DNA of 50,019 bases from a virus: IMG/VR virus record IMGVR_UViG_3300035698_027016, positions 1 to 50,019 of that record; one strand, 5' to 3'. Made by a program: the position numbers and the translations under genes. Below are positions 1 through 50,019 of the stretch, piece after piece. Numbering within the stretch: position 1 is the first letter of the stretch; each line of letters starts with the position of its first letter. A model generated the notes under the pieces. The model saw only the letters and a list, made by a program, of their open reading frames with translations. It ran no database searches and had not been told where the DNA came from.

Positions 1-339
1 CATCATATCTGCACCTGTAAGTGCAGCTACTGTTGTGGTATACTGGTCTGTATAAAACTCACCACCAGAATGGTAGACAGTCATTTTACCAGAAGATTTT
101 GTCTCATCAAAATAATCAGAGACTCTGTTCTGCCAACCATCATTGACACCAGGCATAGAAGACGCATCTGATGCCTTCGTATCACCTGCGATACCATAGG
201 GGAATTTGTCTGAGCTACTCTCTTTTACTACCTCTCCGTCACTATTGATAGAAACGATCATACCCATTTTGATATCATCGCCTGATACATCAATAGACCT
301 TGAAGCGGCTACAACATGATATATTGGAACTAATGCCAT
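1..339 (-). CDS. Phage structural protein, partial (head decoration-like?)
   Basis: The 113 codons from the ATG at 339 run off the window edge without a stop, so only the N-terminus (MALVPIYHVVAASRS...) is seen. A good ribosome site (AAAGGAG) lies 7 bases before the ATG. The visible part is rich in Gly, Ser, Asp and beta-branched residues, has no signal peptide or membrane segment, and contains stretches such as MGMIVSINSDGEV and YGIAGDT that suggest a beta-rich virion protein. It is the next head-module gene downstream of the prohead protease, where decoration, scaffold or major capsid genes usually lie. I do not recognise a family; a head decoration protein or the start of the capsid protein are both possible. 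Confidence 0.6.
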   Translation of the reverse strand, partial: MALVPIYHVVAASRSIDVSGDDIKMGMIVSINSDGEVVKESSSDKFPYGIAGDTKASDASSMPGVNDGWQNRVSDYFDETKSSGKMTVYHSGGEFYTDQYTTTVAALTGADMM

Positions 340-505
340 TTTATTTCTCCTTTTAGAGTTATTTACTAATTCAACCTTCAACTATTGGCTTGTATTTTCT
401 CGTCTTTATTCTATCAATTTTTCTACTTAGTTTCTTTATGTTTCTTCGTCTTGATGCAAGCGTAAACTAATGTATATTTATTGCCAATTTTAAAACTATA
501 TATTA

Positions 506-579
506 GTTCTGAGTTTTCTGGGATTATCCTCTAAAAAAAACTTTTTTTTTAAAGAGATATAAAAAGGGATACTCAGAAC
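506..579. repeat. Long imperfect inverted repeat upstream of the homing endonuclease
   Basis: GTTCTGAGT at 506-514 is repeated inverted as ACTCAGAAC at 571-579. The centre is an A8/C/T9 palindrome at 533-550 flanked by CTCT and AGAG, so nearly the whole segment can fold into one hairpin. It lies in the 295-base gap (340-634) between the divergently oriented structural gene and homing endonuclease. The rest of that gap is AT-rich with no other clear signal apart from the two ribosome sites. It could be a terminator, an operator or a relic of the insertion that brought in the endonuclease. Confidence 0.45.
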
Positions 580-634
580 AAATATAGAAATAAGATATAG
601 CAATAAAAACTAAATAAATTAGGAGATTAAAGTT

Positions 635-1831
635 ATGAAAGAATTCCTTGTATTTCAGGAGGCTAGAAATTTCGCCAGAAAACTGAATCTAAAAGACACA
701 AAAGAATGGAACTCCTACTGCGTTAGTGGTTCTAGGCCTCACGATATGCCATCTTCGCCACAAACATACTATCAAACGGAATGGATCGGAATGAACGACT
801 GGCTAGGCACATTAGACCAAAGAGGCAAGCATAACAAAAGAGGATATTCCATAAATGATAATTATTTCAAAACATGGTCTCATGATATGGCATATATACT
901 TGGATTTTGGTGGGCAGATGGGAATATCTATATAAGCGGCAATAGCTATAAATTCGGAATTGCACAAAAGGAAAAATATATATTAGAAAACATACTAGAG
1001 GCTATGCAATGTCAGCCTCTTCCAATCAAAGAATACAATAAATGCCACGTATTTACTATTTGTTCAAAACCCATAGTCACAGACATAATCTCTTTAGGGG
1101 GGTGTCCAAACAAATCAAGGAACCTTTCATTTCCCCAAGTACCCACCCGATATACCAATGACTTCATAAGAGGTGTTTTTGACGGAGACGGTAGTATTTA
1201 TTTGCTTAAAAAAACTCAACAATACCAGTCTAAGATTACATCAGGTTGCCTTGCGTTTCTAGGTGAGATTCACTCCATACTAAAAGATAATATCAAGCAA
1301 CTAACAGGAAGCATGAATTCGGAAAAGTCCACACTTAGCGAGAACCTTGTATATAATCTTCATTTTGCTGCGAGTGACACTGTTAAAATAGCCAAATACC
1401 TATATGACTCCCCATCTAAACTAAGACTGCACCGAAAGCACCAACGATTCATGGCGAGCGTTGAAAACAACAGAGTTAGAACGGACTATTATTCCTATGA
1501 CGAACTAAAAAAACTTATAAAAGATAACAAAATAACAAAATTAAAAGAGCTATTTCAATACAGGGTAGAAAAAAGAGACTATAAAATCCCATCGTCAATG
1601 CATTCTCAAAAAATTTATAATGGGGAGCAGGAGCTATTTGACAATAAAAACACATACCTTTCTTACAGTGAGGCAGCGGTATACGCATCTACATTAAACC
1701 TTAAAGGAGTTAAAGAGTGGGAAGCATGGAGAAAAACCGCCATGCGACCAAGCTCCATTCACTCTAACCCTCAAAAGTACTACAAAAACTCAGGATGGAT
1801 TAACTGGGGTTCTTTCTTGCATAAAAAATAA
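635..1831 (+). CDS. Free-standing LAGLIDADG homing endonuclease with integrase-type repeats
   Basis: The 398-residue protein has two LAGLIDADG-type motifs, YILGFWWADG (about residues 87-96) and FIRGVFDGDG (about 177-186), the pattern of a single-chain, two-domain homing endonuclease. Residues 3-60 (FQEARNFARKLNLKDTKEW... ending DWLGT) closely match the phage-integrase repeat unit family, a presumed DNA-binding module, and a second, more diverged copy occupies the C-terminus (SYSEAAVYASTLNLKGVKEW onward). The start is set by AGGAG 9 bases before the ATG. It is inserted between two head genes, opposite to their direction, with its stop codon inside the shared terminator hairpin. It probably cleaves an intein-free or insertion-free allele of a neighbouring gene; it is not inside an intein itself. 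Confidence 0.88.
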   Translation: MKEFLVFQEARNFARKLNLKDTKEWNSYCVSGSRPHDMPSSPQTYYQTEWIGMNDWLGTLDQRGKHNKRGYSINDNYFKTWSHDMAYILGFWWADGNIYISGNSYKFGIAQKEKYILENILEAMQCQPLPIKEYNKCHVFTICSKPIVTDIISLGGCPNKSRNLSFPQVPTRYTNDFIRGVFDGDGSIYLLKKTQQYQSKITSGCLAFLGEIHSILKDNIKQLTGSMNSEKSTLSENLVYNLHFAASDTVKIAKYLYDSPSKLRLHRKHQRFMASVENNRVRTDYYSYDELKKLIKDNKITKLKELFQYRVEKRDYKIPSSMHSQKIYNGEQELFDNKNTYLSYSEAAVYASTLNLKGVKEWEAWRKTAMRPSSIHSNPQKYYKNSGWINWGSFLHKK

Positions 1832-1860
1832 ACCCCGTCAAATTAATGACGAGGTTTATT
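1827..1860. terminator. Bidirectional rho-independent terminator between convergent genes
   Basis: A 13-bp stem (1827-1839 with 1848-1860, one mismatch) closes an 8-base loop. Read on the minus strand it is followed by TTTATTTTTTATG-like sequence, so it mainly stops the protease/portal transcript. The stop codon of the plus-strand endonuclease (1829-1831) lies inside the stem. Confidence 0.85.
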
Positions 1861-1884
1861 AAGTTTCTTAGCTATTTCTAACTA

Positions 1885-4800
1885 TTATTTTAATCCTTCT
1901 AATGTCAAGCTGTGATCAAATTTGCTATTCCCGATAGTAAACTGATCCTCTAAACGACTTTGGAAACTAGCTTCTTTAGTCATCTCAGGCGCTTTGGATT
2001 CCATTACGATAGCTGGAATAGAATGCCCTACGTCTTCCGTAGAAGCCGTTCTAACAGCCATTCTTTTAGGATACATATTATCAGCTACAGAAGCAATCTT
2101 GTCTATCTCGAACTGGCCAAGGGCCTCTACAACGTTATCATATGCATTCTCGTCAATTCTTGCTGTGGCTATAAGTTTAGAAGCAACCTTGATCGCTTCA
2201 ATTTTTCTAGCGTTAGCAATTCTTTCCAACTGACGTTCTTTCTGCTGTTTAACCTGTTTAAGATATTCACTGTTATTCGCAGGAAGATCCTTCTGAACAG
2301 CTTTCTCTTCTCCCATATAAGCATCAGCCACTGGTACATCTGGAGCATCTGCCTTAACATCAATGTTATCAGGTCCTTCTTCTCCCATAGTTGCCTTTGC
2401 CCTAGGAACAGATGGCTTAGCTAAAGGAACATTAACGTTATCAGCGCCTTCGTTACCCATAGTAGCATCGGCTCTTGGAACACCTGCTTCTACATCCTTC
2501 TCTACAGTTTCAACTTCAGTAAGTTTTTTGGAAACTTTAATTGTGAAGTTGTCACTATCGGCAATAACAGTACCCTTAATCTCGTTATTAATTGCTGGCA
2601 TACCCGCTTGCTGTTTGGCTTCTTCGCCCATATAAGAACTATCAACAGCTACATCAGGAAGGGTGATTGTTACGTCAACGTTATCAGCGCCTTCTTGCCC
2701 CATAGTTGCAGAACCTCTAGGGACAGATGGTTTTGCTAAAGGAACATCAATATTAGCAGCACTTTCGTTGCCAATAGTGGCCTGTGCTCTTGGAACACCT
2801 GCCTTAACATCCTTTTCAATGGTTTCAATCTGAGTAGGTTTCCCAGCAACTTTAACTACTGTCTCCCCTGCTCTTCTTAACTTATGAGTTTGCATAGATA
2901 ATGCCATGTCTCTCTCCTCTTCATTATTAATTATATCTGATACTTCAATCTCAGTAGCAGAACCCATATCAGGTTCTTCAACTACATCAATAATCTCCTC
3001 TTGTGAAACTTCGTCAAGGGCCTGTTCATCTTCAACAGCTACCATTACAGCTTCCTGCAATTCTTCAGCAACCTCTTTAGGAAGAACAAGAGTTACCTCT
3101 TCTTCAATGCCCTCTTCACATGGGCACTCCTCTTCTAGCGGTCCTTCTTGAATTACATCAGCAATATCAATGTCTTCAAAGTCTTCCTCTTCAGGTTCAA
3201 CCATATCCAACTCTAGAAGTGCTGTATGAATAGCCCTCAAATCAGAAGCCTTCAATACTTTTTCCTTACCCGTTTCAATATCCTTCATGAAAGCTTCCAA
3301 GAAGATATTATCAGAATCAACTGTTGCATATTTTTCTTTCATGCAACCGCAAATTTCAGATGCTTCTTTCGTAGCTGCAACCAGAGTCTTACCCTTAGTT
3401 GCTTGTAACTCTTTGATATGATCTGAAACGCACTCATCCATTGGATCTTCTTTCATAGAGACTTCTGCAATTCTCTCCATGTGACGAACCTTTGTTAGAG
3501 CAAGTCTTTCCAATTGGTCTGCAACGCACTCTGTTAGAAGCTTACCTTTGCAAGGGCCATATGTAGCGACTGTGTTTCCGCCGTATTTCTTTGCGATCAT
3601 TTCAATACAGTTAGCTCTTGGGAATTCACTTCCTGCTGCACTTTTAATCATTCTACCCACTCTGATAGAAGCAAGAAGTGCCTCTCTAGCTTCATCGCAA
3701 CCTTCGCAGTCAACGTCCTTAGGCACTAGATTCCATGAAACTCTTAAATAAGCGTCCTCTGGATTCTTTGAACTAACAATAAGTTCCTTGGTAGTTTTTG
3801 TTCCACAAGCATTACACTCAAAAACATTAACTCCTGCTGCTACAGTGCTAGCCTTGCATTCAGTCATACCACAAGCTGGGCAAACGTGACCATGTTTCTT
3901 CCTATTAGAAGCAATTCTGATTAAAGCATCTTTTCCAAGCTTTGTTTGAGCTGCAACTGGAAGAGCAGGAACCTCAGCGGCCTCTGGAACTTCAGCACCA
4001 TCTTCACCAACACTCTTTGTGGGTTTAACAATAGTGAACTCAATATCTTTCTTGATTAACGCTTCATATTCTGCGCCACATGCATTACATGAACCAGAAA
4101 TTCCACCTTCTTTACCTTTTTCTACGTCTGTATCAGAGCTACCGCACTCTGGGCAGATAGCGTATGGCATTTGCTGTTCGCCTGCTGTAGGAATTTCATC
4201 AACTCCAGTCATAGGATCATCAGTTAGTGTCTGAACAGGAGCTTCGCCACCCATAGGAGCCTCTGCGCCCATAGAAGGGTCATTAGGAACTCCAGGCTGA
4301 GCAGAACCGCCACCCATGAAATCCTGAGCTGTTTTCTTCATTCTACCAGACTTAGAAGCATATGCTGTTTCTTGAGGAACCCCTTCTCCTAAAGCTTGGC
4401 CAGACATATCGCCTTCAGGAACTAATCCTTCGGGTTCAGGTCCAACCTCTTCTCCAATAGGAATAGAGATTGATTCTCCGCCATCAGTCTGAACAGCAAT
4501 AGCAACTGTCTCACCATCAATTGTTACATTAATGATAGAAGCAAGTCTAAGGTTATTAGAAGCCAAAGCCCCTCTTGTAAAATTAGCAATAGCTGTTTTG
4601 AACTCAGAATTACGAGGCATATCTTTATCTATCCCCATTTCATCAAATGAAGTTTCGATTTTAGTATCTGCACCCTCTGAAGCCCATTCGCTACGCTCAA
4701 CTTCTCTCTGCACCTTTTCAACTTCCTCTACAGAAGCTGTGATTTCCTTTCTGGCTTCTTCTCTAGATGCCTTCTTGGATTTCAATGCGTCCTTAAGTTC

Positions 4801-7800
4801 ATCCTTAACGCTAGCAACTACCTTCTTAGACTCAATAGAAGCAAGTTTCTCTTCTACTCTTTCTGTAACAACTTCAACTCCTTCGTTATCTTCTGTTGCT
4901 ACGTCAATCGCTGAAATAATAACTTCTGGATTAATAGTAACATCAGAAGCAACCTTTCTAAGATTACCAAGAATAGAATTTGTTATTTCCTTAGAACCAA
5001 TAGAAGCTACTTTGATCTTACCGCTCCAGAAAGCTAATCTTTCTGTGAAGTCAACTTTTTCTTCATTAACTTTCTCTAAGATTGCATTCCCAAGATTATA
5101 ACGATCTTTAGTAGAAGCAACTAGTGTTCTTGCAATACCTACAGCTTCTTCAGCGGTACACCCTGTTTCAATAACAGTATCAGCAAGACTAGCAATAACT
5201 GCCTGCATATGATCACTTGCACTCTTAAACATAGAAGAATCTCTATTAGCAGCTCTTGCCCATGGAGTATCAACAGCGTCTAACTGCTTTTCAGTAATAA
5301 CGTCCTTCTCAGTATGAATCCTATTCTCTCTAAGCTGACCTTGAGTAACCTGATCTGCTTCAGTATTATCTCTTACTGCTTCAAGCTGAACTTCACCAGT
5401 TACTTCTGGAGCGGCATCCCTTCTCGCATGAATACCATTATCAGATGACAACTGCTTCTCAGTAATAACATCCTGTTCACCAGTTCTAGAATGAAGACCT
5501 GTATCATTCTTAAGCTGCTCTTCGGTTGTACTGTCCTGCTCAACACCTGTCTGTGAGTGGTACAAGTCTCTAGCCTGTTCCAACTGTACTTCCTGTGTTA
5601 CTTCTGGGGCCTTGTTAACAGAAGATGCGCCTGCCTTTCTATTAATATCTGTCATCTGACTTCCTCCTTCTTTTATGTTTTTAAAACTATCAGAAAAAGC
5701 CTCTACAAAATATGCAGATGCTTTGTCTGGTGAATCTTTTATAATATCCTTCTCAACTTTAGATAAATCCTCATAAGTCCATACCTTACTATGTTGTGTA
5801 TCCCCCTTATCTTCCGCCACAATAATAAAACTGTCGCCTGTTTCCTTCACTGACAATCTCACCTTATTATTTTGGATGGATGACACCTTCCTTATATACG
5901 GTAAAAAGTCTTGTTTTTCCTGCCACAAACTTGATAAAACTTTCATTGCATCGTTTTTCTGGGCTTTTTTGGCAGAAAGCGTTCTTCTCTTAGGCATATT
6001 TTCCTCCTTATCTTCAAGAATTTTACCTATAAATTTATTTAATTCGGGTATTATACTTGCTATTTTTTTTAAATTATCGTTATCAAATGAAAGAATAGGC
6101 ATACTTGGCACCGTAGGCCTTTGCGGATTTGAAGACTTCATTCCAGAAGCTGTTCCTACTGGTGCCGCCTGAGTTGAAGATACTGGCATTGGAGCGGCAC
6201 CTGCGACTCCTGCTTGTGGTGATGGTGGTGGAGCTTGAGGAACTGCACCCTCTGGAGCTACTTCTGGAGCTACTTCTGGAGCTACTTCGCCCTCTGGTGC
6301 TTCTGCGTTACCTGGAATCTGCCCAAACCCTGCTCCAGTTAGCTCATCAACAAATGTCTGTAACTCTGATAAAATCTTAACCAAGTCGCTAGCAAAATCA
6401 ACCTCAATATTCTGCCTGTTTTGAATCAACTCAACAGCAATGTTCTCCAAGGTAGTTAATGCTGTATTTAAACTATCCAAATCCTCTTGGCTTGCTTCTT
6501 TCTGAATAGCAGCAGTCTTAATCATATAAAGGTTATTCTGTATATTTGCTACTTTCTTCATATAATCGTCATTAGAAAGAATAGTATCTATACGACAACT
6601 AGGACAAGCAGGATCAACTACGGCACTAAGCTCAATAAATTTGATTCCATGGTTATACTCAAATACTAGCTCGTTCTGGAAACTTTTCATTTCTCCAGTT
6701 ACAACATCTTTAGCATTACCAGAGAAATTCCTACCTTTTCTATTCCTAATGTGGCTGCAATTATGAACCGAGGTGTTATTTGCAACATAAGAATTTGATT
6801 CTGTTTCAAAATTATAAACTGGTCCCGAATATTCGACTTCGTCAATTGAATAAGATGTATGCTTAGAAAAGCCATCAATAGAGAATGCCTTTTTAATCCT
6901 TGAGACACCACTTACTTTTTTTGCAATACTTCTTGATTTTTGAGATTTTATGCTAGAATTGCTCAATGGTAAAGTTTGCAACGGAGCAATTGATACCCTG
7001 AATATCTCGGTAAGCCCCTCCCTGTCGTTTGGACCCTTGTTCTGCATATATGAGTAAATAGAAGGAGGAACACCCATTGTATTAAGCAAATACATTAACT
7101 GATGTGCCAAATTGCTACTCGCAGTTGTTAATATAAGTCTTCCATATTTATCACTATGACCATCACCATCTATATATCCAGCTAGTATCTCTTGAATATA
7201 CTGCTTAGACAGAGAGATTACTTTCGTTGATAGCGTCTTATTTTTAGCTAACCCATTGCAGGTTTCTTTTACAAGGTCAACAATAAACTGACTATAAATT
7301 CTAACACTAACCGCACGACGCTTTGGTTTTCTACTGATTACTTCTGGAGACTTGCCAATAAGATTTTCGCATATCGACTTGATTTCATTTATATAATCTG
7401 TTTCTTCCTCATGAAATGATAATTCCACACCGATATCCTTACTGTCGCTTTTCTTGCGAGAGTTATGAAGGAGGCACCCCTCAGCCACATAGTATCCTAT
7501 TAATTTAGATACCATCAGCCTGTTCTCCTCATTGTCTTCTATTCCATTATCTTCAAAAATATCAAATAACGAGTCATTGCATTTCAACTTAGGTATTGGC
7601 ATTAAAAGAGTTTCTTTATCATTCAGAAACTCACAAGGCATATATGTCAGTTTATCCCTACGCTCAACAAGAAATGGATGATTTGAAGTGCAGACTAACT
7701 CGCCATTAATCGCCTTAGATCTAATAGACTGGAGTACTCCTGAGACATTATGTTTAAACAACTCAACAACTTTAGTAGGTTTACCATAGGCATCCAGTAC

Positions 7801-8922
7801 TTCATCACCAACATTAATGTCTTCAATAACCTTCACTGTCAAATCTGCCATAGTAATTGTCGTTGATGGCACAAAACAGTAGTCATCTGTCTTTTCTGCT
7901 TTATTAGAACATATGTTACAAACACTGAAATCAACGCTACAGTTATGAACAGCTAGACCGTCTGCAATATAACTTTCATCTCCCACTACTGTTAAATCAT
8001 ATGTCAGCTCGTCACTTTTGCTTATATTAATAGCCTTGATTGGGTTTGCAATATAAAATTGACCATCTTTTACAAATGAAAATGTTTCGCCAGAACTAAT
8101 ATCTCCTCCACGACTACCTAGATCGGAGGCTTTAGCTTTCCCCATTGGTCTCACTAAGTAATCTCCTATTTCTAGGTTTTCACTTTCAATAAATTCCAAA
8201 CCAAATATAGGATATTCTTTTAAACTTCCTGCTTCAACTTCAAGTGTCTCAACCTGAACTTTATCAATAATCAATATCGGATGATCATGCGAAAATGTTG
8301 GACACTTATCATACGAAACCAAATCAAAAGTATATAAGTCAGTATTTAAAACTTTATCATATTTACAGATAACTTCTTTTATATTCCCATATGGAGTCAA
8401 AACGTGTTCCCCAACTTTCACCTCAGAGATAGGTTTTTCCGAATTGTCGCCCATGGTTATTTTGGAAAAACCCAGCATCGATCCCATAGAAACGCCTGTT
8501 ATGTACTCTTCTTCAATACTTCTACAGATATGAGGGAAAGCTTCTCTATCTACAAATGAAATTGTATATACAGAATTTTCTTTCTCATCCCACTCAGCAT
8601 GAATAACTTTACCTCTGGCATTCTCAACATTCTGATTGTCATGATTTGTAAAGAAAGGAACACCCTCAAAAGACTTATAGCTCTCTAATAATTCCTTCTG
8701 AGAGAAATAATCCCCATTAGAATTAGGTTCATCAGCCTTTATAGCTTTAGATCTAAAAAATAAAGCGGTTGGATGCTTATCAATCTCAGCTTGAATAATT
8801 TTGGACTTGTCAGAACCAGGTCTAACAACAATCCCACCAGAAGCCAATCTAATCAAACCACGAGTCTCTTGCTCTTTTGTCTCAAGTGGAACACACTCAG
8901 TTAAAGCAACTTTATATAACAT
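1885..8922 (-). CDS. Giant prohead protease-scaffold fusion with two inteins
   Basis: 2345 residues before splicing, about 1792 after. Residues 1-147 plus 328-348 plus 722 onward form a prohead (capsid maturation) protease-like N-terminus: SxAIKADEPNSNGDYFS, VPFFTNHDNQ and ITGVSMG, then a Cys-rich segment (CSVDFSVCNICSNKA, DDY-CSHIRNRKG) and FIELSAVVDPACPSCR. Two inteins, at 148-327 and 349-721, interrupt the Cys-rich part. The remaining ~1500 residues are acidic, low-complexity and helical like a scaffold: PEVAPEVAPE runs, five TEKQL-type repeats, two zinc ribbons (CPECG...CNACG near residue 1586; CPACG...CNACG near 1680) and two copies of a ~85-residue GVPRAxATxGxE repeat near the C-terminus. 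TAATG overlap links it to the upstream gene. The protease would act in the prohead on itself and on other head proteins; which catalytic residues it uses I cannot prove. The fusion with such a long scaffold-like tail is unusual. Confidence 0.85.
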   Translation of the reverse strand: MLYKVALTECVPLETKEQETRGLIRLASGGIVVRPGSDKSKIIQAEIDKHPTALFFRSKAIKADEPNSNGDYFSQKELLESYKSFEGVPFFTNHDNQNVENARGKVIHAEWDEKENSVYTISFVDREAFPHICRSIEEEYITGVSMGSMLGFSKITMGDNSEKPISEVKVGEHVLTPYGNIKEVICKYDKVLNTDLYTFDLVSYDKCPTFSHDHPILIIDKVQVETLEVEAGSLKEYPIFGLEFIESENLEIGDYLVRPMGKAKASDLGSRGGDISSGETFSFVKDGQFYIANPIKAINISKSDELTYDLTVVGDESYIADGLAVHNCSVDFSVCNICSNKAEKTDDYCFVPSTTITMADLTVKVIEDINVGDEVLDAYGKPTKVVELFKHNVSGVLQSIRSKAINGELVCTSNHPFLVERRDKLTYMPCEFLNDKETLLMPIPKLKCNDSLFDIFEDNGIEDNEENRLMVSKLIGYYVAEGCLLHNSRKKSDSKDIGVELSFHEEETDYINEIKSICENLIGKSPEVISRKPKRRAVSVRIYSQFIVDLVKETCNGLAKNKTLSTKVISLSKQYIQEILAGYIDGDGHSDKYGRLILTTASSNLAHQLMYLLNTMGVPPSIYSYMQNKGPNDREGLTEIFRVSIAPLQTLPLSNSSIKSQKSRSIAKKVSGVSRIKKAFSIDGFSKHTSYSIDEVEYSGPVYNFETESNSYVANNTSVHNCSHIRNRKGRNFSGNAKDVVTGEMKSFQNELVFEYNHGIKFIELSAVVDPACPSCRIDTILSNDDYMKKVANIQNNLYMIKTAAIQKEASQEDLDSLNTALTTLENIAVELIQNRQNIEVDFASDLVKILSELQTFVDELTGAGFGQIPGNAEAPEGEVAPEVAPEVAPEGAVPQAPPPSPQAGVAGAAPMPVSSTQAAPVGTASGMKSSNPQRPTVPSMPILSFDNDNLKKIASIIPELNKFIGKILEDKEENMPKRRTLSAKKAQKNDAMKVLSSLWQEKQDFLPYIRKVSSIQNNKVRLSVKETGDSFIIVAEDKGDTQHSKVWTYEDLSKVEKDIIKDSPDKASAYFVEAFSDSFKNIKEGGSQMTDINRKAGASSVNKAPEVTQEVQLEQARDLYHSQTGVEQDSTTEEQLKNDTGLHSRTGEQDVITEKQLSSDNGIHARRDAAPEVTGEVQLEAVRDNTEADQVTQGQLRENRIHTEKDVITEKQLDAVDTPWARAANRDSSMFKSASDHMQAVIASLADTVIETGCTAEEAVGIARTLVASTKDRYNLGNAILEKVNEEKVDFTERLAFWSGKIKVASIGSKEITNSILGNLRKVASDVTINPEVIISAIDVATEDNEGVEVVTERVEEKLASIESKKVVASVKDELKDALKSKKASREEARKEITASVEEVEKVQREVERSEWASEGADTKIETSFDEMGIDKDMPRNSEFKTAIANFTRGALASNNLRLASIINVTIDGETVAIAVQTDGGESISIPIGEEVGPEPEGLVPEGDMSGQALGEGVPQETAYASKSGRMKKTAQDFMGGGSAQPGVPNDPSMGAEAPMGGEAPVQTLTDDPMTGVDEIPTAGEQQMPYAICPECGSSDTDVEKGKEGGISGSCNACGAEYEALIKKDIEFTIVKPTKSVGEDGAEVPEAAEVPALPVAAQTKLGKDALIRIASNRKKHGHVCPACGMTECKASTVAAGVNVFECNACGTKTTKELIVSSKNPEDAYLRVSWNLVPKDVDCEGCDEAREALLASIRVGRMIKSAAGSEFPRANCIEMIAKKYGGNTVATYGPCKGKLLTECVADQLERLALTKVRHMERIAEVSMKEDPMDECVSDHIKELQATKGKTLVAATKEASEICGCMKEKYATVDSDNIFLEAFMKDIETGKEKVLKASDLRAIHTALLELDMVEPEEEDFEDIDIADVIQEGPLEEECPCEEGIEEEVTLVLPKEVAEELQEAVMVAVEDEQALDEVSQEEIIDVVEEPDMGSATEIEVSDIINNEEERDMALSMQTHKLRRAGETVVKVAGKPTQIETIEKDVKAGVPRAQATIGNESAANIDVPLAKPSVPRGSATMGQEGADNVDVTITLPDVAVDSSYMGEEAKQQAGMPAINNEIKGTVIADSDNFTIKVSKKLTEVETVEKDVEAGVPRADATMGNEGADNVNVPLAKPSVPRAKATMGEEGPDNIDVKADAPDVPVADAYMGEEKAVQKDLPANNSEYLKQVKQQKERQLERIANARKIEAIKVASKLIATARIDENAYDNVVEALGQFEIDKIASVADNMYPKRMAVRTASTEDVGHSIPAIVMESKAPEMTKEASFQSRLEDQFTIGNSKFDHSLTLEGLK
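2270..2845 (-). repeat. Duplicated ~85-residue segment in the protease-scaffold tail
   Basis: Two in-frame copies (about 2590-2845 and 2270-2530) encode the pattern ETxEKDVxAGVPRAxAT, DNxxVPLAKPSVPR and AYMGEE. The copies differ at many positions, so this is an old internal duplication kept by selection on the protein. Confidence 0.75.
5270..5600 (-). repeat. Five-fold TEKQL/GIHxR peptide repeat
   Basis: The encoded stretch repeats the pattern [I/V]TEKQL...[R/H], for example VITEKQLSSDNGIHARRD, VTGEVQLEAVRD and VITEKQLDAV, with units of about 20-24 residues. The same type of repeat occurs in the separate protein at 32007-32423 (TINESQLEGNR, MITERGLDTKK). Confidence 0.6.
6760..7878 (-). mobile_element. 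Intein 2 of prohead protease (LAGLIDADG endonuclease)
   Basis: The intein covers residues 349-721 (373 aa). It starts with the nucleophile Cys in CFVPSTTITMAD, has the block B motif CTSNHPFLV, two LAGLIDADG motifs (LIGYYVAEG and LAGYIDGDG) and ends in SVHN followed by the +1 Cys of CSHIRN. Removing it restores DDY-CSHIRNRKG, as expected for the host protein. The endonuclease makes it potentially mobile by homing. Confidence 0.93.
7942..8481 (-). other. Intein 1 of prohead protease (mini-intein)
   Basis: Residues 148-327 (180 aa) form a splicing domain without an endonuclease. I place the N-terminus at Ser148 (SMLGFSKITMGD), which aligns with the C/S1...T6-x-I8 pattern of block A; block B is FSHDHPILI; the C-terminus is GLAVHN followed by +1 Cys. 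Splicing would join GVSMG to CSVDFSVC. Only 21 extein residues separate it from intein 2. The exact N-terminal residue is an inference because Ser replaces the usual Cys. Confidence 0.85.
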
Positions 8923-10112
8923 TATGCTACCTCTTCTTTATATTTTCTGATAACCTTATGAATCTCTTCAGCATCTGAGGTGTCCCCCTTGCTATCGCAA
9001 TCAGCGGCTATCTTAACTAAATTTTTAAGAGTCTTACTTAGGATTACTTTGTCTTTATCTGAAAAGGCTAAGTAGTCCTGTATAAAATCCTCGTCTTCAT
9101 GATCCTCTTCATAAGGATTATTAAATACCTGAGATGTATCCCCCTCATAATCTCCTCGCTCTTCTTCATTAGAGCCTCTGTTCATAATTCTATGCTTAGT
9201 ATTTTCAATAAGGTTCAGATATGATTGACGAGCACCTACCGTACAGTATCTATCTTTGCCATTAATAGGCATTCTATATGTCTTTGTACCCTCGTCCCAC
9301 CTTAGTCCCTCTATTTTAGGGTTTCTTGCAAGAATGTCATCTGTTGCCATAACTAAGTCTAGAACCGTTAATGCCCCTTCCTTAGATACGTTTTCAACGG
9401 TGGACCTATCGTCCCAACTAAGCTCTCCAACTTGGGACCCCACTCCTGTCTGTCTCGCAAACTCTTCTCGCATAACAGCTAAAACCTCTTCTCCATATTC
9501 ATCAACTATGCCACCCCATTCGCTTTTCTCTATTCTTCCTATAAGCTCTTTTGACTGTTGGTCCCGAACTTCTACAGGTGCATTAGGAACCACTCTTTTA
9601 GGCCTACTCGCTTCATAATCTGGGCCAGAACCGCGAGCTGCTTCTACTATTCTAAAATCTAATGATCTAGAAGCCTCTTTCCCATCTTTACTGTCGTTTT
9701 CTTCCTCTTTGTCCCTTTGTTCCTTCCACTTAGTAATTTTTTCAGAAATACCATGAAGTTGAGCGGATGTATATGGACGAAGGGACCTAGGAGTTTCAAC
9801 ACCCCAAGTTTCTCTCGCATAAGTAGCTGCTGAATCTAAACTATCAAAATATTTACCGCCAGCTGAAAATGTAGCAGGAAGCTTTCTGACTCCAGCGAAA
9901 AACTTAGCTCTAGGATGATGGATCTTTGCTGGACCTAAAATGCAATAATAACTATCTCCATCGCTCGCATCGCCTTCAAAACGAAAATAACTACCAGCTC
10001 CAATAACGTCTTCAAATTGCTCTTTTAAAAACAGTGTCTTATCAGTATAAACCTGTTTCCAGTCTATATCCTTCTCTACCAGCTTCTCTCTAGCTGTACA
10101 TTTTAACTTCAT
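8922..10112 (-). CDS. Unknown head-module protein between portal and protease
   Basis: A 396-residue hydrophilic, highly charged protein that I do not recognise. It has a compact N-terminal half (YFRFEGDASDGDSYYCILG, PRAKFFAGVRKLPATF) and a charged C-terminal half rich in Glu, Asp and Lys with probable helices, ending LVKIAADCDSKGD...EEVA. There is no signal peptide or membrane segment. The ribosome site is GGGAGAAACACTTT before the ATG. Its stop overlaps the protease start (TAATG), so the two are translationally coupled. Position suggests a head or portal-associated structural protein; there is no motif to prove it. Confidence 0.75.
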   Translation of the reverse strand: MKLKCTAREKLVEKDIDWKQVYTDKTLFLKEQFEDVIGAGSYFRFEGDASDGDSYYCILGPAKIHHPRAKFFAGVRKLPATFSAGGKYFDSLDSAATYARETWGVETPRSLRPYTSAQLHGISEKITKWKEQRDKEEENDSKDGKEASRSLDFRIVEAARGSGPDYEASRPKRVVPNAPVEVRDQQSKELIGRIEKSEWGGIVDEYGEEVLAVMREEFARQTGVGSQVGELSWDDRSTVENVSKEGALTVLDLVMATDDILARNPKIEGLRWDEGTKTYRMPINGKDRYCTVGARQSYLNLIENTKHRIMNRGSNEEERGDYEGDTSQVFNNPYEEDHEDEDFIQDYLAFSDKDKVILSKTLKNLVKIAADCDSKGDTSDAEEIHKVIRKYKEEVA

Positions 10113-10138
10113 AAAGTGTTTCTCCCGTTAAAGACAAT

Positions 10139-10181
10139 AAGGAATTTTATATTTATTCACATAAAAATATAAAAATTCCTT
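10139..10181. other. AT-rich hairpin between portal gene and next gene
   Basis: AAGGAATTTT at 10139-10148 pairs with AAAATTCCTT at 10172-10181, and the AT-rich flanks extend the stem around a small loop. On the minus strand no U-tract follows, so it looks more like an mRNA processing or stabilising hairpin, or a weak attenuator, than a complete terminator. Confidence 0.5.
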
Positions 10182-10229
10182 TTAAAATTTTAAATTAACA
10201 TAGAAAATATATTGGGTACTATTTATTAT

Positions 10230-13200
10230 CTATTTATTCTCCGCCATCATTTGCTTTAACATCATTTCTTTTTTCATGATGGACTTAAGTACTGTTTGCA
10301 TGACCTGTTCAATTCTCTTTTTAATTTCATCGTCTTTAAAACGTAAAATAGTCCATCCTAATTGAGCTAATTTACCATCTCTTTCTTTATCATGAGTCAT
10401 CTGCTTAGGATTAGAGTGGAACATTTCTCCATCCGCCTCTATCCCTAGCTTTAATTGAGGGATTGCAAAATCTAGTGGATACTCCTGAGAACCATATTGA
10501 ACAGGGAACTGAGGAATTACTCTATATCTTAATAATCCATCTTGCTGATATCTTGTTATACCATCTAATAGTTCCATCTCTGGCTCAGTAAAAACAACTC
10601 TACCTTTCTGATCTCTAGTTGGCCCCTGTGTCTTATTTTCTTGCCCATTTGGATTTTTAGCTAAAGTTTTTTTTTGCTCAGATTCTAATCTATCTCTAGT
10701 TTTCTTAGTTAAAATCTTTCCACCAAACTGAGAAGGATCAGCTGTAGATACTTGAGCAGTCTTAATCGCCCTGTTAGATGCCGCTGTGGCTGGCTCTCCT
10801 CCTGCTCCTGCCATTTCTCCACCGCCCATCCCTCCACCTAGGTCTCCGCCAATGTCTCCGCCAATTCCGCCAGCGGCCCCACCGCCCATCCCAGGCATTC
10901 CACCCATATCCCCACCAAAGCCGCCGCCCATCCCTCCAGCGTCCCCACCCATTCCTCCACCAAGGGCTTGCATTTGAAGGGCGTCATATCTTTTACGTTC
11001 AATTTCCTGATCTGGATTAAAATCAAATACTTCTAGTACTGTCTGAGCGGATAATAGTCCTTTTTCATACAGTTGTAATACAGATTGGCGATACTGCTGC
11101 TGATCCCTAAGATGCATAGAGTTCCATTTAATTGTAGGAACGATTAACTCTTCTTCTCCAGTATCTTCATCTATCTCTACAAAGCCTTGACGCCTTGCTT
11201 CTGGAAGATAAATACTATTCTCTACCCAAGCTGCAATTTCCCTGCGAAAACTCTCTAATCTTTCAATAGTAGATTCAATACCAATAGAGGCTGATGAATT
11301 TCCATGTATTCCGAACTTACCATTTCTTTCAGTAATAATAAAATGATTAGGAACTTCTACGCACCAAACTTTCCCTTCATAATCACAGTCAGAAATTACG
11401 CTATCTACCTTTTTAGAACGAGTATCTAATACTGGGAAATCACCAATTTGAGAATTTGGAGACCAATTTATATTATATTTTGTATTTAATTTATCACTGT
11501 CAAACTCCTCTGTATTAAATCGTGGGCTATACCCTAATTTGAACAGGATCTCAACTACGTCATCTCTTAATTGTCTAGAGGTAGTTGTATAGGTGTAATA
11601 TTTTTTATATGTGGGCTTCTTTTTTGTTGCGAACCTGATGCTTCCATCTCCATCTACTAAAGCTTCTAGTACAATTCTTAAGTTGTCACAGGACATGTTC
11701 TTAACTTCTTTTGGAATACATTTTGTCCCAGAATACCCGCCGCATTGTGTAGATAAATATTTTACAATCGCTTTATTTACTGGGCATTTCCCACCAGATA
11801 TAAGAAACGAATCTCTCCGTCCCATTTCTGAGAATATAACTCCTGAATTAACAAAGCCTTCCTTCATTTTGTTATACGTTTCAAGATTAGCCTCTTCGCT
11901 TTGGCTGATACTAACACCAAGCGCCTTTGTTTTAGCACGATTCCATTGCCTCCGCCCTTCACTAATATACCAACCCAATATCTTAAGAAAGTTTTCGGTT
12001 GGCATCCCGCAATATTCATTCTTATCTTTTGTTGTTTCGGCCCAATTATCGACACACGCCCTGAACCTGCCTCTTATTTTTACATCGGAAGCCTCTACAA
12101 CTTCCCACTCCCCAAACCCTTCTTTTTGGCCACCTTTTCCTGGCTTTGTTGTTAACTTTCTTGCAGCGCATAGCATTTTGTGATTAGGAGTAACAAGCAT
12201 ATCTATTCTATTTGTTTCAAAATGCTTTAACGGAAGATCGTCCCCGTCAATAGAGTTATAATTATATTCATACTTCCTAATAGCCTTTTGATATTCTAAA
12301 GCACCAGTCTCTTTATTAAACGTAGCTATTAGGTCTTTTTCTATGTCAATCTCATCTTTATATTTTAATCCGCTATCACAAAGTATTCTGCTGCAAGCAC
12401 TTAGACAATACGAGGGACCTTCACCGTTGAGAAGGGCGTTATTAATCATCATACCATCAAGGATTTCCTGATTAATAAACTCGAATTCGTTAGATAATGT
12501 TAATACTTTACCAGAGTTCCCTTGTACCGTTACCTTTCCGTTCCTTCTGGTGATAAAAAACCCATTAGGAACAGTAAAGCACCACACTTTTCCAACATAA
12601 CTTTCCCTAGTCATATTATCCTTAGAATTTAAAACTACAGTCGCTGGAATAGAACCATTATCATAATCAGAAGAAGACTTAATTGCAAAGTCACATTCAA
12701 CTTTCTCTACATAACTAGCTGCTGCATGTGTCCACTCATCGCTTCCTTCAACGTTTATAAGCATTTTATGATTAGGAGTAACAGATATGTCTACATCTTC
12801 AGCTTCAAAATGAACTAACTCTCCATCATAATCGTATTCATGATACTCTTGAGGCACATCATATTCAATACAATCTGTGTCTAGATTATACGTAGCTATT
12901 TTCTCATCATAATCTTTAGAAACCTCGGAATAAAACTTCCAGCCATTCTCTGTAAGTACCTCAGTATCAGGACGAAAACAAGCTCCATACCACTCTAGGT
13001 CAAAAGCATGATGGGTTACAATTGTTAAGTTAGGATCATTTGCTGTTTGGGCTAACTGCTCTTGAACCGCAGCAATATCAGCGGGGCCAGCAGGACGGTC
13101 ATCATTACCAACCTTTACAATCTTAATAGGAACAATTAATCTTTCTGCAACAATCCACTGGGCAACCATTAACTTTGTTTTATAAGAAAGAGTAGGGAAC

Positions 13201-15731
13201 AGCCTTCTAACCATACCTGTTCCGTATTTGGCGTAACCACCCTCTCCATACATTAAATGACTTACATTCCTATTATCAAGTCTAATCGGTTGACCTGAAG
13301 AAATCAAAGCTCTTACTTGAGGCGTTAGTCTTTCGCTACCAGGAGTTTTCCCAGATACCATATTGGTTAATTCTTCATCTGCCTTAAGTGCTATAACAGG
13401 TTCTGGATTCAAAGGAGACGTATATACCTCTACATAATCTGGATTTAAAATAACTATTCTTTTTACTGTTCCGCCATCATGTTCACATATCTCATCTCCA
13501 CAACGTCCAGACCCCCCACAATGCTCGCAGGAAATCTCAACGAACGGAAAACAATCCCCAAGCTTATGAATTTCATGACTCATTAATCTTAGCCATTTGG
13601 GAAGCTCTAATCTTTTCTTAAACTTGTCAAAGTAGTTCTTAACCATTCTATCTTTACATTCATGGGTGTAGTCATTCATCGGGAAATACGAATTATGTAC
13701 TGCAATTCTATTTACAACATAAGAATGGCAATTTTGGATAGATAAGTCATATAGTTCCCCATCATATATATATTCTTCTAAAGAATAGATCTTTCTATAA
13801 ATATAGTTTCCTTTAATAAGACATGGACTAACATCTTCCTGCTTCTCCCCGTATCCGCATGGAGTAAGAAGATAGTCCCCTTCCTTAAGCGTTCCAGACT
13901 GAACGAATTTAACTTCTCCGTCACGCTCTGTTAGCATTTCGTGGCCTTTTGTAACTTTAATCTTAGGAGTATAAACCCCTCCAACCCCTGCTATTTTAAT
14001 TTTTAGCATCTCTTCTTCGTCAGTGGACCTCTGATTTACTTTTTCTACCATATTAGCAGACCCGTCATGACTACGAACCATGTCCCCTTCTTTGATTGAA
14101 GAAATCCTTTTTTGACGCCCATCTGATAGTAAAACAAAAGAATCTGGCTCAAAACAATAAAAATCTATAGAGGCAGCAACCTTGGGTTCATTCTCATAAA
14201 AGAACCTAGAGTTAGAACAGACATACCCATCAGCAACTAAAGCATGCCTGTCGTTGGTCATTTCGATATCAAAACCCTTACCAGTATAAAGAAATTCTTC
14301 TATCTTTTCTATTGGGGAAGCCAAATATGTGACACCATCCTCTTCATAAAAGAATTTTAACTCACGTTCTTTTTTAGGTACAAAATTATTATGAGCCTTA
14401 TCTCCTCTCATATAAGGAGCAATAAGAGGAACCTGCGAACTAGGAATCAATATTCTATAGGCGCATTCAGAATCAGTCGGGTAATGATCGCCATATAAAG
14501 GATATTTACCAAGAGAACAAGTAATGCCGCATGAAACCAAAAGCCAATACATCTGATCAGCTAAATCCTTTGAATAGCAGTTAGAAATTAATCTTCCACC
14601 ACCGTTTTTGCCGCATGGCTTTTCTAAACATCCGTCTCCATCAAGGTATCCAGCTATGATACTAAGTCTAGCTTCTTTATCTAAATCAAATACAGCTTTA
14701 GATAGCCTTTTACTTATCCCTTTGTTTACAATATATTGTTTAAAGTAATTATTTGTTTCTTTAGTAGACGCCCTTACTCTCAACCCGTTGCCATCTCCAT
14801 GTTGCCTCGATGAAACAGTGCCAGAAAAATGCCTCTTTAACAACTCTTCACACTTCACCAAAGACACCTCGTCCTTACACCCTGTAAAGTGGACATCATA
14901 ACGCCCTTTGGTCCAACACAAACAACCGTCTGCCACACAAAGCCCTGTCAACCAAGCCAGTTCAGGATCTAAACTCTTTTTGCCGACATTAGGAACTGGA
15001 GTCAACAAATAGTCTTTTCTATTAACATCTTGAGCCTGTATCCGCCTGACTAGTTTATCTTCTATTTTAACTTTTTCAACGCCATTAGGCGTTACATCCT
15101 TCTTCGCCCTATACTTCTTTCCAGTAAGGACCTTCTTGTTTTTTCGATGAGCTTTACCATCTAATACAAAAATATAATGCTCTTCTGATATTCTTAATGT
15201 CCTCCAATTCCCAATAGGCTTAAAGCTAAAACATCTTTTATCTTCACAATCACGCATAGACATTCTTGGAGGCTGATTAAATGTTCCTTCAGAATTCATA
15301 ATCTCAGGATAATCTTCTGCTTCAAATATAAATCCACCAGCTACAACCGAATCCTCAATAATATCACTATATGTAAATGGTGTATTTTCTATTGGTGTAT
15401 ATGTGTAATTTGCTGTAAGTACTTGAGTATTAGGGAGATGTAGCCACTGATATTGTTCCAGGCGTTTTGAAGGAATCTGCCAGTTAATAGGCGTATGAAC
15501 TGGGGAAAAGAACTGAGGCTGACCATAAATAGTACCGCCGCCTGCAGCAGAAGCAACTTTATTTAATTCACCAGAATTGAATGCACCTCTACTGTTACCG
15601 CCTGATGGATAGTTCTGATTAGGGTATGAAAGGGCATCACTAGATCCTGATCTAATGTCTTGAGGGCGACCATTACGTAGAGCTGTAAACGCATGTTCTA
15701 AATTCGCCGTTTGTATGATCGGGTTTCCCAT
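10230..15731 (-). CDS. Portal protein with four inteins and a C-terminal DUF559/Vsr-like nuclease domain
   Basis: 1833 residues before splicing; removing inteins at 128-507, 526-680, 918-1072 and 1109-1478 leaves about 773. The extein reads as a tailed-phage portal: SRFFYENEPKVAASIDFY, SYFPMNDYTHECKD, WLRLMSHEIHKLGDCFPFVEI, a Cys-rich loop (CEHCGGSGRCGDEIC), NVSHLMYGEGG and AQWIVAERLIVPIKI. It would form the dodecameric DNA gate at the head vertex. A Gly/Met linker (about 1590-1645) leads to residues 1711-1833 with YPLDFAIP, KLGIEADGEMFH, a DKERD helix and LGWTILRF, the pattern of DUF559/Vsr-type PD-(D/E)xK endonuclease folds. That domain is not a normal portal part. RBS AAGGAG precedes the ATG and a TGTATAAT box lies just upstream. 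Confidence 0.9.
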   Translation of the reverse strand: MGNPIIQTANLEHAFTALRNGRPQDIRSGSSDALSYPNQNYPSGGNSRGAFNSGELNKVASAAGGGTIYGQPQFFSPVHTPINWQIPSKRLEQYQWLHLPNTQVLTANYTYTPIENTPFTYSDIIEDSVVAGGFIFEAEDYPEIMNSEGTFNQPPRMSMRDCEDKRCFSFKPIGNWRTLRISEEHYIFVLDGKAHRKNKKVLTGKKYRAKKDVTPNGVEKVKIEDKLVRRIQAQDVNRKDYLLTPVPNVGKKSLDPELAWLTGLCVADGCLCWTKGRYDVHFTGCKDEVSLVKCEELLKRHFSGTVSSRQHGDGNGLRVRASTKETNNYFKQYIVNKGISKRLSKAVFDLDKEARLSIIAGYLDGDGCLEKPCGKNGGGRLISNCYSKDLADQMYWLLVSCGITCSLGKYPLYGDHYPTDSECAYRILIPSSQVPLIAPYMRGDKAHNNFVPKKERELKFFYEEDGVTYLASPIEKIEEFLYTGKGFDIEMTNDRHALVADGYVCSNSRFFYENEPKVAASIDFYCFEPDSFVLLSDGRQKRISSIKEGDMVRSHDGSANMVEKVNQRSTDEEEMLKIKIAGVGGVYTPKIKVTKGHEMLTERDGEVKFVQSGTLKEGDYLLTPCGYGEKQEDVSPCLIKGNYIYRKIYSLEEYIYDGELYDLSIQNCHSYVVNRIAVHNSYFPMNDYTHECKDRMVKNYFDKFKKRLELPKWLRLMSHEIHKLGDCFPFVEISCEHCGGSGRCGDEICEHDGGTVKRIVILNPDYVEVYTSPLNPEPVIALKADEELTNMVSGKTPGSERLTPQVRALISSGQPIRLDNRNVSHLMYGEGGYAKYGTGMVRRLFPTLSYKTKLMVAQWIVAERLIVPIKIVKVGNDDRPAGPADIAAVQEQLAQTANDPNLTIVTHHAFDLEWYGACFRPDTEVLTENGWKFYSEVSKDYDEKIATYNLDTDCIEYDVPQEYHEYDYDGELVHFEAEDVDISVTPNHKMLINVEGSDEWTHAAASYVEKVECDFAIKSSSDYDNGSIPATVVLNSKDNMTRESYVGKVWCFTVPNGFFITRRNGKVTVQGNSGKVLTLSNEFEFINQEILDGMMINNALLNGEGPSYCLSACSRILCDSGLKYKDEIDIEKDLIATFNKETGALEYQKAIRKYEYNYNSIDGDDLPLKHFETNRIDMLVTPNHKMLCAARKLTTKPGKGGQKEGFGEWEVVEASDVKIRGRFRACVDNWAETTKDKNEYCGMPTENFLKILGWYISEGRRQWNRAKTKALGVSISQSEEANLETYNKMKEGFVNSGVIFSEMGRRDSFLISGGKCPVNKAIVKYLSTQCGGYSGTKCIPKEVKNMSCDNLRIVLEALVDGDGSIRFATKKKPTYKKYYTYTTTSRQLRDDVVEILFKLGYSPRFNTEEFDSDKLNTKYNINWSPNSQIGDFPVLDTRSKKVDSVISDCDYEGKVWCVEVPNHFIITERNGKFGIHGNSSASIGIESTIERLESFRREIAAWVENSIYLPEARRQGFVEIDEDTGEEELIVPTIKWNSMHLRDQQQYRQSVLQLYEKGLLSAQTVLEVFDFNPDQEIERKRYDALQMQALGGGMGGDAGGMGGGFGGDMGGMPGMGGGAAGGIGGDIGGDLGGGMGGGEMAGAGGEPATAASNRAIKTAQVSTADPSQFGGKILTKKTRDRLESEQKKTLAKNPNGQENKTQGPTRDQKGRVVFTEPEMELLDGITRYQQDGLLRYRVIPQFPVQYGSQEYPLDFAIPQLKLGIEADGEMFHSNPKQMTHDKERDGKLAQLGWTILRFKDDEIKKRIEQVMQTVLKSIMKKEMMLKQMMAENK
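11298..12407 (-). mobile_element. Portal intein D (LAGLIDADG endonuclease)
   Basis: Residues 1109-1478 (370 aa). It begins with Cys (CLSACSRILCDSGLKYKDEI), carries block B LVTPNHKMLCA, the endonuclease motifs ILGWYISEG (1251-1259) and LEALVDGDG (1355-1363), block F VWCVEVPNHFIITERNG and ends GIHGN before +1 Ser. Splicing would join GEGPSY to SSASIGIESTIERLESF. Confidence 0.92.
12516..12980 (-). other. Portal intein C (mini-intein)
   Basis: Residues 918-1072 (155 aa), no endonuclease. Begins CFRPDTEVLTENGW, block B ISVTPNHKMLINV, block F VWCFTVPNGFFITRRNG, ends VTVQGN before +1 Ser. The penultimate residue is Gly instead of the usual His, as in intein D. Its block B and F are so like those of intein D (TPNHKML, GKVWC, ITxRNGK) that the two probably share a recent ancestor. 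Confidence 0.9.
13692..14156 (-). other. Portal intein B (mini-intein)
   Basis: Residues 526-680 (155 aa), no endonuclease. Begins with Cys (CFEPDSFVLLSDGRQKRI), block B KVTKGHEMLT, block F ELYDLSIQNCHSYVVN, ends RIAVHN before +1 Ser. Splicing joins AASIDFY to SYFPMNDY. Only 18 extein residues separate it from intein A. Confidence 0.92.
14211..15350 (-). mobile_element. Portal intein A (LAGLIDADG endonuclease)
   Basis: Residues 128-507 (380 aa). The C-terminal end is clear: FDIEMTNDRHALVADGYVCSN before +1 Ser (SRFFYENEP). The endonuclease motifs are LTGLCVADG (261-269) and IAGYLDGDG (359-367); block B is LRISEEHYIFV. I place the N-terminus at Ser128 (SVVAGGFIFEAED), which fits block A spacing but lacks the usual Cys1, and the penultimate residue is Ser rather than His. 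The N-terminal junction is the least certain of the seven inteins. Confidence 0.82.
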
Positions 15732-15754
15732 ATTTCTCCTTTTTACTTTTCCAT

Positions 15755-15762
15755 ATTATACA
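15755..15762 (-). promoter_or_regulatory. TGTATAAT promoter box before the portal gene
   Basis: TGTATAAT on the minus strand, in the 45-base gap upstream of the portal ATG. No good -35 lies 17 bases upstream. The box is framed by TTTCCA and TGGAAA, an inverted repeat that could bind a regulator. The same octamer recurs in other gaps of this window. Confidence 0.5.
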
Positions 15763-15776
15763 GTGGAAACCTAAAT

Positions 15777-17201
15777 CTACACTTCATTTATGGAAAAATC
15801 TGGAGAATCAGAAGTGACAGGTGCCTCTATTCCCTCTAGTTCATCCATTGAGATATCGCTACCTACATCTTTAGTAGCAAGTTCAGGATCTATACCCTCA
15901 GGAAACATAAGCTTTTGGGCATTACCAGAATTACCTGATGTATCTTTTACTACAAAAACACGTTTACCTAGAGAATTCTGGATTTCCTGTAATGTTGTAT
16001 TTTGCTCTAGCTCAGTAGTCCCTATCGGATTTCCGTTATTATCAACTACAGTCATTTGCTCATTACTTGTCAACTGTACCCCTTCGTCGTTAAAAGCTAC
16101 CTTATTAAGAGTCTCTTTTTTATAGGCTACTTTATTAAAAGCTTTTTTTTTAGAAGCTTCACAAGTACTGCATGAATAAAGGACTCCATCATGATTTGCC
16201 TTTACCTGAATAGCGAAGTTCTTAATATTAGCGACTTTAGCTATAGGCATTTTATAATGTTCAGACACCTTTAATATAATAGCTTTGTCGTCAATACCAG
16301 CTGTACGCATATCTAGGATATCAGCGAAAGCCTTAGTTACTACATCTTTCTCTGTATCTATAGCCTTGGCCTGAATACCTACAAATTCATCTTCTATATC
16401 CGAAATATATTTTATATCAGAATCTTTTGCTGAATTATTTTCGCTACCAGTAATAATAACTCTTAAACCATCAGCAGCAGCTCTTAATGGAAGAATATCC
16501 TCAGTCTTTTCGTTTCTAGCTTCCTGCAACCTTCTTTCGATAGAGTACTGATGAGGTCTTGGCTTTCTAGTTCTTTCTCCATTAGCTAGTTCCATTTGGT
16601 TTCCGCCTAAGTCATGATAAACCTTGAATCTATCATTAATATAGCCGCCCACAACTCTACCTTTGTCATCCTTATAATCTCTATAGAACTTATCCATGAC
16701 ATATCTGCGCCATAGAGCTTCGCCACTATATACATGGTTTGGGTCGTCATCAAAGGACAGCATATCTGGATTACGATGAGTAAAGTCATAAATTGCATCC
16801 CTATCTTTTCTCCACGGGGTTCCAACATACTTATTATCATCCTCTCTACCAGTATAAGGCGAAGAAGGTGGTCGTGTAACCTGTGCTTCCCTTATGCTAA
16901 AGTTATTAATCTGACTAGTCTTTTTATTCATAAAACCTTCCTCTTTTATTTCGGTTATGTTATATCTTGATAAAATCACAAACAAATTTTCTGACGCTTC
17001 TTCTATATCTTTATCAAATCTAGTGCTTTTTCCCTCTTTTTTTATTTGAGTATTTAAATCAAATATTGTTTGACACGCCTGTTTAACTGACAAATCATCA
17101 TTAGATCCGATCACTTCAATAATATTATTACTTGCAGTTTCAGGATTCCCATTGCCTAAAACCCAATTCTTTAAATCATTTAAACTTGTAAAAAATCTCA
17201 T
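15777..17201 (-). CDS. Unknown virion-associated protein
   Basis: A 474-residue protein of unknown family. The N-terminal 90 residues are helical; a middle part rich in Tyr, Arg and Asp (PYTGREDDNKYVGTPWRKDRD, YDFTHRNPDMLSFDDDPNHVY) follows; then a helical segment with KVANIKNFAIQVKAN, two Cys in CSTCEASKKKAF and a run of KVA-type motifs (AFNKVAYKKETLNKVAF); the C-terminus is acidic and ends DSPDFSINEV. No membrane segment. It overlaps the tagged gene upstream by ATGA, so they are co-translated. The K-V-A motifs resemble those in the protease and portal and may be maturation sites. Function unknown; head or internal virion protein is the best guess from context. Confidence 0.7.
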   Translation of the reverse strand: MRFFTSLNDLKNWVLGNGNPETASNNIIEVIGSNDDLSVKQACQTIFDLNTQIKKEGKSTRFDKDIEEASENLFVILSRYNITEIKEEGFMNKKTSQINNFSIREAQVTRPPSSPYTGREDDNKYVGTPWRKDRDAIYDFTHRNPDMLSFDDDPNHVYSGEALWRRYVMDKFYRDYKDDKGRVVGGYINDRFKVYHDLGGNQMELANGERTRKPRPHQYSIERRLQEARNEKTEDILPLRAAADGLRVIITGSENNSAKDSDIKYISDIEDEFVGIQAKAIDTEKDVVTKAFADILDMRTAGIDDKAIILKVSEHYKMPIAKVANIKNFAIQVKANHDGVLYSCSTCEASKKKAFNKVAYKKETLNKVAFNDEGVQLTSNEQMTVVDNNGNPIGTTELEQNTTLQEIQNSLGKRVFVVKDTSGNSGNAQKLMFPEGIDPELATKDVGSDISMDELEGIEAPVTSDSPDFSINEV

Positions 17202-17707
17202 TTATCTAATCCTAATTTTCTATTTTCTTCTCTTTTTCTTAAGAAATCTTGCCTATATTGCTCTTTAGAGTCTTCAAGTAAACTATTCAGCTGATTAAAC
17301 CTTTGTGTATCTGTTTGAGGGTTAAAGTTAGCCATGAACTCAGATAAAGCGACTTGACCCTCTGGAGAACCCATGAATATCTGCTTAATATCATCAGGTA
17401 AAAAAGACTGATATTTAGATATCTCTGAAAGCATTGACTTATTAAGTTCATCTAAATCAGTGGTCATTAAACTTTCTTTTCCGTCATCTACCCTTATCTC
17501 GTCAGATTTCTCTTCTATTTCTTGCTGCTCATTGGTTTGTTCTTCGTCTTGATCTCCAACCTCAGGAAGTTCAGCATCTACTTCTGCAACCTCTTCAACT
17601 TGCTCAATTTTTGTCTCTTCGGCTTGTTTAAAAACTTTTCCTATTCTAAGCCACTCTGATTTACTTATTTTAAGTTGAATTCCAGAAGAAGTTTTAATTA
17701 TTTTCAT
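17198..17707 (-). CDS. Acidic protein with N-terminal KTSSG-SKSEW tag
   Basis: I choose the ATG at 17707 because AGGAG lies 5 bases upstream and because it begins the shared tag (MKIIKTSSGIQLKISKSEW, then LRIGKVFKQA). The 169-residue protein then has an acidic, low-complexity stretch (about 30-80, Glu/Asp/Gln-rich) and a helical C-terminal half (LDELNKSMLSEISKYQSF...RKREENRKLGLDK). No known domain. The tag is shared with three other proteins here whose bodies are unrelated, so it is probably a sorting or processing signal. It overlaps the next gene downstream by ATGA. Confidence 0.75.
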   Translation of the reverse strand: MKIIKTSSGIQLKISKSEWLRIGKVFKQAEETKIEQVEEVAEVDAELPEVGDQDEEQTNEQQEIEEKSDEIRVDDGKESLMTTDLDELNKSMLSEISKYQSFLPDDIKQIFMGSPEGQVALSEFMANFNPQTDTQRFNQLNSLLEDSKEQYRQDFLRKREENRKLGLDK

Positions 17708-17744
17708 TATATCTCCTGTACTTATTCTAAACACAATAAAGCAT

Positions 17745-17939
17745 TCACCACCTGCCTAAAACTGGCCTATCTTTATACTTAAGATGAGGCCTCAGTATCT
17801 CTAACTGCTTAATGGTTTTTTTAATATCTATTTTAGCTTTACCCACATAATTCATATTAAGATGATCTAAAGCTTCTTTCATCAGATCATAAATTTTTTC
17901 AATATCTGAAGCGTTATATGCTATTTTTTGAATTTTCAT
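17745..17939 (-). CDS. Small helical protein, MKIQKIAYN
   Basis: From the ATG at 17939 this is 64 residues (MKIQKIAYNASDIEKIYDLM...), almost entirely predicted helix, basic at the C-terminus (HLKYKDRPVLGRW). The start overlaps the end of the ArdC-like gene by 26 bases; GAG lies 7 bases upstream. An upstream ATG at 18005 would give a longer, unlikely N-terminus reading through the neighbour. The opening MKIQKIA recalls the MKI/MKL-K-x-A openings of other genes in this block. Function unknown. Confidence 0.6.
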   Translation of the reverse strand: MKIQKIAYNASDIEKIYDLMKEALDHLNMNYVGKAKIDIKKTIKQLEILRPHLKYKDRPVLGRW

Positions 17940-19626
17940 GTTCAAACTCATATAAAAACGGTATGGATGCCACTGCTGCAACCTTAAATAGCCCCAATGT
18001 CCCATAAAGACTACCAGATGAAGCCAAAGCCTCTTGCCTATCGCTATTCTGAACTGATACCTCTGGAACTCCCTTCTCTTGTTCTGTACGACCTGTCATT
18101 TGCTGAGACATGTACTGATCAACACCTTCAAACATTTCAATAGCTGCCTTTCTGATATAATTAAATCTAGCCAATATCTTACTCTTATCAGCACCAAAAC
18201 CAGCAAGATAAACAGGAGAGTCTTTAGATTCAATATGGTAATGAGAACAAACCACATATGCAGTAGATTCCGCATCAGTTTCCCTATCTTCCTTACTAGA
18301 ATCTTGCCTTGAAAACTCAGGGTCAAAATGGATCAATTGATGTGCTATCTCATGAAATAGGGTTTTAACCTTAACAAGCCCCTCTGATTTACTATTCAGC
18401 GCTATCTTACCGTTTAAACTAGCATATCCACCTGCCGTGTCCATATTTTCTGTTTCTATTCTAAACTTTTTCTCTGTTGTTGCCCAATTGTAAGCCGATT
18501 CATACAGTTGACTTAACCATTCCGTAGCGTCATTGCTGTCAATCTTCCACTCTGGAGGCTCAAAAGGCCCATTCCCTTTATATTTACCGCTCTTAGAGAT
18601 CCAACCTGGTATTGCCTCTGTGTCCTCATAAGCTATAGCGGCACCAAAACCAAACCTCGTTCTTCCCTTAGATGCTATTTCCTGTTTGGTTAAACCCTGC
18701 TTCTCTTCCTCGCTTAAACTTTTGCCTTTAATTGGGAACATAATCGGTATTCTTGTCGCTTCAATCTTAGGAACTCTACCCATCCTCTTCCAGTTGTCTT
18801 GACTTGCAACATATGACGCCATTGGTTTCATAATAGCAATCATAGCGCTATTCCAAAAGCTATAATTATGAAATTTAGAAGATGCTGTTAATAAAGACTT
18901 TATTATTGCTTGAGATTGCTCACTTGATGCGTCAGATTCAGCCATTTCCCCAACCTGCTCTAATGCATTATGAATAATTTCGCTATATTTCTTACTTCTA
19001 TCCGCTGGAGATAACTTTTGGGCAGCTTCCATCTCGTTATGCCAGTAAATCATCTCGTCAGGTATCTCTGCTTCTTCTAGATTTGTGTTTTCAGCTACTT
19101 GTCTTTCGTGCGAACCAGCTACTTCGCCTTCAGTAGGACCAGTGTCAAGGACTGAGACGTCAACACCCTTAGACATTAACTCCGATTTTACCTTCTGTAA
19201 CTTATCTTGATCTATTTCTGGACTTTTATATTTATTAACAACTTTGCTCCAAGTCCATTCGCCAATAACTCTATTTTTAAAAGCTTTATATCCCGCCGCC
19301 TTAAGCTCAGCAGATAAAGGTTTAGCGGTATTTTTTAATATAACAAAAGAAAGAGTTCCATATTTTGTTTCTTTTGACTCAAAAACAACCTCCACCTGAG
19401 ACCATAAATCTGCAGGATTCATCTGCTCCTGTGTGTCAGCCTCTTCTCTAGCTGCATTAGGGTCCCAAGACATAGGATTAGGTGGAGCATCTATGGTGTT
19501 TTCTGGAGCAACTTCTTCCTGTACCTCTTGGGCAATTTTATTCCAACCAGCTTGCTTTCCAAGATTACGCCATTCTGACTTAGATATTTTCAGAATACGA
19601 CCTGAGGCTGTTTTAATGAGCTTCAT
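17914..19626 (-). CDS. ArdC-like antirestriction zincin with N-terminal tag
   Basis: 570 residues. Residues 1-28 are the shared tag (MKLIKTASGRILKISKSEW, then GKQAGW). A small mixed domain follows (about 70-165). From about residue 235 comes an ArdC-like N domain (FHNYSFWNSAMIAIMK, VASQDNWKRMGRVPK, RIPIMFPI), then a zincin-type metallopeptidase region with FHEIAHQLIHF (HExxH) and a downstream DAESTAYVVCSHY helix that supplies the third ligand and acidic residue. ArdC-family proteins protect invading plasmid or phage DNA from restriction. A late, virion-type gene position plus the tag suggests it is packaged and injected; that is inference. RBS AGGAG precedes the ATG. The C-terminal tail (FKVAAVASIPFLYEF) is weakly hydrophobic. 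Confidence 0.8.
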   Translation of the reverse strand: MKLIKTASGRILKISKSEWRNLGKQAGWNKIAQEVQEEVAPENTIDAPPNPMSWDPNAAREEADTQEQMNPADLWSQVEVVFESKETKYGTLSFVILKNTAKPLSAELKAAGYKAFKNRVIGEWTWSKVVNKYKSPEIDQDKLQKVKSELMSKGVDVSVLDTGPTEGEVAGSHERQVAENTNLEEAEIPDEMIYWHNEMEAAQKLSPADRSKKYSEIIHNALEQVGEMAESDASSEQSQAIIKSLLTASSKFHNYSFWNSAMIAIMKPMASYVASQDNWKRMGRVPKIEATRIPIMFPIKGKSLSEEEKQGLTKQEIASKGRTRFGFGAAIAYEDTEAIPGWISKSGKYKGNGPFEPPEWKIDSNDATEWLSQLYESAYNWATTEKKFRIETENMDTAGGYASLNGKIALNSKSEGLVKVKTLFHEIAHQLIHFDPEFSRQDSSKEDRETDAESTAYVVCSHYHIESKDSPVYLAGFGADKSKILARFNYIRKAAIEMFEGVDQYMSQQMTGRTEQEKGVPEVSVQNSDRQEALASSGSLYGTLGLFKVAAVASIPFLYEFEHENSKNSI

Positions 19627-19636
19627 ATTAATACTC

Positions 19637-20635
19637 CTATTTATTTAATGCATTTCTAAGAGCATCAACGAAAGGATCAGAAATTTCTCTTCCGCTCTGA
19701 GAAGACATCTTAAACTCATGTTCCTCTTTGTCTGCACCCTGAATAGACCTTCTTCTGTCCTCGTTCTGTGCGGCTAATGTCTCTCCAACAGTCTGATCTG
19801 GTACGCTATCTTTATCCCAATCTGAGTACACGCCCATTTGAGACGAAGGTGAATTTAATCCAGACTGAGCATTCATTACTTCAGTTGGAAACACGTTACC
19901 CTTTATAACATCATGGAAGTCAGGCATTTCATCTACTAACTTCTGCTGCCAATCTACATGTTCCTGCTCTTTAGCTGCTTTCTTCTCTGCGGCCTCTCTA
20001 GCCAGCCTTTCTCCAGTATCTTCCTTTGAACTTAATGCTAAATCTTCAACAGCATGTGGGTTTAAAATACTATTCTGATTGCTTGCTAGTGGAACATTTG
20101 AATTCGCAAGGTAGTCTTCGCCGCCTCCGATAGGCTTAATAGCACCTGTCATCATAGAAGGTCTAGATGCTAGCTTTGTCTCAGGCTTAATGTCTTCCCA
20201 TGCTTCGGGGGCTTGGGCATCAGCAACATCTTCTAGCCCAAAAGGATCACCAATATCCAATCTTGCAGGCTTTTCTTCCTCAGAAGTAATCTTTATCATC
20301 CCCTGGGAACCCTGAGAAGAAGCAGTCTTAACAATATCTTCTGCTAATGGGTTTGGTGAAACTTTACTAAAATTATCTAATGGTAAACCACAAGCTATAG
20401 CATATTCTTTAAGAGAAGAAACGTCTTTGTCTGCCCACTCCGAACTATAGCAATAGCTACTGTTGTCAGATGCACACTTTTCTATTGCTTCTCTTTCTGC
20501 AACTATGTGGGCATCTGAAAGATCTACGGGTATACTTCTTAAATTCTGTTCAACAACTGTCTCCGAGGCAACCTTTTTTAAACTCAATGTCCAATCTGGT
20601 ACACCCTGCTCTTCTGACATTCTATTTATCTTCAT
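19637..20635 (-). CDS. Unknown, low-complexity virion-like protein
   Basis: 332 residues starting MKINRMSEEQGVPDWTLSLKKVASETV. A short folded N-terminal part with Cys residues (KCASDNSSYCYSSEW, AIACGLPLDNF) is followed by a long disordered, acidic region with several K-x-A motifs (DIVKTASSQGSQGM, ETKLASRPSM) and an amphipathic segment ending DPFVDALRNALNK. No known domain. AAGGA lies before the start. It is in the same minus-strand run as the ArdC-like and tagged genes, with 10 bases between it and the ArdC-like start. Possibly a substrate of the prohead protease. Confidence 0.65.
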   Translation of the reverse strand: MKINRMSEEQGVPDWTLSLKKVASETVVEQNLRSIPVDLSDAHIVAEREAIEKCASDNSSYCYSSEWADKDVSSLKEYAIACGLPLDNFSKVSPNPLAEDIVKTASSQGSQGMIKITSEEEKPARLDIGDPFGLEDVADAQAPEAWEDIKPETKLASRPSMMTGAIKPIGGGEDYLANSNVPLASNQNSILNPHAVEDLALSSKEDTGERLAREAAEKKAAKEQEHVDWQQKLVDEMPDFHDVIKGNVFPTEVMNAQSGLNSPSSQMGVYSDWDKDSVPDQTVGETLAAQNEDRRRSIQGADKEEHEFKMSSQSGREISDPFVDALRNALNK

Positions 20636-20767
20636 AATTTTATTTCCTTCTCTTGTATTTGAAATAGATAACGTTAATTAATTATTTCTATTCGTCCAGT
20701 GTTTTTCCCTTTTTTATTTTAAAAAATGCAATAATCTAATATTATCACGCAGCTGAACGGTAGTTGA

Positions 20768-22603
20768 CTAATCCGCTTTCTGCTCATCATCAAACAAATA
20801 CCTATCACCAAGGATTAATTCCGCTGTTCCATTTTCCCTAGTAGATCCAGTACTCTTCTTTAAAACTTTAACAAAAACATCAGTTTCCCAAGCTAACCCG
20901 CCCTTCCCAGTGCGGAAATAATAATCATATGCTGCCATTTCCTGAATCAACATATCCACGTCTCTTACTGTAAACCCTTTTTCATTAGATAACTTAGCTA
21001 GTTTATCCAAGTCCAATTTTTCAATCGCACACTGAAGAGCACTATAATTATCTTCAAACCCGACAATTTCAATACCTCTGTTTTTCATGCGCCTAGAAAC
21101 CGATAAATAAGTCTCCTTCATACTATCAACATCAAACTCATCAATGTCAATAACTAGATCTACTCTTCCAGAACGAAGCAATGGCCCAGTAATATAATCT
21201 TTATGATTGGTAGTCATAATCACGAAAATGTCATTCTTCACAAAGTTATTCTCTTCTTGCTCATCTTGTAGCCAATTCATAAATTCTGATTCTACCTGAC
21301 GGTGAGCCTGATGCATTGACCCCTCATTACTATCTCCAGAACCCATTGCCCGATCATATTCATCTATCCTGCACACGACATGACTTGACTTTGAAATTCT
21401 ATCCAATGAAACTCTCATCCTCTCGCCGCCCTCGCCAACCCATTTACTGTGAGACGCCCCTATATTAAAATTCCAAGCGTCAAACCCCAATAACCCTGCA
21501 AAATGAGGGGCAAAAGCGCTCTTCCCAAGACCCCCGCGACCATGTAATAGTATGACATGAGGCATTCTATTCCTAATGGCTACTATTCTCTTATTTAAAA
21601 GCTCTGATTGTAACGGGCATTGACGAATCTCTCTCTTAATAGCTTTCACTTCCTCAAAATCTCTGAGTATCTTTTTTACATCCCAAGTGAAATTACTAGA
21701 CTTCGGGCAAATATAATCCTCCCATGGTCTAGGCGTTAAATGCGATAATCCTCTGCCGTCCTGTAAAAAATTTCTATTTACTTTATCTCTTATAAAATTA
21801 CAAACCTTTTCTGAATCTAATTTGTCTCCATCTAAAGAGGAAATAAAAGACTCACCTAAGGCATCTCCCGCTTCTGTATAAATTAAGCCACAAATTTTCC
21901 TAGTAATTTGATTTTCTTGAGACTCTGTAAAACTAACTTCTTTGCCATTCGACTCAAACAGATCAGATACGCTTGCTAGCAAATGTCTTGACTCAAATTC
22001 ATCAACTGGAACAAACTCTACAGTTCTAACCTTAAATGGGAACTTAATTCGTTTATTAGTAACTAAAAGAAGCCTCATTCCATATCTAAATCTAGCATTT
22101 CTAAACTGATCAAATAACCATAACGCCCTTGAATCAATCTCGCCAGAAGTAGTTCCGCAAAAATCTAAACAATAATCTATATTCTTTATCACCAAAAGCT
22201 TATTTTGAGCAGTAAATGTAACAGCTTCCTTCCTATTAACAAACCCATCTTCATTTCTTTTTCGTTCACCTGTCCTGTTGTCAACAATATATTGCGCATC
22301 TAACTCATCTCCACCAACCTGCACTTCAAATGACCCATATATAAGTTGGTCAAGGTAATTAATAGCGTTCCCATCTCCCGCCTGACCTTTCTGCAACTCA
22401 ATAGCATTTATATCATATGTGCCATGGTATAATTCTTTAGATTTAAAACAAGAATCCAAAAAACTATCCACAATACAGGGGTCTTCGTTGTTTACAACTA
22501 GATTAGTAATGCCAGTAAGAGATAACTTAGTGGCATCTATGCATTCTTTTCGTAACTTTTGGAACTTATCACTATCTTCTATTAGTTTTTCAAATCCAAT
22601 CAT
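20768..22603 (-). CDS. AAA+ ATPase with degenerate first domain (Ycf46-like architecture)
   Basis: 611 residues. The C-terminal half is an intact AAA+ module: Walker A LLHGRGGLGKSAF (355-362), pore-loop-like WVGEGGERM, Walker B VVCRIDEYDRAM (D414, E415), sensor 1 IMTTN and arginine-finger region LLRSGRVDLVIDIDE. The N-terminal half keeps an AAA-like order (LLVIKNIDY, LLLVTNKRIKFPF) but has no Walker A, so it is probably inactive. An inactive plus an active AAA domain is the layout of Ycf46-type ATPases, and Ycf35-like and DUF2997-like genes occur at 28.4-29.2 kb. GGAG precedes the ATG, and a TGTATAAT box lies 40 bases upstream. Role unknown; protein remodelling is likely. Confidence 0.85.
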   Translation of the reverse strand: MIGFEKLIEDSDKFQKLRKECIDATKLSLTGITNLVVNNEDPCIVDSFLDSCFKSKELYHGTYDINAIELQKGQAGDGNAINYLDQLIYGSFEVQVGGDELDAQYIVDNRTGERKRNEDGFVNRKEAVTFTAQNKLLVIKNIDYCLDFCGTTSGEIDSRALWLFDQFRNARFRYGMRLLLVTNKRIKFPFKVRTVEFVPVDEFESRHLLASVSDLFESNGKEVSFTESQENQITRKICGLIYTEAGDALGESFISSLDGDKLDSEKVCNFIRDKVNRNFLQDGRGLSHLTPRPWEDYICPKSSNFTWDVKKILRDFEEVKAIKREIRQCPLQSELLNKRIVAIRNRMPHVILLHGRGGLGKSAFAPHFAGLLGFDAWNFNIGASHSKWVGEGGERMRVSLDRISKSSHVVCRIDEYDRAMGSGDSNEGSMHQAHRQVESEFMNWLQDEQEENNFVKNDIFVIMTTNHKDYITGPLLRSGRVDLVIDIDEFDVDSMKETYLSVSRRMKNRGIEIVGFEDNYSALQCAIEKLDLDKLAKLSNEKGFTVRDVDMLIQEMAAYDYYFRTGKGGLAWETDVFVKVLKKSTGSTRENGTAELILGDRYLFDDEQKAD

Positions 22604-22642
22604 TCAATGCTCCATTCATTTTAAACAATATTATTCAAGTTT

Positions 22643-22650
22643 ATTATACA
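22643..22650 (-). promoter_or_regulatory. TGTATAAT promoter box before the AAA+ gene
   Basis: TGTATAAT on the minus strand, directly after the U-tract of the terminator at 22654-22686 and about 40 bases before the AAA+ start codon. No -35 is evident, as that region is the terminator stem. Confidence 0.5.
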
Positions 22651-22653
22651 AAA

Positions 22654-22686
22654 AAAAGCCGTATCTGATAATCAGATACGGCTTTT
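22654..22686 (-). terminator. Rho-independent terminator after the acidic gene
   Basis: A perfect palindrome AAAAGCCGTATCTGAT / ATCAGATACGGCTTTT around one base, followed on the minus strand by a run of seven T. It ends the transcript of the gene at 22707-23438. Confidence 0.9.
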
Positions 22687-22706
22687 ATTATTTACATCTT
22701 AATAGA

Positions 22707-23438
22707 TTATTTTTCGTAATCCTTAGTAAGAAGATCTACGTAATCAGCTGGATAGCCAAGCGTGTTCTTCCAATAATTAGATAATTCAGCTCTATTCTTA
22801 GGGCTAATTTTAGCAAATCTCTGGAATTCTTCATTAGAACCAGCATAAACTACTTCCTCTTCACCTTCATCTTCCTTAACTTCTTCTACAGAGTCAGCAA
22901 CTTCGTCAGCAACAAATTCAGTTGTGTCTTCAGTTCCCTCTTCAACGCCCATTTCCTCATGAACCTCTTCAACTGTACCGACTGCTTCTTTAACCTTATC
23001 AAGAGCCTCTTCCGCGTCTACCACTTCCTCTAACGCTCCTTCAATCTCTTCAACTGCTTCCTTGATCTTCTCAACGGCGGCTTGCTCAACGACTTCCTCT
23101 TCCTCTTCAGTCACAACGCCGTCTTCTTTAACCTTATCAAGAACTTCTTCAGGATCTTCTTCAGGATCTTCGTCAATCTCAACTTCAATTGAGTCAGACC
23201 CTTCGTCTTCAGCAACAGTATCGCCACAGGCCTCAACATCTGTGTCTGTGTCTGTGTCTGCTTCTAATACTTCTTTAGCTTCAGCCTCTGCTTGACGATC
23301 AATGACGCCCTGAGCAGCTTCTAGCAACTCGTCTCTTTCTGGAACTTCCTCGCCATCTACGCCAGCTGTCTTTACTAACTTAGGTTCTTTAGGACTCCAA
23401 TCGTGTCTATTTTTACCTGCAGGAACTATCATACTCAT
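22707..23438 (-). CDS. Very acidic coiled-coil protein (scaffold-like)
   Basis: From the ATG at 23438 (GGAG 6 bases upstream) the protein has 243 residues. It opens with MSMIVPAGKNRHDWSPKEPK and a K-T-A motif (LVKTAGVDGEE), continues with ~170 residues made mainly of Glu, Asp, Val and Ala (long helical or coiled-coil acid stretch, DTDTDTD and EDPEEDPEE runs), and ends with a more ordered basic part (FQRFAKISPKNRAELSNYW...LLTKDYEK). There is no recognisable domain. Such composition fits a scaffold or internal head protein. It is followed by a strong terminator, so it closes a transcription unit. Confidence 0.7.
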   Translation of the reverse strand: MSMIVPAGKNRHDWSPKEPKLVKTAGVDGEEVPERDELLEAAQGVIDRQAEAEAKEVLEADTDTDTDVEACGDTVAEDEGSDSIEVEIDEDPEEDPEEVLDKVKEDGVVTEEEEEVVEQAAVEKIKEAVEEIEGALEEVVDAEEALDKVKEAVGTVEEVHEEMGVEEGTEDTTEFVADEVADSVEEVKEDEGEEEVVYAGSNEEFQRFAKISPKNRAELSNYWKNTLGYPADYVDLLTKDYEK

Positions 23439-23497
23439 TTCATTCTCCTTCTTATTAAAAGGCAAACGCTGCCTTGTTATTTACTAAAAAATATAAC

Positions 23498-23788
23498 TTA
23501 TTTTTCTTTACCTAACCCCATCTTTTGTACCGCTGGAGTCTTCGCGTCAAGTCTCTCAGCTGATTTTTTGCCATCAGGAACATTACTGTACTTCAATACC
23601 CAGTCCCCTTTGTCACCCGCTTCGTTGTACTCTTCCGCACACTCTATCCATGCCTGCTGAGGTGATCTTCCATCATCAGCTTTGCATTTGTAACAAATCT
23701 GCTTAGCTTTTGTCTCCGCTTGCCAATAACCTCTTGCGCCCTCATAAAAGGCCTTCTTTCTAAACTTTTTAAGGTTAAATTTTTCCAT
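23498..23788 (-). CDS. Small Cys-containing protein, unknown
   Basis: 96 residues from the ATG at 23788, chosen over the ATG at 23794 because GGAG is then 7 bases away. It is basic at the N-terminus (MEKFNLKKFRKKAFYEGARG), has CYKCKADDGRSPQQAWIEC, which could bind a metal, and ends with a K-x-A motif region (SAERLDAKTPAVQKMGLGK). No known family. It sits alone in the minus-strand run with short gaps on both sides. Confidence 0.65.
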   Translation of the reverse strand: MEKFNLKKFRKKAFYEGARGYWQAETKAKQICYKCKADDGRSPQQAWIECAEEYNEAGDKGDWVLKYSNVPDGKKSAERLDAKTPAVQKMGLGKEK

Positions 23789-23845
23789 AATCATTCTCCT
23801 ATTTAATATATTTCAACCTTTATTAGATTTACCCTCTAAAAAAGT

Positions 23846-24733
23846 TTAAATATTATTTTCTCTATTCCATGCGATTATATTTCCTGAAACATCCTGCGTT
23901 GGATCGCTTCTCAAAACCTCTGTAAGATGTATTATATTATTTAAAATAAAAGTTTTTTCGCCTGGCGCACACTCCCAAGGTTTTCCGTCAGGGTTCACAC
24001 CAGAGACAAAAGGCGAAACATCCATCAACCTAACCATTTCTCCATTGCTACCTTGTTCAAAGGTGAAGTTAGGATTCCCTCTACAAATTCTAGGTAGCAA
24101 AACCATTCCATGCTCTTCTGTTTGATAGAAAACCAACATATCAACCATTCTATCTCTATTAATTAGAAGCTTATTATGGTTATTCATTCTAGAAAACCTT
24201 TTCTTAAAACCACCTGTTACCTGTGAATCGCTAAAAGTTGCAGATGGTTCTTTTTTTTCTTGTTGCTGTTGTTCTGGGTCAACCCCCTTTTGCCGCCCCC
24301 CCTCTTGCCCCTCTTGTCCTTCTTGTAATCCTTCTTGTAAATTTAAATCGTTGTCTACATTACCTAGGTTCTGTGCGACTCTGATTTCTCTATTCCCTAA
24401 AGTGATTCCACCCAAGCCCACTTTAGACCCTACTTTTAAATCATTTTTATCAAACCAACCCCTATTAACCTCCAAAGCATACATACATGGAGTTGAAGAA
24501 GTAATGGCTCTAGTACTCATGGGAATCATTTTCTCTATCTGAAATATCTTCCCGTAATCGTCTATAAAAGCGATATCTAATGGGATATAGGTGTTCTGCA
24601 TCCAAAAAGACCTATAATTGGCGCTTAAATATTTAAATAACATTCCCGAATTATCGCCAAGAGACTTTCGGTCCATTAGCCCATAATTTCTTTTCGTAGG
24701 ACTATCTGCAAGTTCAATATGTAAAATAGCCAT
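23846..24733 (-). CDS. DUF192-domain protein with long C-terminal extension
   Basis: 295 residues. The first ~105 match DUF192: LHIELADSPTKRNYGLMDRK, GMLFKYLSANYRSFWMQNTYI, LDIAFIDDYGKIFQI and ALEVNRGWFDKNDLKVGSKV. DUF192 proteins are usually small secreted or lipid-anchored bacterial proteins of unknown function; here there is no signal peptide. After a Gln/Gly/Glu-rich linker (about 130-165) comes a second domain (LLINRDRMVDMLVFYQTEEHG...FILNNIIHLTEVLRSD) that I do not recognise. GGTGAGTA precedes the ATG. A cytoplasmic or virion DUF192 fused to another domain is unusual. Confidence 0.8.
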   Translation of the reverse strand: MAILHIELADSPTKRNYGLMDRKSLGDNSGMLFKYLSANYRSFWMQNTYIPLDIAFIDDYGKIFQIEKMIPMSTRAITSSTPCMYALEVNRGWFDKNDLKVGSKVGLGGITLGNREIRVAQNLGNVDNDLNLQEGLQEGQEGQEGGRQKGVDPEQQQQEKKEPSATFSDSQVTGGFKKRFSRMNNHNKLLINRDRMVDMLVFYQTEEHGMVLLPRICRGNPNFTFEQGSNGEMVRLMDVSPFVSGVNPDGKPWECAPGEKTFILNNIIHLTEVLRSDPTQDVSGNIIAWNRENNI

Positions 24734-24740
24734 TACTCAC

Positions 24741-25037
24741 CTACCATTTAGGTCTAGATTTCTTTTTCTTCTTCTTGTTCCCTCTACTATCATAGCCATA
24801 CTTATCGTACTTATCCTCATCTTCATCTTTTTCTCTCTCGTCCATTTCTTGAAAAGGGATGCCGCCGCTATCTAATAGGTCTTCAACCATCTCAATCATA
24901 TACTCTTCACATTCAAGCATTAAACCCCTACCATTATTTCTGTAGTCTACCTTTACCCCGACTGGAAAAGTTAAAGAACACGCTCCTTCCTCTAATATTT
25001 TTTGAATTTTCTTTGGTAATTCTGCATAGATTTCCAT
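24741..25037 (-). CDS. Small unknown protein with acidic then basic tail
   Basis: 98 residues. The N-terminal ~60 look like a compact alpha/beta domain (MEIYAELPKKIQKILEEGAC, VGVKVDYRNNGRGLML, YMIEMVEDLLDSGGIPF), followed by an acidic run (EMDEREKDEDEDKYDKYG) and a Lys cluster (NKKKKKKSRPKW). GAGG lies 7 bases before the ATG. It is 7 bases from the DUF192 gene, so they are probably one transcript. Function unknown. Confidence 0.7.
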   Translation of the reverse strand: MEIYAELPKKIQKILEEGACSLTFPVGVKVDYRNNGRGLMLECEEYMIEMVEDLLDSGGIPFQEMDEREKDEDEDKYDKYGYDSRGNKKKKKKSRPKW

Positions 25038-25053
25038 CTAACGCCTCTTTGTT

Positions 25054-25554
25054 TTACTTATTCCTATTTAGATCTCTTAAGTCCAAATTATTCGACGTAC
25101 TGTCATTATACTGGGCAGTTCTTAATCCGCCTTTTTTCTTTCTATCCATACCAGCTAAAATTTCACTATATGGCTTTCTCTGCGATTTTAGTTCAAATTT
25201 ATTAGGTTCGCTTAAAGAGATAGTGCAGATAAGTCTTTTCCCTCTTGCTGTAACCTCAAGTTTTTCAGAATCGCCCTGTATAAACCCCATAGTTTTTAGC
25301 CTTGTTATTTCTCTAGCGGTTAACTGGGCCGATTCTAAACTCCTCTGAAGATCAAACGACTCTTTTTGCTCGCCACAAGTCCCACGAGACCACAATTTAT
25401 ACAAATTAGAGGCGTCATTATCACTCGCTACAACTATTTTCTTTGAGCTAGTGGCTGTCTGATCTGGAGTTTGCAAACTTAAATTACTCAAAAATGAATA
25501 ATCAACATAATTTTTATTATCGTCTCCACCGCTAGGCTTAATTGGTATTGGCAT
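25054..25554 (-). CDS. Possible winged-helix protein
   Basis: 166 residues, basic, beginning MPIPIKPSGGDDNKNYVDYS. Residues about 88-125 (SLESAQLTAREITRLKTMGF, then KLEVTARGKRLICTISLSE) have the layout of a winged helix-turn-helix: helix, helix, two strands. N- and C-terminal parts look disordered. AAGGAG lies before the ATG. It may bind DNA, but an unrelated small fold is possible. It lies between a KTSC fragment and the Lys-rich small gene. Confidence 0.6.
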   Translation of the reverse strand: MPIPIKPSGGDDNKNYVDYSFLSNLSLQTPDQTATSSKKIVVASDNDASNLYKLWSRGTCGEQKESFDLQRSLESAQLTAREITRLKTMGFIQGDSEKLEVTARGKRLICTISLSEPNKFELKSQRKPYSEILAGMDRKKKGGLRTAQYNDSTSNNLDLRDLNRNK

Positions 25555-25568
25555 ATTAATCTCCTTAA

Positions 25569-25783
25569 TTAACTATCTTTAGTCCAACTGTAGTTGTCCT
25601 TTAAACTACCATTAAAAAACTTCCCCTTAGATGTACTCGCTAGAAAACTCTGATAAACATCTTTTGGGACGTCTTTAAAAGCGTAAACGTTATCACCTCT
25701 AACATTTACATATAAAACCTTTAAGGCCTTATTATATGAAATAGAATTTATAAAACTAGAATCAACTTGATGAAAAAAACCAT
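25569..25783 (-). pseudogene. KTSC-domain gene, frameshifted at a T7 run
   Basis: A reading frame from about 25771 down to the TAA at 25569-25571 encodes VDSSFINSISYNKALKVLYV, then GDNVYAFKDVPKDVYQSF, ASTSKGKFFN and SLKDNYSW, a good match to the KTSC domain. It has no start codon in frame. A well-placed ATG at 25783 (GGAG 7 bases upstream, right after the TAG of the gene before) is one base out of frame, and the intervening run of seven T (25773-25779) is where one extra T would restore MVFFHQVDSSF... Either a sequence or assembly error, a natural pseudogene, or slippage at the homopolymer. KTSC proteins are small, of unknown function. Confidence 0.7.
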
Positions 25784-25784
25784 A

Positions 25785-28325
25785 CTATAACTCCAAAATC
25801 TTATCAAGACCAAACAGTTTGAATAAATCCATGCCCCTATCGTACCCTTCCTCAAGCACAGACTGCCGACCAACAATTAATCGTTCATCTGATAAACTCC
25901 CTCCAAATAAAAGATGAACATTATTTTTCATTTCAGTTGCTAATTCAGGCTCTATCTCAAACCCATATCTAACCTTAAATTTTAATGCTCTTAATATTAT
26001 AAGGGGGTTCTTAGAAACTACATATTTCGGATCAAAAAAGGTTCTGATAACTTTATTATTAATATCCTCAAACGAACGCTTGCATACATCGTATATTTTC
26101 CCGTTTAAAACGTCATAAACCAACATATTTATAGTAAAGTCTCTATTATATATGTCGTTATTTAAAGGAGTGGTGGGAATATTCTGCTCTCTCATTTTAG
26201 ACCTAATCTCAATAGGAGAAAAGTTCCCTTTGAAGTCTATTTTTAACCCTTTATAATAAAATGATAATGTCATTGTTCTATGATAAATTTGAGCATCTCT
26301 AACATTTAGTCTCTCAGCAACCAATCCGCCTATCTTTAAGCTTTGGTTTGGCCATGCCGCGCTAAAATCTAAGTCCTTCACAGAGCCAAGAGGACGCTGC
26401 ATATGAAGGTCTCTTGTGAAACCCCCTACCAAGTACATGTCTTTAACCCCATACTCCCCACAGGTCTCCTTAACGGCCTCAACCACCTGTCTAATAACCA
26501 TCTCTCTATTTTTATTAACACCCAATAATTTTTCTATTAACCCTTTTTTCTCTTCGTCAATATCTTTACTTACGCTAATATATTTTTCAACCTTTCGGAT
26601 GTCATCAATATCTACCTTATTTGACGCAAGCCATAGGGCATAAATACTTTCTTCGAAGTCACCCTTTACTTCTGCGGCTACAATTTGAAACCTGCCTTCA
26701 CCCTCAAAAATTTTATGAATAAATCTTAAAATATCATCTGTAACCAAAAACCGAGTACTTAATATCTTTTTATCCAAAATACTTTTCTTTGCAACTCCAA
26801 TAACCTTAAGAATTAACTTGATGTCTTTCCAGTCAACATCTCCATCATTATCCATATCGTTATTTATGCCTACTGAAGCTACAGCTAATCTACTATTTGG
26901 ATAAATGTTGTTTCCCGCCCCTGCCGCTGGATAAGGCCAACCTCTAATGTTATCTAAGACATAATACATCCCGTTAGAGTTATATGATGGGTTATATCTC
27001 GATTGCTTACGAACATCTGCCTCTTCATTTACAAAAGATTCATCTGCCTCTTCCCACTCCATAACCCTGTCTCCCATTCCCTTGAGAGTTGTTCCGTCTC
27101 CTATATCTAAATTGTTCATCCACCCAAAAGATGTAGCTTCCTTTTTCATCTTGGAACCCTTATAAGAGATTATTTTACCCCTGCTGTCTCCTGCAAGAAG
27201 CATAATGGGTTTAGGCCTTGTTTCATCTAACAAACCCTCTAACGAAGTATATGCTAGATTTTCAACATGACCCATGCTCAATATTTCTTCAATGCTATCA
27301 TGAGGGTCTAAACGCTCATTATCTCTAGTTATTTTCCTTAGTTGAAGCTCTATACTGTCATTCTCTTGGCTTAGATCGCTAGGCAAAGGGGACATAAACT
27401 GACGACCAAGTTTCTTCTCTAATGGAATACTCTGCTGCTCTTGAGATAACATGTCCCAAGGCGCTCTCCCCTGATGATTTCCGATATTATTAGACGGGAA
27501 CCTACCAGTTAAGTCAGAACCCCTTGGAGTCTCAAAAAAAGACCTTGGAGCAAAAGACTGAGCTGTTTTATACCAATTATTACCAGATGCAAAAGACCCA
27601 AATCCGACTTGAATAGGCACAAACTCTTCTGGTTCGCCTTGAAAAGAACTTTTATACCTAGAATTAATTTCATCTAATTTGTCATTTAAAAAGGTTTGCT
27701 CTGCGGCTGCTGCTCCGCCTTCATCGGCCCCCAGCCCATGCGCAGCCTCATGTACTATGGTTGCTGCCACATTAATTAGAACCAACCATTCTCTCTTCCC
27801 CTCGTCAAACACAGCACCATTACTAGTTGCTATAGATACATTTTTAGCGACATCGTCATCTACGGCACTCTTAATATCATGCATATTTAATCCAAAAGCT
27901 ACTCCACCTAAGTTCTGAAGCCTCGAACTTGCATTCTTCATATCTTGGTCAATTTGAGCCGCATCTCTTTTACCAGTAGGATCAATAGCTGTGATACTGC
28001 CATTTTCTCCACTTTCTACTTCATAACCCATGTCTGCCAATTCAATTTCTAATCTTTTATCTTTAATTGCTTCGCTAAGTTTATCAATATATACGCCATA
28101 AGCTCCAGACTTAGAAAAATCGAAAATATAAGCAACATCTCTTAAATAGTTTGAATTATGGCTATTAACTAAAGCGACTGCCTCGTCCACTCTGCTAAAA
28201 TAACTCCTTAACCTAGAAACATCTACAGCAGATGTACCTAAACTGCGAGGAGCTGCCTCTGGGATTTCTTCAGGGTGGAACCCCGCAAAATCATCCGCTA
28301 TTTTATTTATCTTACCAATTTTCAT
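25785..28325 (-). CDS. Zincin / EF-hand (dockerin-like) / CCA-type nucleotidyltransferase fusion
   Basis: 846 residues, three recognisable parts. About 1-230: helical region with VAATIVHEAAHGLGADEGG, an HExxH zinc-protease motif (His192, Glu193, His196) followed by acidic residues. About 485-505: NNDMDNDGDVDWKDIKLIL, a dockerin/EF-hand-like calcium loop. About 620-800: class II poly(A)/CCA-adding nucleotidyltransferase features: DMYLVGGFTRDL, then LGSVKDLDFSAAW (DxD metal site), and NRDFTINMLVYDV. Linkers carry K-x-A motifs (NNWYKTAQSF, MKKEATSFGW). The opening MKIGKINKIADDF resembles its neighbours. It may be processed into separate virion enzymes. What the transferase acts on is unknown: host tRNA repair or damage, or simply a degenerate relative. 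Confidence 0.78.
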   Translation of the reverse strand: MKIGKINKIADDFAGFHPEEIPEAAPRSLGTSAVDVSRLRSYFSRVDEAVALVNSHNSNYLRDVAYIFDFSKSGAYGVYIDKLSEAIKDKRLEIELADMGYEVESGENGSITAIDPTGKRDAAQIDQDMKNASSRLQNLGGVAFGLNMHDIKSAVDDDVAKNVSIATSNGAVFDEGKREWLVLINVAATIVHEAAHGLGADEGGAAAAEQTFLNDKLDEINSRYKSSFQGEPEEFVPIQVGFGSFASGNNWYKTAQSFAPRSFFETPRGSDLTGRFPSNNIGNHQGRAPWDMLSQEQQSIPLEKKLGRQFMSPLPSDLSQENDSIELQLRKITRDNERLDPHDSIEEILSMGHVENLAYTSLEGLLDETRPKPIMLLAGDSRGKIISYKGSKMKKEATSFGWMNNLDIGDGTTLKGMGDRVMEWEEADESFVNEEADVRKQSRYNPSYNSNGMYYVLDNIRGWPYPAAGAGNNIYPNSRLAVASVGINNDMDNDGDVDWKDIKLILKVIGVAKKSILDKKILSTRFLVTDDILRFIHKIFEGEGRFQIVAAEVKGDFEESIYALWLASNKVDIDDIRKVEKYISVSKDIDEEKKGLIEKLLGVNKNREMVIRQVVEAVKETCGEYGVKDMYLVGGFTRDLHMQRPLGSVKDLDFSAAWPNQSLKIGGLVAERLNVRDAQIYHRTMTLSFYYKGLKIDFKGNFSPIEIRSKMREQNIPTTPLNNDIYNRDFTINMLVYDVLNGKIYDVCKRSFEDINNKVIRTFFDPKYVVSKNPLIILRALKFKVRYGFEIEPELATEMKNNVHLLFGGSLSDERLIVGRQSVLEEGYDRGMDLFKLFGLDKILEL

Positions 28326-28381
28326 ATCTCCCCTAAATATTATTCCTTAACCTTATTCTTAGCTTCTTTAAAAAAACCCTA

Positions 28382-28417
28382 TAAAAAAAGCCAGATATCG
28401 AACAACAATATCTGGCT
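28382..28417 (-). terminator. Rho-independent terminator
   Basis: Stem AGCCAGATAT / ATATCTGGCT (389-398 with 408-417 of this kilobase) around a 9-base loop, followed on the minus strand by CTTTTTTTAT. It ends the transcript that finishes with the DUF2997-like gene. Confidence 0.9.
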
Positions 28418-28437
28418 CGTCATTAAGTGGTGAAAGG

Positions 28438-28743
28438 CTAGGCGTTGAGTCTTAAGGCCCTTTTCCCTTTGTTCTTGTTTTGACTTGCAGTATTTCGATT
28501 TTTCATATTAGGATTATTGACTATTTGGTTCTGTATTTGGTTTTCCTTTTCGCTATAATACTCGTCCGTATAATCATTATCGTCTACAGAACCTATATCT
28601 TCAAAAAGATCATCCATTAACTCGTCATCTTTTTCTAGCTGACACGATGTTTTAGGCCCATGACCTACAACTTTACGTTTATAACTCCCATCCCTTTCGT
28701 CTATCTCTATTTCTACTTCAACATAACCTTCTGGGATATTCAT
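28438..28743 (-). CDS. DUF2997-like small protein
   Basis: 101 residues. The first half (YVEVEIEIDERDGSYKRKVV, then GHGPKTSCQLEKDDELMDDL) has the DUF2997 pattern: short beta strands, Gly-x-Gly, a Cys, then an acidic helix ending in a small Gly-containing turn (EDIGSV). The second half is Asn/Gln/Lys-rich and disordered (NQIVNNPNMKNRNTASQNKN). DUF2997 genes commonly accompany Ycf35/DUF1257 genes in bacteria, and the neighbour upstream is DUF1257-like. AGGAG precedes the ATG, and a strong terminator follows. Function unknown. Confidence 0.65.
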   Translation of the reverse strand: MNIPEGYVEVEIEIDERDGSYKRKVVGHGPKTSCQLEKDDELMDDLFEDIGSVDDNDYTDEYYSEKENQIQNQIVNNPNMKNRNTASQNKNKGKRALRLNA

Positions 28744-28752
28744 TAAATTCTC

Positions 28753-29217
28753 CTAGGCCTTTATTTTGTGCTTGTCTTGAACAGGGGTAATCATTCTAAT
28801 GTATTTTTTCCCATTTTTAGAAAATTCTGCTGTTTGCTTATTTTTACCCTTATTAGCAATACTTTTAACTTTCAATGCCGCAACAGCCGCTTTAAGTTTT
28901 CCACCTATATTTTTTGCTTTTTTAGGAATTCCAGATTCGTCAACAAGAATACTCCATGTGCCATCCTCATTTTTGATAATGCCCATGTCGCTATAAATCA
29001 TACCAGTCGCCTTTTTATGTTTGGGATTTGCGCAACCTGGAACAACTAAATGATAGGTCTTACTATCTTTTTTGCCTTGATAATTATATAAAAAAAGAGA
29101 ACCCTCTTTTGATGTTACGATACTATGCTCCCACTCTTCAACAACTTCTATTAAGGCTTTTCTCAACAGGTTTAACGAACATTTAAGTTTAATCTCTCCA
29201 GACTGCCAACGGCTCAT
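28753..29217 (-). CDS. Ycf35/DUF1257-like protein
   Basis: 154 residues. It opens MSRWQSGEIKLKCSLNLLRK with a following helix (ALIEVVEEW), matching the DUF1257 start (short strand, 'lkdlelLkkaL' helix), and has SDMGIIKNEDGTWSILVDES, the D-x-G...n-DGt-y-x-x-v-D signature. The C-terminal half is basic (KNIGGKLKAAVAALKVKSIA, KNGKKYIRMITP). AGGAAATACA precedes the ATG. It is 9 bases upstream of the DUF2997-like gene. In bacteria and plastids these families occur beside Ycf46-type ATPases, one of which appears to be at 20768-22603. Function unknown. Confidence 0.65.
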   Translation of the reverse strand: MSRWQSGEIKLKCSLNLLRKALIEVVEEWEHSIVTSKEGSLFLYNYQGKKDSKTYHLVVPGCANPKHKKATGMIYSDMGIIKNEDGTWSILVDESGIPKKAKNIGGKLKAAVAALKVKSIANKGKNKQTAEFSKNGKKYIRMITPVQDKHKIKA

Positions 29218-29235
29218 TGTATTTCCTCATATTAA

Positions 29236-30303
29236 CTAAATGACTTTATTCTTTCTAAGAAAATTTTCAATATACGAAGCAGGAAGCGCTGCATTTAACC
29301 CATACACCCCTTCTTGTGATACAATTAATGTTACGAGTCCCACAACGCTTCCGTCACTCTCTTTAATTATAGGACCTCCGCTATTCCCAGGGAGTATTGA
29401 GGCATCTATAAACATATAACTAGGGGCATTTTGATAAGAATATACATTTCTATCAAGAGAACCCAGCATCCCGCTGGACACCTCGTTCTCAAACCCATGA
29501 GGACTTCCTATTGAAAAAATATCCTCTCCTATCCGATAAGTTGAATTTACCACAAAAGACTCACAATCTACAGTTGCTTTTAACAAGGCTATATCCCATT
29601 CCAGATTATAATCAACCAATGTTGCGTTATAAACAGCTCCATCCTGAACCAACCTTATCTTTCTGTTTTGCCCAAAATTACTGATTGCCCCAATGTTATT
29701 TTTATCATACTTAGAGACTACATGAGAGCATGTCACAAAATAATTAGGAGCAACACAAAACGCAGCACCTGTTTCTTTAACTCCTTTAATTACGTCTATC
29801 GATTCAACCATGAAAACCTTATCCATGGACTCTGCGATAGTTAAAACTTTGTCCTTTTGTGCTACTCTATTCACGCGAGAAACCTGAATCCCCTTAGACT
29901 TAACCTTCTCTTTATATTGTTGTGCTAGAGAAAAAGAAGGAAAAGTTACAGCTCCTCCGTTCATAATCACTTGCCATACTTCAGGGGTCGCCAATGGAAT
30001 GTCTTGAAGTAATTTTTGTCTAGAATAAAAGTCTTTTTTTCTTCTCTCTTGCTCCCAAAATTGCTCCTGAGCTTTATAATCGCTACCCTTTGACTTATAC
30101 GAACCTGGTTGCGCCTCTTCCCCTTCGCTCCAATCACCACCCCCGCCTGGTAATTTATACTTTCTCCCATCAAATACTATGTCCTGTATAGTAATAACGT
30201 TATTTGTAGGGATAACAGATTTATCTGTAGGGGGGGAAAGACAAGTTTGACCATCTTGGTTAACGTGATTGTCAAACGGCATAAATGTTCTGGCTATTTT
30301 CAT
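29236..30303 (-). CDS. Trypsin-like (HtrA-type) serine protease
   Basis: 355 residues. A ~160-residue N-terminal region (MKIARTFMPFDNHVNQDG, a Gly-rich segment, a helix-rich part ending RVNRVAQKDKV) precedes a trypsin-fold domain with a complete triad: His194 in FVTCSHVVS, Asp237 in EWDIALLK and Ser308 in LPGNSGGPI. Spacing and motifs resemble the protease domain of HtrA/DegP, but no PDZ domain follows and there is no signal peptide, so it should act in the cytoplasm or inside the virion. The K-x-A-like opening is shared with neighbours. Possible jobs: maturation of virion proteins in addition to the prohead protease, or attack on host proteins after injection. Confidence 0.88.
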   Translation of the reverse strand: MKIARTFMPFDNHVNQDGQTCLSPPTDKSVIPTNNVITIQDIVFDGRKYKLPGGGGDWSEGEEAQPGSYKSKGSDYKAQEQFWEQERRKKDFYSRQKLLQDIPLATPEVWQVIMNGGAVTFPSFSLAQQYKEKVKSKGIQVSRVNRVAQKDKVLTIAESMDKVFMVESIDVIKGVKETGAAFCVAPNYFVTCSHVVSKYDKNNIGAISNFGQNRKIRLVQDGAVYNATLVDYNLEWDIALLKATVDCESFVVNSTYRIGEDIFSIGSPHGFENEVSSGMLGSLDRNVYSYQNAPSYMFIDASILPGNSGGPIIKESDGSVVGLVTLIVSQEGVYGLNAALPASYIENFLRKNKVI

Positions 30304-30337
30304 GACTTATTTTTCAAGAGCGACTGGCCAAAACCCT

Positions 30338-31177
30338 TTATAATTCTACAAATGTATCATCCTGATCGCCACCCTTATCTTCAGCACTAATCTCTTCATT
30401 AGTTTCATCTGAAATATCATCTAAAAAAGCGTTTCCCTTTTCGTCAAGAGTATCTTTTTCTTCAACAATATCTCTATCAATAAATGGATCTGCAGCCTTA
30501 GCAACTGCACTCTCTGGGATAACACTATTTTTCATCTCTTTTTGGGTTGCAGACTTACCAGTAAAAATTGTTGCCTCTCTGCCCATCTGCTCGTTAATTG
30601 GCAATTCTTTTTCATCAATATTTGAAGATCCTGATATTAGTTCTCTTTCTTCTTTTTCCTCTTCTTCCAACTTTTCCATTGCCTCTACAGATGCCCTAGT
30701 AGCCTCTGATTCATTAAAATCTGTATATGCGTCTTTTGTCATAGCCGATTCAACTGGCTGACCATCTTCACCTGCAACAATTATCCGAGAAGACTCTGTT
30801 GGGTCCTCTTTTGTAGATTCCTTGTCCTTATTTTTAGATCCTCTTGGACGCCCTCTTCTACGCTTAATAGGCTTAGGTCCATTTTTCTCTTCCTTAGGTT
30901 CTTCCTTAGGTTCTTCCTTAGGTTCTTCCTTAGGTTCTTCCTTAGGTTCTGGAGTAAGTTCTGGAGTAAGTTCTGGAGTAGGTTCTACAACTTTAGGCCT
31001 TTTAACCTTAATTAAGCCTGCCTTTTCAAGCACACTAATCTCATTATTCTTGTGTACAGTGTCCATCTCAACTGTTGCTGTTTCTTTGCCATGTAAATTA
31101 AGCTTAGCACCACTACTAACGTCGATGTCATTAAAAGTTATTGTGGATTCAGTTATACCTGTGATTTCAATTCTCAT
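30338..31177 (-). CDS. Unknown protein with KEEP repeats and AT-hook-like motif
   Basis: 279 residues. An N-terminal ~55-residue beta-rich domain (MRIEITGITESTITFNDIDV, LNLHGKETATVEM) is followed by ELTPELTPEP and five KEEP repeats, then KRRRGRPRGSKNK, an AT-hook-like GRP core that could bind the minor groove of AT-rich DNA. The rest is acidic and disordered, with K-x-A sites (AVAKAADPF). The RBS is AGGAG; a TGTATAAT box lies 45 bases upstream. It might be an internal, DNA-associated head protein or tail-related protein. Not recognised as a family. Confidence 0.7.
   Translation of the reverse strand: MRIEITGITESTITFNDIDVSSGAKLNLHGKETATVEMDTVHKNNEISVLEKAGLIKVKRPKVVEPTPELTPELTPEPKEEPKEEPKEEPKEEPKEEKNGPKPIKRRRGRPRGSKNKDKESTKEDPTESSRIIVAGEDGQPVESAMTKDAYTDFNESEATRASVEAMEKLEEEEKEERELISGSSNIDEKELPINEQMGREATIFTGKSATQKEMKNSVIPESAVAKAADPFIDRDIVEEKDTLDEKGNAFLDDISDETNEEISAEDKGGDQDDTFVEL
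30888..30983 (-). repeat. 12-bp coding minisatellite
   Basis: Five direct copies of a 12-base unit (30888-30947, encoding KEEP) are followed by three copies of a related 12-base unit (30948-30983, encoding ELTP/EPTP). The copies are nearly identical at the DNA level, so the array is young and likely variable in length. Confidence 0.9.
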
Positions 31178-31221
31178 AATTTCTCCTATATTTGTTCTGT
31201 CTATAAATTAAAGATACAACC

Positions 31222-31229
31222 ATTATACA
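31222..31229 (-). promoter_or_regulatory. TGTATAAT promoter box before the KEEP-repeat gene
   Basis: TGTATAAT on the minus strand with a weak -35 (TTTTCA, 4 of 6 consensus bases) 17 bases upstream. It lies about 45 bases before the start codon in a 96-base gap. Confidence 0.55.
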
Positions 31230-31273
31230 GTTTTTTGATTGTTTTGAAAATATAAGAAATATATTAACTTAAT

Positions 31274-31972
31274 TTAGGCGTTCTCTAAATAAACCAAACT
31301 AATATGGTTTTTTGCTAAAGAGTTTTTAATTTTGGTTTTGACTTGCCTTTTTTCAGAATTTGATAAATTTACAGCAACTTCTTCTAGCAAATCATATATT
31401 TCCTGATTTGCATTGTTTACATTAAAATCACTAATGTCATCCCCAACTTGAAATCTATTTAAAAAGTCATTACACGCTTTTGAAATCTTCGCTTTACTGT
31501 CTTTATCTTCTTTCACGGCAAAAACGTTTTTCTTAACTGAAGATGAAGAAAAGCGATTATAGCCTGAAGAAACTATAAAACTAATCACCCCTGCATACAG
31601 TTTGTCAGTAATTAAAGCATCTTTGTCAATATTTAGCCTGTGGTCTTGATTTACAAACTGAACAACCTTATCTAATAAGCCCTCTTCTATCAAACGATCT
31701 ATTTCAGAAGAATCATTTGCCCCATCAACCCTAACAATTCCTGTCAACATTAAAGACCCATCATTAGCTTCTATCTCTACGGGGAGATTGCTTGCGCTTC
31801 TAGTTAAACTAATTGGATCTAAATAATAAATATCTAAATCATTTAAAGCGGGGGTGTCATCTTGCTCAATTTCTTCAAATGTAAAATTTTGCAACTCCTC
31901 CTCTTCCTGAAGTAGATTGTTTTCAAGTTTTTCTGCTATAGTGATTATATTCATATTTTGTATATTCCACAT
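31274..31972 (-). CDS. Unknown protein upstream of the KEEP-repeat gene
   Basis: 232 residues from the first ATG; an alternative ATG at 31954 (MNIITIAEKLENN) has GTGGA 11 bases upstream and may be the true start. The N-terminal part is acidic (LLQEEEELQNFTFEEIEQDD), the centre contains IEANDGSLMLTGIVRVDGAN, and the C-terminal half is helical (FLNRFQVGDDISDF, VAVNLSNSEKRQVKTKIKNS). No known domain, signal peptide or membrane segment. It lies between the terminase region and the accessory block on the same strand. Confidence 0.65.
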   Translation of the reverse strand: MWNIQNMNIITIAEKLENNLLQEEEELQNFTFEEIEQDDTPALNDLDIYYLDPISLTRSASNLPVEIEANDGSLMLTGIVRVDGANDSSEIDRLIEEGLLDKVVQFVNQDHRLNIDKDALITDKLYAGVISFIVSSGYNRFSSSSVKKNVFAVKEDKDSKAKISKACNDFLNRFQVGDDISDFNVNNANQEIYDLLEEVAVNLSNSEKRQVKTKIKNSLAKNHISLVYLENA

Positions 31973-32006
31973 TTAATTTCAACAAAAATGCTACAACCTT
32001 CTGAAA

Positions 32007-32423
32007 TTAGGCAAGATCAAGGTCGTTTTTACTTTTGTTTATTTCCCACCACCTAAGTCCTGCAGGTGTTTTGGAGGCTGTCTCATAGGGTTCATCTTCT
32101 ACTGGACTATTAAGCAGTCTTTTTTCCTCTAACTTGCCAATGTCGCCTTCATATGCACTAGGGTTCCTATACTGACCATCAAAACTCGCTTTTTTAGTAT
32201 CTAGGCCCCTTTCAGTAATCATAAAATCGTTAGAAGCCTTTCTGTTTTGATTCAATAAACCCTCTAAAGTGGTGTTTGGTTCTCCAACTCTATTCCCCTC
32301 TAACTGAGACTCGTTAATAGTATCAGGCTCAACGTTACCTTTATTCTCTTCGTTCAAACGATACTCAATCATATCGTCTCCATTGACCTTACGATAGTCT
32401 TTTAAATTAAACTTACTTGTCAT
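32007..32423 (-). CDS. Small hydrophilic protein with TExQL-type repeats
   Basis: 138 residues, very hydrophilic, probably unfolded. It repeats short units like TINESQLEGNRVG, TTLEGLLNQNRKA and MITERGLDTKKA, which resemble the TEKQL repeats in the scaffold part of the prohead protease fusion. It contains K-A-S sites (RKASNDF, KKASFDG) and ends ETASKTPAGLRWWEINKSK. AGGAG precedes the ATG. Shared repeats suggest the two proteins work together in head assembly, but this is inference. Confidence 0.65.
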   Translation of the reverse strand: MTSKFNLKDYRKVNGDDMIEYRLNEENKGNVEPDTINESQLEGNRVGEPNTTLEGLLNQNRKASNDFMITERGLDTKKASFDGQYRNPSAYEGDIGKLEEKRLLNSPVEDEPYETASKTPAGLRWWEINKSKNDLDLA

Positions 32424-32499
32424 TTTATTCTCCTAAAAGTTATAACTAGACACCTTATTTTAATTATTCCAATAAAAATAAAGTTTATCCTTTTTATTT

Positions 32500-34278
32500 T
32501 TATCTTAGCCTTCCAAGATCTACAGTTACTGGAGCTGGTAATGGGGTGTGAATAATATTTGTAGCCGAACTCGCAGCTCCTGCTAAACAGTCAATAACAT
32601 CATCTGTTGAAGCATCGGCATATTTGTCCTTCACTAAAGTATACCCTCTTTGTGTAGGCCTATATTTCAAACATTTCATTTCTAAAATTAACCTATGGTC
32701 ATCATATATCCATAGCTCTGGAGACGGCTGATGACCCATCATTTCCCTTAAATTATTATAAATCTTCATTTTAAAAGCTCTATTATATGAATATTCACGA
32801 GTCCTAAATCCTGATTTTCTAATAAACTCCAAACTATGACCTGAATTATACTGGTCGTATGTAGTAAGAACAGGTCTATACGTCCTGCATATTGACACAA
32901 CCTCTTTATCTACCTCATTGAACTGAATCCCCAACCCAGGAATAGGATTCCAAACCCAGATATGGGCTAACCTAACACGAATTCTTTTTCTTCGCTCGTG
33001 GTCTCTATATAGTTCTCTTGCAACCAAAACAGCCACATATCTATCCCCGTTTTTAGCGGGATCAACATGAAGATAATAATGATATTTCGGATCAGGCTTA
33101 GTCATTGGAAGGCAACCATTAAGAACTCCACCTTCCAATGAACGGCTAATTAAATCCTCTGGAAAATAATTGCCATACATCCCACTTTTTGCCCACTGCC
33201 CCCCATACTCTACCGCAAACCCATCTGGATTTCTTTTTCTTTTAGCCTCTAAGCTTTCATATGTAACATGAGGGTTGACATCCCATGTCGGCAATTGGTA
33301 TGCCAGCATTTCATCTGTAGTTTCAGCAGTATTAAATAAGTCATAAAAAATACCGCTCGTCCCGCCTGGAGAAGAAATGCATACGATTCTATCGTGCCCG
33401 TACTCAACAAAATGAGAAACGGATGGCTCTAAGTCATTGTAGAACTGAGAACCAGTAACCTTTCCCGTGTCATCGTAGAATGCTAATTCATCAAATAAAA
33501 GAAGTATAGCGTTATGCCCACGAAGTGTTTTAGGATTGCTATGCCCACAAATAATACGAATAGGGGCCTTAATAGCTAGCGCATTCCCGCCCTTCTTTAT
33601 TTTTTCAATTTCCCTGTTCGTATACAGCCCTATCTCTTGAGTTGTGCCATACGCAATCCTCCCTTGAAAAATAGGAGCGTCTTCTATTCGGTCACTTATG
33701 GCTCCGAACAAATGCCCAGCCTGTTTTTGAGACAAGGCAACGTTGATAATAACAATTTCAGACCCAAAAGGCAAACCATAATAAGAATGAGGATCTCCAT
33801 CATTTATAGTTATTAATTTATAGACTTCATATGCGGTTATAACGGATGCTAAAATGGTCTTACTAGCTCTTCGTCCTAACACTAAATGTAACTTCCTAAA
33901 AGGAATCCTGTCTTCTTCTTCAGTTTGTTCTTGTTTTCTTATTTTACGAATAACTTGATCACAACTTTTTTCATAAATCATTTCGTCTAAAAGCTCGTCT
34001 TCTTCGTTTTCTTTCAGCCATCCCCACTCCTCTTTGCTTAAAGACACCCCTTCATTACCAAGAGTCCCCATGTAAAATGTTTTCAGAATTGTTCTTTGAG
34101 ATAGAAATAAATCAAAGTTATGAGCTGGCAAGTTTAGATACCTTGGGTCATCACAAAAAGTAATAATATCAACAATATCAGTATCTGCTATTCTAGAACC
34201 TTGTCCCTCTTGACTACTTTGGATCTGTTCAATCGCAGCAAGTAATGGATTTAATTTTTGTTCTTTTTTAGCCTGCAT
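32500..34278 (-). CDS. terL: Terminase large subunit
   Basis: 592 residues from the ATG at 34278 (GGAG 4 bases upstream); a TTG at 34320 could add 14 residues but has no ribosome site. The ATPase domain has a Walker A-like LGRRASKT (about 134-141), Walker B ILLLFDELAF (about 258-267) and a motif III-like region VCISSPGG. The nuclease domain has the acidic residues expected of the RNase H fold: HVDPAKNGDRY, LTTYDQYNSG and STDDVIDCLAG. It packages DNA into the prohead by docking to the portal. No intein, unlike the portal and protease. It overlaps the NHL-protein gene upstream by 11 bases. An ATG choice that gives tight coupling is typical here. Confidence 0.95.
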   Translation of the reverse strand: MQAKKEQKLNPLLAAIEQIQSSQEGQGSRIADTDIVDIITFCDDPRYLNLPAHNFDLFLSQRTILKTFYMGTLGNEGVSLSKEEWGWLKENEEDELLDEMIYEKSCDQVIRKIRKQEQTEEEDRIPFRKLHLVLGRRASKTILASVITAYEVYKLITINDGDPHSYYGLPFGSEIVIINVALSQKQAGHLFGAISDRIEDAPIFQGRIAYGTTQEIGLYTNREIEKIKKGGNALAIKAPIRIICGHSNPKTLRGHNAILLLFDELAFYDDTGKVTGSQFYNDLEPSVSHFVEYGHDRIVCISSPGGTSGIFYDLFNTAETTDEMLAYQLPTWDVNPHVTYESLEAKRKRNPDGFAVEYGGQWAKSGMYGNYFPEDLISRSLEGGVLNGCLPMTKPDPKYHYYLHVDPAKNGDRYVAVLVARELYRDHERRKRIRVRLAHIWVWNPIPGLGIQFNEVDKEVVSICRTYRPVLTTYDQYNSGHSLEFIRKSGFRTREYSYNRAFKMKIYNNLREMMGHQPSPELWIYDDHRLILEMKCLKYRPTQRGYTLVKDKYADASTDDVIDCLAGAASSATNIIHTPLPAPVTVDLGRLR

Positions 34279-35146
34279 GATTCTCCAATATGAAAATGTT
34301 TCTCTGAGAATCAACTTCAATTGAGTCTATGCTTTCAGATTTAAAGACAGAAGTGATCCCCTCCCCTGACAAATTAACAACCTTAACCTCTCCACCATCT
34401 AAAACAACTATCATACCTTTATTTACTAAAAGTTTAGACGGAGCATTAAAAACAGACTTCATATTATCTAAAGGACTTCCCGATACAACTCCAATCACCT
34501 TTTCTTTGAAATTAATACTACGAATACATTTATTCCCAGTATCAGAGACGTAAATGTTCTTCCCATTAACAACAATCCCACTAGGACGACTAAAAGAACT
34601 CATATTGAACTGACTTGAAACACTAAACCTAGCTTTCCCATCTCCTATTACGCCTTCTAATGAGTTCCCAGTTACTTTAAAAATACGATTAGATAAGACA
34701 CTTGTAAAAAATAAAGATGTATTATTTGCACAACTTTTAATGAGAGTGTCGCCAGTCGGAAGATACTTACCAATACTTTCTATATATTGACTACCAGTTA
34801 GAGTTCTTACTTCTCGTGTTTTTAAATAAAACTTTCGAATCCTAAGTCCATTACCTTCTATAATAAACCCATATTTATCATTAGTGCAAATAGAAATAGG
34901 GTCGCTAAATCTGGATACATTGCTATCGCCATTAACGATATTGCTGCCATATTTTTTACCCAGCCATTCTTCATTAATTTCTCCTTTTAAATTTATCAAA
35001 CCAATAGACGACGATTCTTTTGTTAAAAATAAAATCCCAACCCCTTTTAAAAAACTAGTATCTGTTATCTGACTGGGTAAACTAAAATTTGAAAATTTAG
35101 ACACTTCAGATGTTCCGATTTTACTCTTGATAACTTTATAGTCCAT
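34268..35146 (-). CDS. NHL-type beta-propeller protein
   Basis: 292 residues. Repeated strands with an NHL-repeat signature are clearest at FSRPSGIVVNGKNIYVSDTG followed by NKCIRSINF, with weaker blades at FSDPISICTNDKYGFIIEG, NRIFKVTGNSLEGVIGDG and FNAPSKLLVNKGMIVVLDG. Five to six blades are likely. There is no signal peptide. NHL propellers bind protein or RNA; in a phage head block it may be a tail or portal-associated binding protein. TAATG couples it to the gene upstream, and its end overlaps the terminase start. Placement of a propeller gene between the RNR and terminase genes is unusual. Confidence 0.75.
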   Translation of the reverse strand: MDYKVIKSKIGTSEVSKFSNFSLPSQITDTSFLKGVGILFLTKESSSIGLINLKGEINEEWLGKKYGSNIVNGDSNVSRFSDPISICTNDKYGFIIEGNGLRIRKFYLKTREVRTLTGSQYIESIGKYLPTGDTLIKSCANNTSLFFTSVLSNRIFKVTGNSLEGVIGDGKARFSVSSQFNMSSFSRPSGIVVNGKNIYVSDTGNKCIRSINFKEKVIGVVSGSPLDNMKSVFNAPSKLLVNKGMIVVLDGGEVKVVNLSGEGITSVFKSESIDSIEVDSQRNIFILENHAG

Positions 35147-36591
35147 TATTTTCCTAAGTTTAGCCCTACAAGATCATTGTTATTCAATATTTTAACTTGA
35201 GATTCGTCAAGTCTTATAACTCTGCCATCCATAGGCTCCTCTGCTGTTCCCATAGTGTCTTTTTTTATCTTTTGGTTTTCTTTATTAAATGTAATAAACT
35301 TAACATCAACCTCCACACGGTCTTCTAATGGGATAACTTGAACCACTTGACCGATTTCTTTATAGATACTTTTAAGGTTTTCGTCCGTACATTGAACCAT
35401 AGCATTAAGATACTCTTGTTCCGTATAGCGAGAAACTGACTGGACAGATGCGACTTTATTCATACATAACTTATCAAAAAACCAAGATTTGTCCTTCCCC
35501 CTAAATGAAATATCAACTGTAGAAAGTTGCTTGCTAGGAACGTTCCATGACTCAAGTGAACAAGACCTGTCCGACTTTGGCGCATCTGGTAATTCATTTT
35601 TCTCGGTTAATAAAAGAGATCCGACATCTTCAATATAAAAATGACCGATATTATCAACAATTGGTTTCCAATATTTCTGATAAAAAGAAAGAGAATGAAA
35701 AGGACATATGTTACTTAACTCGCCAAGGGGAATAATATTATCAACATTTAACAACTTATTAACCCTAACAACTAAAATTTGCTCTTTATTATCCATATTT
35801 AAGTCAAAAACATCTATATAATAAAAATCGCCATCACATTCAATAGTATAGAACAAATCGTGAAAATGTTCAATAGCAGCACACGCTCTCCCTGCATAAT
35901 CCTCTATCAACTCTTGAACAGCTTTATTTTTAATACGCCTAACTGAACCTCCTTCTGCTGATACTACTATCATCCGTCTAGTATCAGATCCTAACAGCCC
36001 ACCAGCACCAGCTCCCCCTTCGTTTTCTTGGGGATTAATTTGCTGATTTAACGACTGAATATCCACTTCTGCCATCTTACCACCAAATTTCTCATTTAAA
36101 AGTTGTTTAAACTTCTTAAGTAATGCGATTATTTTTTTAGCCGCTTCTGCTTGGCCCTCTTTAAGGCTTGAGTTATAGGTGTTTGTTAATTCTACAATAA
36201 ATGAAGTTAAAGATTTGTGATATAGGTCTTTCTCTTCTGCGGTTGGTTGCCTTAGGCGGCGAGTAATGTCTTTTAAAATTTTTGTATAGTAATTTGCGAA
36301 AAAATCCTCAGGCTTTTCGTTAGAAACTTCAGTTGTGCTATACTCCCCTTCTGCGTAGCCGCTGCCAGCATCATAGGCAGTATGCATGATATGATGAGGA
36401 TATTGGTTAATAAGTCTTCTAGCGGCATAACACGCCTTCCAAGAGCGATCATACCCAGAACAGACAAAAGGAATAGCCCTATGATCTCTAGCAGAAGAAA
36501 ATATAGTTTTTTCTTTGTCTAGAACCAAAAAACCAAAGTCGTTATCTGTTATATTAATAGAAATATTCATAGCGTTACCTGCATTATACAT
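35146..36591 (-). CDS. Unknown protein, possibly head or tail completion
   Basis: 481 residues from the first ATG; a second ATG at 36570 (MNISINITDNDFGF) has AGG 8 bases upstream and may be the true start, since TGTATAAT overlaps the first ATG. Parts: an N-terminal domain (FLVLDKEKTIFSSARDHRAI, FVCSGYDRSWKACYAARRLI), a helical middle (KIIALLKKFKQLLNEKF), a Gly-rich linker (GGAGAGGLLG) and a beta-rich C-terminal half (DFYYIDVFDLN, HFYIEDVGSLLL, VEVDVKFITFN). One K-V-A-S site (NKVASVQSVSRY). Not recognised. Coupled by TAATG to the NHL gene. Confidence 0.65.
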   Translation of the reverse strand: MYNAGNAMNISINITDNDFGFLVLDKEKTIFSSARDHRAIPFVCSGYDRSWKACYAARRLINQYPHHIMHTAYDAGSGYAEGEYSTTEVSNEKPEDFFANYYTKILKDITRRLRQPTAEEKDLYHKSLTSFIVELTNTYNSSLKEGQAEAAKKIIALLKKFKQLLNEKFGGKMAEVDIQSLNQQINPQENEGGAGAGGLLGSDTRRMIVVSAEGGSVRRIKNKAVQELIEDYAGRACAAIEHFHDLFYTIECDGDFYYIDVFDLNMDNKEQILVVRVNKLLNVDNIIPLGELSNICPFHSLSFYQKYWKPIVDNIGHFYIEDVGSLLLTEKNELPDAPKSDRSCSLESWNVPSKQLSTVDISFRGKDKSWFFDKLCMNKVASVQSVSRYTEQEYLNAMVQCTDENLKSIYKEIGQVVQVIPLEDRVEVDVKFITFNKENQKIKKDTMGTAEEPMDGRVIRLDESQVKILNNNDLVGLNLGK

Positions 36592-36654
36592 CCTGCATCA
36601 CACTATTACTTCTTATTCCACTTAATAAAATCCTCTAAAAATCCTTTATCCCCT

Positions 36655-36933
36655 TTATCCAGTAGATATTTTGAATATTGCTTCTAAAATATTGGTTTTT
36701 GTAATAGATTCAGATTGAAATACATTTTCTTTGTTTTCTACAACACAAGCGGGAATATCGTCTATATCATTGTTTATGGCAATATTTACAGCGACTCTAT
36801 TTTTTGAATCAAATAATTTTAAATCACAAATGACGCCGCTTTCTTTAATAGCTTGACGTATTTCAGCTTCAGCACGTCTACATTCAGGACAGTTTTTTGC
36901 ATGAATCAAAAATATTTGTATGGTGCTATGCAT
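36655..36933 (-). CDS. Glutaredoxin/thioredoxin-like protein
   Basis: 92 residues. IQIFLIHAKNCPECRRAEAE places a CxxC active site (CPEC) at the first strand-helix junction, and DIDDIPACVV supplies the cis-Pro loop, the two hallmarks of glutaredoxin-like folds. It lies 9 bases downstream of the RNR C-terminal reading frame, so it probably is the dedicated reductant for the reductase. AGGTC precedes the ATG. Length is normal for a phage glutaredoxin. Confidence 0.8.
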   Translation of the reverse strand: MHSTIQIFLIHAKNCPECRRAEAEIRQAIKESGVICDLKLFDSKNRVAVNIAINNDIDDIPACVVENKENVFQSESITKTNILEAIFKISTG

Positions 36934-36942
36934 ATTGTTGAC

Positions 36943-37401
36943 CTATGAACAATGGGAAAACCCACAAACTGGACAAGAAGGACATCCATTTCTATATACC
37001 ATATCAGTAGAGCCGCAGTCAGGACATTGAGTCTGGGCCGCTTCGCCTTCCGATATATACTTTTTTAACACTCTAGACATAGCTCTCTGAAAACTAAACA
37101 AATCTCCCTCAACTCCCTTCTTGGTTATTTGCTCACAGATATACTTAATAGGAATTCCATGTCTAATTGCCAGACTTGTCAATCTAGTAAAGGCTCCAAA
37201 TTCACCATTATTAAAGTGCTTAGCAATACCCTTAAATTCAAGCCTCTCATTCTCGTCCTCTAAAGACCCTAATATTAAGTTATATTGAGTAACACCATCT
37301 ACCTTCCCATTCTTTTCAATCCAACCCGTTTTATATTTATGAGGAATAACAAACTCTTTTATGTCTCCTCCAAATATCTCATATGCTATTGTTAATAATT
37401 C
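36943..37401 (-). CDS. nrdJ: C-terminal part of class II ribonucleotide reductase (other frame)
   Basis: The frame is open from the TAG at 37402-37404 to the TAG at 36943-36945 and reads ...AYEIFGGDIKEFVIPHKYK, NGKVDGVTQYNLILG, NGEFGAFTRLTSLAIRHGIP, then a Cys-rich tail (CPDCGSTDMVYRNGCPSCPVCG). These are the last ~150 residues of B12-dependent reductases, including the redox/zinc tail. The upstream reading frame ends in VGIINNSI-stop exactly where family members continue into PYEIFGG, so the two are one gene broken by a +1 shift near 37379-37390. Only TTG at 37182 gives an internal start and would lose 70 conserved residues. Frameshift, error or programmed shift remain open. Confidence 0.8.
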   Translation of the reverse strand, partial: ELLTIAYEIFGGDIKEFVIPHKYKTGWIEKNGKVDGVTQYNLILGSLEDENERLEFKGIAKHFNNGEFGAFTRLTSLAIRHGIPIKYICEQITKKGVEGDLFSFQRAMSRVLKKYISEGEAAQTQCPDCGSTDMVYRNGCPSCPVCGFSHCS

Positions 37402-40400
37402 CTACAAAATACAGCCAATCTCCTCCACCCACTTTACTACGCTGAATATCACATTTTAGTATTTTAGGCCTGACAGGTGAAGTTGATAAAATAATATCGC
37501 TAGGGCGTTGGCCTTTTTCTATTAACTCGATAAGCTGCTTACTCGCATCATCACAATCGTCACATCGGCGCGTAATAGAGGCTGAACTAGTCAACACTCC
37601 ATCTCTTGATCCATCTCTATATACAGTTAACCCCTTACATCCGCTCTTCCAAGCCTCAAAGTAAAGGTTAGAAATTGTTTCAATAGTGACGTCTTCTTTC
37701 AGGTTCAAAGTGGAACTGATGGAATGATCTACATACTTCGTAGCTAGAGCCTGCATTTGAACTCTAGCTATAGTATCTATGTCTGCTGCCTCTGATCCAC
37801 AATATGGACTTTCTTCATACGTCTTACCAGTTACTTCAATAAACTTTTTCAACCCACAGTGCATTACCTTATAGTTCTTCCATTTGTCACCAGTCTCATC
37901 TACAAAATCTGGCTCAACATCCTCGCCATCCATTATCTTCCGTTTTCTGAAGTATTGCGCTTTAAACACTGGCTCAAATCCTGATGATGTTTGAGTTAAT
38001 ACAGAAACAGAACCAGCAGGAGGTGTAGTTAACAAACTAATGTTTCTTCTTCCGTGTTTCTTCATATCTTCCTTAATGTCCTCAGGAAGCCTATTCAGAT
38101 ACTCGTTGTCTTTTTCTAACTCATGGTTCCATACTGGGAATGGACCACGCTCTTTGGCTAGCTGTACTGATTCTCTATACGCCTCATTACGCAATATAGA
38201 ATAAATAACCTCTTCTAGTTTAAATGAGTTCTTATCTCCATACTTATAGCCCATCATGGCAAAGCAATCTCCTAAAGCGGTAATACCTAAGCCTGTTCTT
38301 CTCCCATTCTCACACGCCTCTTTAATCTCTTTCCATAAGGATAGCTCATTATGTTTAACATCATCGGACTCTGGGTCGTTCTCTATCTTTTTGATAATAT
38401 TGTTAATCTTCTCTAGCTCAATATCTACTAAATCATCCATTAGTCTCATTGCTTTTCTTACATGCTCTTTAAATAGCTCAACATTAAAGTTAGAATCTTT
38501 AATAAATGCATTCTCGACATACGATGATAAATTCAACAACATCAAAATACACGAAGACCCTGGACTCAAGGGCAGCTCGCCACATTGTAAGTTGTTCAGG
38601 TATAAGGACTTAGGCTTCCCGTCCTTAGTTTTACTTTTAAATCCACCTACAAAGAAGTTATGAAAATCATCGACTGTTCCATTATAAACATTTTCATGAC
38701 CATCTACTTCCACCGAGATAACTCTATGATTAAATAACTCTGCCTGCTCTTTTAGCTCGGTCCAAGAAGAAAAGCCATGTTTGGTTCCTAATCTTCTTGT
38801 GACGCTGCTTTCTTTACAAAATACCTCCCATTCTTTTCGCATGGGACCCCTGCCGAGTTCAAATTTGACCTTTGTAAACGCCTTTAATTGTTCTTCCATA
38901 GTAAATATAGCTTTCTTCTCACAAGACCTATTGATGCCTACAATATTCTTCTCAGTTATACCTTTTCTACTACGACAAGCACCGCTGCATTTTAAACTAC
39001 AAAAACTAATCTCTCTACGATTATACTCTTTGCGAAATGCTTTTCCACACTCTTCACACTCTCTCATAACAAAAACTGTATTATTTTCAATAAACGCATC
39101 ATACCCCTGATCTGCCATTGACTTAAGTGCCCTAACCGCTCTAGGGTCTTCATCTATATATTTTAAATTACACTCATTAGCCGCAGCCTTAGACATATCC
39201 AGCACTGTACCAATAGAATTTTTCCTCCACTCCGAAAACTCTATTGGTAGTCCGTTTTCTCTTGCATATGATTGCCAATCTCTCTTTGAAAATCGTCTAT
39301 TTAATTGTTTTGTAAGAACTATTTCATGCTCTTTAATCTCACTATCGCTAAACCCCGAATACCTTCCATTTTTTTCTCCCGATACAGCCTCTGACATTGT
39401 GTCATGATATTTTCCCCACTTTTCATTTGACCATTCTGCTTTTGCTCTTCGCATTGGGTTATTATCACCACGCATAAGGTCCCCATGGTAACGATCATGC
39501 TTTTTTTTGCTCATCACGACTAGATTCGATGGAGAATTATTTTTTGCATTGAAATCTCGATGATGAACTACGTTGCCATTTTTTATATCCCCATCAGTAG
39601 AAGATACAATCACTCTATGTTCGGCTACATTGCTCCTTTTGCCATTATTTATCCATATGTAATCTTGAGACCTAGAATTATCCGAAGGAAACATATCTTT
39701 TATACTTGCTTCAAATTTAGTTAGTATCTTTAAGCTGTCACCGCTAGCCAACTCATCAGCCTTTTTGTACTCACCTTCCGTGGTTAAAAATTTATGATTA
39801 GCAGTTACTCTTACAACTGACCCGTCATCCAACGTTACCTTGTATATTGGCTCATTATAACCAGTAACTCTAGGGTGGCGCATAGTCCTTACAGTGACCT
39901 CCCCTTTGTCATCATAACAAAAGACAGGAACATCATCTCCTTTCTCTGCTAACTCACGGATTGCTACATCTCCCCTCCCATCAGCCACATACACCAATGT
40001 CTCTCCAGATAAGCATGGATTTGTTGAACGAGTTGTATATCCAAATTTGCCATACGAATCCGCTGGGCTATTTCTTATGATATTATCCCAAAACAAAATT
40101 CCAGGTTCTGCGCTTTTATGATTCAATTCAATTAACTTGTCCCATACTTCTTTTGCCGATATTTTTTCTTTGACAACAGGGTCACTAGAGTCTACAGGCC
40201 ATCTAACCTCATACTTCTTATCTTTTTTAACTGCTTCCATAAATTCGTCAGTAACCCTAACAGAAATATTCGCTCCTGTAACCTTAGTTGAATCACTTTT
40301 AGCTGTAATAAAATTCATGATTTCTGGATGGTGAACAGATATACTCAAGAGAAGTGCTCCTCTTCGGCCTGATTGCCCAACCTCTCTAATCGTATTGGAA

Positions 40401-40900
40401 AATCGATTCATAAAAAGAGTAATACCATCAGTAGTTAATGAGCTATTATTAGTTCTCATCCCCTTTGGTCTAATAGGAGAAATGTCCATTCCGACACCCC
40501 CACGTCTTTTTGAAATCTGAGCTAACCTTTCATCTGCCCGACATATCCCACCATAACTATCAACACAATCTATAACAAAACAATTACTTACTGAAACCAT
40601 TTGATAAGGATTCCCAACTCCAAACATTGGGCTACCCTGTGGAACAATATATTTATATCTATCAAATAAATCAAAAATATCACTTTCGCTCATCGAATTG
40701 GGATATTTCTTTTCAATTTTTGCAAATGACCCAGCTAACCTTTTGTGTTTATGTTCTGGATTCAGCTCTACATACTCCGTTTTTTCATTTTTCATCAAAT
40801 ATTTTCTTGCCACAACGTCAGCAGCTAGCTCATCACCATTAAAATATGCTAAAGAAGATGCTGTTATCTCTTCTTCCGAATAAGTTTTTCTTTCTACCAT
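37379..40900 (-). CDS. nrdJ: Adenosylcobalamin-dependent (class II) ribonucleotide reductase, intein-containing, 3' frameshift
   Basis: 1173 residues including a 477-residue intein (296-772). The extein matches B12-dependent NrdJ: MVSVSNCFVIDCVDSYGGI, RRGGVGMDISPIRPKGM, GRRGALLLSISVHHPEI, NPCGELPLSPGSSCILMLLN, ALGDCFAMMGYKYG and LTTPPAGSVSVLTQTSSGFEP. It makes deoxynucleotides from ribonucleotides without oxygen or an NrdB subunit. The frame ends early with TGA at 37379-37381; the last ~150 residues continue in the next frame (36943-37401). The ribosome site is AAGGAG 9 bases before the ATG. A glutaredoxin-like gene follows. The reductase supplies dNTPs for replication of a large genome. Confidence 0.92.
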   Translation of the reverse strand: MVERKTYSEEEITASSLAYFNGDELAADVVARKYLMKNEKTEYVELNPEHKHKRLAGSFAKIEKKYPNSMSESDIFDLFDRYKYIVPQGSPMFGVGNPYQMVSVSNCFVIDCVDSYGGICRADERLAQISKRRGGVGMDISPIRPKGMRTNNSSLTTDGITLFMNRFSNTIREVGQSGRRGALLLSISVHHPEIMNFITAKSDSTKVTGANISVRVTDEFMEAVKKDKKYEVRWPVDSSDPVVKEKISAKEVWDKLIELNHKSAEPGILFWDNIIRNSPADSYGKFGYTTRSTNPCLSGETLVYVADGRGDVAIRELAEKGDDVPVFCYDDKGEVTVRTMRHPRVTGYNEPIYKVTLDDGSVVRVTANHKFLTTEGEYKKADELASGDSLKILTKFEASIKDMFPSDNSRSQDYIWINNGKRSNVAEHRVIVSSTDGDIKNGNVVHHRDFNAKNNSPSNLVVMSKKKHDRYHGDLMRGDNNPMRRAKAEWSNEKWGKYHDTMSEAVSGEKNGRYSGFSDSEIKEHEIVLTKQLNRRFSKRDWQSYARENGLPIEFSEWRKNSIGTVLDMSKAAANECNLKYIDEDPRAVRALKSMADQGYDAFIENNTVFVMRECEECGKAFRKEYNRREISFCSLKCSGACRSRKGITEKNIVGINRSCEKKAIFTMEEQLKAFTKVKFELGRGPMRKEWEVFCKESSVTRRLGTKHGFSSWTELKEQAELFNHRVISVEVDGHENVYNGTVDDFHNFFVGGFKSKTKDGKPKSLYLNNLQCGELPLSPGSSCILMLLNLSSYVENAFIKDSNFNVELFKEHVRKAMRLMDDLVDIELEKINNIIKKIENDPESDDVKHNELSLWKEIKEACENGRRTGLGITALGDCFAMMGYKYGDKNSFKLEEVIYSILRNEAYRESVQLAKERGPFPVWNHELEKDNEYLNRLPEDIKEDMKKHGRRNISLLTTPPAGSVSVLTQTSSGFEPVFKAQYFRKRKIMDGEDVEPDFVDETGDKWKNYKVMHCGLKKFIEVTGKTYEESPYCGSEAADIDTIARVQMQALATKYVDHSISSTLNLKEDVTIETISNLYFEAWKSGCKGLTVYRDGSRDGVLTSSASITRRCDDCDDASKQLIELIEKGQRPSDIILSTSPVRPKILKCDIQRSKVGGGDWLYFVGIINNSI
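38585..40015 (-). mobile_element. RNR intein with HNH endonuclease and C-terminal Gln
   Basis: Residues 296-772 (477 aa). It begins CLSGETLVYVADGRG, has block B VVRVTANHKFLTTEG, an HNH endonuclease (EHRVIVSS, GNVVHHRDFNAKNNSPSNLV, KHDRYHG, about 427-472), a four-Cys zinc motif (CEECG...CSLKC, about 615-638), a helical module (GRGPMRKEWEVFCKES) and block F ENVYNGTVDDFHNFFVGG. The last intein residue is Gln (LYLNNLQ) before +1 Cys of CGELPL, instead of Asn. Splicing would join STNP to CGELPL, the conserved active-site region. Confidence 0.92.
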
Positions 40901-40927
40901 TATCTCATTCTCCTTCCATTAAATTTT

Positions 40928-42160
40928 TTAATTATTGAGGCTAAGTGTCTTATAATATCTTACGGTGTCGCAAATAGAGAAACCTACAACTTTCTGGATA
41001 AACAATACAATATCATTTGTCAAGTTTATGTCCTCAATTTCTTTTTCACATCTTACCAATAGTTCATATCCTGTTGAAATGCTTTGAGTTACGTCCTCAT
41101 TTTTATAGCTTAAAGATTCTAGTCTTAATATAGAGTTTTTAATTTCGTCTTGGACATAAATACGCCAAGGCTCTTCTCTCATTATCCCTTTTATTTTTAA
41201 GAATCTAAGATCATATAGCTCAAATCTACTCCCAAAATTTCTTGAGATATTATGACTATGTGTTGTCGTAAAGATCTGACTGCTAGAAAAAATTTCTTTA
41301 ATAGCCCGTATCAATTCTAAATGTCTACCTGACTCAACATGCATAGCTACATTGTCTATCAAAATAATCTGAGGACAATATTCTTTATTGAGCAATGTAG
41401 AAAATGTTTTTATTATCTTTCTTTCACCCGCGCTACATTCTTTACATGATATTGTTTCGTCTGGTTTATTTACGTTAAAACTAAGAACATACTTTCCCAA
41501 TATTTCTGACTGAACAGGGTCTTCGCTCAAATTAAAAGCACCTTCGTCTTCTTCTACAGTAAACCCAGTAACAGCTTCAAACAATTTCTTAAAAACAGGC
41601 CACTGGCTTCTTTCCAATTGAAACTGGTGTAACTCTTGGTCAAACCTAGCAGAGTAATAAATTCTAGAAATGTATTTTTTAATTTCTTCAGGGTGGTCTT
41701 TTATAAAGCCTCTCTGACACAATGAAACCGTATAGTCCCCTAAAGAACTTTCAATATCTGCTGTAATAAGAAAATCCTTACCTGCCTCTACTTCTGATCC
41801 ATAGGTCATAAAGAAATCTTCAGCGGGTTTGTTTTCTACTAAACTTACCACTTTATCTGTCTGACTATTTCTACTGTGCCTTACCGACTTACCCAAATTA
41901 GCCTTTAATCGCTCTAGGTCGTAACCTTCAAAACTAGAAAATAAGATTTGAATAGTATCAAGTATTGTTGTTTTTCCACATCCATTAGGGCCAAAAAAAC
42001 ATGAGAACATCTTCGGGCTACCATTTAGTATAAAATCAAATGTGTTATTTTCAAATACTTTAAAGTTCTCGAAATGAATACTTTTTAATCTTACAACTGG
42101 AATTTCTTCTTCATTTATCTTAAAATTTGGTAAGATATCTTCAACTACTTCTTTTCCCAT
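40928..42160 (-). CDS. RecF/SMC/OLD-type ABC ATPase
   Basis: 410 residues. SIHFENFKVFENNTFDF and Walker A FFGPNGCGKTTILD (about 56-69) are typical of RecF/SMC-like ATPases. The signature motif is CSAGERKIIKTF; the Walker B equivalent is PQIILIDNVAMHVESG with Asn in place of the usual catalytic Glu; the switch His is in FTTTHSHNIS. There is no long coiled coil and no TOPRIM domain. Such ATPases act in recombination, repair or anti-phage defence; in a phage it may help recombination or counter host exonucleases. The Asn may reduce hydrolysis. Start overlaps the small gene upstream by TAATG. Confidence 0.82.
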   Translation of the reverse strand: MGKEVVEDILPNFKINEEEIPVVRLKSIHFENFKVFENNTFDFILNGSPKMFSCFFGPNGCGKTTILDTIQILFSSFEGYDLERLKANLGKSVRHSRNSQTDKVVSLVENKPAEDFFMTYGSEVEAGKDFLITADIESSLGDYTVSLCQRGFIKDHPEEIKKYISRIYYSARFDQELHQFQLERSQWPVFKKLFEAVTGFTVEEDEGAFNLSEDPVQSEILGKYVLSFNVNKPDETISCKECSAGERKIIKTFSTLLNKEYCPQIILIDNVAMHVESGRHLELIRAIKEIFSSSQIFTTTHSHNISRNFGSRFELYDLRFLKIKGIMREEPWRIYVQDEIKNSILRLESLSYKNEDVTQSISTGYELLVRCEKEIEDINLTNDIVLFIQKVVGFSICDTVRYYKTLSLNN

Positions 42161-42345
42161 TATTCTTCCCTTTTCCCATATTGCCCCTTAGTAACCGATT
42201 TAACAGCATCTATATCAAAAATCACCTCTACATCCTGATACTCTACAGGAGGTGGGGGTAATTTCTTTTTGTCTAGGTTAATTTGAGCACCTTGCGGGAT
42301 ATATGCTCTTGGTTTATTCCGTTCACTATTACTCATATGGCTCAT
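42160..42345 (-). CDS. Small unknown protein, Pro/Lys-rich
   Basis: 61 residues: hydrophilic N-terminus (MSHMSNSERNKPRAYIPQGA), a KKLPPPPVEYQDVEV stretch and a short C-terminal strand/helix (IFDIDAVKSVTKGQYGK). The ribosome site is weak. TAATG overlap with the ATPase gene suggests co-translation and perhaps a partner role. Not recognised. Confidence 0.55.
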   Translation of the reverse strand: MSHMSNSERNKPRAYIPQGAQINLDKKKLPPPPVEYQDVEVIFDIDAVKSVTKGQYGKREE

Positions 42346-42350
42346 GTTAT

Positions 42351-42806
42351 TTATATACTTTCTCTAAAATCTTCCATTAGTATTTTTTGGATTAGACTTA
42401 CGTGAAAGTAAAATGTTAATAAATTCCCTGAAAATTCTACCCCAAATTTTTTGTGACTCCAACTATTCACTACTGGAATATACTCCGCCGCATCTAAATC
42501 AGTTAATACTCTAGCAAACCTATCTATATTTTCCCTTATTAAAAGTTCACCCAAAAAATTTCCAACATAAGGGTTTAAAATTGCAGACTTATATTTCTCA
42601 TATATATTAAATTCATTTATGCCACATTCCTTGAGGGAAACAGAAAAAACTAAGTCACCAGTGTCCCGTCCCTCATGTAAATGAACTATCTCTGGAGGTT
42701 TATTTGACAATATTAAAGACAGACACTCTCTATTTAAAGTGTGCTTCATTTCTTTATTATTGTCTTTTTTCATATTCTCCCTCATCTCTACAATAAATTC
42801 TTCCAT
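42351..42806 (-). CDS. Unknown protein
   Basis: 151 residues beginning MEEFIVEMRENMKKDNNKEM, then a compact alpha/beta body (PPEIVHLHEGRDTGDLVFSV, GNFLGELLIRENIDRFARVL, GVEFSGNLLTFYFHVSLIQK). No known motif. GAGG lies 8 bases before the ATG. A TGTATAAT box is 47 bases upstream, making this the first gene of the unit that continues into the small gene, the ATPase and perhaps the RNR. Confidence 0.65.
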   Translation of the reverse strand: MEEFIVEMRENMKKDNNKEMKHTLNRECLSLILSNKPPEIVHLHEGRDTGDLVFSVSLKECGINEFNIYEKYKSAILNPYVGNFLGELLIRENIDRFARVLTDLDAAEYIPVVNSWSHKKFGVEFSGNLLTFYFHVSLIQKILMEDFRESI

Positions 42807-42852
42807 TGAATTACCTCTGTATTAGTACATTGACATTCTTATTTTCAACGTT

Positions 42853-42860
42853 ATTATACA
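42853..42860 (-). promoter_or_regulatory. TGTATAAT promoter box before the ATPase/RNR unit
   Basis: TGTATAAT on the minus strand, 47 bases before the start of the gene at 42351-42806 and right after the end of the small gene at 42868. No convincing -35. Confidence 0.5.
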
Positions 42861-42867
42861 GGTAATG

Positions 42868-43038
42868 TTAGAATTTAAACTTAATCTTAACTCCAACTTC
42901 AGAAAATTTTTCAATCTTGTTTTTCATCTCTGCTAGATTATCTTTACTTAAACTGATCTCTCCTTCGTTAGATTTAGTTCCTTTATAGGCTACATGTGGG
43001 ATAACATGACGTCCTACCCATTTGAAAAATCTTTTCAT
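42868..43038 (-). CDS. Small basic protein
   Basis: 56 residues from the ATG at 43038, chosen because GAGGG lies 9 bases upstream: MKRFFKWVGRHVIPHVAYKG, then a helix (LSKDNLAEMKNKIEKFSEVG) and VKIKFKF. Positively charged and amphipathic. A longer start at 43092 would overlap the divergent hydrolase gene. Divergent from the SleB-like gene with about 67 bases between the two starts, which must hold both promoters. Function unknown; a membrane-active or holin-related peptide is possible but not shown. Confidence 0.5.
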   Translation of the reverse strand: MKRFFKWVGRHVIPHVAYKGTKSNEGEISLSKDNLAEMKNKIEKFSEVGVKIKFKF

Positions 43039-43105
43039 TGCAGGAAACCCTCTTGTACAATTAGAAATACATAGATATAATTCTAATAACAAGAGAGAAA
43101 ATCCT

Positions 43106-43972
43106 ATGTATAGTTGGTATCGTCAAGCTACAGTAGATCAAATGGAAAAAGAAGCTTCATTTAAAGAAGGAGTGATAATTACATTAATATCCCTATTAAG
43201 TGGAACAGCTGCATGGTTTGAAGGCAACGCTATAAAAAACTACCTCGCAAACAAAAATGTTGCTCAAGAAAGTTTTGCGCAAGTCGTTAACACCCTTAAC
43301 CAAACAAATAAATCTGTAGAAGAGATGGATAAAAGCGATATAATTCTTGCAAAAGACAATTATGAGTCTCAAAAATCTGAAGAAATCCCTGAAGACAGCT
43401 ATGAGACTAATCCTAACACTAAAACAAGAGATGAGCTTTCTCCATTTGACACAATTGCTAGAACTATCTATGACGAAGCTAGAGGAGAAGGTATAGATGG
43501 AATGACCGCAGTTAGCGAAGTTATTTTAAATAGTAGCGATGGGACCCCTGAATCTTTAAAAAACGTCTGCTTAAAACCATGGAGATTTAGCGGGTGGAAT
43601 AAAGGGAAGTTTTTGCAAGGTGGAACAGGACAAGCGTGGGAAACAAGCAAACAGTTAGCTAAATCAGTATTAAGTCCGACTACAAAACCCAATAAAAATG
43701 GAAAGAACTTCTTCTGTAATCCTCAATTAGTGATACAAACAAATGGTAAGAAAGATGGAATAACAAATGTTCCTAGTCTTTTAACTTTAGACGACTTAAT
43801 TGCTTTGCCAGATTCTTATTTGAAATATTTACCAACTTTTATGTTTAAACCAGTTAAGCAGAATTTAGGGAAAGGTGCTTGGAAACATATTTATCCTAAA
43901 ACCAAACAAAATTTAAGAACAGATTTCAATACAGTAGGAAAACAATTATTCTACTCTAAAGATGTTCAGTAG
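43106..43972 (+). CDS. SleB-type cell-wall hydrolase, membrane-anchored
   Basis: 288 residues from the ATG at 43106 (AGAGAG upstream); an in-frame ATG at 43022 would overlap the divergent gene. Residues 22-40 (GVIITLISLLSGTAAWFEG) form a signal anchor. A polar linker (about 55-112) leads to a SleB/hydrolase-2 domain: FDTIARTIYDEARGEGIDGM, with the catalytic Glu in YDEARGE, AVSEVILNSS and VCLKPWRFSGWN. These enzymes cut peptidoglycan (spore-cortex lytic or lytic transglycosylase-like). Here it is probably the endolysin or a virion-release enzyme. The N-terminal motif MEKEASFKEG resembles the K-E-A-S-F at the end of the protease fusion. Confidence 0.85.
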   Translation: MYSWYRQATVDQMEKEASFKEGVIITLISLLSGTAAWFEGNAIKNYLANKNVAQESFAQVVNTLNQTNKSVEEMDKSDIILAKDNYESQKSEEIPEDSYETNPNTKTRDELSPFDTIARTIYDEARGEGIDGMTAVSEVILNSSDGTPESLKNVCLKPWRFSGWNKGKFLQGGTGQAWETSKQLAKSVLSPTTKPNKNGKNFFCNPQLVIQTNGKKDGITNVPSLLTLDDLIALPDSYLKYLPTFMFKPVKQNLGKGAWKHIYPKTKQNLRTDFNTVGKQLFYSKDVQ

Positions 43973-44147
43973 ATGTTCTTTAACCGCTCTTAACCGTTTA
44001 AATTTTTTATATTTTTTTTCTTTATATAAAAAATAAGTTATATTAAAAGAACTAGTAAAGAACTAAAGTTATATTAAGCAGCAAAGGTGATCTTCTGTAA
44101 ATGGCTTAGTGTTAATAGGTTACTAAAATTTTAACACCTCTAATTAC

Positions 44148-44315
44148 AGTAAAAATTACTATTTCCACTAAGAAATCTGCCTTTTTAGAGCTAAAATCGC
44201 AGTAAAAATTACTATTTCCACTTAAAATTTGACAGTAAAAATTACTATTCTCAAGCTCAAAATAGTAATTTTTACTATTTTTGACTTAGAAATAGTAATT
44301 TTTACTATTTCCACT
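44148..44315. repeat. Five-copy palindromic repeat array (operator or iteron)
   Basis: The 13-mer AGTAA-NNN-TTACT, always followed by ATT, occurs at 44148, 44201, 44234, 44264 and 44294. The centre is AAA in the first three and TTT in the last two, and three copies continue as ATTTCCACT. Spacing is 53, 33, 30 and 30 bases, so the last sites lie about three helical turns apart on the same face of DNA. This fits cooperative binding of a repressor or a replication initiator. It is not a CRISPR array: the intervals differ and are partly repeated. Confidence 0.85.
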
Positions 44316-44372
44316 GCTTTAAGAAAAAATTGAGAAAATTAAAAAATAACTTTACGAGATTTGAGCGGGAAA

Positions 44373-44393
44373 GCTCACGACTTTAGTCGTGGG
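44373..44393 (+). other. IS605 right-end/omegaRNA-like hairpin, left copy
   Basis: A 21-base sequence with core CACGACTTTAGTCGTG forms a 6-bp stem with TTTA loop. It is identical, in inverted orientation, to 47431-47451. The sequence resembles 3' ends (right ends, reRNA/omegaRNA) of IS200/IS605-family elements. Nearby GAGCGGGAAAGCTC and GCGAGC could extend the structure. No transposase or tnpB gene lies in the window. Confidence 0.55.
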
Positions 44394-44459
44394 ATGAAAG
44401 CGAGCACTTACAATTAATTAAAAATATTAAAAATAAAAAGGGAATATGTAAGAAGTTAT

Positions 44460-44467
44460 TGTATAAT
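44460..44467 (+). promoter_or_regulatory. TGTATAAT promoter box of the vWA operon
   Basis: TGTATAAT on the plus strand, 77 bases before the start codon of the first operon gene and 151 bases after the last palindromic repeat. No -35 is seen, as for the other boxes in the window. Confidence 0.55.
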
Positions 44468-44494
44468 AGAGCAGAACTTAACAAACGGTTAGGT

Positions 44495-44516
44495 TTCCCG
44501 CCCTGAGGGAATCAGG
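44495..44516 (+). promoter_or_regulatory. Leader with mutually exclusive hairpins
   Basis: TTCCC (44495-44499) can pair with GGGAA (44507-44511), or CCTGA (44502-44506) can pair with TCAGG (44512-44516); both cannot form together. The ribosome site AAGGAG is ~15 bases downstream. It may be a small switch in the 5' leader of the vWA operon, but both stems are short. Confidence 0.35.
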
Positions 44517-44543
44517 AGTGTATGTGAGAAAAGGAGAGAAGAC

Positions 44544-45485
44544 ATGAATAATCCAAATAACGCCCACCAACCATCAACAGAAACAGCAGATTCTTGGGAT
44601 AGTAGAATCGCAAACGCTGCAATCTTCTTAGGCTTATCAGTAGAAAAAACTGTTACAGCGTTAAAAGAACTAGGAGTAGATAAAGAACCCGCTGGAATGG
44701 AAATGCTTTCAGATGAAGCAATTGTTCCTTTTGGCGACTTACGAAAAGCCTATTGTGACGATCTAGGTATTGCTATTGCTAAAGTTAGAATGGCAATGAA
44801 GTATCTCAGGGGTCCAAAAGATAGCAATAAAACTGATTCCATTGATCCTGAAACTATAAAAATGAAGGAAAAATATGGGGTTAAACTTAAATTAGAACAT
44901 ATTCCAACAGATCAACTTCTTGAAGATTATAATCCAAACAAGCATGACCACCCCATTACAACTGTTCTCAGAGGTAGATTTGGGAAAAAGCCTGTAATTG
45001 TGTTTAAACCAGATTCAACAGAGGTAGATATAGAACAAACTGCTAACTATATTGCTGATTTAGACAATGGCTTTCCTGAAGAAACTACTATAGAGTCTCA
45101 AGGGGAGCTTGTAAGGCTTTATATGATAGGAGAGATACCAAGTCAGATTATTGAAGAAGACCCTCTATCTGCTGGTTCTCCGCTTAAGAGAGGCCGTTCT
45201 ATTGTAAATAGAGTTAACTGGTCTGATATATCTATAGAAAAGAGACAGTTTATTCGTCTTTTAGTAGATGAAGGATATCTAAACCATAATGATAGAAGGG
45301 AAATTAAGGATATTCTTCAAATGGCTAAAACTGGAATTCAAGAACTTAAAGACGAATTTCCTGAAGTAGCTTTAGTCTTTCGAGAAAGAGGGAATATGCA
45401 CGATCTCCCTAATCTAACTATGACAATGGCACAAGCAAATACTGCTAAAACTCAAAACCCTTTTGGGATTAAAAGACAGTACTAA
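44544..45485 (+). CDS. vWA operon protein 1, unknown
   Basis: 313 residues, mostly helical. It opens MNNPNNAHQPSTETADSWDS followed by a helical region (RIANAAIFLGLSVEKTVTAL, FGDLRKAYCDDLGIAIAKVR); the middle has YGVKLKLEHIPTDQLLEDYN and FGKKPVIVFKPDSTEVDIEQ; the C-terminus has a helical repeat (SIEKRQFIRLLVDEGYLNHN, IKDILQMAKTGIQELKDEF) and ends GIKRQY. No known domain, signal peptide or membrane segment. AAGGAG precedes the ATG. It is followed by a strong hairpin and two co-oriented genes, a zinc-ribbon protein and a vWA protein, so it probably belongs to the same complex. Confidence 0.75.
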   Translation: MNNPNNAHQPSTETADSWDSRIANAAIFLGLSVEKTVTALKELGVDKEPAGMEMLSDEAIVPFGDLRKAYCDDLGIAIAKVRMAMKYLRGPKDSNKTDSIDPETIKMKEKYGVKLKLEHIPTDQLLEDYNPNKHDHPITTVLRGRFGKKPVIVFKPDSTEVDIEQTANYIADLDNGFPEETTIESQGELVRLYMIGEIPSQIIEEDPLSAGSPLKRGRSIVNRVNWSDISIEKRQFIRLLVDEGYLNHNDRREIKDILQMAKTGIQELKDEFPEVALVFRERGNMHDLPNLTMTMAQANTAKTQNPFGIKRQY

Positions 45486-45492
45486 TTATTCT

Positions 45493-45537
45493 AACTCACT
45501 AACGGCAATATTTATATATCTTTGCCGTTAGTGAGTT
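45493..45537 (+). other. Perfect 16-bp hairpin between operon genes 1 and 2
   Basis: The 16 bases at 45493-45508 pair fully with 45522-45537 around a 13-base AT loop, 8 bases after the stop of gene 1 and just before the ribosome site of gene 2. No T-run follows, so it is more likely an mRNA-processing, stabilising or attenuating element than a full terminator. It could set the ratio of protein 1 to proteins 2 and 3. Confidence 0.8.
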
Positions 45538-45556
45538 CTATCTTAAGGAGATTATA

Positions 45557-46711
45557 ATGACTAAAGAAACTAAAATTGATTTTGATGGATCTTGGCAGAA
45601 CTATAAAATGCGTAATGGAATATTCTCATGTGGCTTTAACATGCCAGAAGCTCTAACGGGAGAAGGCAGTAATTCCCTTCCGCCTCATGCTAAAAGGATG
45701 TCTTATTTAGTAGATGAGTATCCTTCATGTCCTGATAGCTGGATGAGAAGTGAAGGACGGATGAAGAGCTTCTTTGTGCCTGTTGAAGAAGATAAAGGAA
45801 TGTGGTTAGACTTAAATGATAATGCAAATCTAGATCGTCATGTTGCAATTGTAGTATCAATACAAGGGGTTAATCCTATTACTGGATTGCCATGTAATAA
45901 CGCTCAGTTAGAACAGTATATTGATAGCTGCCCTAAACACAATAAGAAATTCGGTCCAGACAGATATTGCAAAGAATGCGGTTTTAAATGGCCTAAACAA
46001 AATTATCTAGCTACAACAGGAACTCCAAAGGGAATGTTTTGGCTAGATGGTTTTAAATCTGCAGAAGGTATTGTTAGACAGTATATACTTACCGCTGAAA
46101 AGATGAGGGGTGTTGCTAGCAATGTGATTGGCGCAGATCGTGTGTATGCAGTAGGGTTGAGTTTCTTCCTTGCAAAAGAAAAGAAGCCAGAACCTAAAGC
46201 TAGTACTAGTCCATTCAGAGGAATAACGACTTATGGCGGTTCTAATTCTGCTATGGGGATTAATTATGTTAATTATGTTAATTATGGTGAACCTCAATTC
46301 TTTTCTTCTAAAATTAAAACATCTGAAAATATAACAACGGATATACCAAATTATGACTCAACTATGTGTTGCTTTGATCAATTTGCAGAGATTGAATGCT
46401 CAAATAGTTCTGTAGATAATGGTATAACTGCTAATGCTTTCTATTCAGCAAAGAAAATGTGCAAATCATTAGGTCAACCAAGAAGCATTGCTGTTCAGAC
46501 TAAAAAACTAGAAGTTGGAGCTGGAGCAAAAATCAATCAGGTGGTTAGTGACGACCCAGAAGGTTTAGATTTTTGGCATGACGAACCAGAATCTATTATT
46601 TGTATTAACTATTGCGTAAAAAAAGATGCTGAAGCAATTATTAAACAAGGAAAGGTAGAATTAGAAGTACATGAAGAAGGGTTTTTACAAAACATACCAG
46701 TAGGAAACTAA
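45557..46711 (+). CDS. vWA operon protein 2, zinc-ribbon containing, unknown
   Basis: 384 residues. A possible zinc ribbon lies at about 130-145 (CPKHNKKFGPDRYCKECGFK). Around it are well-ordered segments: DRHVAIVVSIQGVNPITGLP, GMFWLDGFKSAEGIVRQYIL, AEKMRGVASNVIGADRVYAV and GLSFFLAKEKK. A low-complexity stretch NYVNYVNYG follows, and then a C-terminal domain with SAKKMCKSLGQPRSIAVQTK, LEVGAGAKINQVVSDDPEGL and ESIICINYCVKKDAEAII. I recall similar proteins beside vWA genes in bacteria but cannot name a family. AAGGAG precedes the ATG. Possible client or scaffold for the vWA partner. Confidence 0.75.
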   Translation: MTKETKIDFDGSWQNYKMRNGIFSCGFNMPEALTGEGSNSLPPHAKRMSYLVDEYPSCPDSWMRSEGRMKSFFVPVEEDKGMWLDLNDNANLDRHVAIVVSIQGVNPITGLPCNNAQLEQYIDSCPKHNKKFGPDRYCKECGFKWPKQNYLATTGTPKGMFWLDGFKSAEGIVRQYILTAEKMRGVASNVIGADRVYAVGLSFFLAKEKKPEPKASTSPFRGITTYGGSNSAMGINYVNYVNYGEPQFFSSKIKTSENITTDIPNYDSTMCCFDQFAEIECSNSSVDNGITANAFYSAKKMCKSLGQPRSIAVQTKKLEVGAGAKINQVVSDDPEGLDFWHDEPESIICINYCVKKDAEAIIKQGKVELEVHEEGFLQNIPVGN

Positions 46712-46730
46712 ATAAAAGGAGTAAGTTAAA

Positions 46731-47411
46731 ATGAGCAAAAAAGAAACAAGAGAAAACGCTGAAGAACAGAATGTAGATAGTTGCACCCATATCGTAGTTG
46801 TGTTAGATAAATCTATATCAATGAATAACATAACTAGGAGCACAATCTCAGGATTCAATGAGTTTATGCAGGCACAAAGAGAGGTGTCAAGTAAGGCTAC
46901 TGCTAGTTTAATGCAGTTTGATACTGATCAAATTTGGTCTTATAAAATGATGCCAGTTAAAGAGACTGTAGATATTAACAATGAAAGTTATATGCCTGAT
47001 GGCGGTGGCACAGCTCTTTGCGACAGTATTGCTAGAGCAGTTCACTGTACAGAAGATCAAATTAAAGGAATGGAAGTTAAACCAGATAATATAGTTGTAG
47101 TTGTTATTACAGATGGTGAAGAAAATTCTAGTCATGAGTTCAATAAAAGTCATGTTACAAAGATTATTGAATCCCATGAAGCAGATGGTTGGGACTTTGT
47201 GTTTCTTGGAGCAAATCAAGATGCTATCTCTGAAGGTGGGAGTATAGGTGTAAGGGCATCAAACGCAATGACGTATGCAGCTAATGATGCTAGCGTTCAA
47301 ACTATGTATTTAAATGTTTCTAAAGGATTAACTTCCTATAGGTCTGCTAGAAGTACTGGTAATACTGATCAAATTGGATTTTTCGCTGAAGAAACTGAAG
47401 AAATTAACTAA
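46731..47411 (+). CDS. von Willebrand factor A domain protein
   Basis: 226 residues, a single vWA domain with a complete MIDAS metal site: DxSxS in VVVLDKSISMNN (D26, S28, S30), Thr94 in DGGGTALCDS and Asp128 in VVVITDGEENSS. It ends FLGANQDAISEGGSIGVRAS and a short tail. It has no signal peptide, so it acts in the cytoplasm, binding a partner through Mg2+. It is preceded by AAAGGAG and 19 bases after gene 2. In bacteria, compact cytoplasmic vWA proteins are part of chaperone-like, metal-stress or conflict complexes; which applies here is unknown. Confidence 0.9.
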   Translation: MSKKETRENAEEQNVDSCTHIVVVLDKSISMNNITRSTISGFNEFMQAQREVSSKATASLMQFDTDQIWSYKMMPVKETVDINNESYMPDGGGTALCDSIARAVHCTEDQIKGMEVKPDNIVVVVITDGEENSSHEFNKSHVTKIIESHEADGWDFVFLGANQDAISEGGSIGVRASNAMTYAANDASVQTMYLNVSKGLTSYRSARSTGNTDQIGFFAEETEEIN

Positions 47412-47430
47412 GTATTAACGCTGTCAACTA

Positions 47431-47451
47431 CCCACGACTAAAGTCGTGAGC
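47431..47451 (-). other. IS605 right-end/omegaRNA-like hairpin, right copy
   Basis: Minus-strand copy of the 21-base sequence at 44373-44393, so the two face each other across the vWA operon. Extended on the minus strand it reads GAACGGGGAGGCTCACGAC, the hairpin, then GTGGGTAGTTGACAG, very like right ends of IS605-family/TnpB elements. The stop codon of the gene at 47438-48013 lies within the hairpin. Confidence 0.6.
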
Positions 47452-48013
47452 CTCCCCGTTCACAAGATAGTGAGGTTGCTATGTTATTGTTTAACATAGT
47501 AGCCTTATACTTTTCTGTTCTCGCCACTTCTGCTTTTTCTGACCTGCGCTCTCTTAAGGCTTGCATATCATTTGCATATTTTATTGTCTTTTTCAAAAAC
47601 TCAATCATTTTGTCAACATTTTTAGGGCTAAATCTTTTTCTCTTAAATCTTTTATGGGCATAAGGACCAGCCATAATGATGACACCATTCCTCAGCTCAT
47701 AACTCTTGTTGTTCTTATTTGCCCAAGGCTTTAATTCTATATCTAAATTATGGGTATTACCTTTCCCATCTTTTACTGTTTTTATAACAACTTTGTCTTG
47801 AATTTCAATTTTTGGGACTTCATATCCTAGAGATTCTAATTTCTTTTTTATCTCTTTTGCAACTACGATGGAATCTTGCTTAGATAAATTTAGAAGTTCA
47901 AGTTCTTCTTTAGATCTAGTATGCCTAGTCCAACCAGCAGTTTTACCTATCCTTTCCCATTCTTGTCTGGACATAGTTATTTGAGTGTCAGATGCTGTTT
48001 TAGTTAATTTCAT
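47438..48013 (-). CDS. Tagged protein, 191 residues, possibly 3'-replaced
   Basis: Residues 1-28 are the shared tag (MKLTKTASDTQITMSRQEW, then ERIGKTAGW). The body is alpha/beta (DSIVVAKEIKKKLESLGYEV, KIEIQDKVVIKTVKDGKG, LRNGVIIMAGPYAHKRFKRK) with a basic helical end (IEFLKKTIKYANDMQALRER). The last residues (SLSCERGGSRL) are encoded by the IS605-like right end and the TAG stop sits in its hairpin, so the original C-terminus may have been displaced. ATGA overlap with the next tagged gene upstream. A packaged or injected protein is suggested only by the tag. Confidence 0.7.
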   Translation of the reverse strand: MKLTKTASDTQITMSRQEWERIGKTAGWTRHTRSKEELELLNLSKQDSIVVAKEIKKKLESLGYEVPKIEIQDKVVIKTVKDGKGNTHNLDIELKPWANKNNKSYELRNGVIIMAGPYAHKRFKRKRFSPKNVDKMIEFLKKTIKYANDMQALRERRSEKAEVARTEKYKATMLNNNIATSLSCERGGSRL

Positions 48014-48513
48014 GTGTAAGAATCCCCCGTGTCTGGTACGCCCTGCTCTAATCCAACGGCCACACCTTGAGTACCGCTGACTCCTTTTTGTTTTTGCATC
48101 TGACGATGAAGTTGAGCTTTAGATTCTTCTAGATTAGGTTTAAAATAACTCTCAAGTACTTTGTTAAAGGCCACAATATTATTTGAATTTATAGCTTCAA
48201 CTAAATTATCAATATCTAAGCCTATTTCTGCGTCGAGTTTTGCTACCCAATTATTCTGCTTAAGATCGTTTAAGGTCTCTAATATTCTTTCTTTAATCGC
48301 CTTGTCTTGTTCTATATCATTATTATTTTGAATTGCCCCTAAGTCTGTTCTCAGTTTTGCCATCGCTTGAAATAATTTATCTGTGTCAGCTTTTTGTCTA
48401 GTTAAGTCAGTATCTTGAGCTTCTTTTACCCAACCAGAAGTGACCCCAATATGCTGCCATTCGGGTTTTGACATTATTATCTGTACATTAGAACTTGTTT
48501 TTATCAATTTCAT
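48010..48513 (-). CDS. Tagged helical protein, 167 residues
   Basis: Residues 1-28 are the shared tag (MKLIKTSSNVQIIMSKPEW, then QHIGVTSGWVKEAQD). The rest is strongly helical (LFQAMAKLRTDLGAIQNN, KERILETLNDLKQNNWVAKL, LVEAINSNNIVAFNKVLESY) and ends with a Gln/Gly-rich tail (MQKQKGVSGTQGVAVG). No known domain. The ribosome site is weak (GGA). It overlaps the second tagged gene by ATGA; together they form a two-gene unit lying far from the other two tagged genes. Confidence 0.7.
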   Translation of the reverse strand: MKLIKTSSNVQIIMSKPEWQHIGVTSGWVKEAQDTDLTRQKADTDKLFQAMAKLRTDLGAIQNNNDIEQDKAIKERILETLNDLKQNNWVAKLDAEIGLDIDNLVEAINSNNIVAFNKVLESYFKPNLEESKAQLHRQMQKQKGVSGTQGVAVGLEQGVPDTGDSYT

Positions 48514-48555
48514 AAGTTATTGTCCATAGGAACCGCTTAACCCACTTCAAACTCA

Positions 48556-48648
48556 TTATAATGGTTTCCCGTTATGAAGACCGATTTCCGTATAGACACC
48601 ATTTACATAATTATCCCCAAAACCAGTTAATAAAATTTGAGATGCCAT
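48556..48648 (-). CDS. 30-residue ORF, probable remnant of a virion protein
   Basis: ATG at 48648 with a strong GGGGGAG site encodes MASQILLTGFGDNYVNGVYT, then EIGLHNGKPL and TAA. The pattern VNGxYTExGxxNGKP looks like the start of a small beta-rich repeat domain common in phage proteins. The matching continuation (HYNEFEVG) is in the next frame before another stop, so a frameshift probably truncated it. Could also be a genuine micro-protein. Confidence 0.5.
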   Translation of the reverse strand: MASQILLTGFGDNYVNGVYTEIGLHNGKPL

Positions 48649-48724
48649 AATTTACTCCCCCTATTGCCTAACGCCTATAGTGTGTTTGTCTTTTCATTAA
48701 TTCTACATATCTATGGATTTCACC

Positions 48725-48799
48725 TTTATTAATTTAAGGCTAATTAAAATTTATTAATTTAAGGCTAATTAAAATTTATTAATTTAAGGCTAATTAAAA
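48725..48799. repeat. Three perfect 25-bp tandem repeats
   Basis: Three exact, head-to-tail copies of a 25-base AT-rich unit containing TTAATTTAAGGCTAATTAA, whose ends are inverted (TTAATT/AATTAA). They run directly into the terminator stem at 48796. They could be operator sites for the small gene at 48556-48648 or a replication slippage product. Confidence 0.95.
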
Positions 48800-48831
48800 A
48801 AGAGAGAAAACGAAAGTTTTCTCTCTTTTTT
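48796..48831. terminator. Strong bidirectional terminator
   Basis: A perfect 16-bp stem (AAAAAAGAGAGAAAAC with its complement) closes a GAAA tetraloop and ends in a T-run in both directions. On the minus strand it ends the radical SAM transcript. Confidence 0.92.
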
Positions 48832-48881
48832 ATCTTATTGTTGACCCTGTGAACTGACCTTTACTCTCCAGCAAGAAGAAA

Positions 48882-48912
48882 GCCCCCGAATTCATTCGTG
48901 GGGAGTGTCAGA
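48882..48912 (+). other. Third IS605 right-end-like hairpin
   Basis: Plus-strand GCCCCCGAATTCATTCGTGG, then GGAGTGTCAG, forms a stem with TTCA loop. It differs in sequence from the pair at 44373 and 47431 but has the same plan: GC[C/T]C-rich stem, short T-A loop, GTGGG, then AGTxxxxCAG. It lies 7 bases beyond the 3' end of the radical SAM gene and would be transcribed antisense to it. Confidence 0.45.
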
Positions 48913-48918
48913 ACAAAC

Positions 48919-50019
48919 TTAAACATTTATTTCAGGGAAAACATGGCAGTGCCTGCAACCGTCTTTCATTCCTGATATGGACTTCTCCCTAAATTGCTTG
49001 ACGGCATCAGAATACCAGACGTCCAGAAAGTTGTCGTAATCTAAACAGTTAACTGACTTTTGTCCGTCTTCATTCTCAGAAAAAGAACAATGCCAATATT
49101 CCCCAAAACAATTGATATAAGAACTCAACAAAGAACTCTCACAACTTTCGCTACAACTGATTAATTGTTTCTTTTTGTTTTCTTCCATGTCCATATTTCT
49201 AATCGCAGATTCAAATTTAGGTGCTGAACAAGAATCAAACCCAATGCTTAGGTCATGGGAGAAACAAAATTCAATTAGATCTTTATATTTTTCCGATGAA
49301 AGCGAAGTATAGTTCCCCTTGGCTCTTCCTTTAGGTTTAACTCCAAGAAATACTATACTACCCATATTAGATAATCTTGGGTCGTTCAACTTGTCATTAA
49401 GAACCTCATAAACAAAATCTAAATTTTCTTCGCTTACAAGCAAATGGATGTTAGTTTGTTTAATCCCCAAATCAACAAACTTTTTGACTGTATTATAGCA
49501 AACATTTTTATCTGTTTCATAGGCACTAACTGCCAAAGCCCCGACGAGCTTAGATACTTTCAATGCCATATCGTCAGTTAGGTCTATTCCTGAAAGAGTG
49601 AAATTAGGAACAATACCTATTTCACGACAATACTCCATCATTCGAATAAAATCAGGGTTGGTTTGAATCCCAGTAATCCCGAATGCAATTTGTGTCAAAA
49701 CCTTAGGCATGCTATCAATGATTTTTTTAAATGTATCAAAAGTCATATTAGTCGCTTTTTTGTTACTGTTTCCTTTGTAGCAAAAATTACAGTTATTTGG
49801 ACATCCATCTATACTTATTTCCAAGTCTAAAATTTCAGGTCCAATTGGTGAAAAAGAAGGATCATCTTCAAATGTCTTTCCCCATCTTGAAAAATTCCCA
49901 TTTCTTTTGTCAAACACGTAGTTATAGTCGTCGCCTTTTACAACTTTCGTATGTTTAGCGTCAATTAATGAATATTTCTTGTTATTTACGAGAAAAGAGT
50001 AAACTGTGCCATTAGATAG
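48919..50019 (-). CDS. Radical SAM protein (SPASM-like C-terminus), 5' end outside the window
   Basis: The frame stays open to the window edge (LSNGTVYSFLVNNKKYSLID...), so the true start lies outside; the GTG at 49917 is internal. The radical SAM motif is DGCPNNCNFCYKGN (CxxxCxxC), followed by a TIM-barrel order (MPKVLTQIAFGITGIQTNP, FTLSGIDLTDD, HLLVSEENLDFVYEVL). The C-terminal Cys cluster (CSESCESS, YINCFGEYWHCSF, GCRHCHVFPEIN) suggests a SPASM-type auxiliary iron-sulphur cluster as in peptide-modifying enzymes and anaerobic maturases. The substrate is not apparent. Strong terminator downstream. Possible roles: peptide modification or RNR-like maturation; the window's RNR does not need it. 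Confidence 0.85.
   Translation of the reverse strand, partial: LSNGTVYSFLVNNKKYSLIDAKHTKVVKGDDYNYVFDKRNGNFSRWGKTFEDDPSFSPIGPEILDLEISIDGCPNNCNFCYKGNSNKKATNMTFDTFKKIIDSMPKVLTQIAFGITGIQTNPDFIRMMEYCREIGIVPNFTLSGIDLTDDMALKVSKLVGALAVSAYETDKNVCYNTVKKFVDLGIKQTNIHLLVSEENLDFVYEVLNDKLNDPRLSNMGSIVFLGVKPKGRAKGNYTSLSSEKYKDLIEFCFSHDLSIGFDSCSAPKFESAIRNMDMEENKKKQLISCSESCESSLLSSYINCFGEYWHCSFSENEDGQKSVNCLDYDNFLDVWYSDAVKQFREKSISGMKDGCRHCHVFPEINV

Follow-up and report, generated by a model that had tools for sequence, protein, structure and literature searches.

Why should four proteins of one phage begin with the same few residues and have nothing else in common? The window, meaning the whole stretch of DNA analyzed, is a complete 50,019-base IMG/VR record, a phage genome fragment. 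The four genes all lie on its minus strand, at 17198-17707, 17914-19626, 47438-48013, and 48010-48513. We suggest, at a probability of roughly 0.6, that the shared head is a cleavable propeptide that targets cargo proteins to the phage head, where they would be packed and then injected with the DNA.

One tag on unrelated proteins

The four heads can be aligned across ~33 residues, with M1, K2, K5, T6, S8, S15, E18, W19, and G23 invariant. An earlier note had described a common N-terminal head with GW in three of the four proteins, and the alignment shows the same. Local alignment scores for the six pairs of heads are 71-99 (z 12-19 against shuffles), whereas the next-best pair of N-termini in the window scores 38. 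A profile search of the window returned exactly four places, all of them the tagged genes. Chance or low-complexity similarity can be rejected outright: we found no point in its favor, the scores are far above shuffles and every other N-terminus pair, and about 20 other contigs independently yielded the tag.

The tagged acidic protein (17198-17707, 169 amino acids from an ATG at 17707) carries its tag at 17609-17707, with the core SKSEWLRIGK, no GW, and no K-x-A (profile E 2.5e-15). A longer GTG-start ORF extends to 17734, and the gene shares 4 bp with the beginning of the head gene that follows. The tag of the 570-amino-acid protein at 17914-19626 (19528-19626, E 5.7e-18) ends in GWNKIA/Q, where the slash marks the predicted cut. 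Of the two remaining genes, which overlap by 4 bp, 47438-48013 encodes 191 amino acids with a tag at 47918-48013 that has GW, then GWTRHTR, and no K-x-A end (E 3.2e-19), and 48010-48513 encodes 167 amino acids with a tag at 48415-48513 ending in GWVKEA/Q (E 7.2e-19).

A Pfam search of the four window proteins gave no significant match for any body. The 570-amino-acid protein is probably an ArdC-N plus HExxH metallopeptidase protein, judging from sub-threshold matches. The description "ArdC-like zincin" in the earlier note agrees with a HEIAH motif seen by eye and with a match to the phrog_87 metallo-protease (E 0.003); the ArdC-N match does not rise above the curated cut-off (16.6 bits versus 22.6, E 0.0096). 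The body has no PDB match by sequence, and a viral scan with it found no relatives. Its AlphaFold model is unusable (mean pLDDT 37), so the assignment is only plausible.

When the tag was removed from 60 tagged ORFs, the bodies fell into 57 clusters by BLAST or 54 by phmmer, in keeping with the earlier claim of unrelated bodies behind one head. Tagged bodies include glucose-6-phosphate dehydrogenase (G6PDH; above the Pfam cut-off), 2-hydroxyacid dehydrogenase, DnaJ, a hydrolase, and HATPase-like and metalloprotease-like proteins, and an ART-PolyVal domain (E 1.2e-17, above cut-off) sits on a protein with MNWYKKAS. Metabolic enzymes of the G6PDH type are unexpected as head cargo, and we count them against a propeptide. 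Tandem clusters of tagged genes in three relatives (G002, G006, and G011) might suggest a single fast-evolving paralogous family of which only the N-terminus is still recognizable. We reject this as very improbable, given the number and kinds of bodies, the different tags carried by homologs, and the internal and C-terminal positions that the core can also take.

Distribution of the tag and its place in the head operon

The earlier note had called for a search of related phages, and the same module is indeed present in about 20 other viral contigs, in 1-7 copies each; 22 of the 23 searched records are positive, the single negative being LR745208. In 257 Gb of prokaryotic genomes there was one real match, a phage-like 9.7-kb contig with three tagged ORFs, and none of the 198 other genomes of the class that gave this contig has the tag. 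Two further matches of the genome scan, L111 and L113, were chance matches. A folded domain spread widely among non-phage cytoplasmic proteins, which the earlier note had said would overturn its reading, is thus not what the scan and the 198 genomes reveal. The modular occurrence of the tags, on bodies that are unrelated and for the most part in viral contigs, favors a head-targeting propeptide. A tblastn search of INPHARED with the tag gave no match, and tags were not found in phage G, LR745208, Rctr197k, Tunturi_5, or I3. The tag is missing from some relatives whose capsid proteins are similar, which we count against the propeptide reading. We found no description of the long tag, or of the short tag discussed below, in open-access papers.

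Tagged genes often occupy variable slots in a syntenic head operon. Two window tags lie between genes 15777 and 19637, the tags of G001 and G003 lie between homologs of window genes 23498 and 23846, and six tags of G002 lie between homologs of window genes 25054 and 25785. The many tags inside the head operon are a further reason to favor head targeting. A signal that sorts proteins to some other cell site (a phage nucleus-like compartment or a membrane, for example) would likewise be found on unrelated bodies and would suit the tags on G6PDH, 2-hydroxyacid dehydrogenase, DnaJ, and the hydrolase, with the K-x-A end a coincidence. However, the location within head operons and a terminal motif that is the same as the scaffold and portal sites make such sorting improbable.

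Tag architecture

The long tag core reads S-K-x-[ED]-W-x-x-I-G-x3-G-W-h-K-x-A. Among 58 distinct tags, 51 are N-terminal, six internal, and one C-terminal, and these last seven count against a classical N-terminal propeptide. The tag had been described as ~28 fixed N-terminal residues; the shared head stands, but the essential part is a ~22-residue core plus K-x-A that also occurs internally or at the C-terminus. A W.K.A end is found in 36/58 tags, a figure inflated because two of the scans that recruited relatives had K.A in the search pattern, and W.K-x-S/G is found in seven more. In the subset unbiased by K.A (the window plus contigs found without requiring it), 18 of 26 tags have the W.K.A end. 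The W.K.[ASG] end is missing in 15/58 tags, including two of the four in the window, so tag cleavage cannot be universal.

Structure prediction gives a small beta-hairpin plus helix, with a pLDDT of about 80 over residues 1-25. A second cut site at KTAS (residues 5-8) was considered and dropped, since the model has the hairpin turn there and several tags lack KTAS. The predicted fold is also compatible with a docking domain that is retained and would hold unrelated proteins to a single partner (the capsid interior, the scaffold, the tail, or a host protein) as a virion-attachment or complex-assembly module, and we count it against a propeptide. Internal and C-terminal placements and tags without K-x-A point the same way. 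Nevertheless, the usual tag end is the motif that is enriched in the protease/scaffold, and a short tag that keeps W-h-K-x-A without the folded part replaces the long tag on homologs; we regard a retained docking domain as unlikely, if the most serious alternative to a propeptide.

A common motif in the protease/scaffold, portal, and tags

The presumed processing enzyme and its substrate are encoded together, on the minus strand at 1885-8922, as a head maturation protease plus scaffold-like polyprotein with inteins. Its protease domain (residues 64-149, 8476-8733) matches the phrog_18299 head maturation protease (E 6.3e-8), a domain similarity to HK97-type head maturation proteases. The polyprotein contains 17 [KR]-x-A-[SQ] motifs where 2.6 are expected. 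In an unbiased scan of the protease/scaffold polyproteins of eight phages, K.AS ranked first of 4457 patterns (63 observed versus 7.8 expected), compared with 47 versus 25.9 in control proteins. Twenty-five motif columns are common to at least three of five protease/scaffold homologs, and the proteases of six relatives also start with M..K.A[ST].

Other proteins of the window have similar sites. The portal protein (10230-15731, minus strand, with inteins; phrog_16240, E 1.8e-26) has an N-terminal leader of residues 1-60 (15552-15731) that ends in ELNKVA/SAA; an equivalent site lies ahead of the conserved core in five relatives, and in six phages the divergent portal leaders terminate at [KR].A. 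On the same strand, the N-terminal leader of gene 22707-23465 (23364-23465; start codon uncertain) ends in LVKTA/G, with [KR]TA/S in relatives, and the 846-amino-acid protein at 25785-28325 has an internal NWYKTAQ (residues 250-256, 27558-27578), with an equivalent string in two relatives. In 29236-30303, also on the minus strand, RVNRVA/Q (Ala148, 29860-29862) falls just before a trypsin-like domain, and three relatives have a corresponding [KR]VA site.

From this motif enrichment we infer the specificity of the head protease: it seems to cleave after K/R-x-A, with S or Q as the usual next residue. The usual W-h-K-x-A end of the tag is the top protease/scaffold motif and the end of the portal leader, which favors a propeptide. 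K-x-A could instead be a precursor-cleavage or activation site of the phage protease, with a tag that holds proteins in an inactive state or flags them for processing and has no packaging role. The sites at internal boundaries, such as that before the trypsin-like domain, and those at the C-termini of proteins are compatible with this, yet the conserved 22-residue core upstream and the head-operon positions would go unexplained, and we consider it quite improbable.

A second tag and a proposed model for head targeting

A shorter tag, M-N-W-Y/F-K-x-A-Q, has the same terminal motif and may do the same job. In the window, MYSWYRQA (43106-43129, plus strand) lies at the start of a SleB-like cell wall hydrolase (43022-43972; Hydrolase_2, E 7.7e-7). 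The two tags replace one another: G6PDH has the long tag in one phage and the short tag in a relative, and homologs of an ATPase-zincin have either the long core at the C-terminus or MNWYK at the N-terminus. This exchange of tags with the same end on homologous proteins favors a propeptide, as does cargo that matches known or predicted injected proteins, namely an ADP-ribosyltransferase (above cut-off) and an ArdC-like protein (below). The capsid-targeting or propeptide reading, first proposed by analogy, has thus gained independent support from the tag ends, operon positions, and swaps.

We propose that late in infection the tag would attach a cargo protein to the prohead core during its assembly, probably by docking on the protease/scaffold polyprotein. 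The head protease may then remove the tag at the W-h-K-x-A end, as for scaffold and portal, and the freed cargo would be retained in the head and delivered together with the DNA at the next infection. A broader and more tentative proposal, to which we give somewhat less than even odds, is that a large uncultured phage lineage has a general head zip code, with two interchangeable tags, one protease motif, and a large, fast-changing cargo that includes G6PDH. If head targeting is correct, the injected cargo of uncultured large phages could be read from sequence, each tagged protein would be a candidate early effector, and many "hypothetical proteins" would gain a testable role. It would also mean that a phage-G-like lineage has a cargo system of the T4 type and would predict where the lineage's head protease cuts, and the short tags could serve to load proteins of choice into phage heads.

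Comparison with known systems

In T4, the first 10 residues of the capsid targeting sequence are enough to package a foreign protein, and gp21 and its relatives cleave after glutamate. Propeptides of 10-19 residues target T4 internal proteins and are then cut off, the T4 protease has the motif near its own N-terminus too, and an IPIII sequence with Asp at position 10 is reported to be uncleavable, yet still to bring a reporter to heads (PMC9026906). Like the sequences of IPI, IPII, IPIII, and Alt, the tag is a short N-terminal head on different cargo, with packaging predicted here from sequence; it ends in a head protease motif (a predicted cut site), and the cargo varies between phages and includes anti-restriction and ADP-ribosyltransferase types. 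In contrast, there is no evident sequence relation, the tag ends in K-x-A rather than a glutamate motif, it can be internal or C-terminal and has two interchangeable forms, and the tagged genes are more numerous and belong to phages with a phage-G-like capsid protein. Our best reading is that the tag works like the T4 sequence, presumably with different cleavage chemistry.

The polyvalent proteins of phages and conjugative elements include ArdC-type, metallopeptidase, and ART domains and are, by prediction or demonstration, co-injected with DNA (PMC5512222). The domain types are alike, but polyvalent proteins combine several disparate domains in one polypeptide, whereas tagged ORFs are mostly small separate proteins under a common tag, with no multidomain matches among those scanned.

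Herpesvirus assemblin cleaves between Ala and Ser, and we know of no cargo tag system in herpesviruses. There the protease is fused to scaffold and releases itself at a release site (PMC4498786), a likeness to this locus in arrangement, but in a eukaryotic virus.

Encapsulin cargo loading uses short peptides and resembles the predicted packaging here as dedicated enzyme loading into an HK97-fold shell. Enzymes are loaded specifically into these shells (PMC8346489), which are bacterial compartments with no virus head or protease processing.

The giant phages SPN3US and phiKZ have A-X-E/S-X-E motifs in their head proteins, and identical N-termini occur on the diverged paralogs gp53 and gp54 (PMC5694885, PMC10052503). 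These too are large phages in which both the portal and proteins of the inner head carry propeptides, as we predict here. Their propeptides are cut after glutamate and are mostly long and individual, and in the sections consulted a tag common to dozens of unrelated proteins is not among the features reported, which sets the present system apart.

Distribution of a shared N-terminal tag

The proteins encoded at 17198-17707, 17914-19626, 47438-48013 and 48010-48513, all on the (-) strand, can be aligned over their N-terminal ~33 residues, with nine positions invariant. The four heads score 71-99 against one another, while the best score between any other two N-termini of the window is 38, which bears out the common head proposed in the earlier note. 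Matches to the tag profile within this record, a complete 50-kb IMG/VR entry that is probably a piece of a larger genome, are confined to these four places.

A DNA pattern for EW..IGK.AGW, in which the K-x-A end was not required, matched six further viral contigs, and in several of these the tagged ORFs are clustered in tandem. Using broader patterns and a 23-column profile, 22 of 23 searched records were positive (some being near-duplicate contigs), with one to seven matches per record; the huge phage LR745208 was the sole negative. One of the positives is a Planctomycetaceae MAG in which all three matches fall on a single 9.7-kb contig, probably phage DNA. By the earlier note's own test, its reading would fail if the profile turned up widely in cytoplasmic proteins outside phages. 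We found no real match beyond that contig in 257 Gb of prokaryotic genomes, and the tag was absent from all 198 further genomes searched within that class; the long-tag module is thus largely confined to phages, contrary to what such a refutation would require.

Tag anatomy, tag swaps and cargo

The long-tag consensus is h-x-h-[ST]-[KR]-x-[ED]-W-x-x-[ILVM]-G-x3-G-W-h-K-x-A, with MK[IL]xKTASGK upstream of the core in many copies. In a predicted model, residues 2-25 hold a beta-hairpin and a helix, and the sequence after them is flexible. Of 58 distinct tags, 36 end in W.K.A and seven more in W.K-x-[SG], leaving 15, two of these in the window, with neither end. When the count is limited to the window and to contigs whose recruiting pattern did not include K-x-A, 18 of 26 tags end in W.K.A. 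Most copies (51 of the 58) lie at the N-terminus; six are internal and one is at the C-terminus.

A second, shorter tag, M-(x)-N-W-[YF]-K-x-A-[QN], opens many further ORFs on the contigs that carry the long tag. The string [NS]W[YF][KR] was counted 61 times within the first 50 residues of ORFs and 20 times in other sequence totalling four times that length. A DNA search for exact MNWYKxAQ matched 29 stretches in IMG/VR and 0 of 199 cellular genomes. The short tag is also found internally and C-terminally (e.g., NWYKTAQ within 25785-28325). Homologous proteins can carry different tags: glucose-6-phosphate dehydrogenase (G6PDH), above the Pfam cut-off on both of two viral contigs, carries a long tag lacking the K-x-A end in G010 (L147:6296-7657(-)) and MNWYKWAQ in G011 (L153:14179-15501(+)), and an 850-aa ATPase-zincin of the contig G006 has the long-tag core at its C-terminus while in a homologue (L195; 35% over 823 aa) MNWYK lies close to the N-terminus. 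A third shared N-terminal motif, FNLK-x-[FY], occurs in the head operon, on window proteins 32007-32423(-) and 23498-23794(-) and on proteins of G001, G002, G003 and G018, and also on a 1116-aa ORF of G002.

Once tags are removed, 60 bodies fall into 54-57 clusters. Pfam-supported bodies, mostly on short-tag proteins, include G6PDH, 2-hydroxyacid dehydrogenase, DnaJ, cell wall hydrolase, an AAA_33 P-loop protein and an ART-PolyVal domain. Injection of ART and ArdC-type proteins is known or predicted (PMC5512222).

Another short module, CWxGYKxxGxKxxxGKxVPNCVP, recurs in four proteins (L157, G007 24159-24914; L153, G011 48513-48668; L160, G008 6040-6525; L070:271-1038), directly after a tag or GWLKEAK string in three and untagged in the fourth; the 51-aa G011 protein is tag plus module and little more. 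A KWVDI...PCGR...YPKCRPSKK module accompanies a tag core close to the C-terminus in L167 (G015 10763-11158).

Head operon and a putative cleavage motif

At 1885-8922 the window encodes a head maturation protease that continues into a long region, which we infer to be scaffold-like from its position and motif content; the portal lies at 10230-15731. The capsid proteins of the relative G002 and of Bacillus phage G share 56% identity. The head operon is otherwise syntenic, with tagged genes occupying differing slots: in the window they lie between 15777 and 19637, in G001 and G003 between homologues of window 23498 and 23846, and in G002 between those of 25054 and 25785. The second window pair (47438-48513), like some tags in relatives, lies outside this operon.

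Inteins with LAGLIDADG domains split the window protease/scaffold (1885-8922(-)) and portal (10230-15731(-)); some relatives have shorter, intein-free copies. Compared with its homologues, the window ribonucleotide reductase (37379-40900) also contains a long insert. A homing-endonuclease-like ORF (635-1831(+)), with a homologue in G019, adjoins the protease gene on the opposite strand, where relatives have capsid genes.

The window protease/scaffold contains the motif [KR].A[SQ] 17 times versus 2.6 expected, and its homologues have the same excess; in ribonucleotide reductase, ATPases and other genes the motif is about as frequent as expected. In an unbiased scan of eight protease/scaffold proteins, K.AS ranked first among 4457 x.yz patterns (63 versus 7.8 expected), compared with 47 versus 25.9 across 152 further long ORFs from seven contigs, and 25 motif columns are common to at least three of five protease/scaffold homologues. 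In six phages the portal starts with a divergent leader of 50-74 residues that ends at [KR].A directly ahead of the conserved core; leaders of the 22707 family end likewise at a K-x-A-type motif, and another such motif marks the boundary preceding the trypsin-like domain of 29236-30303. From these sequence patterns, K-x-A is a putative cut site of the head protease, and it is also the motif at the end of 36 of the 58 long tags. Phage G (L183, 3304-44131) lacks both tags and yet has [KR].A[SQ] above expectation in several head-region proteins, including gp7 and portal; the protease motif may therefore predate the tags.

Comparison with known head-targeting systems

We found neither tag described in open-access papers. 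T4 packages an anti-restriction protein and the ADP-ribosyltransferase Alt via short propeptides (PMC9026906). We favor, at a probability of roughly 60%, a cleavable head-targeting tag that would work like the T4 capsid targeting sequence (CTS); its main rival is a docking domain retained on the protein. The likeness to the CTS lies in this proposed mode of action; the phage tag differs in sequence and in putative cleavage residue and, judged on these, is not a member of the T4 CTS.
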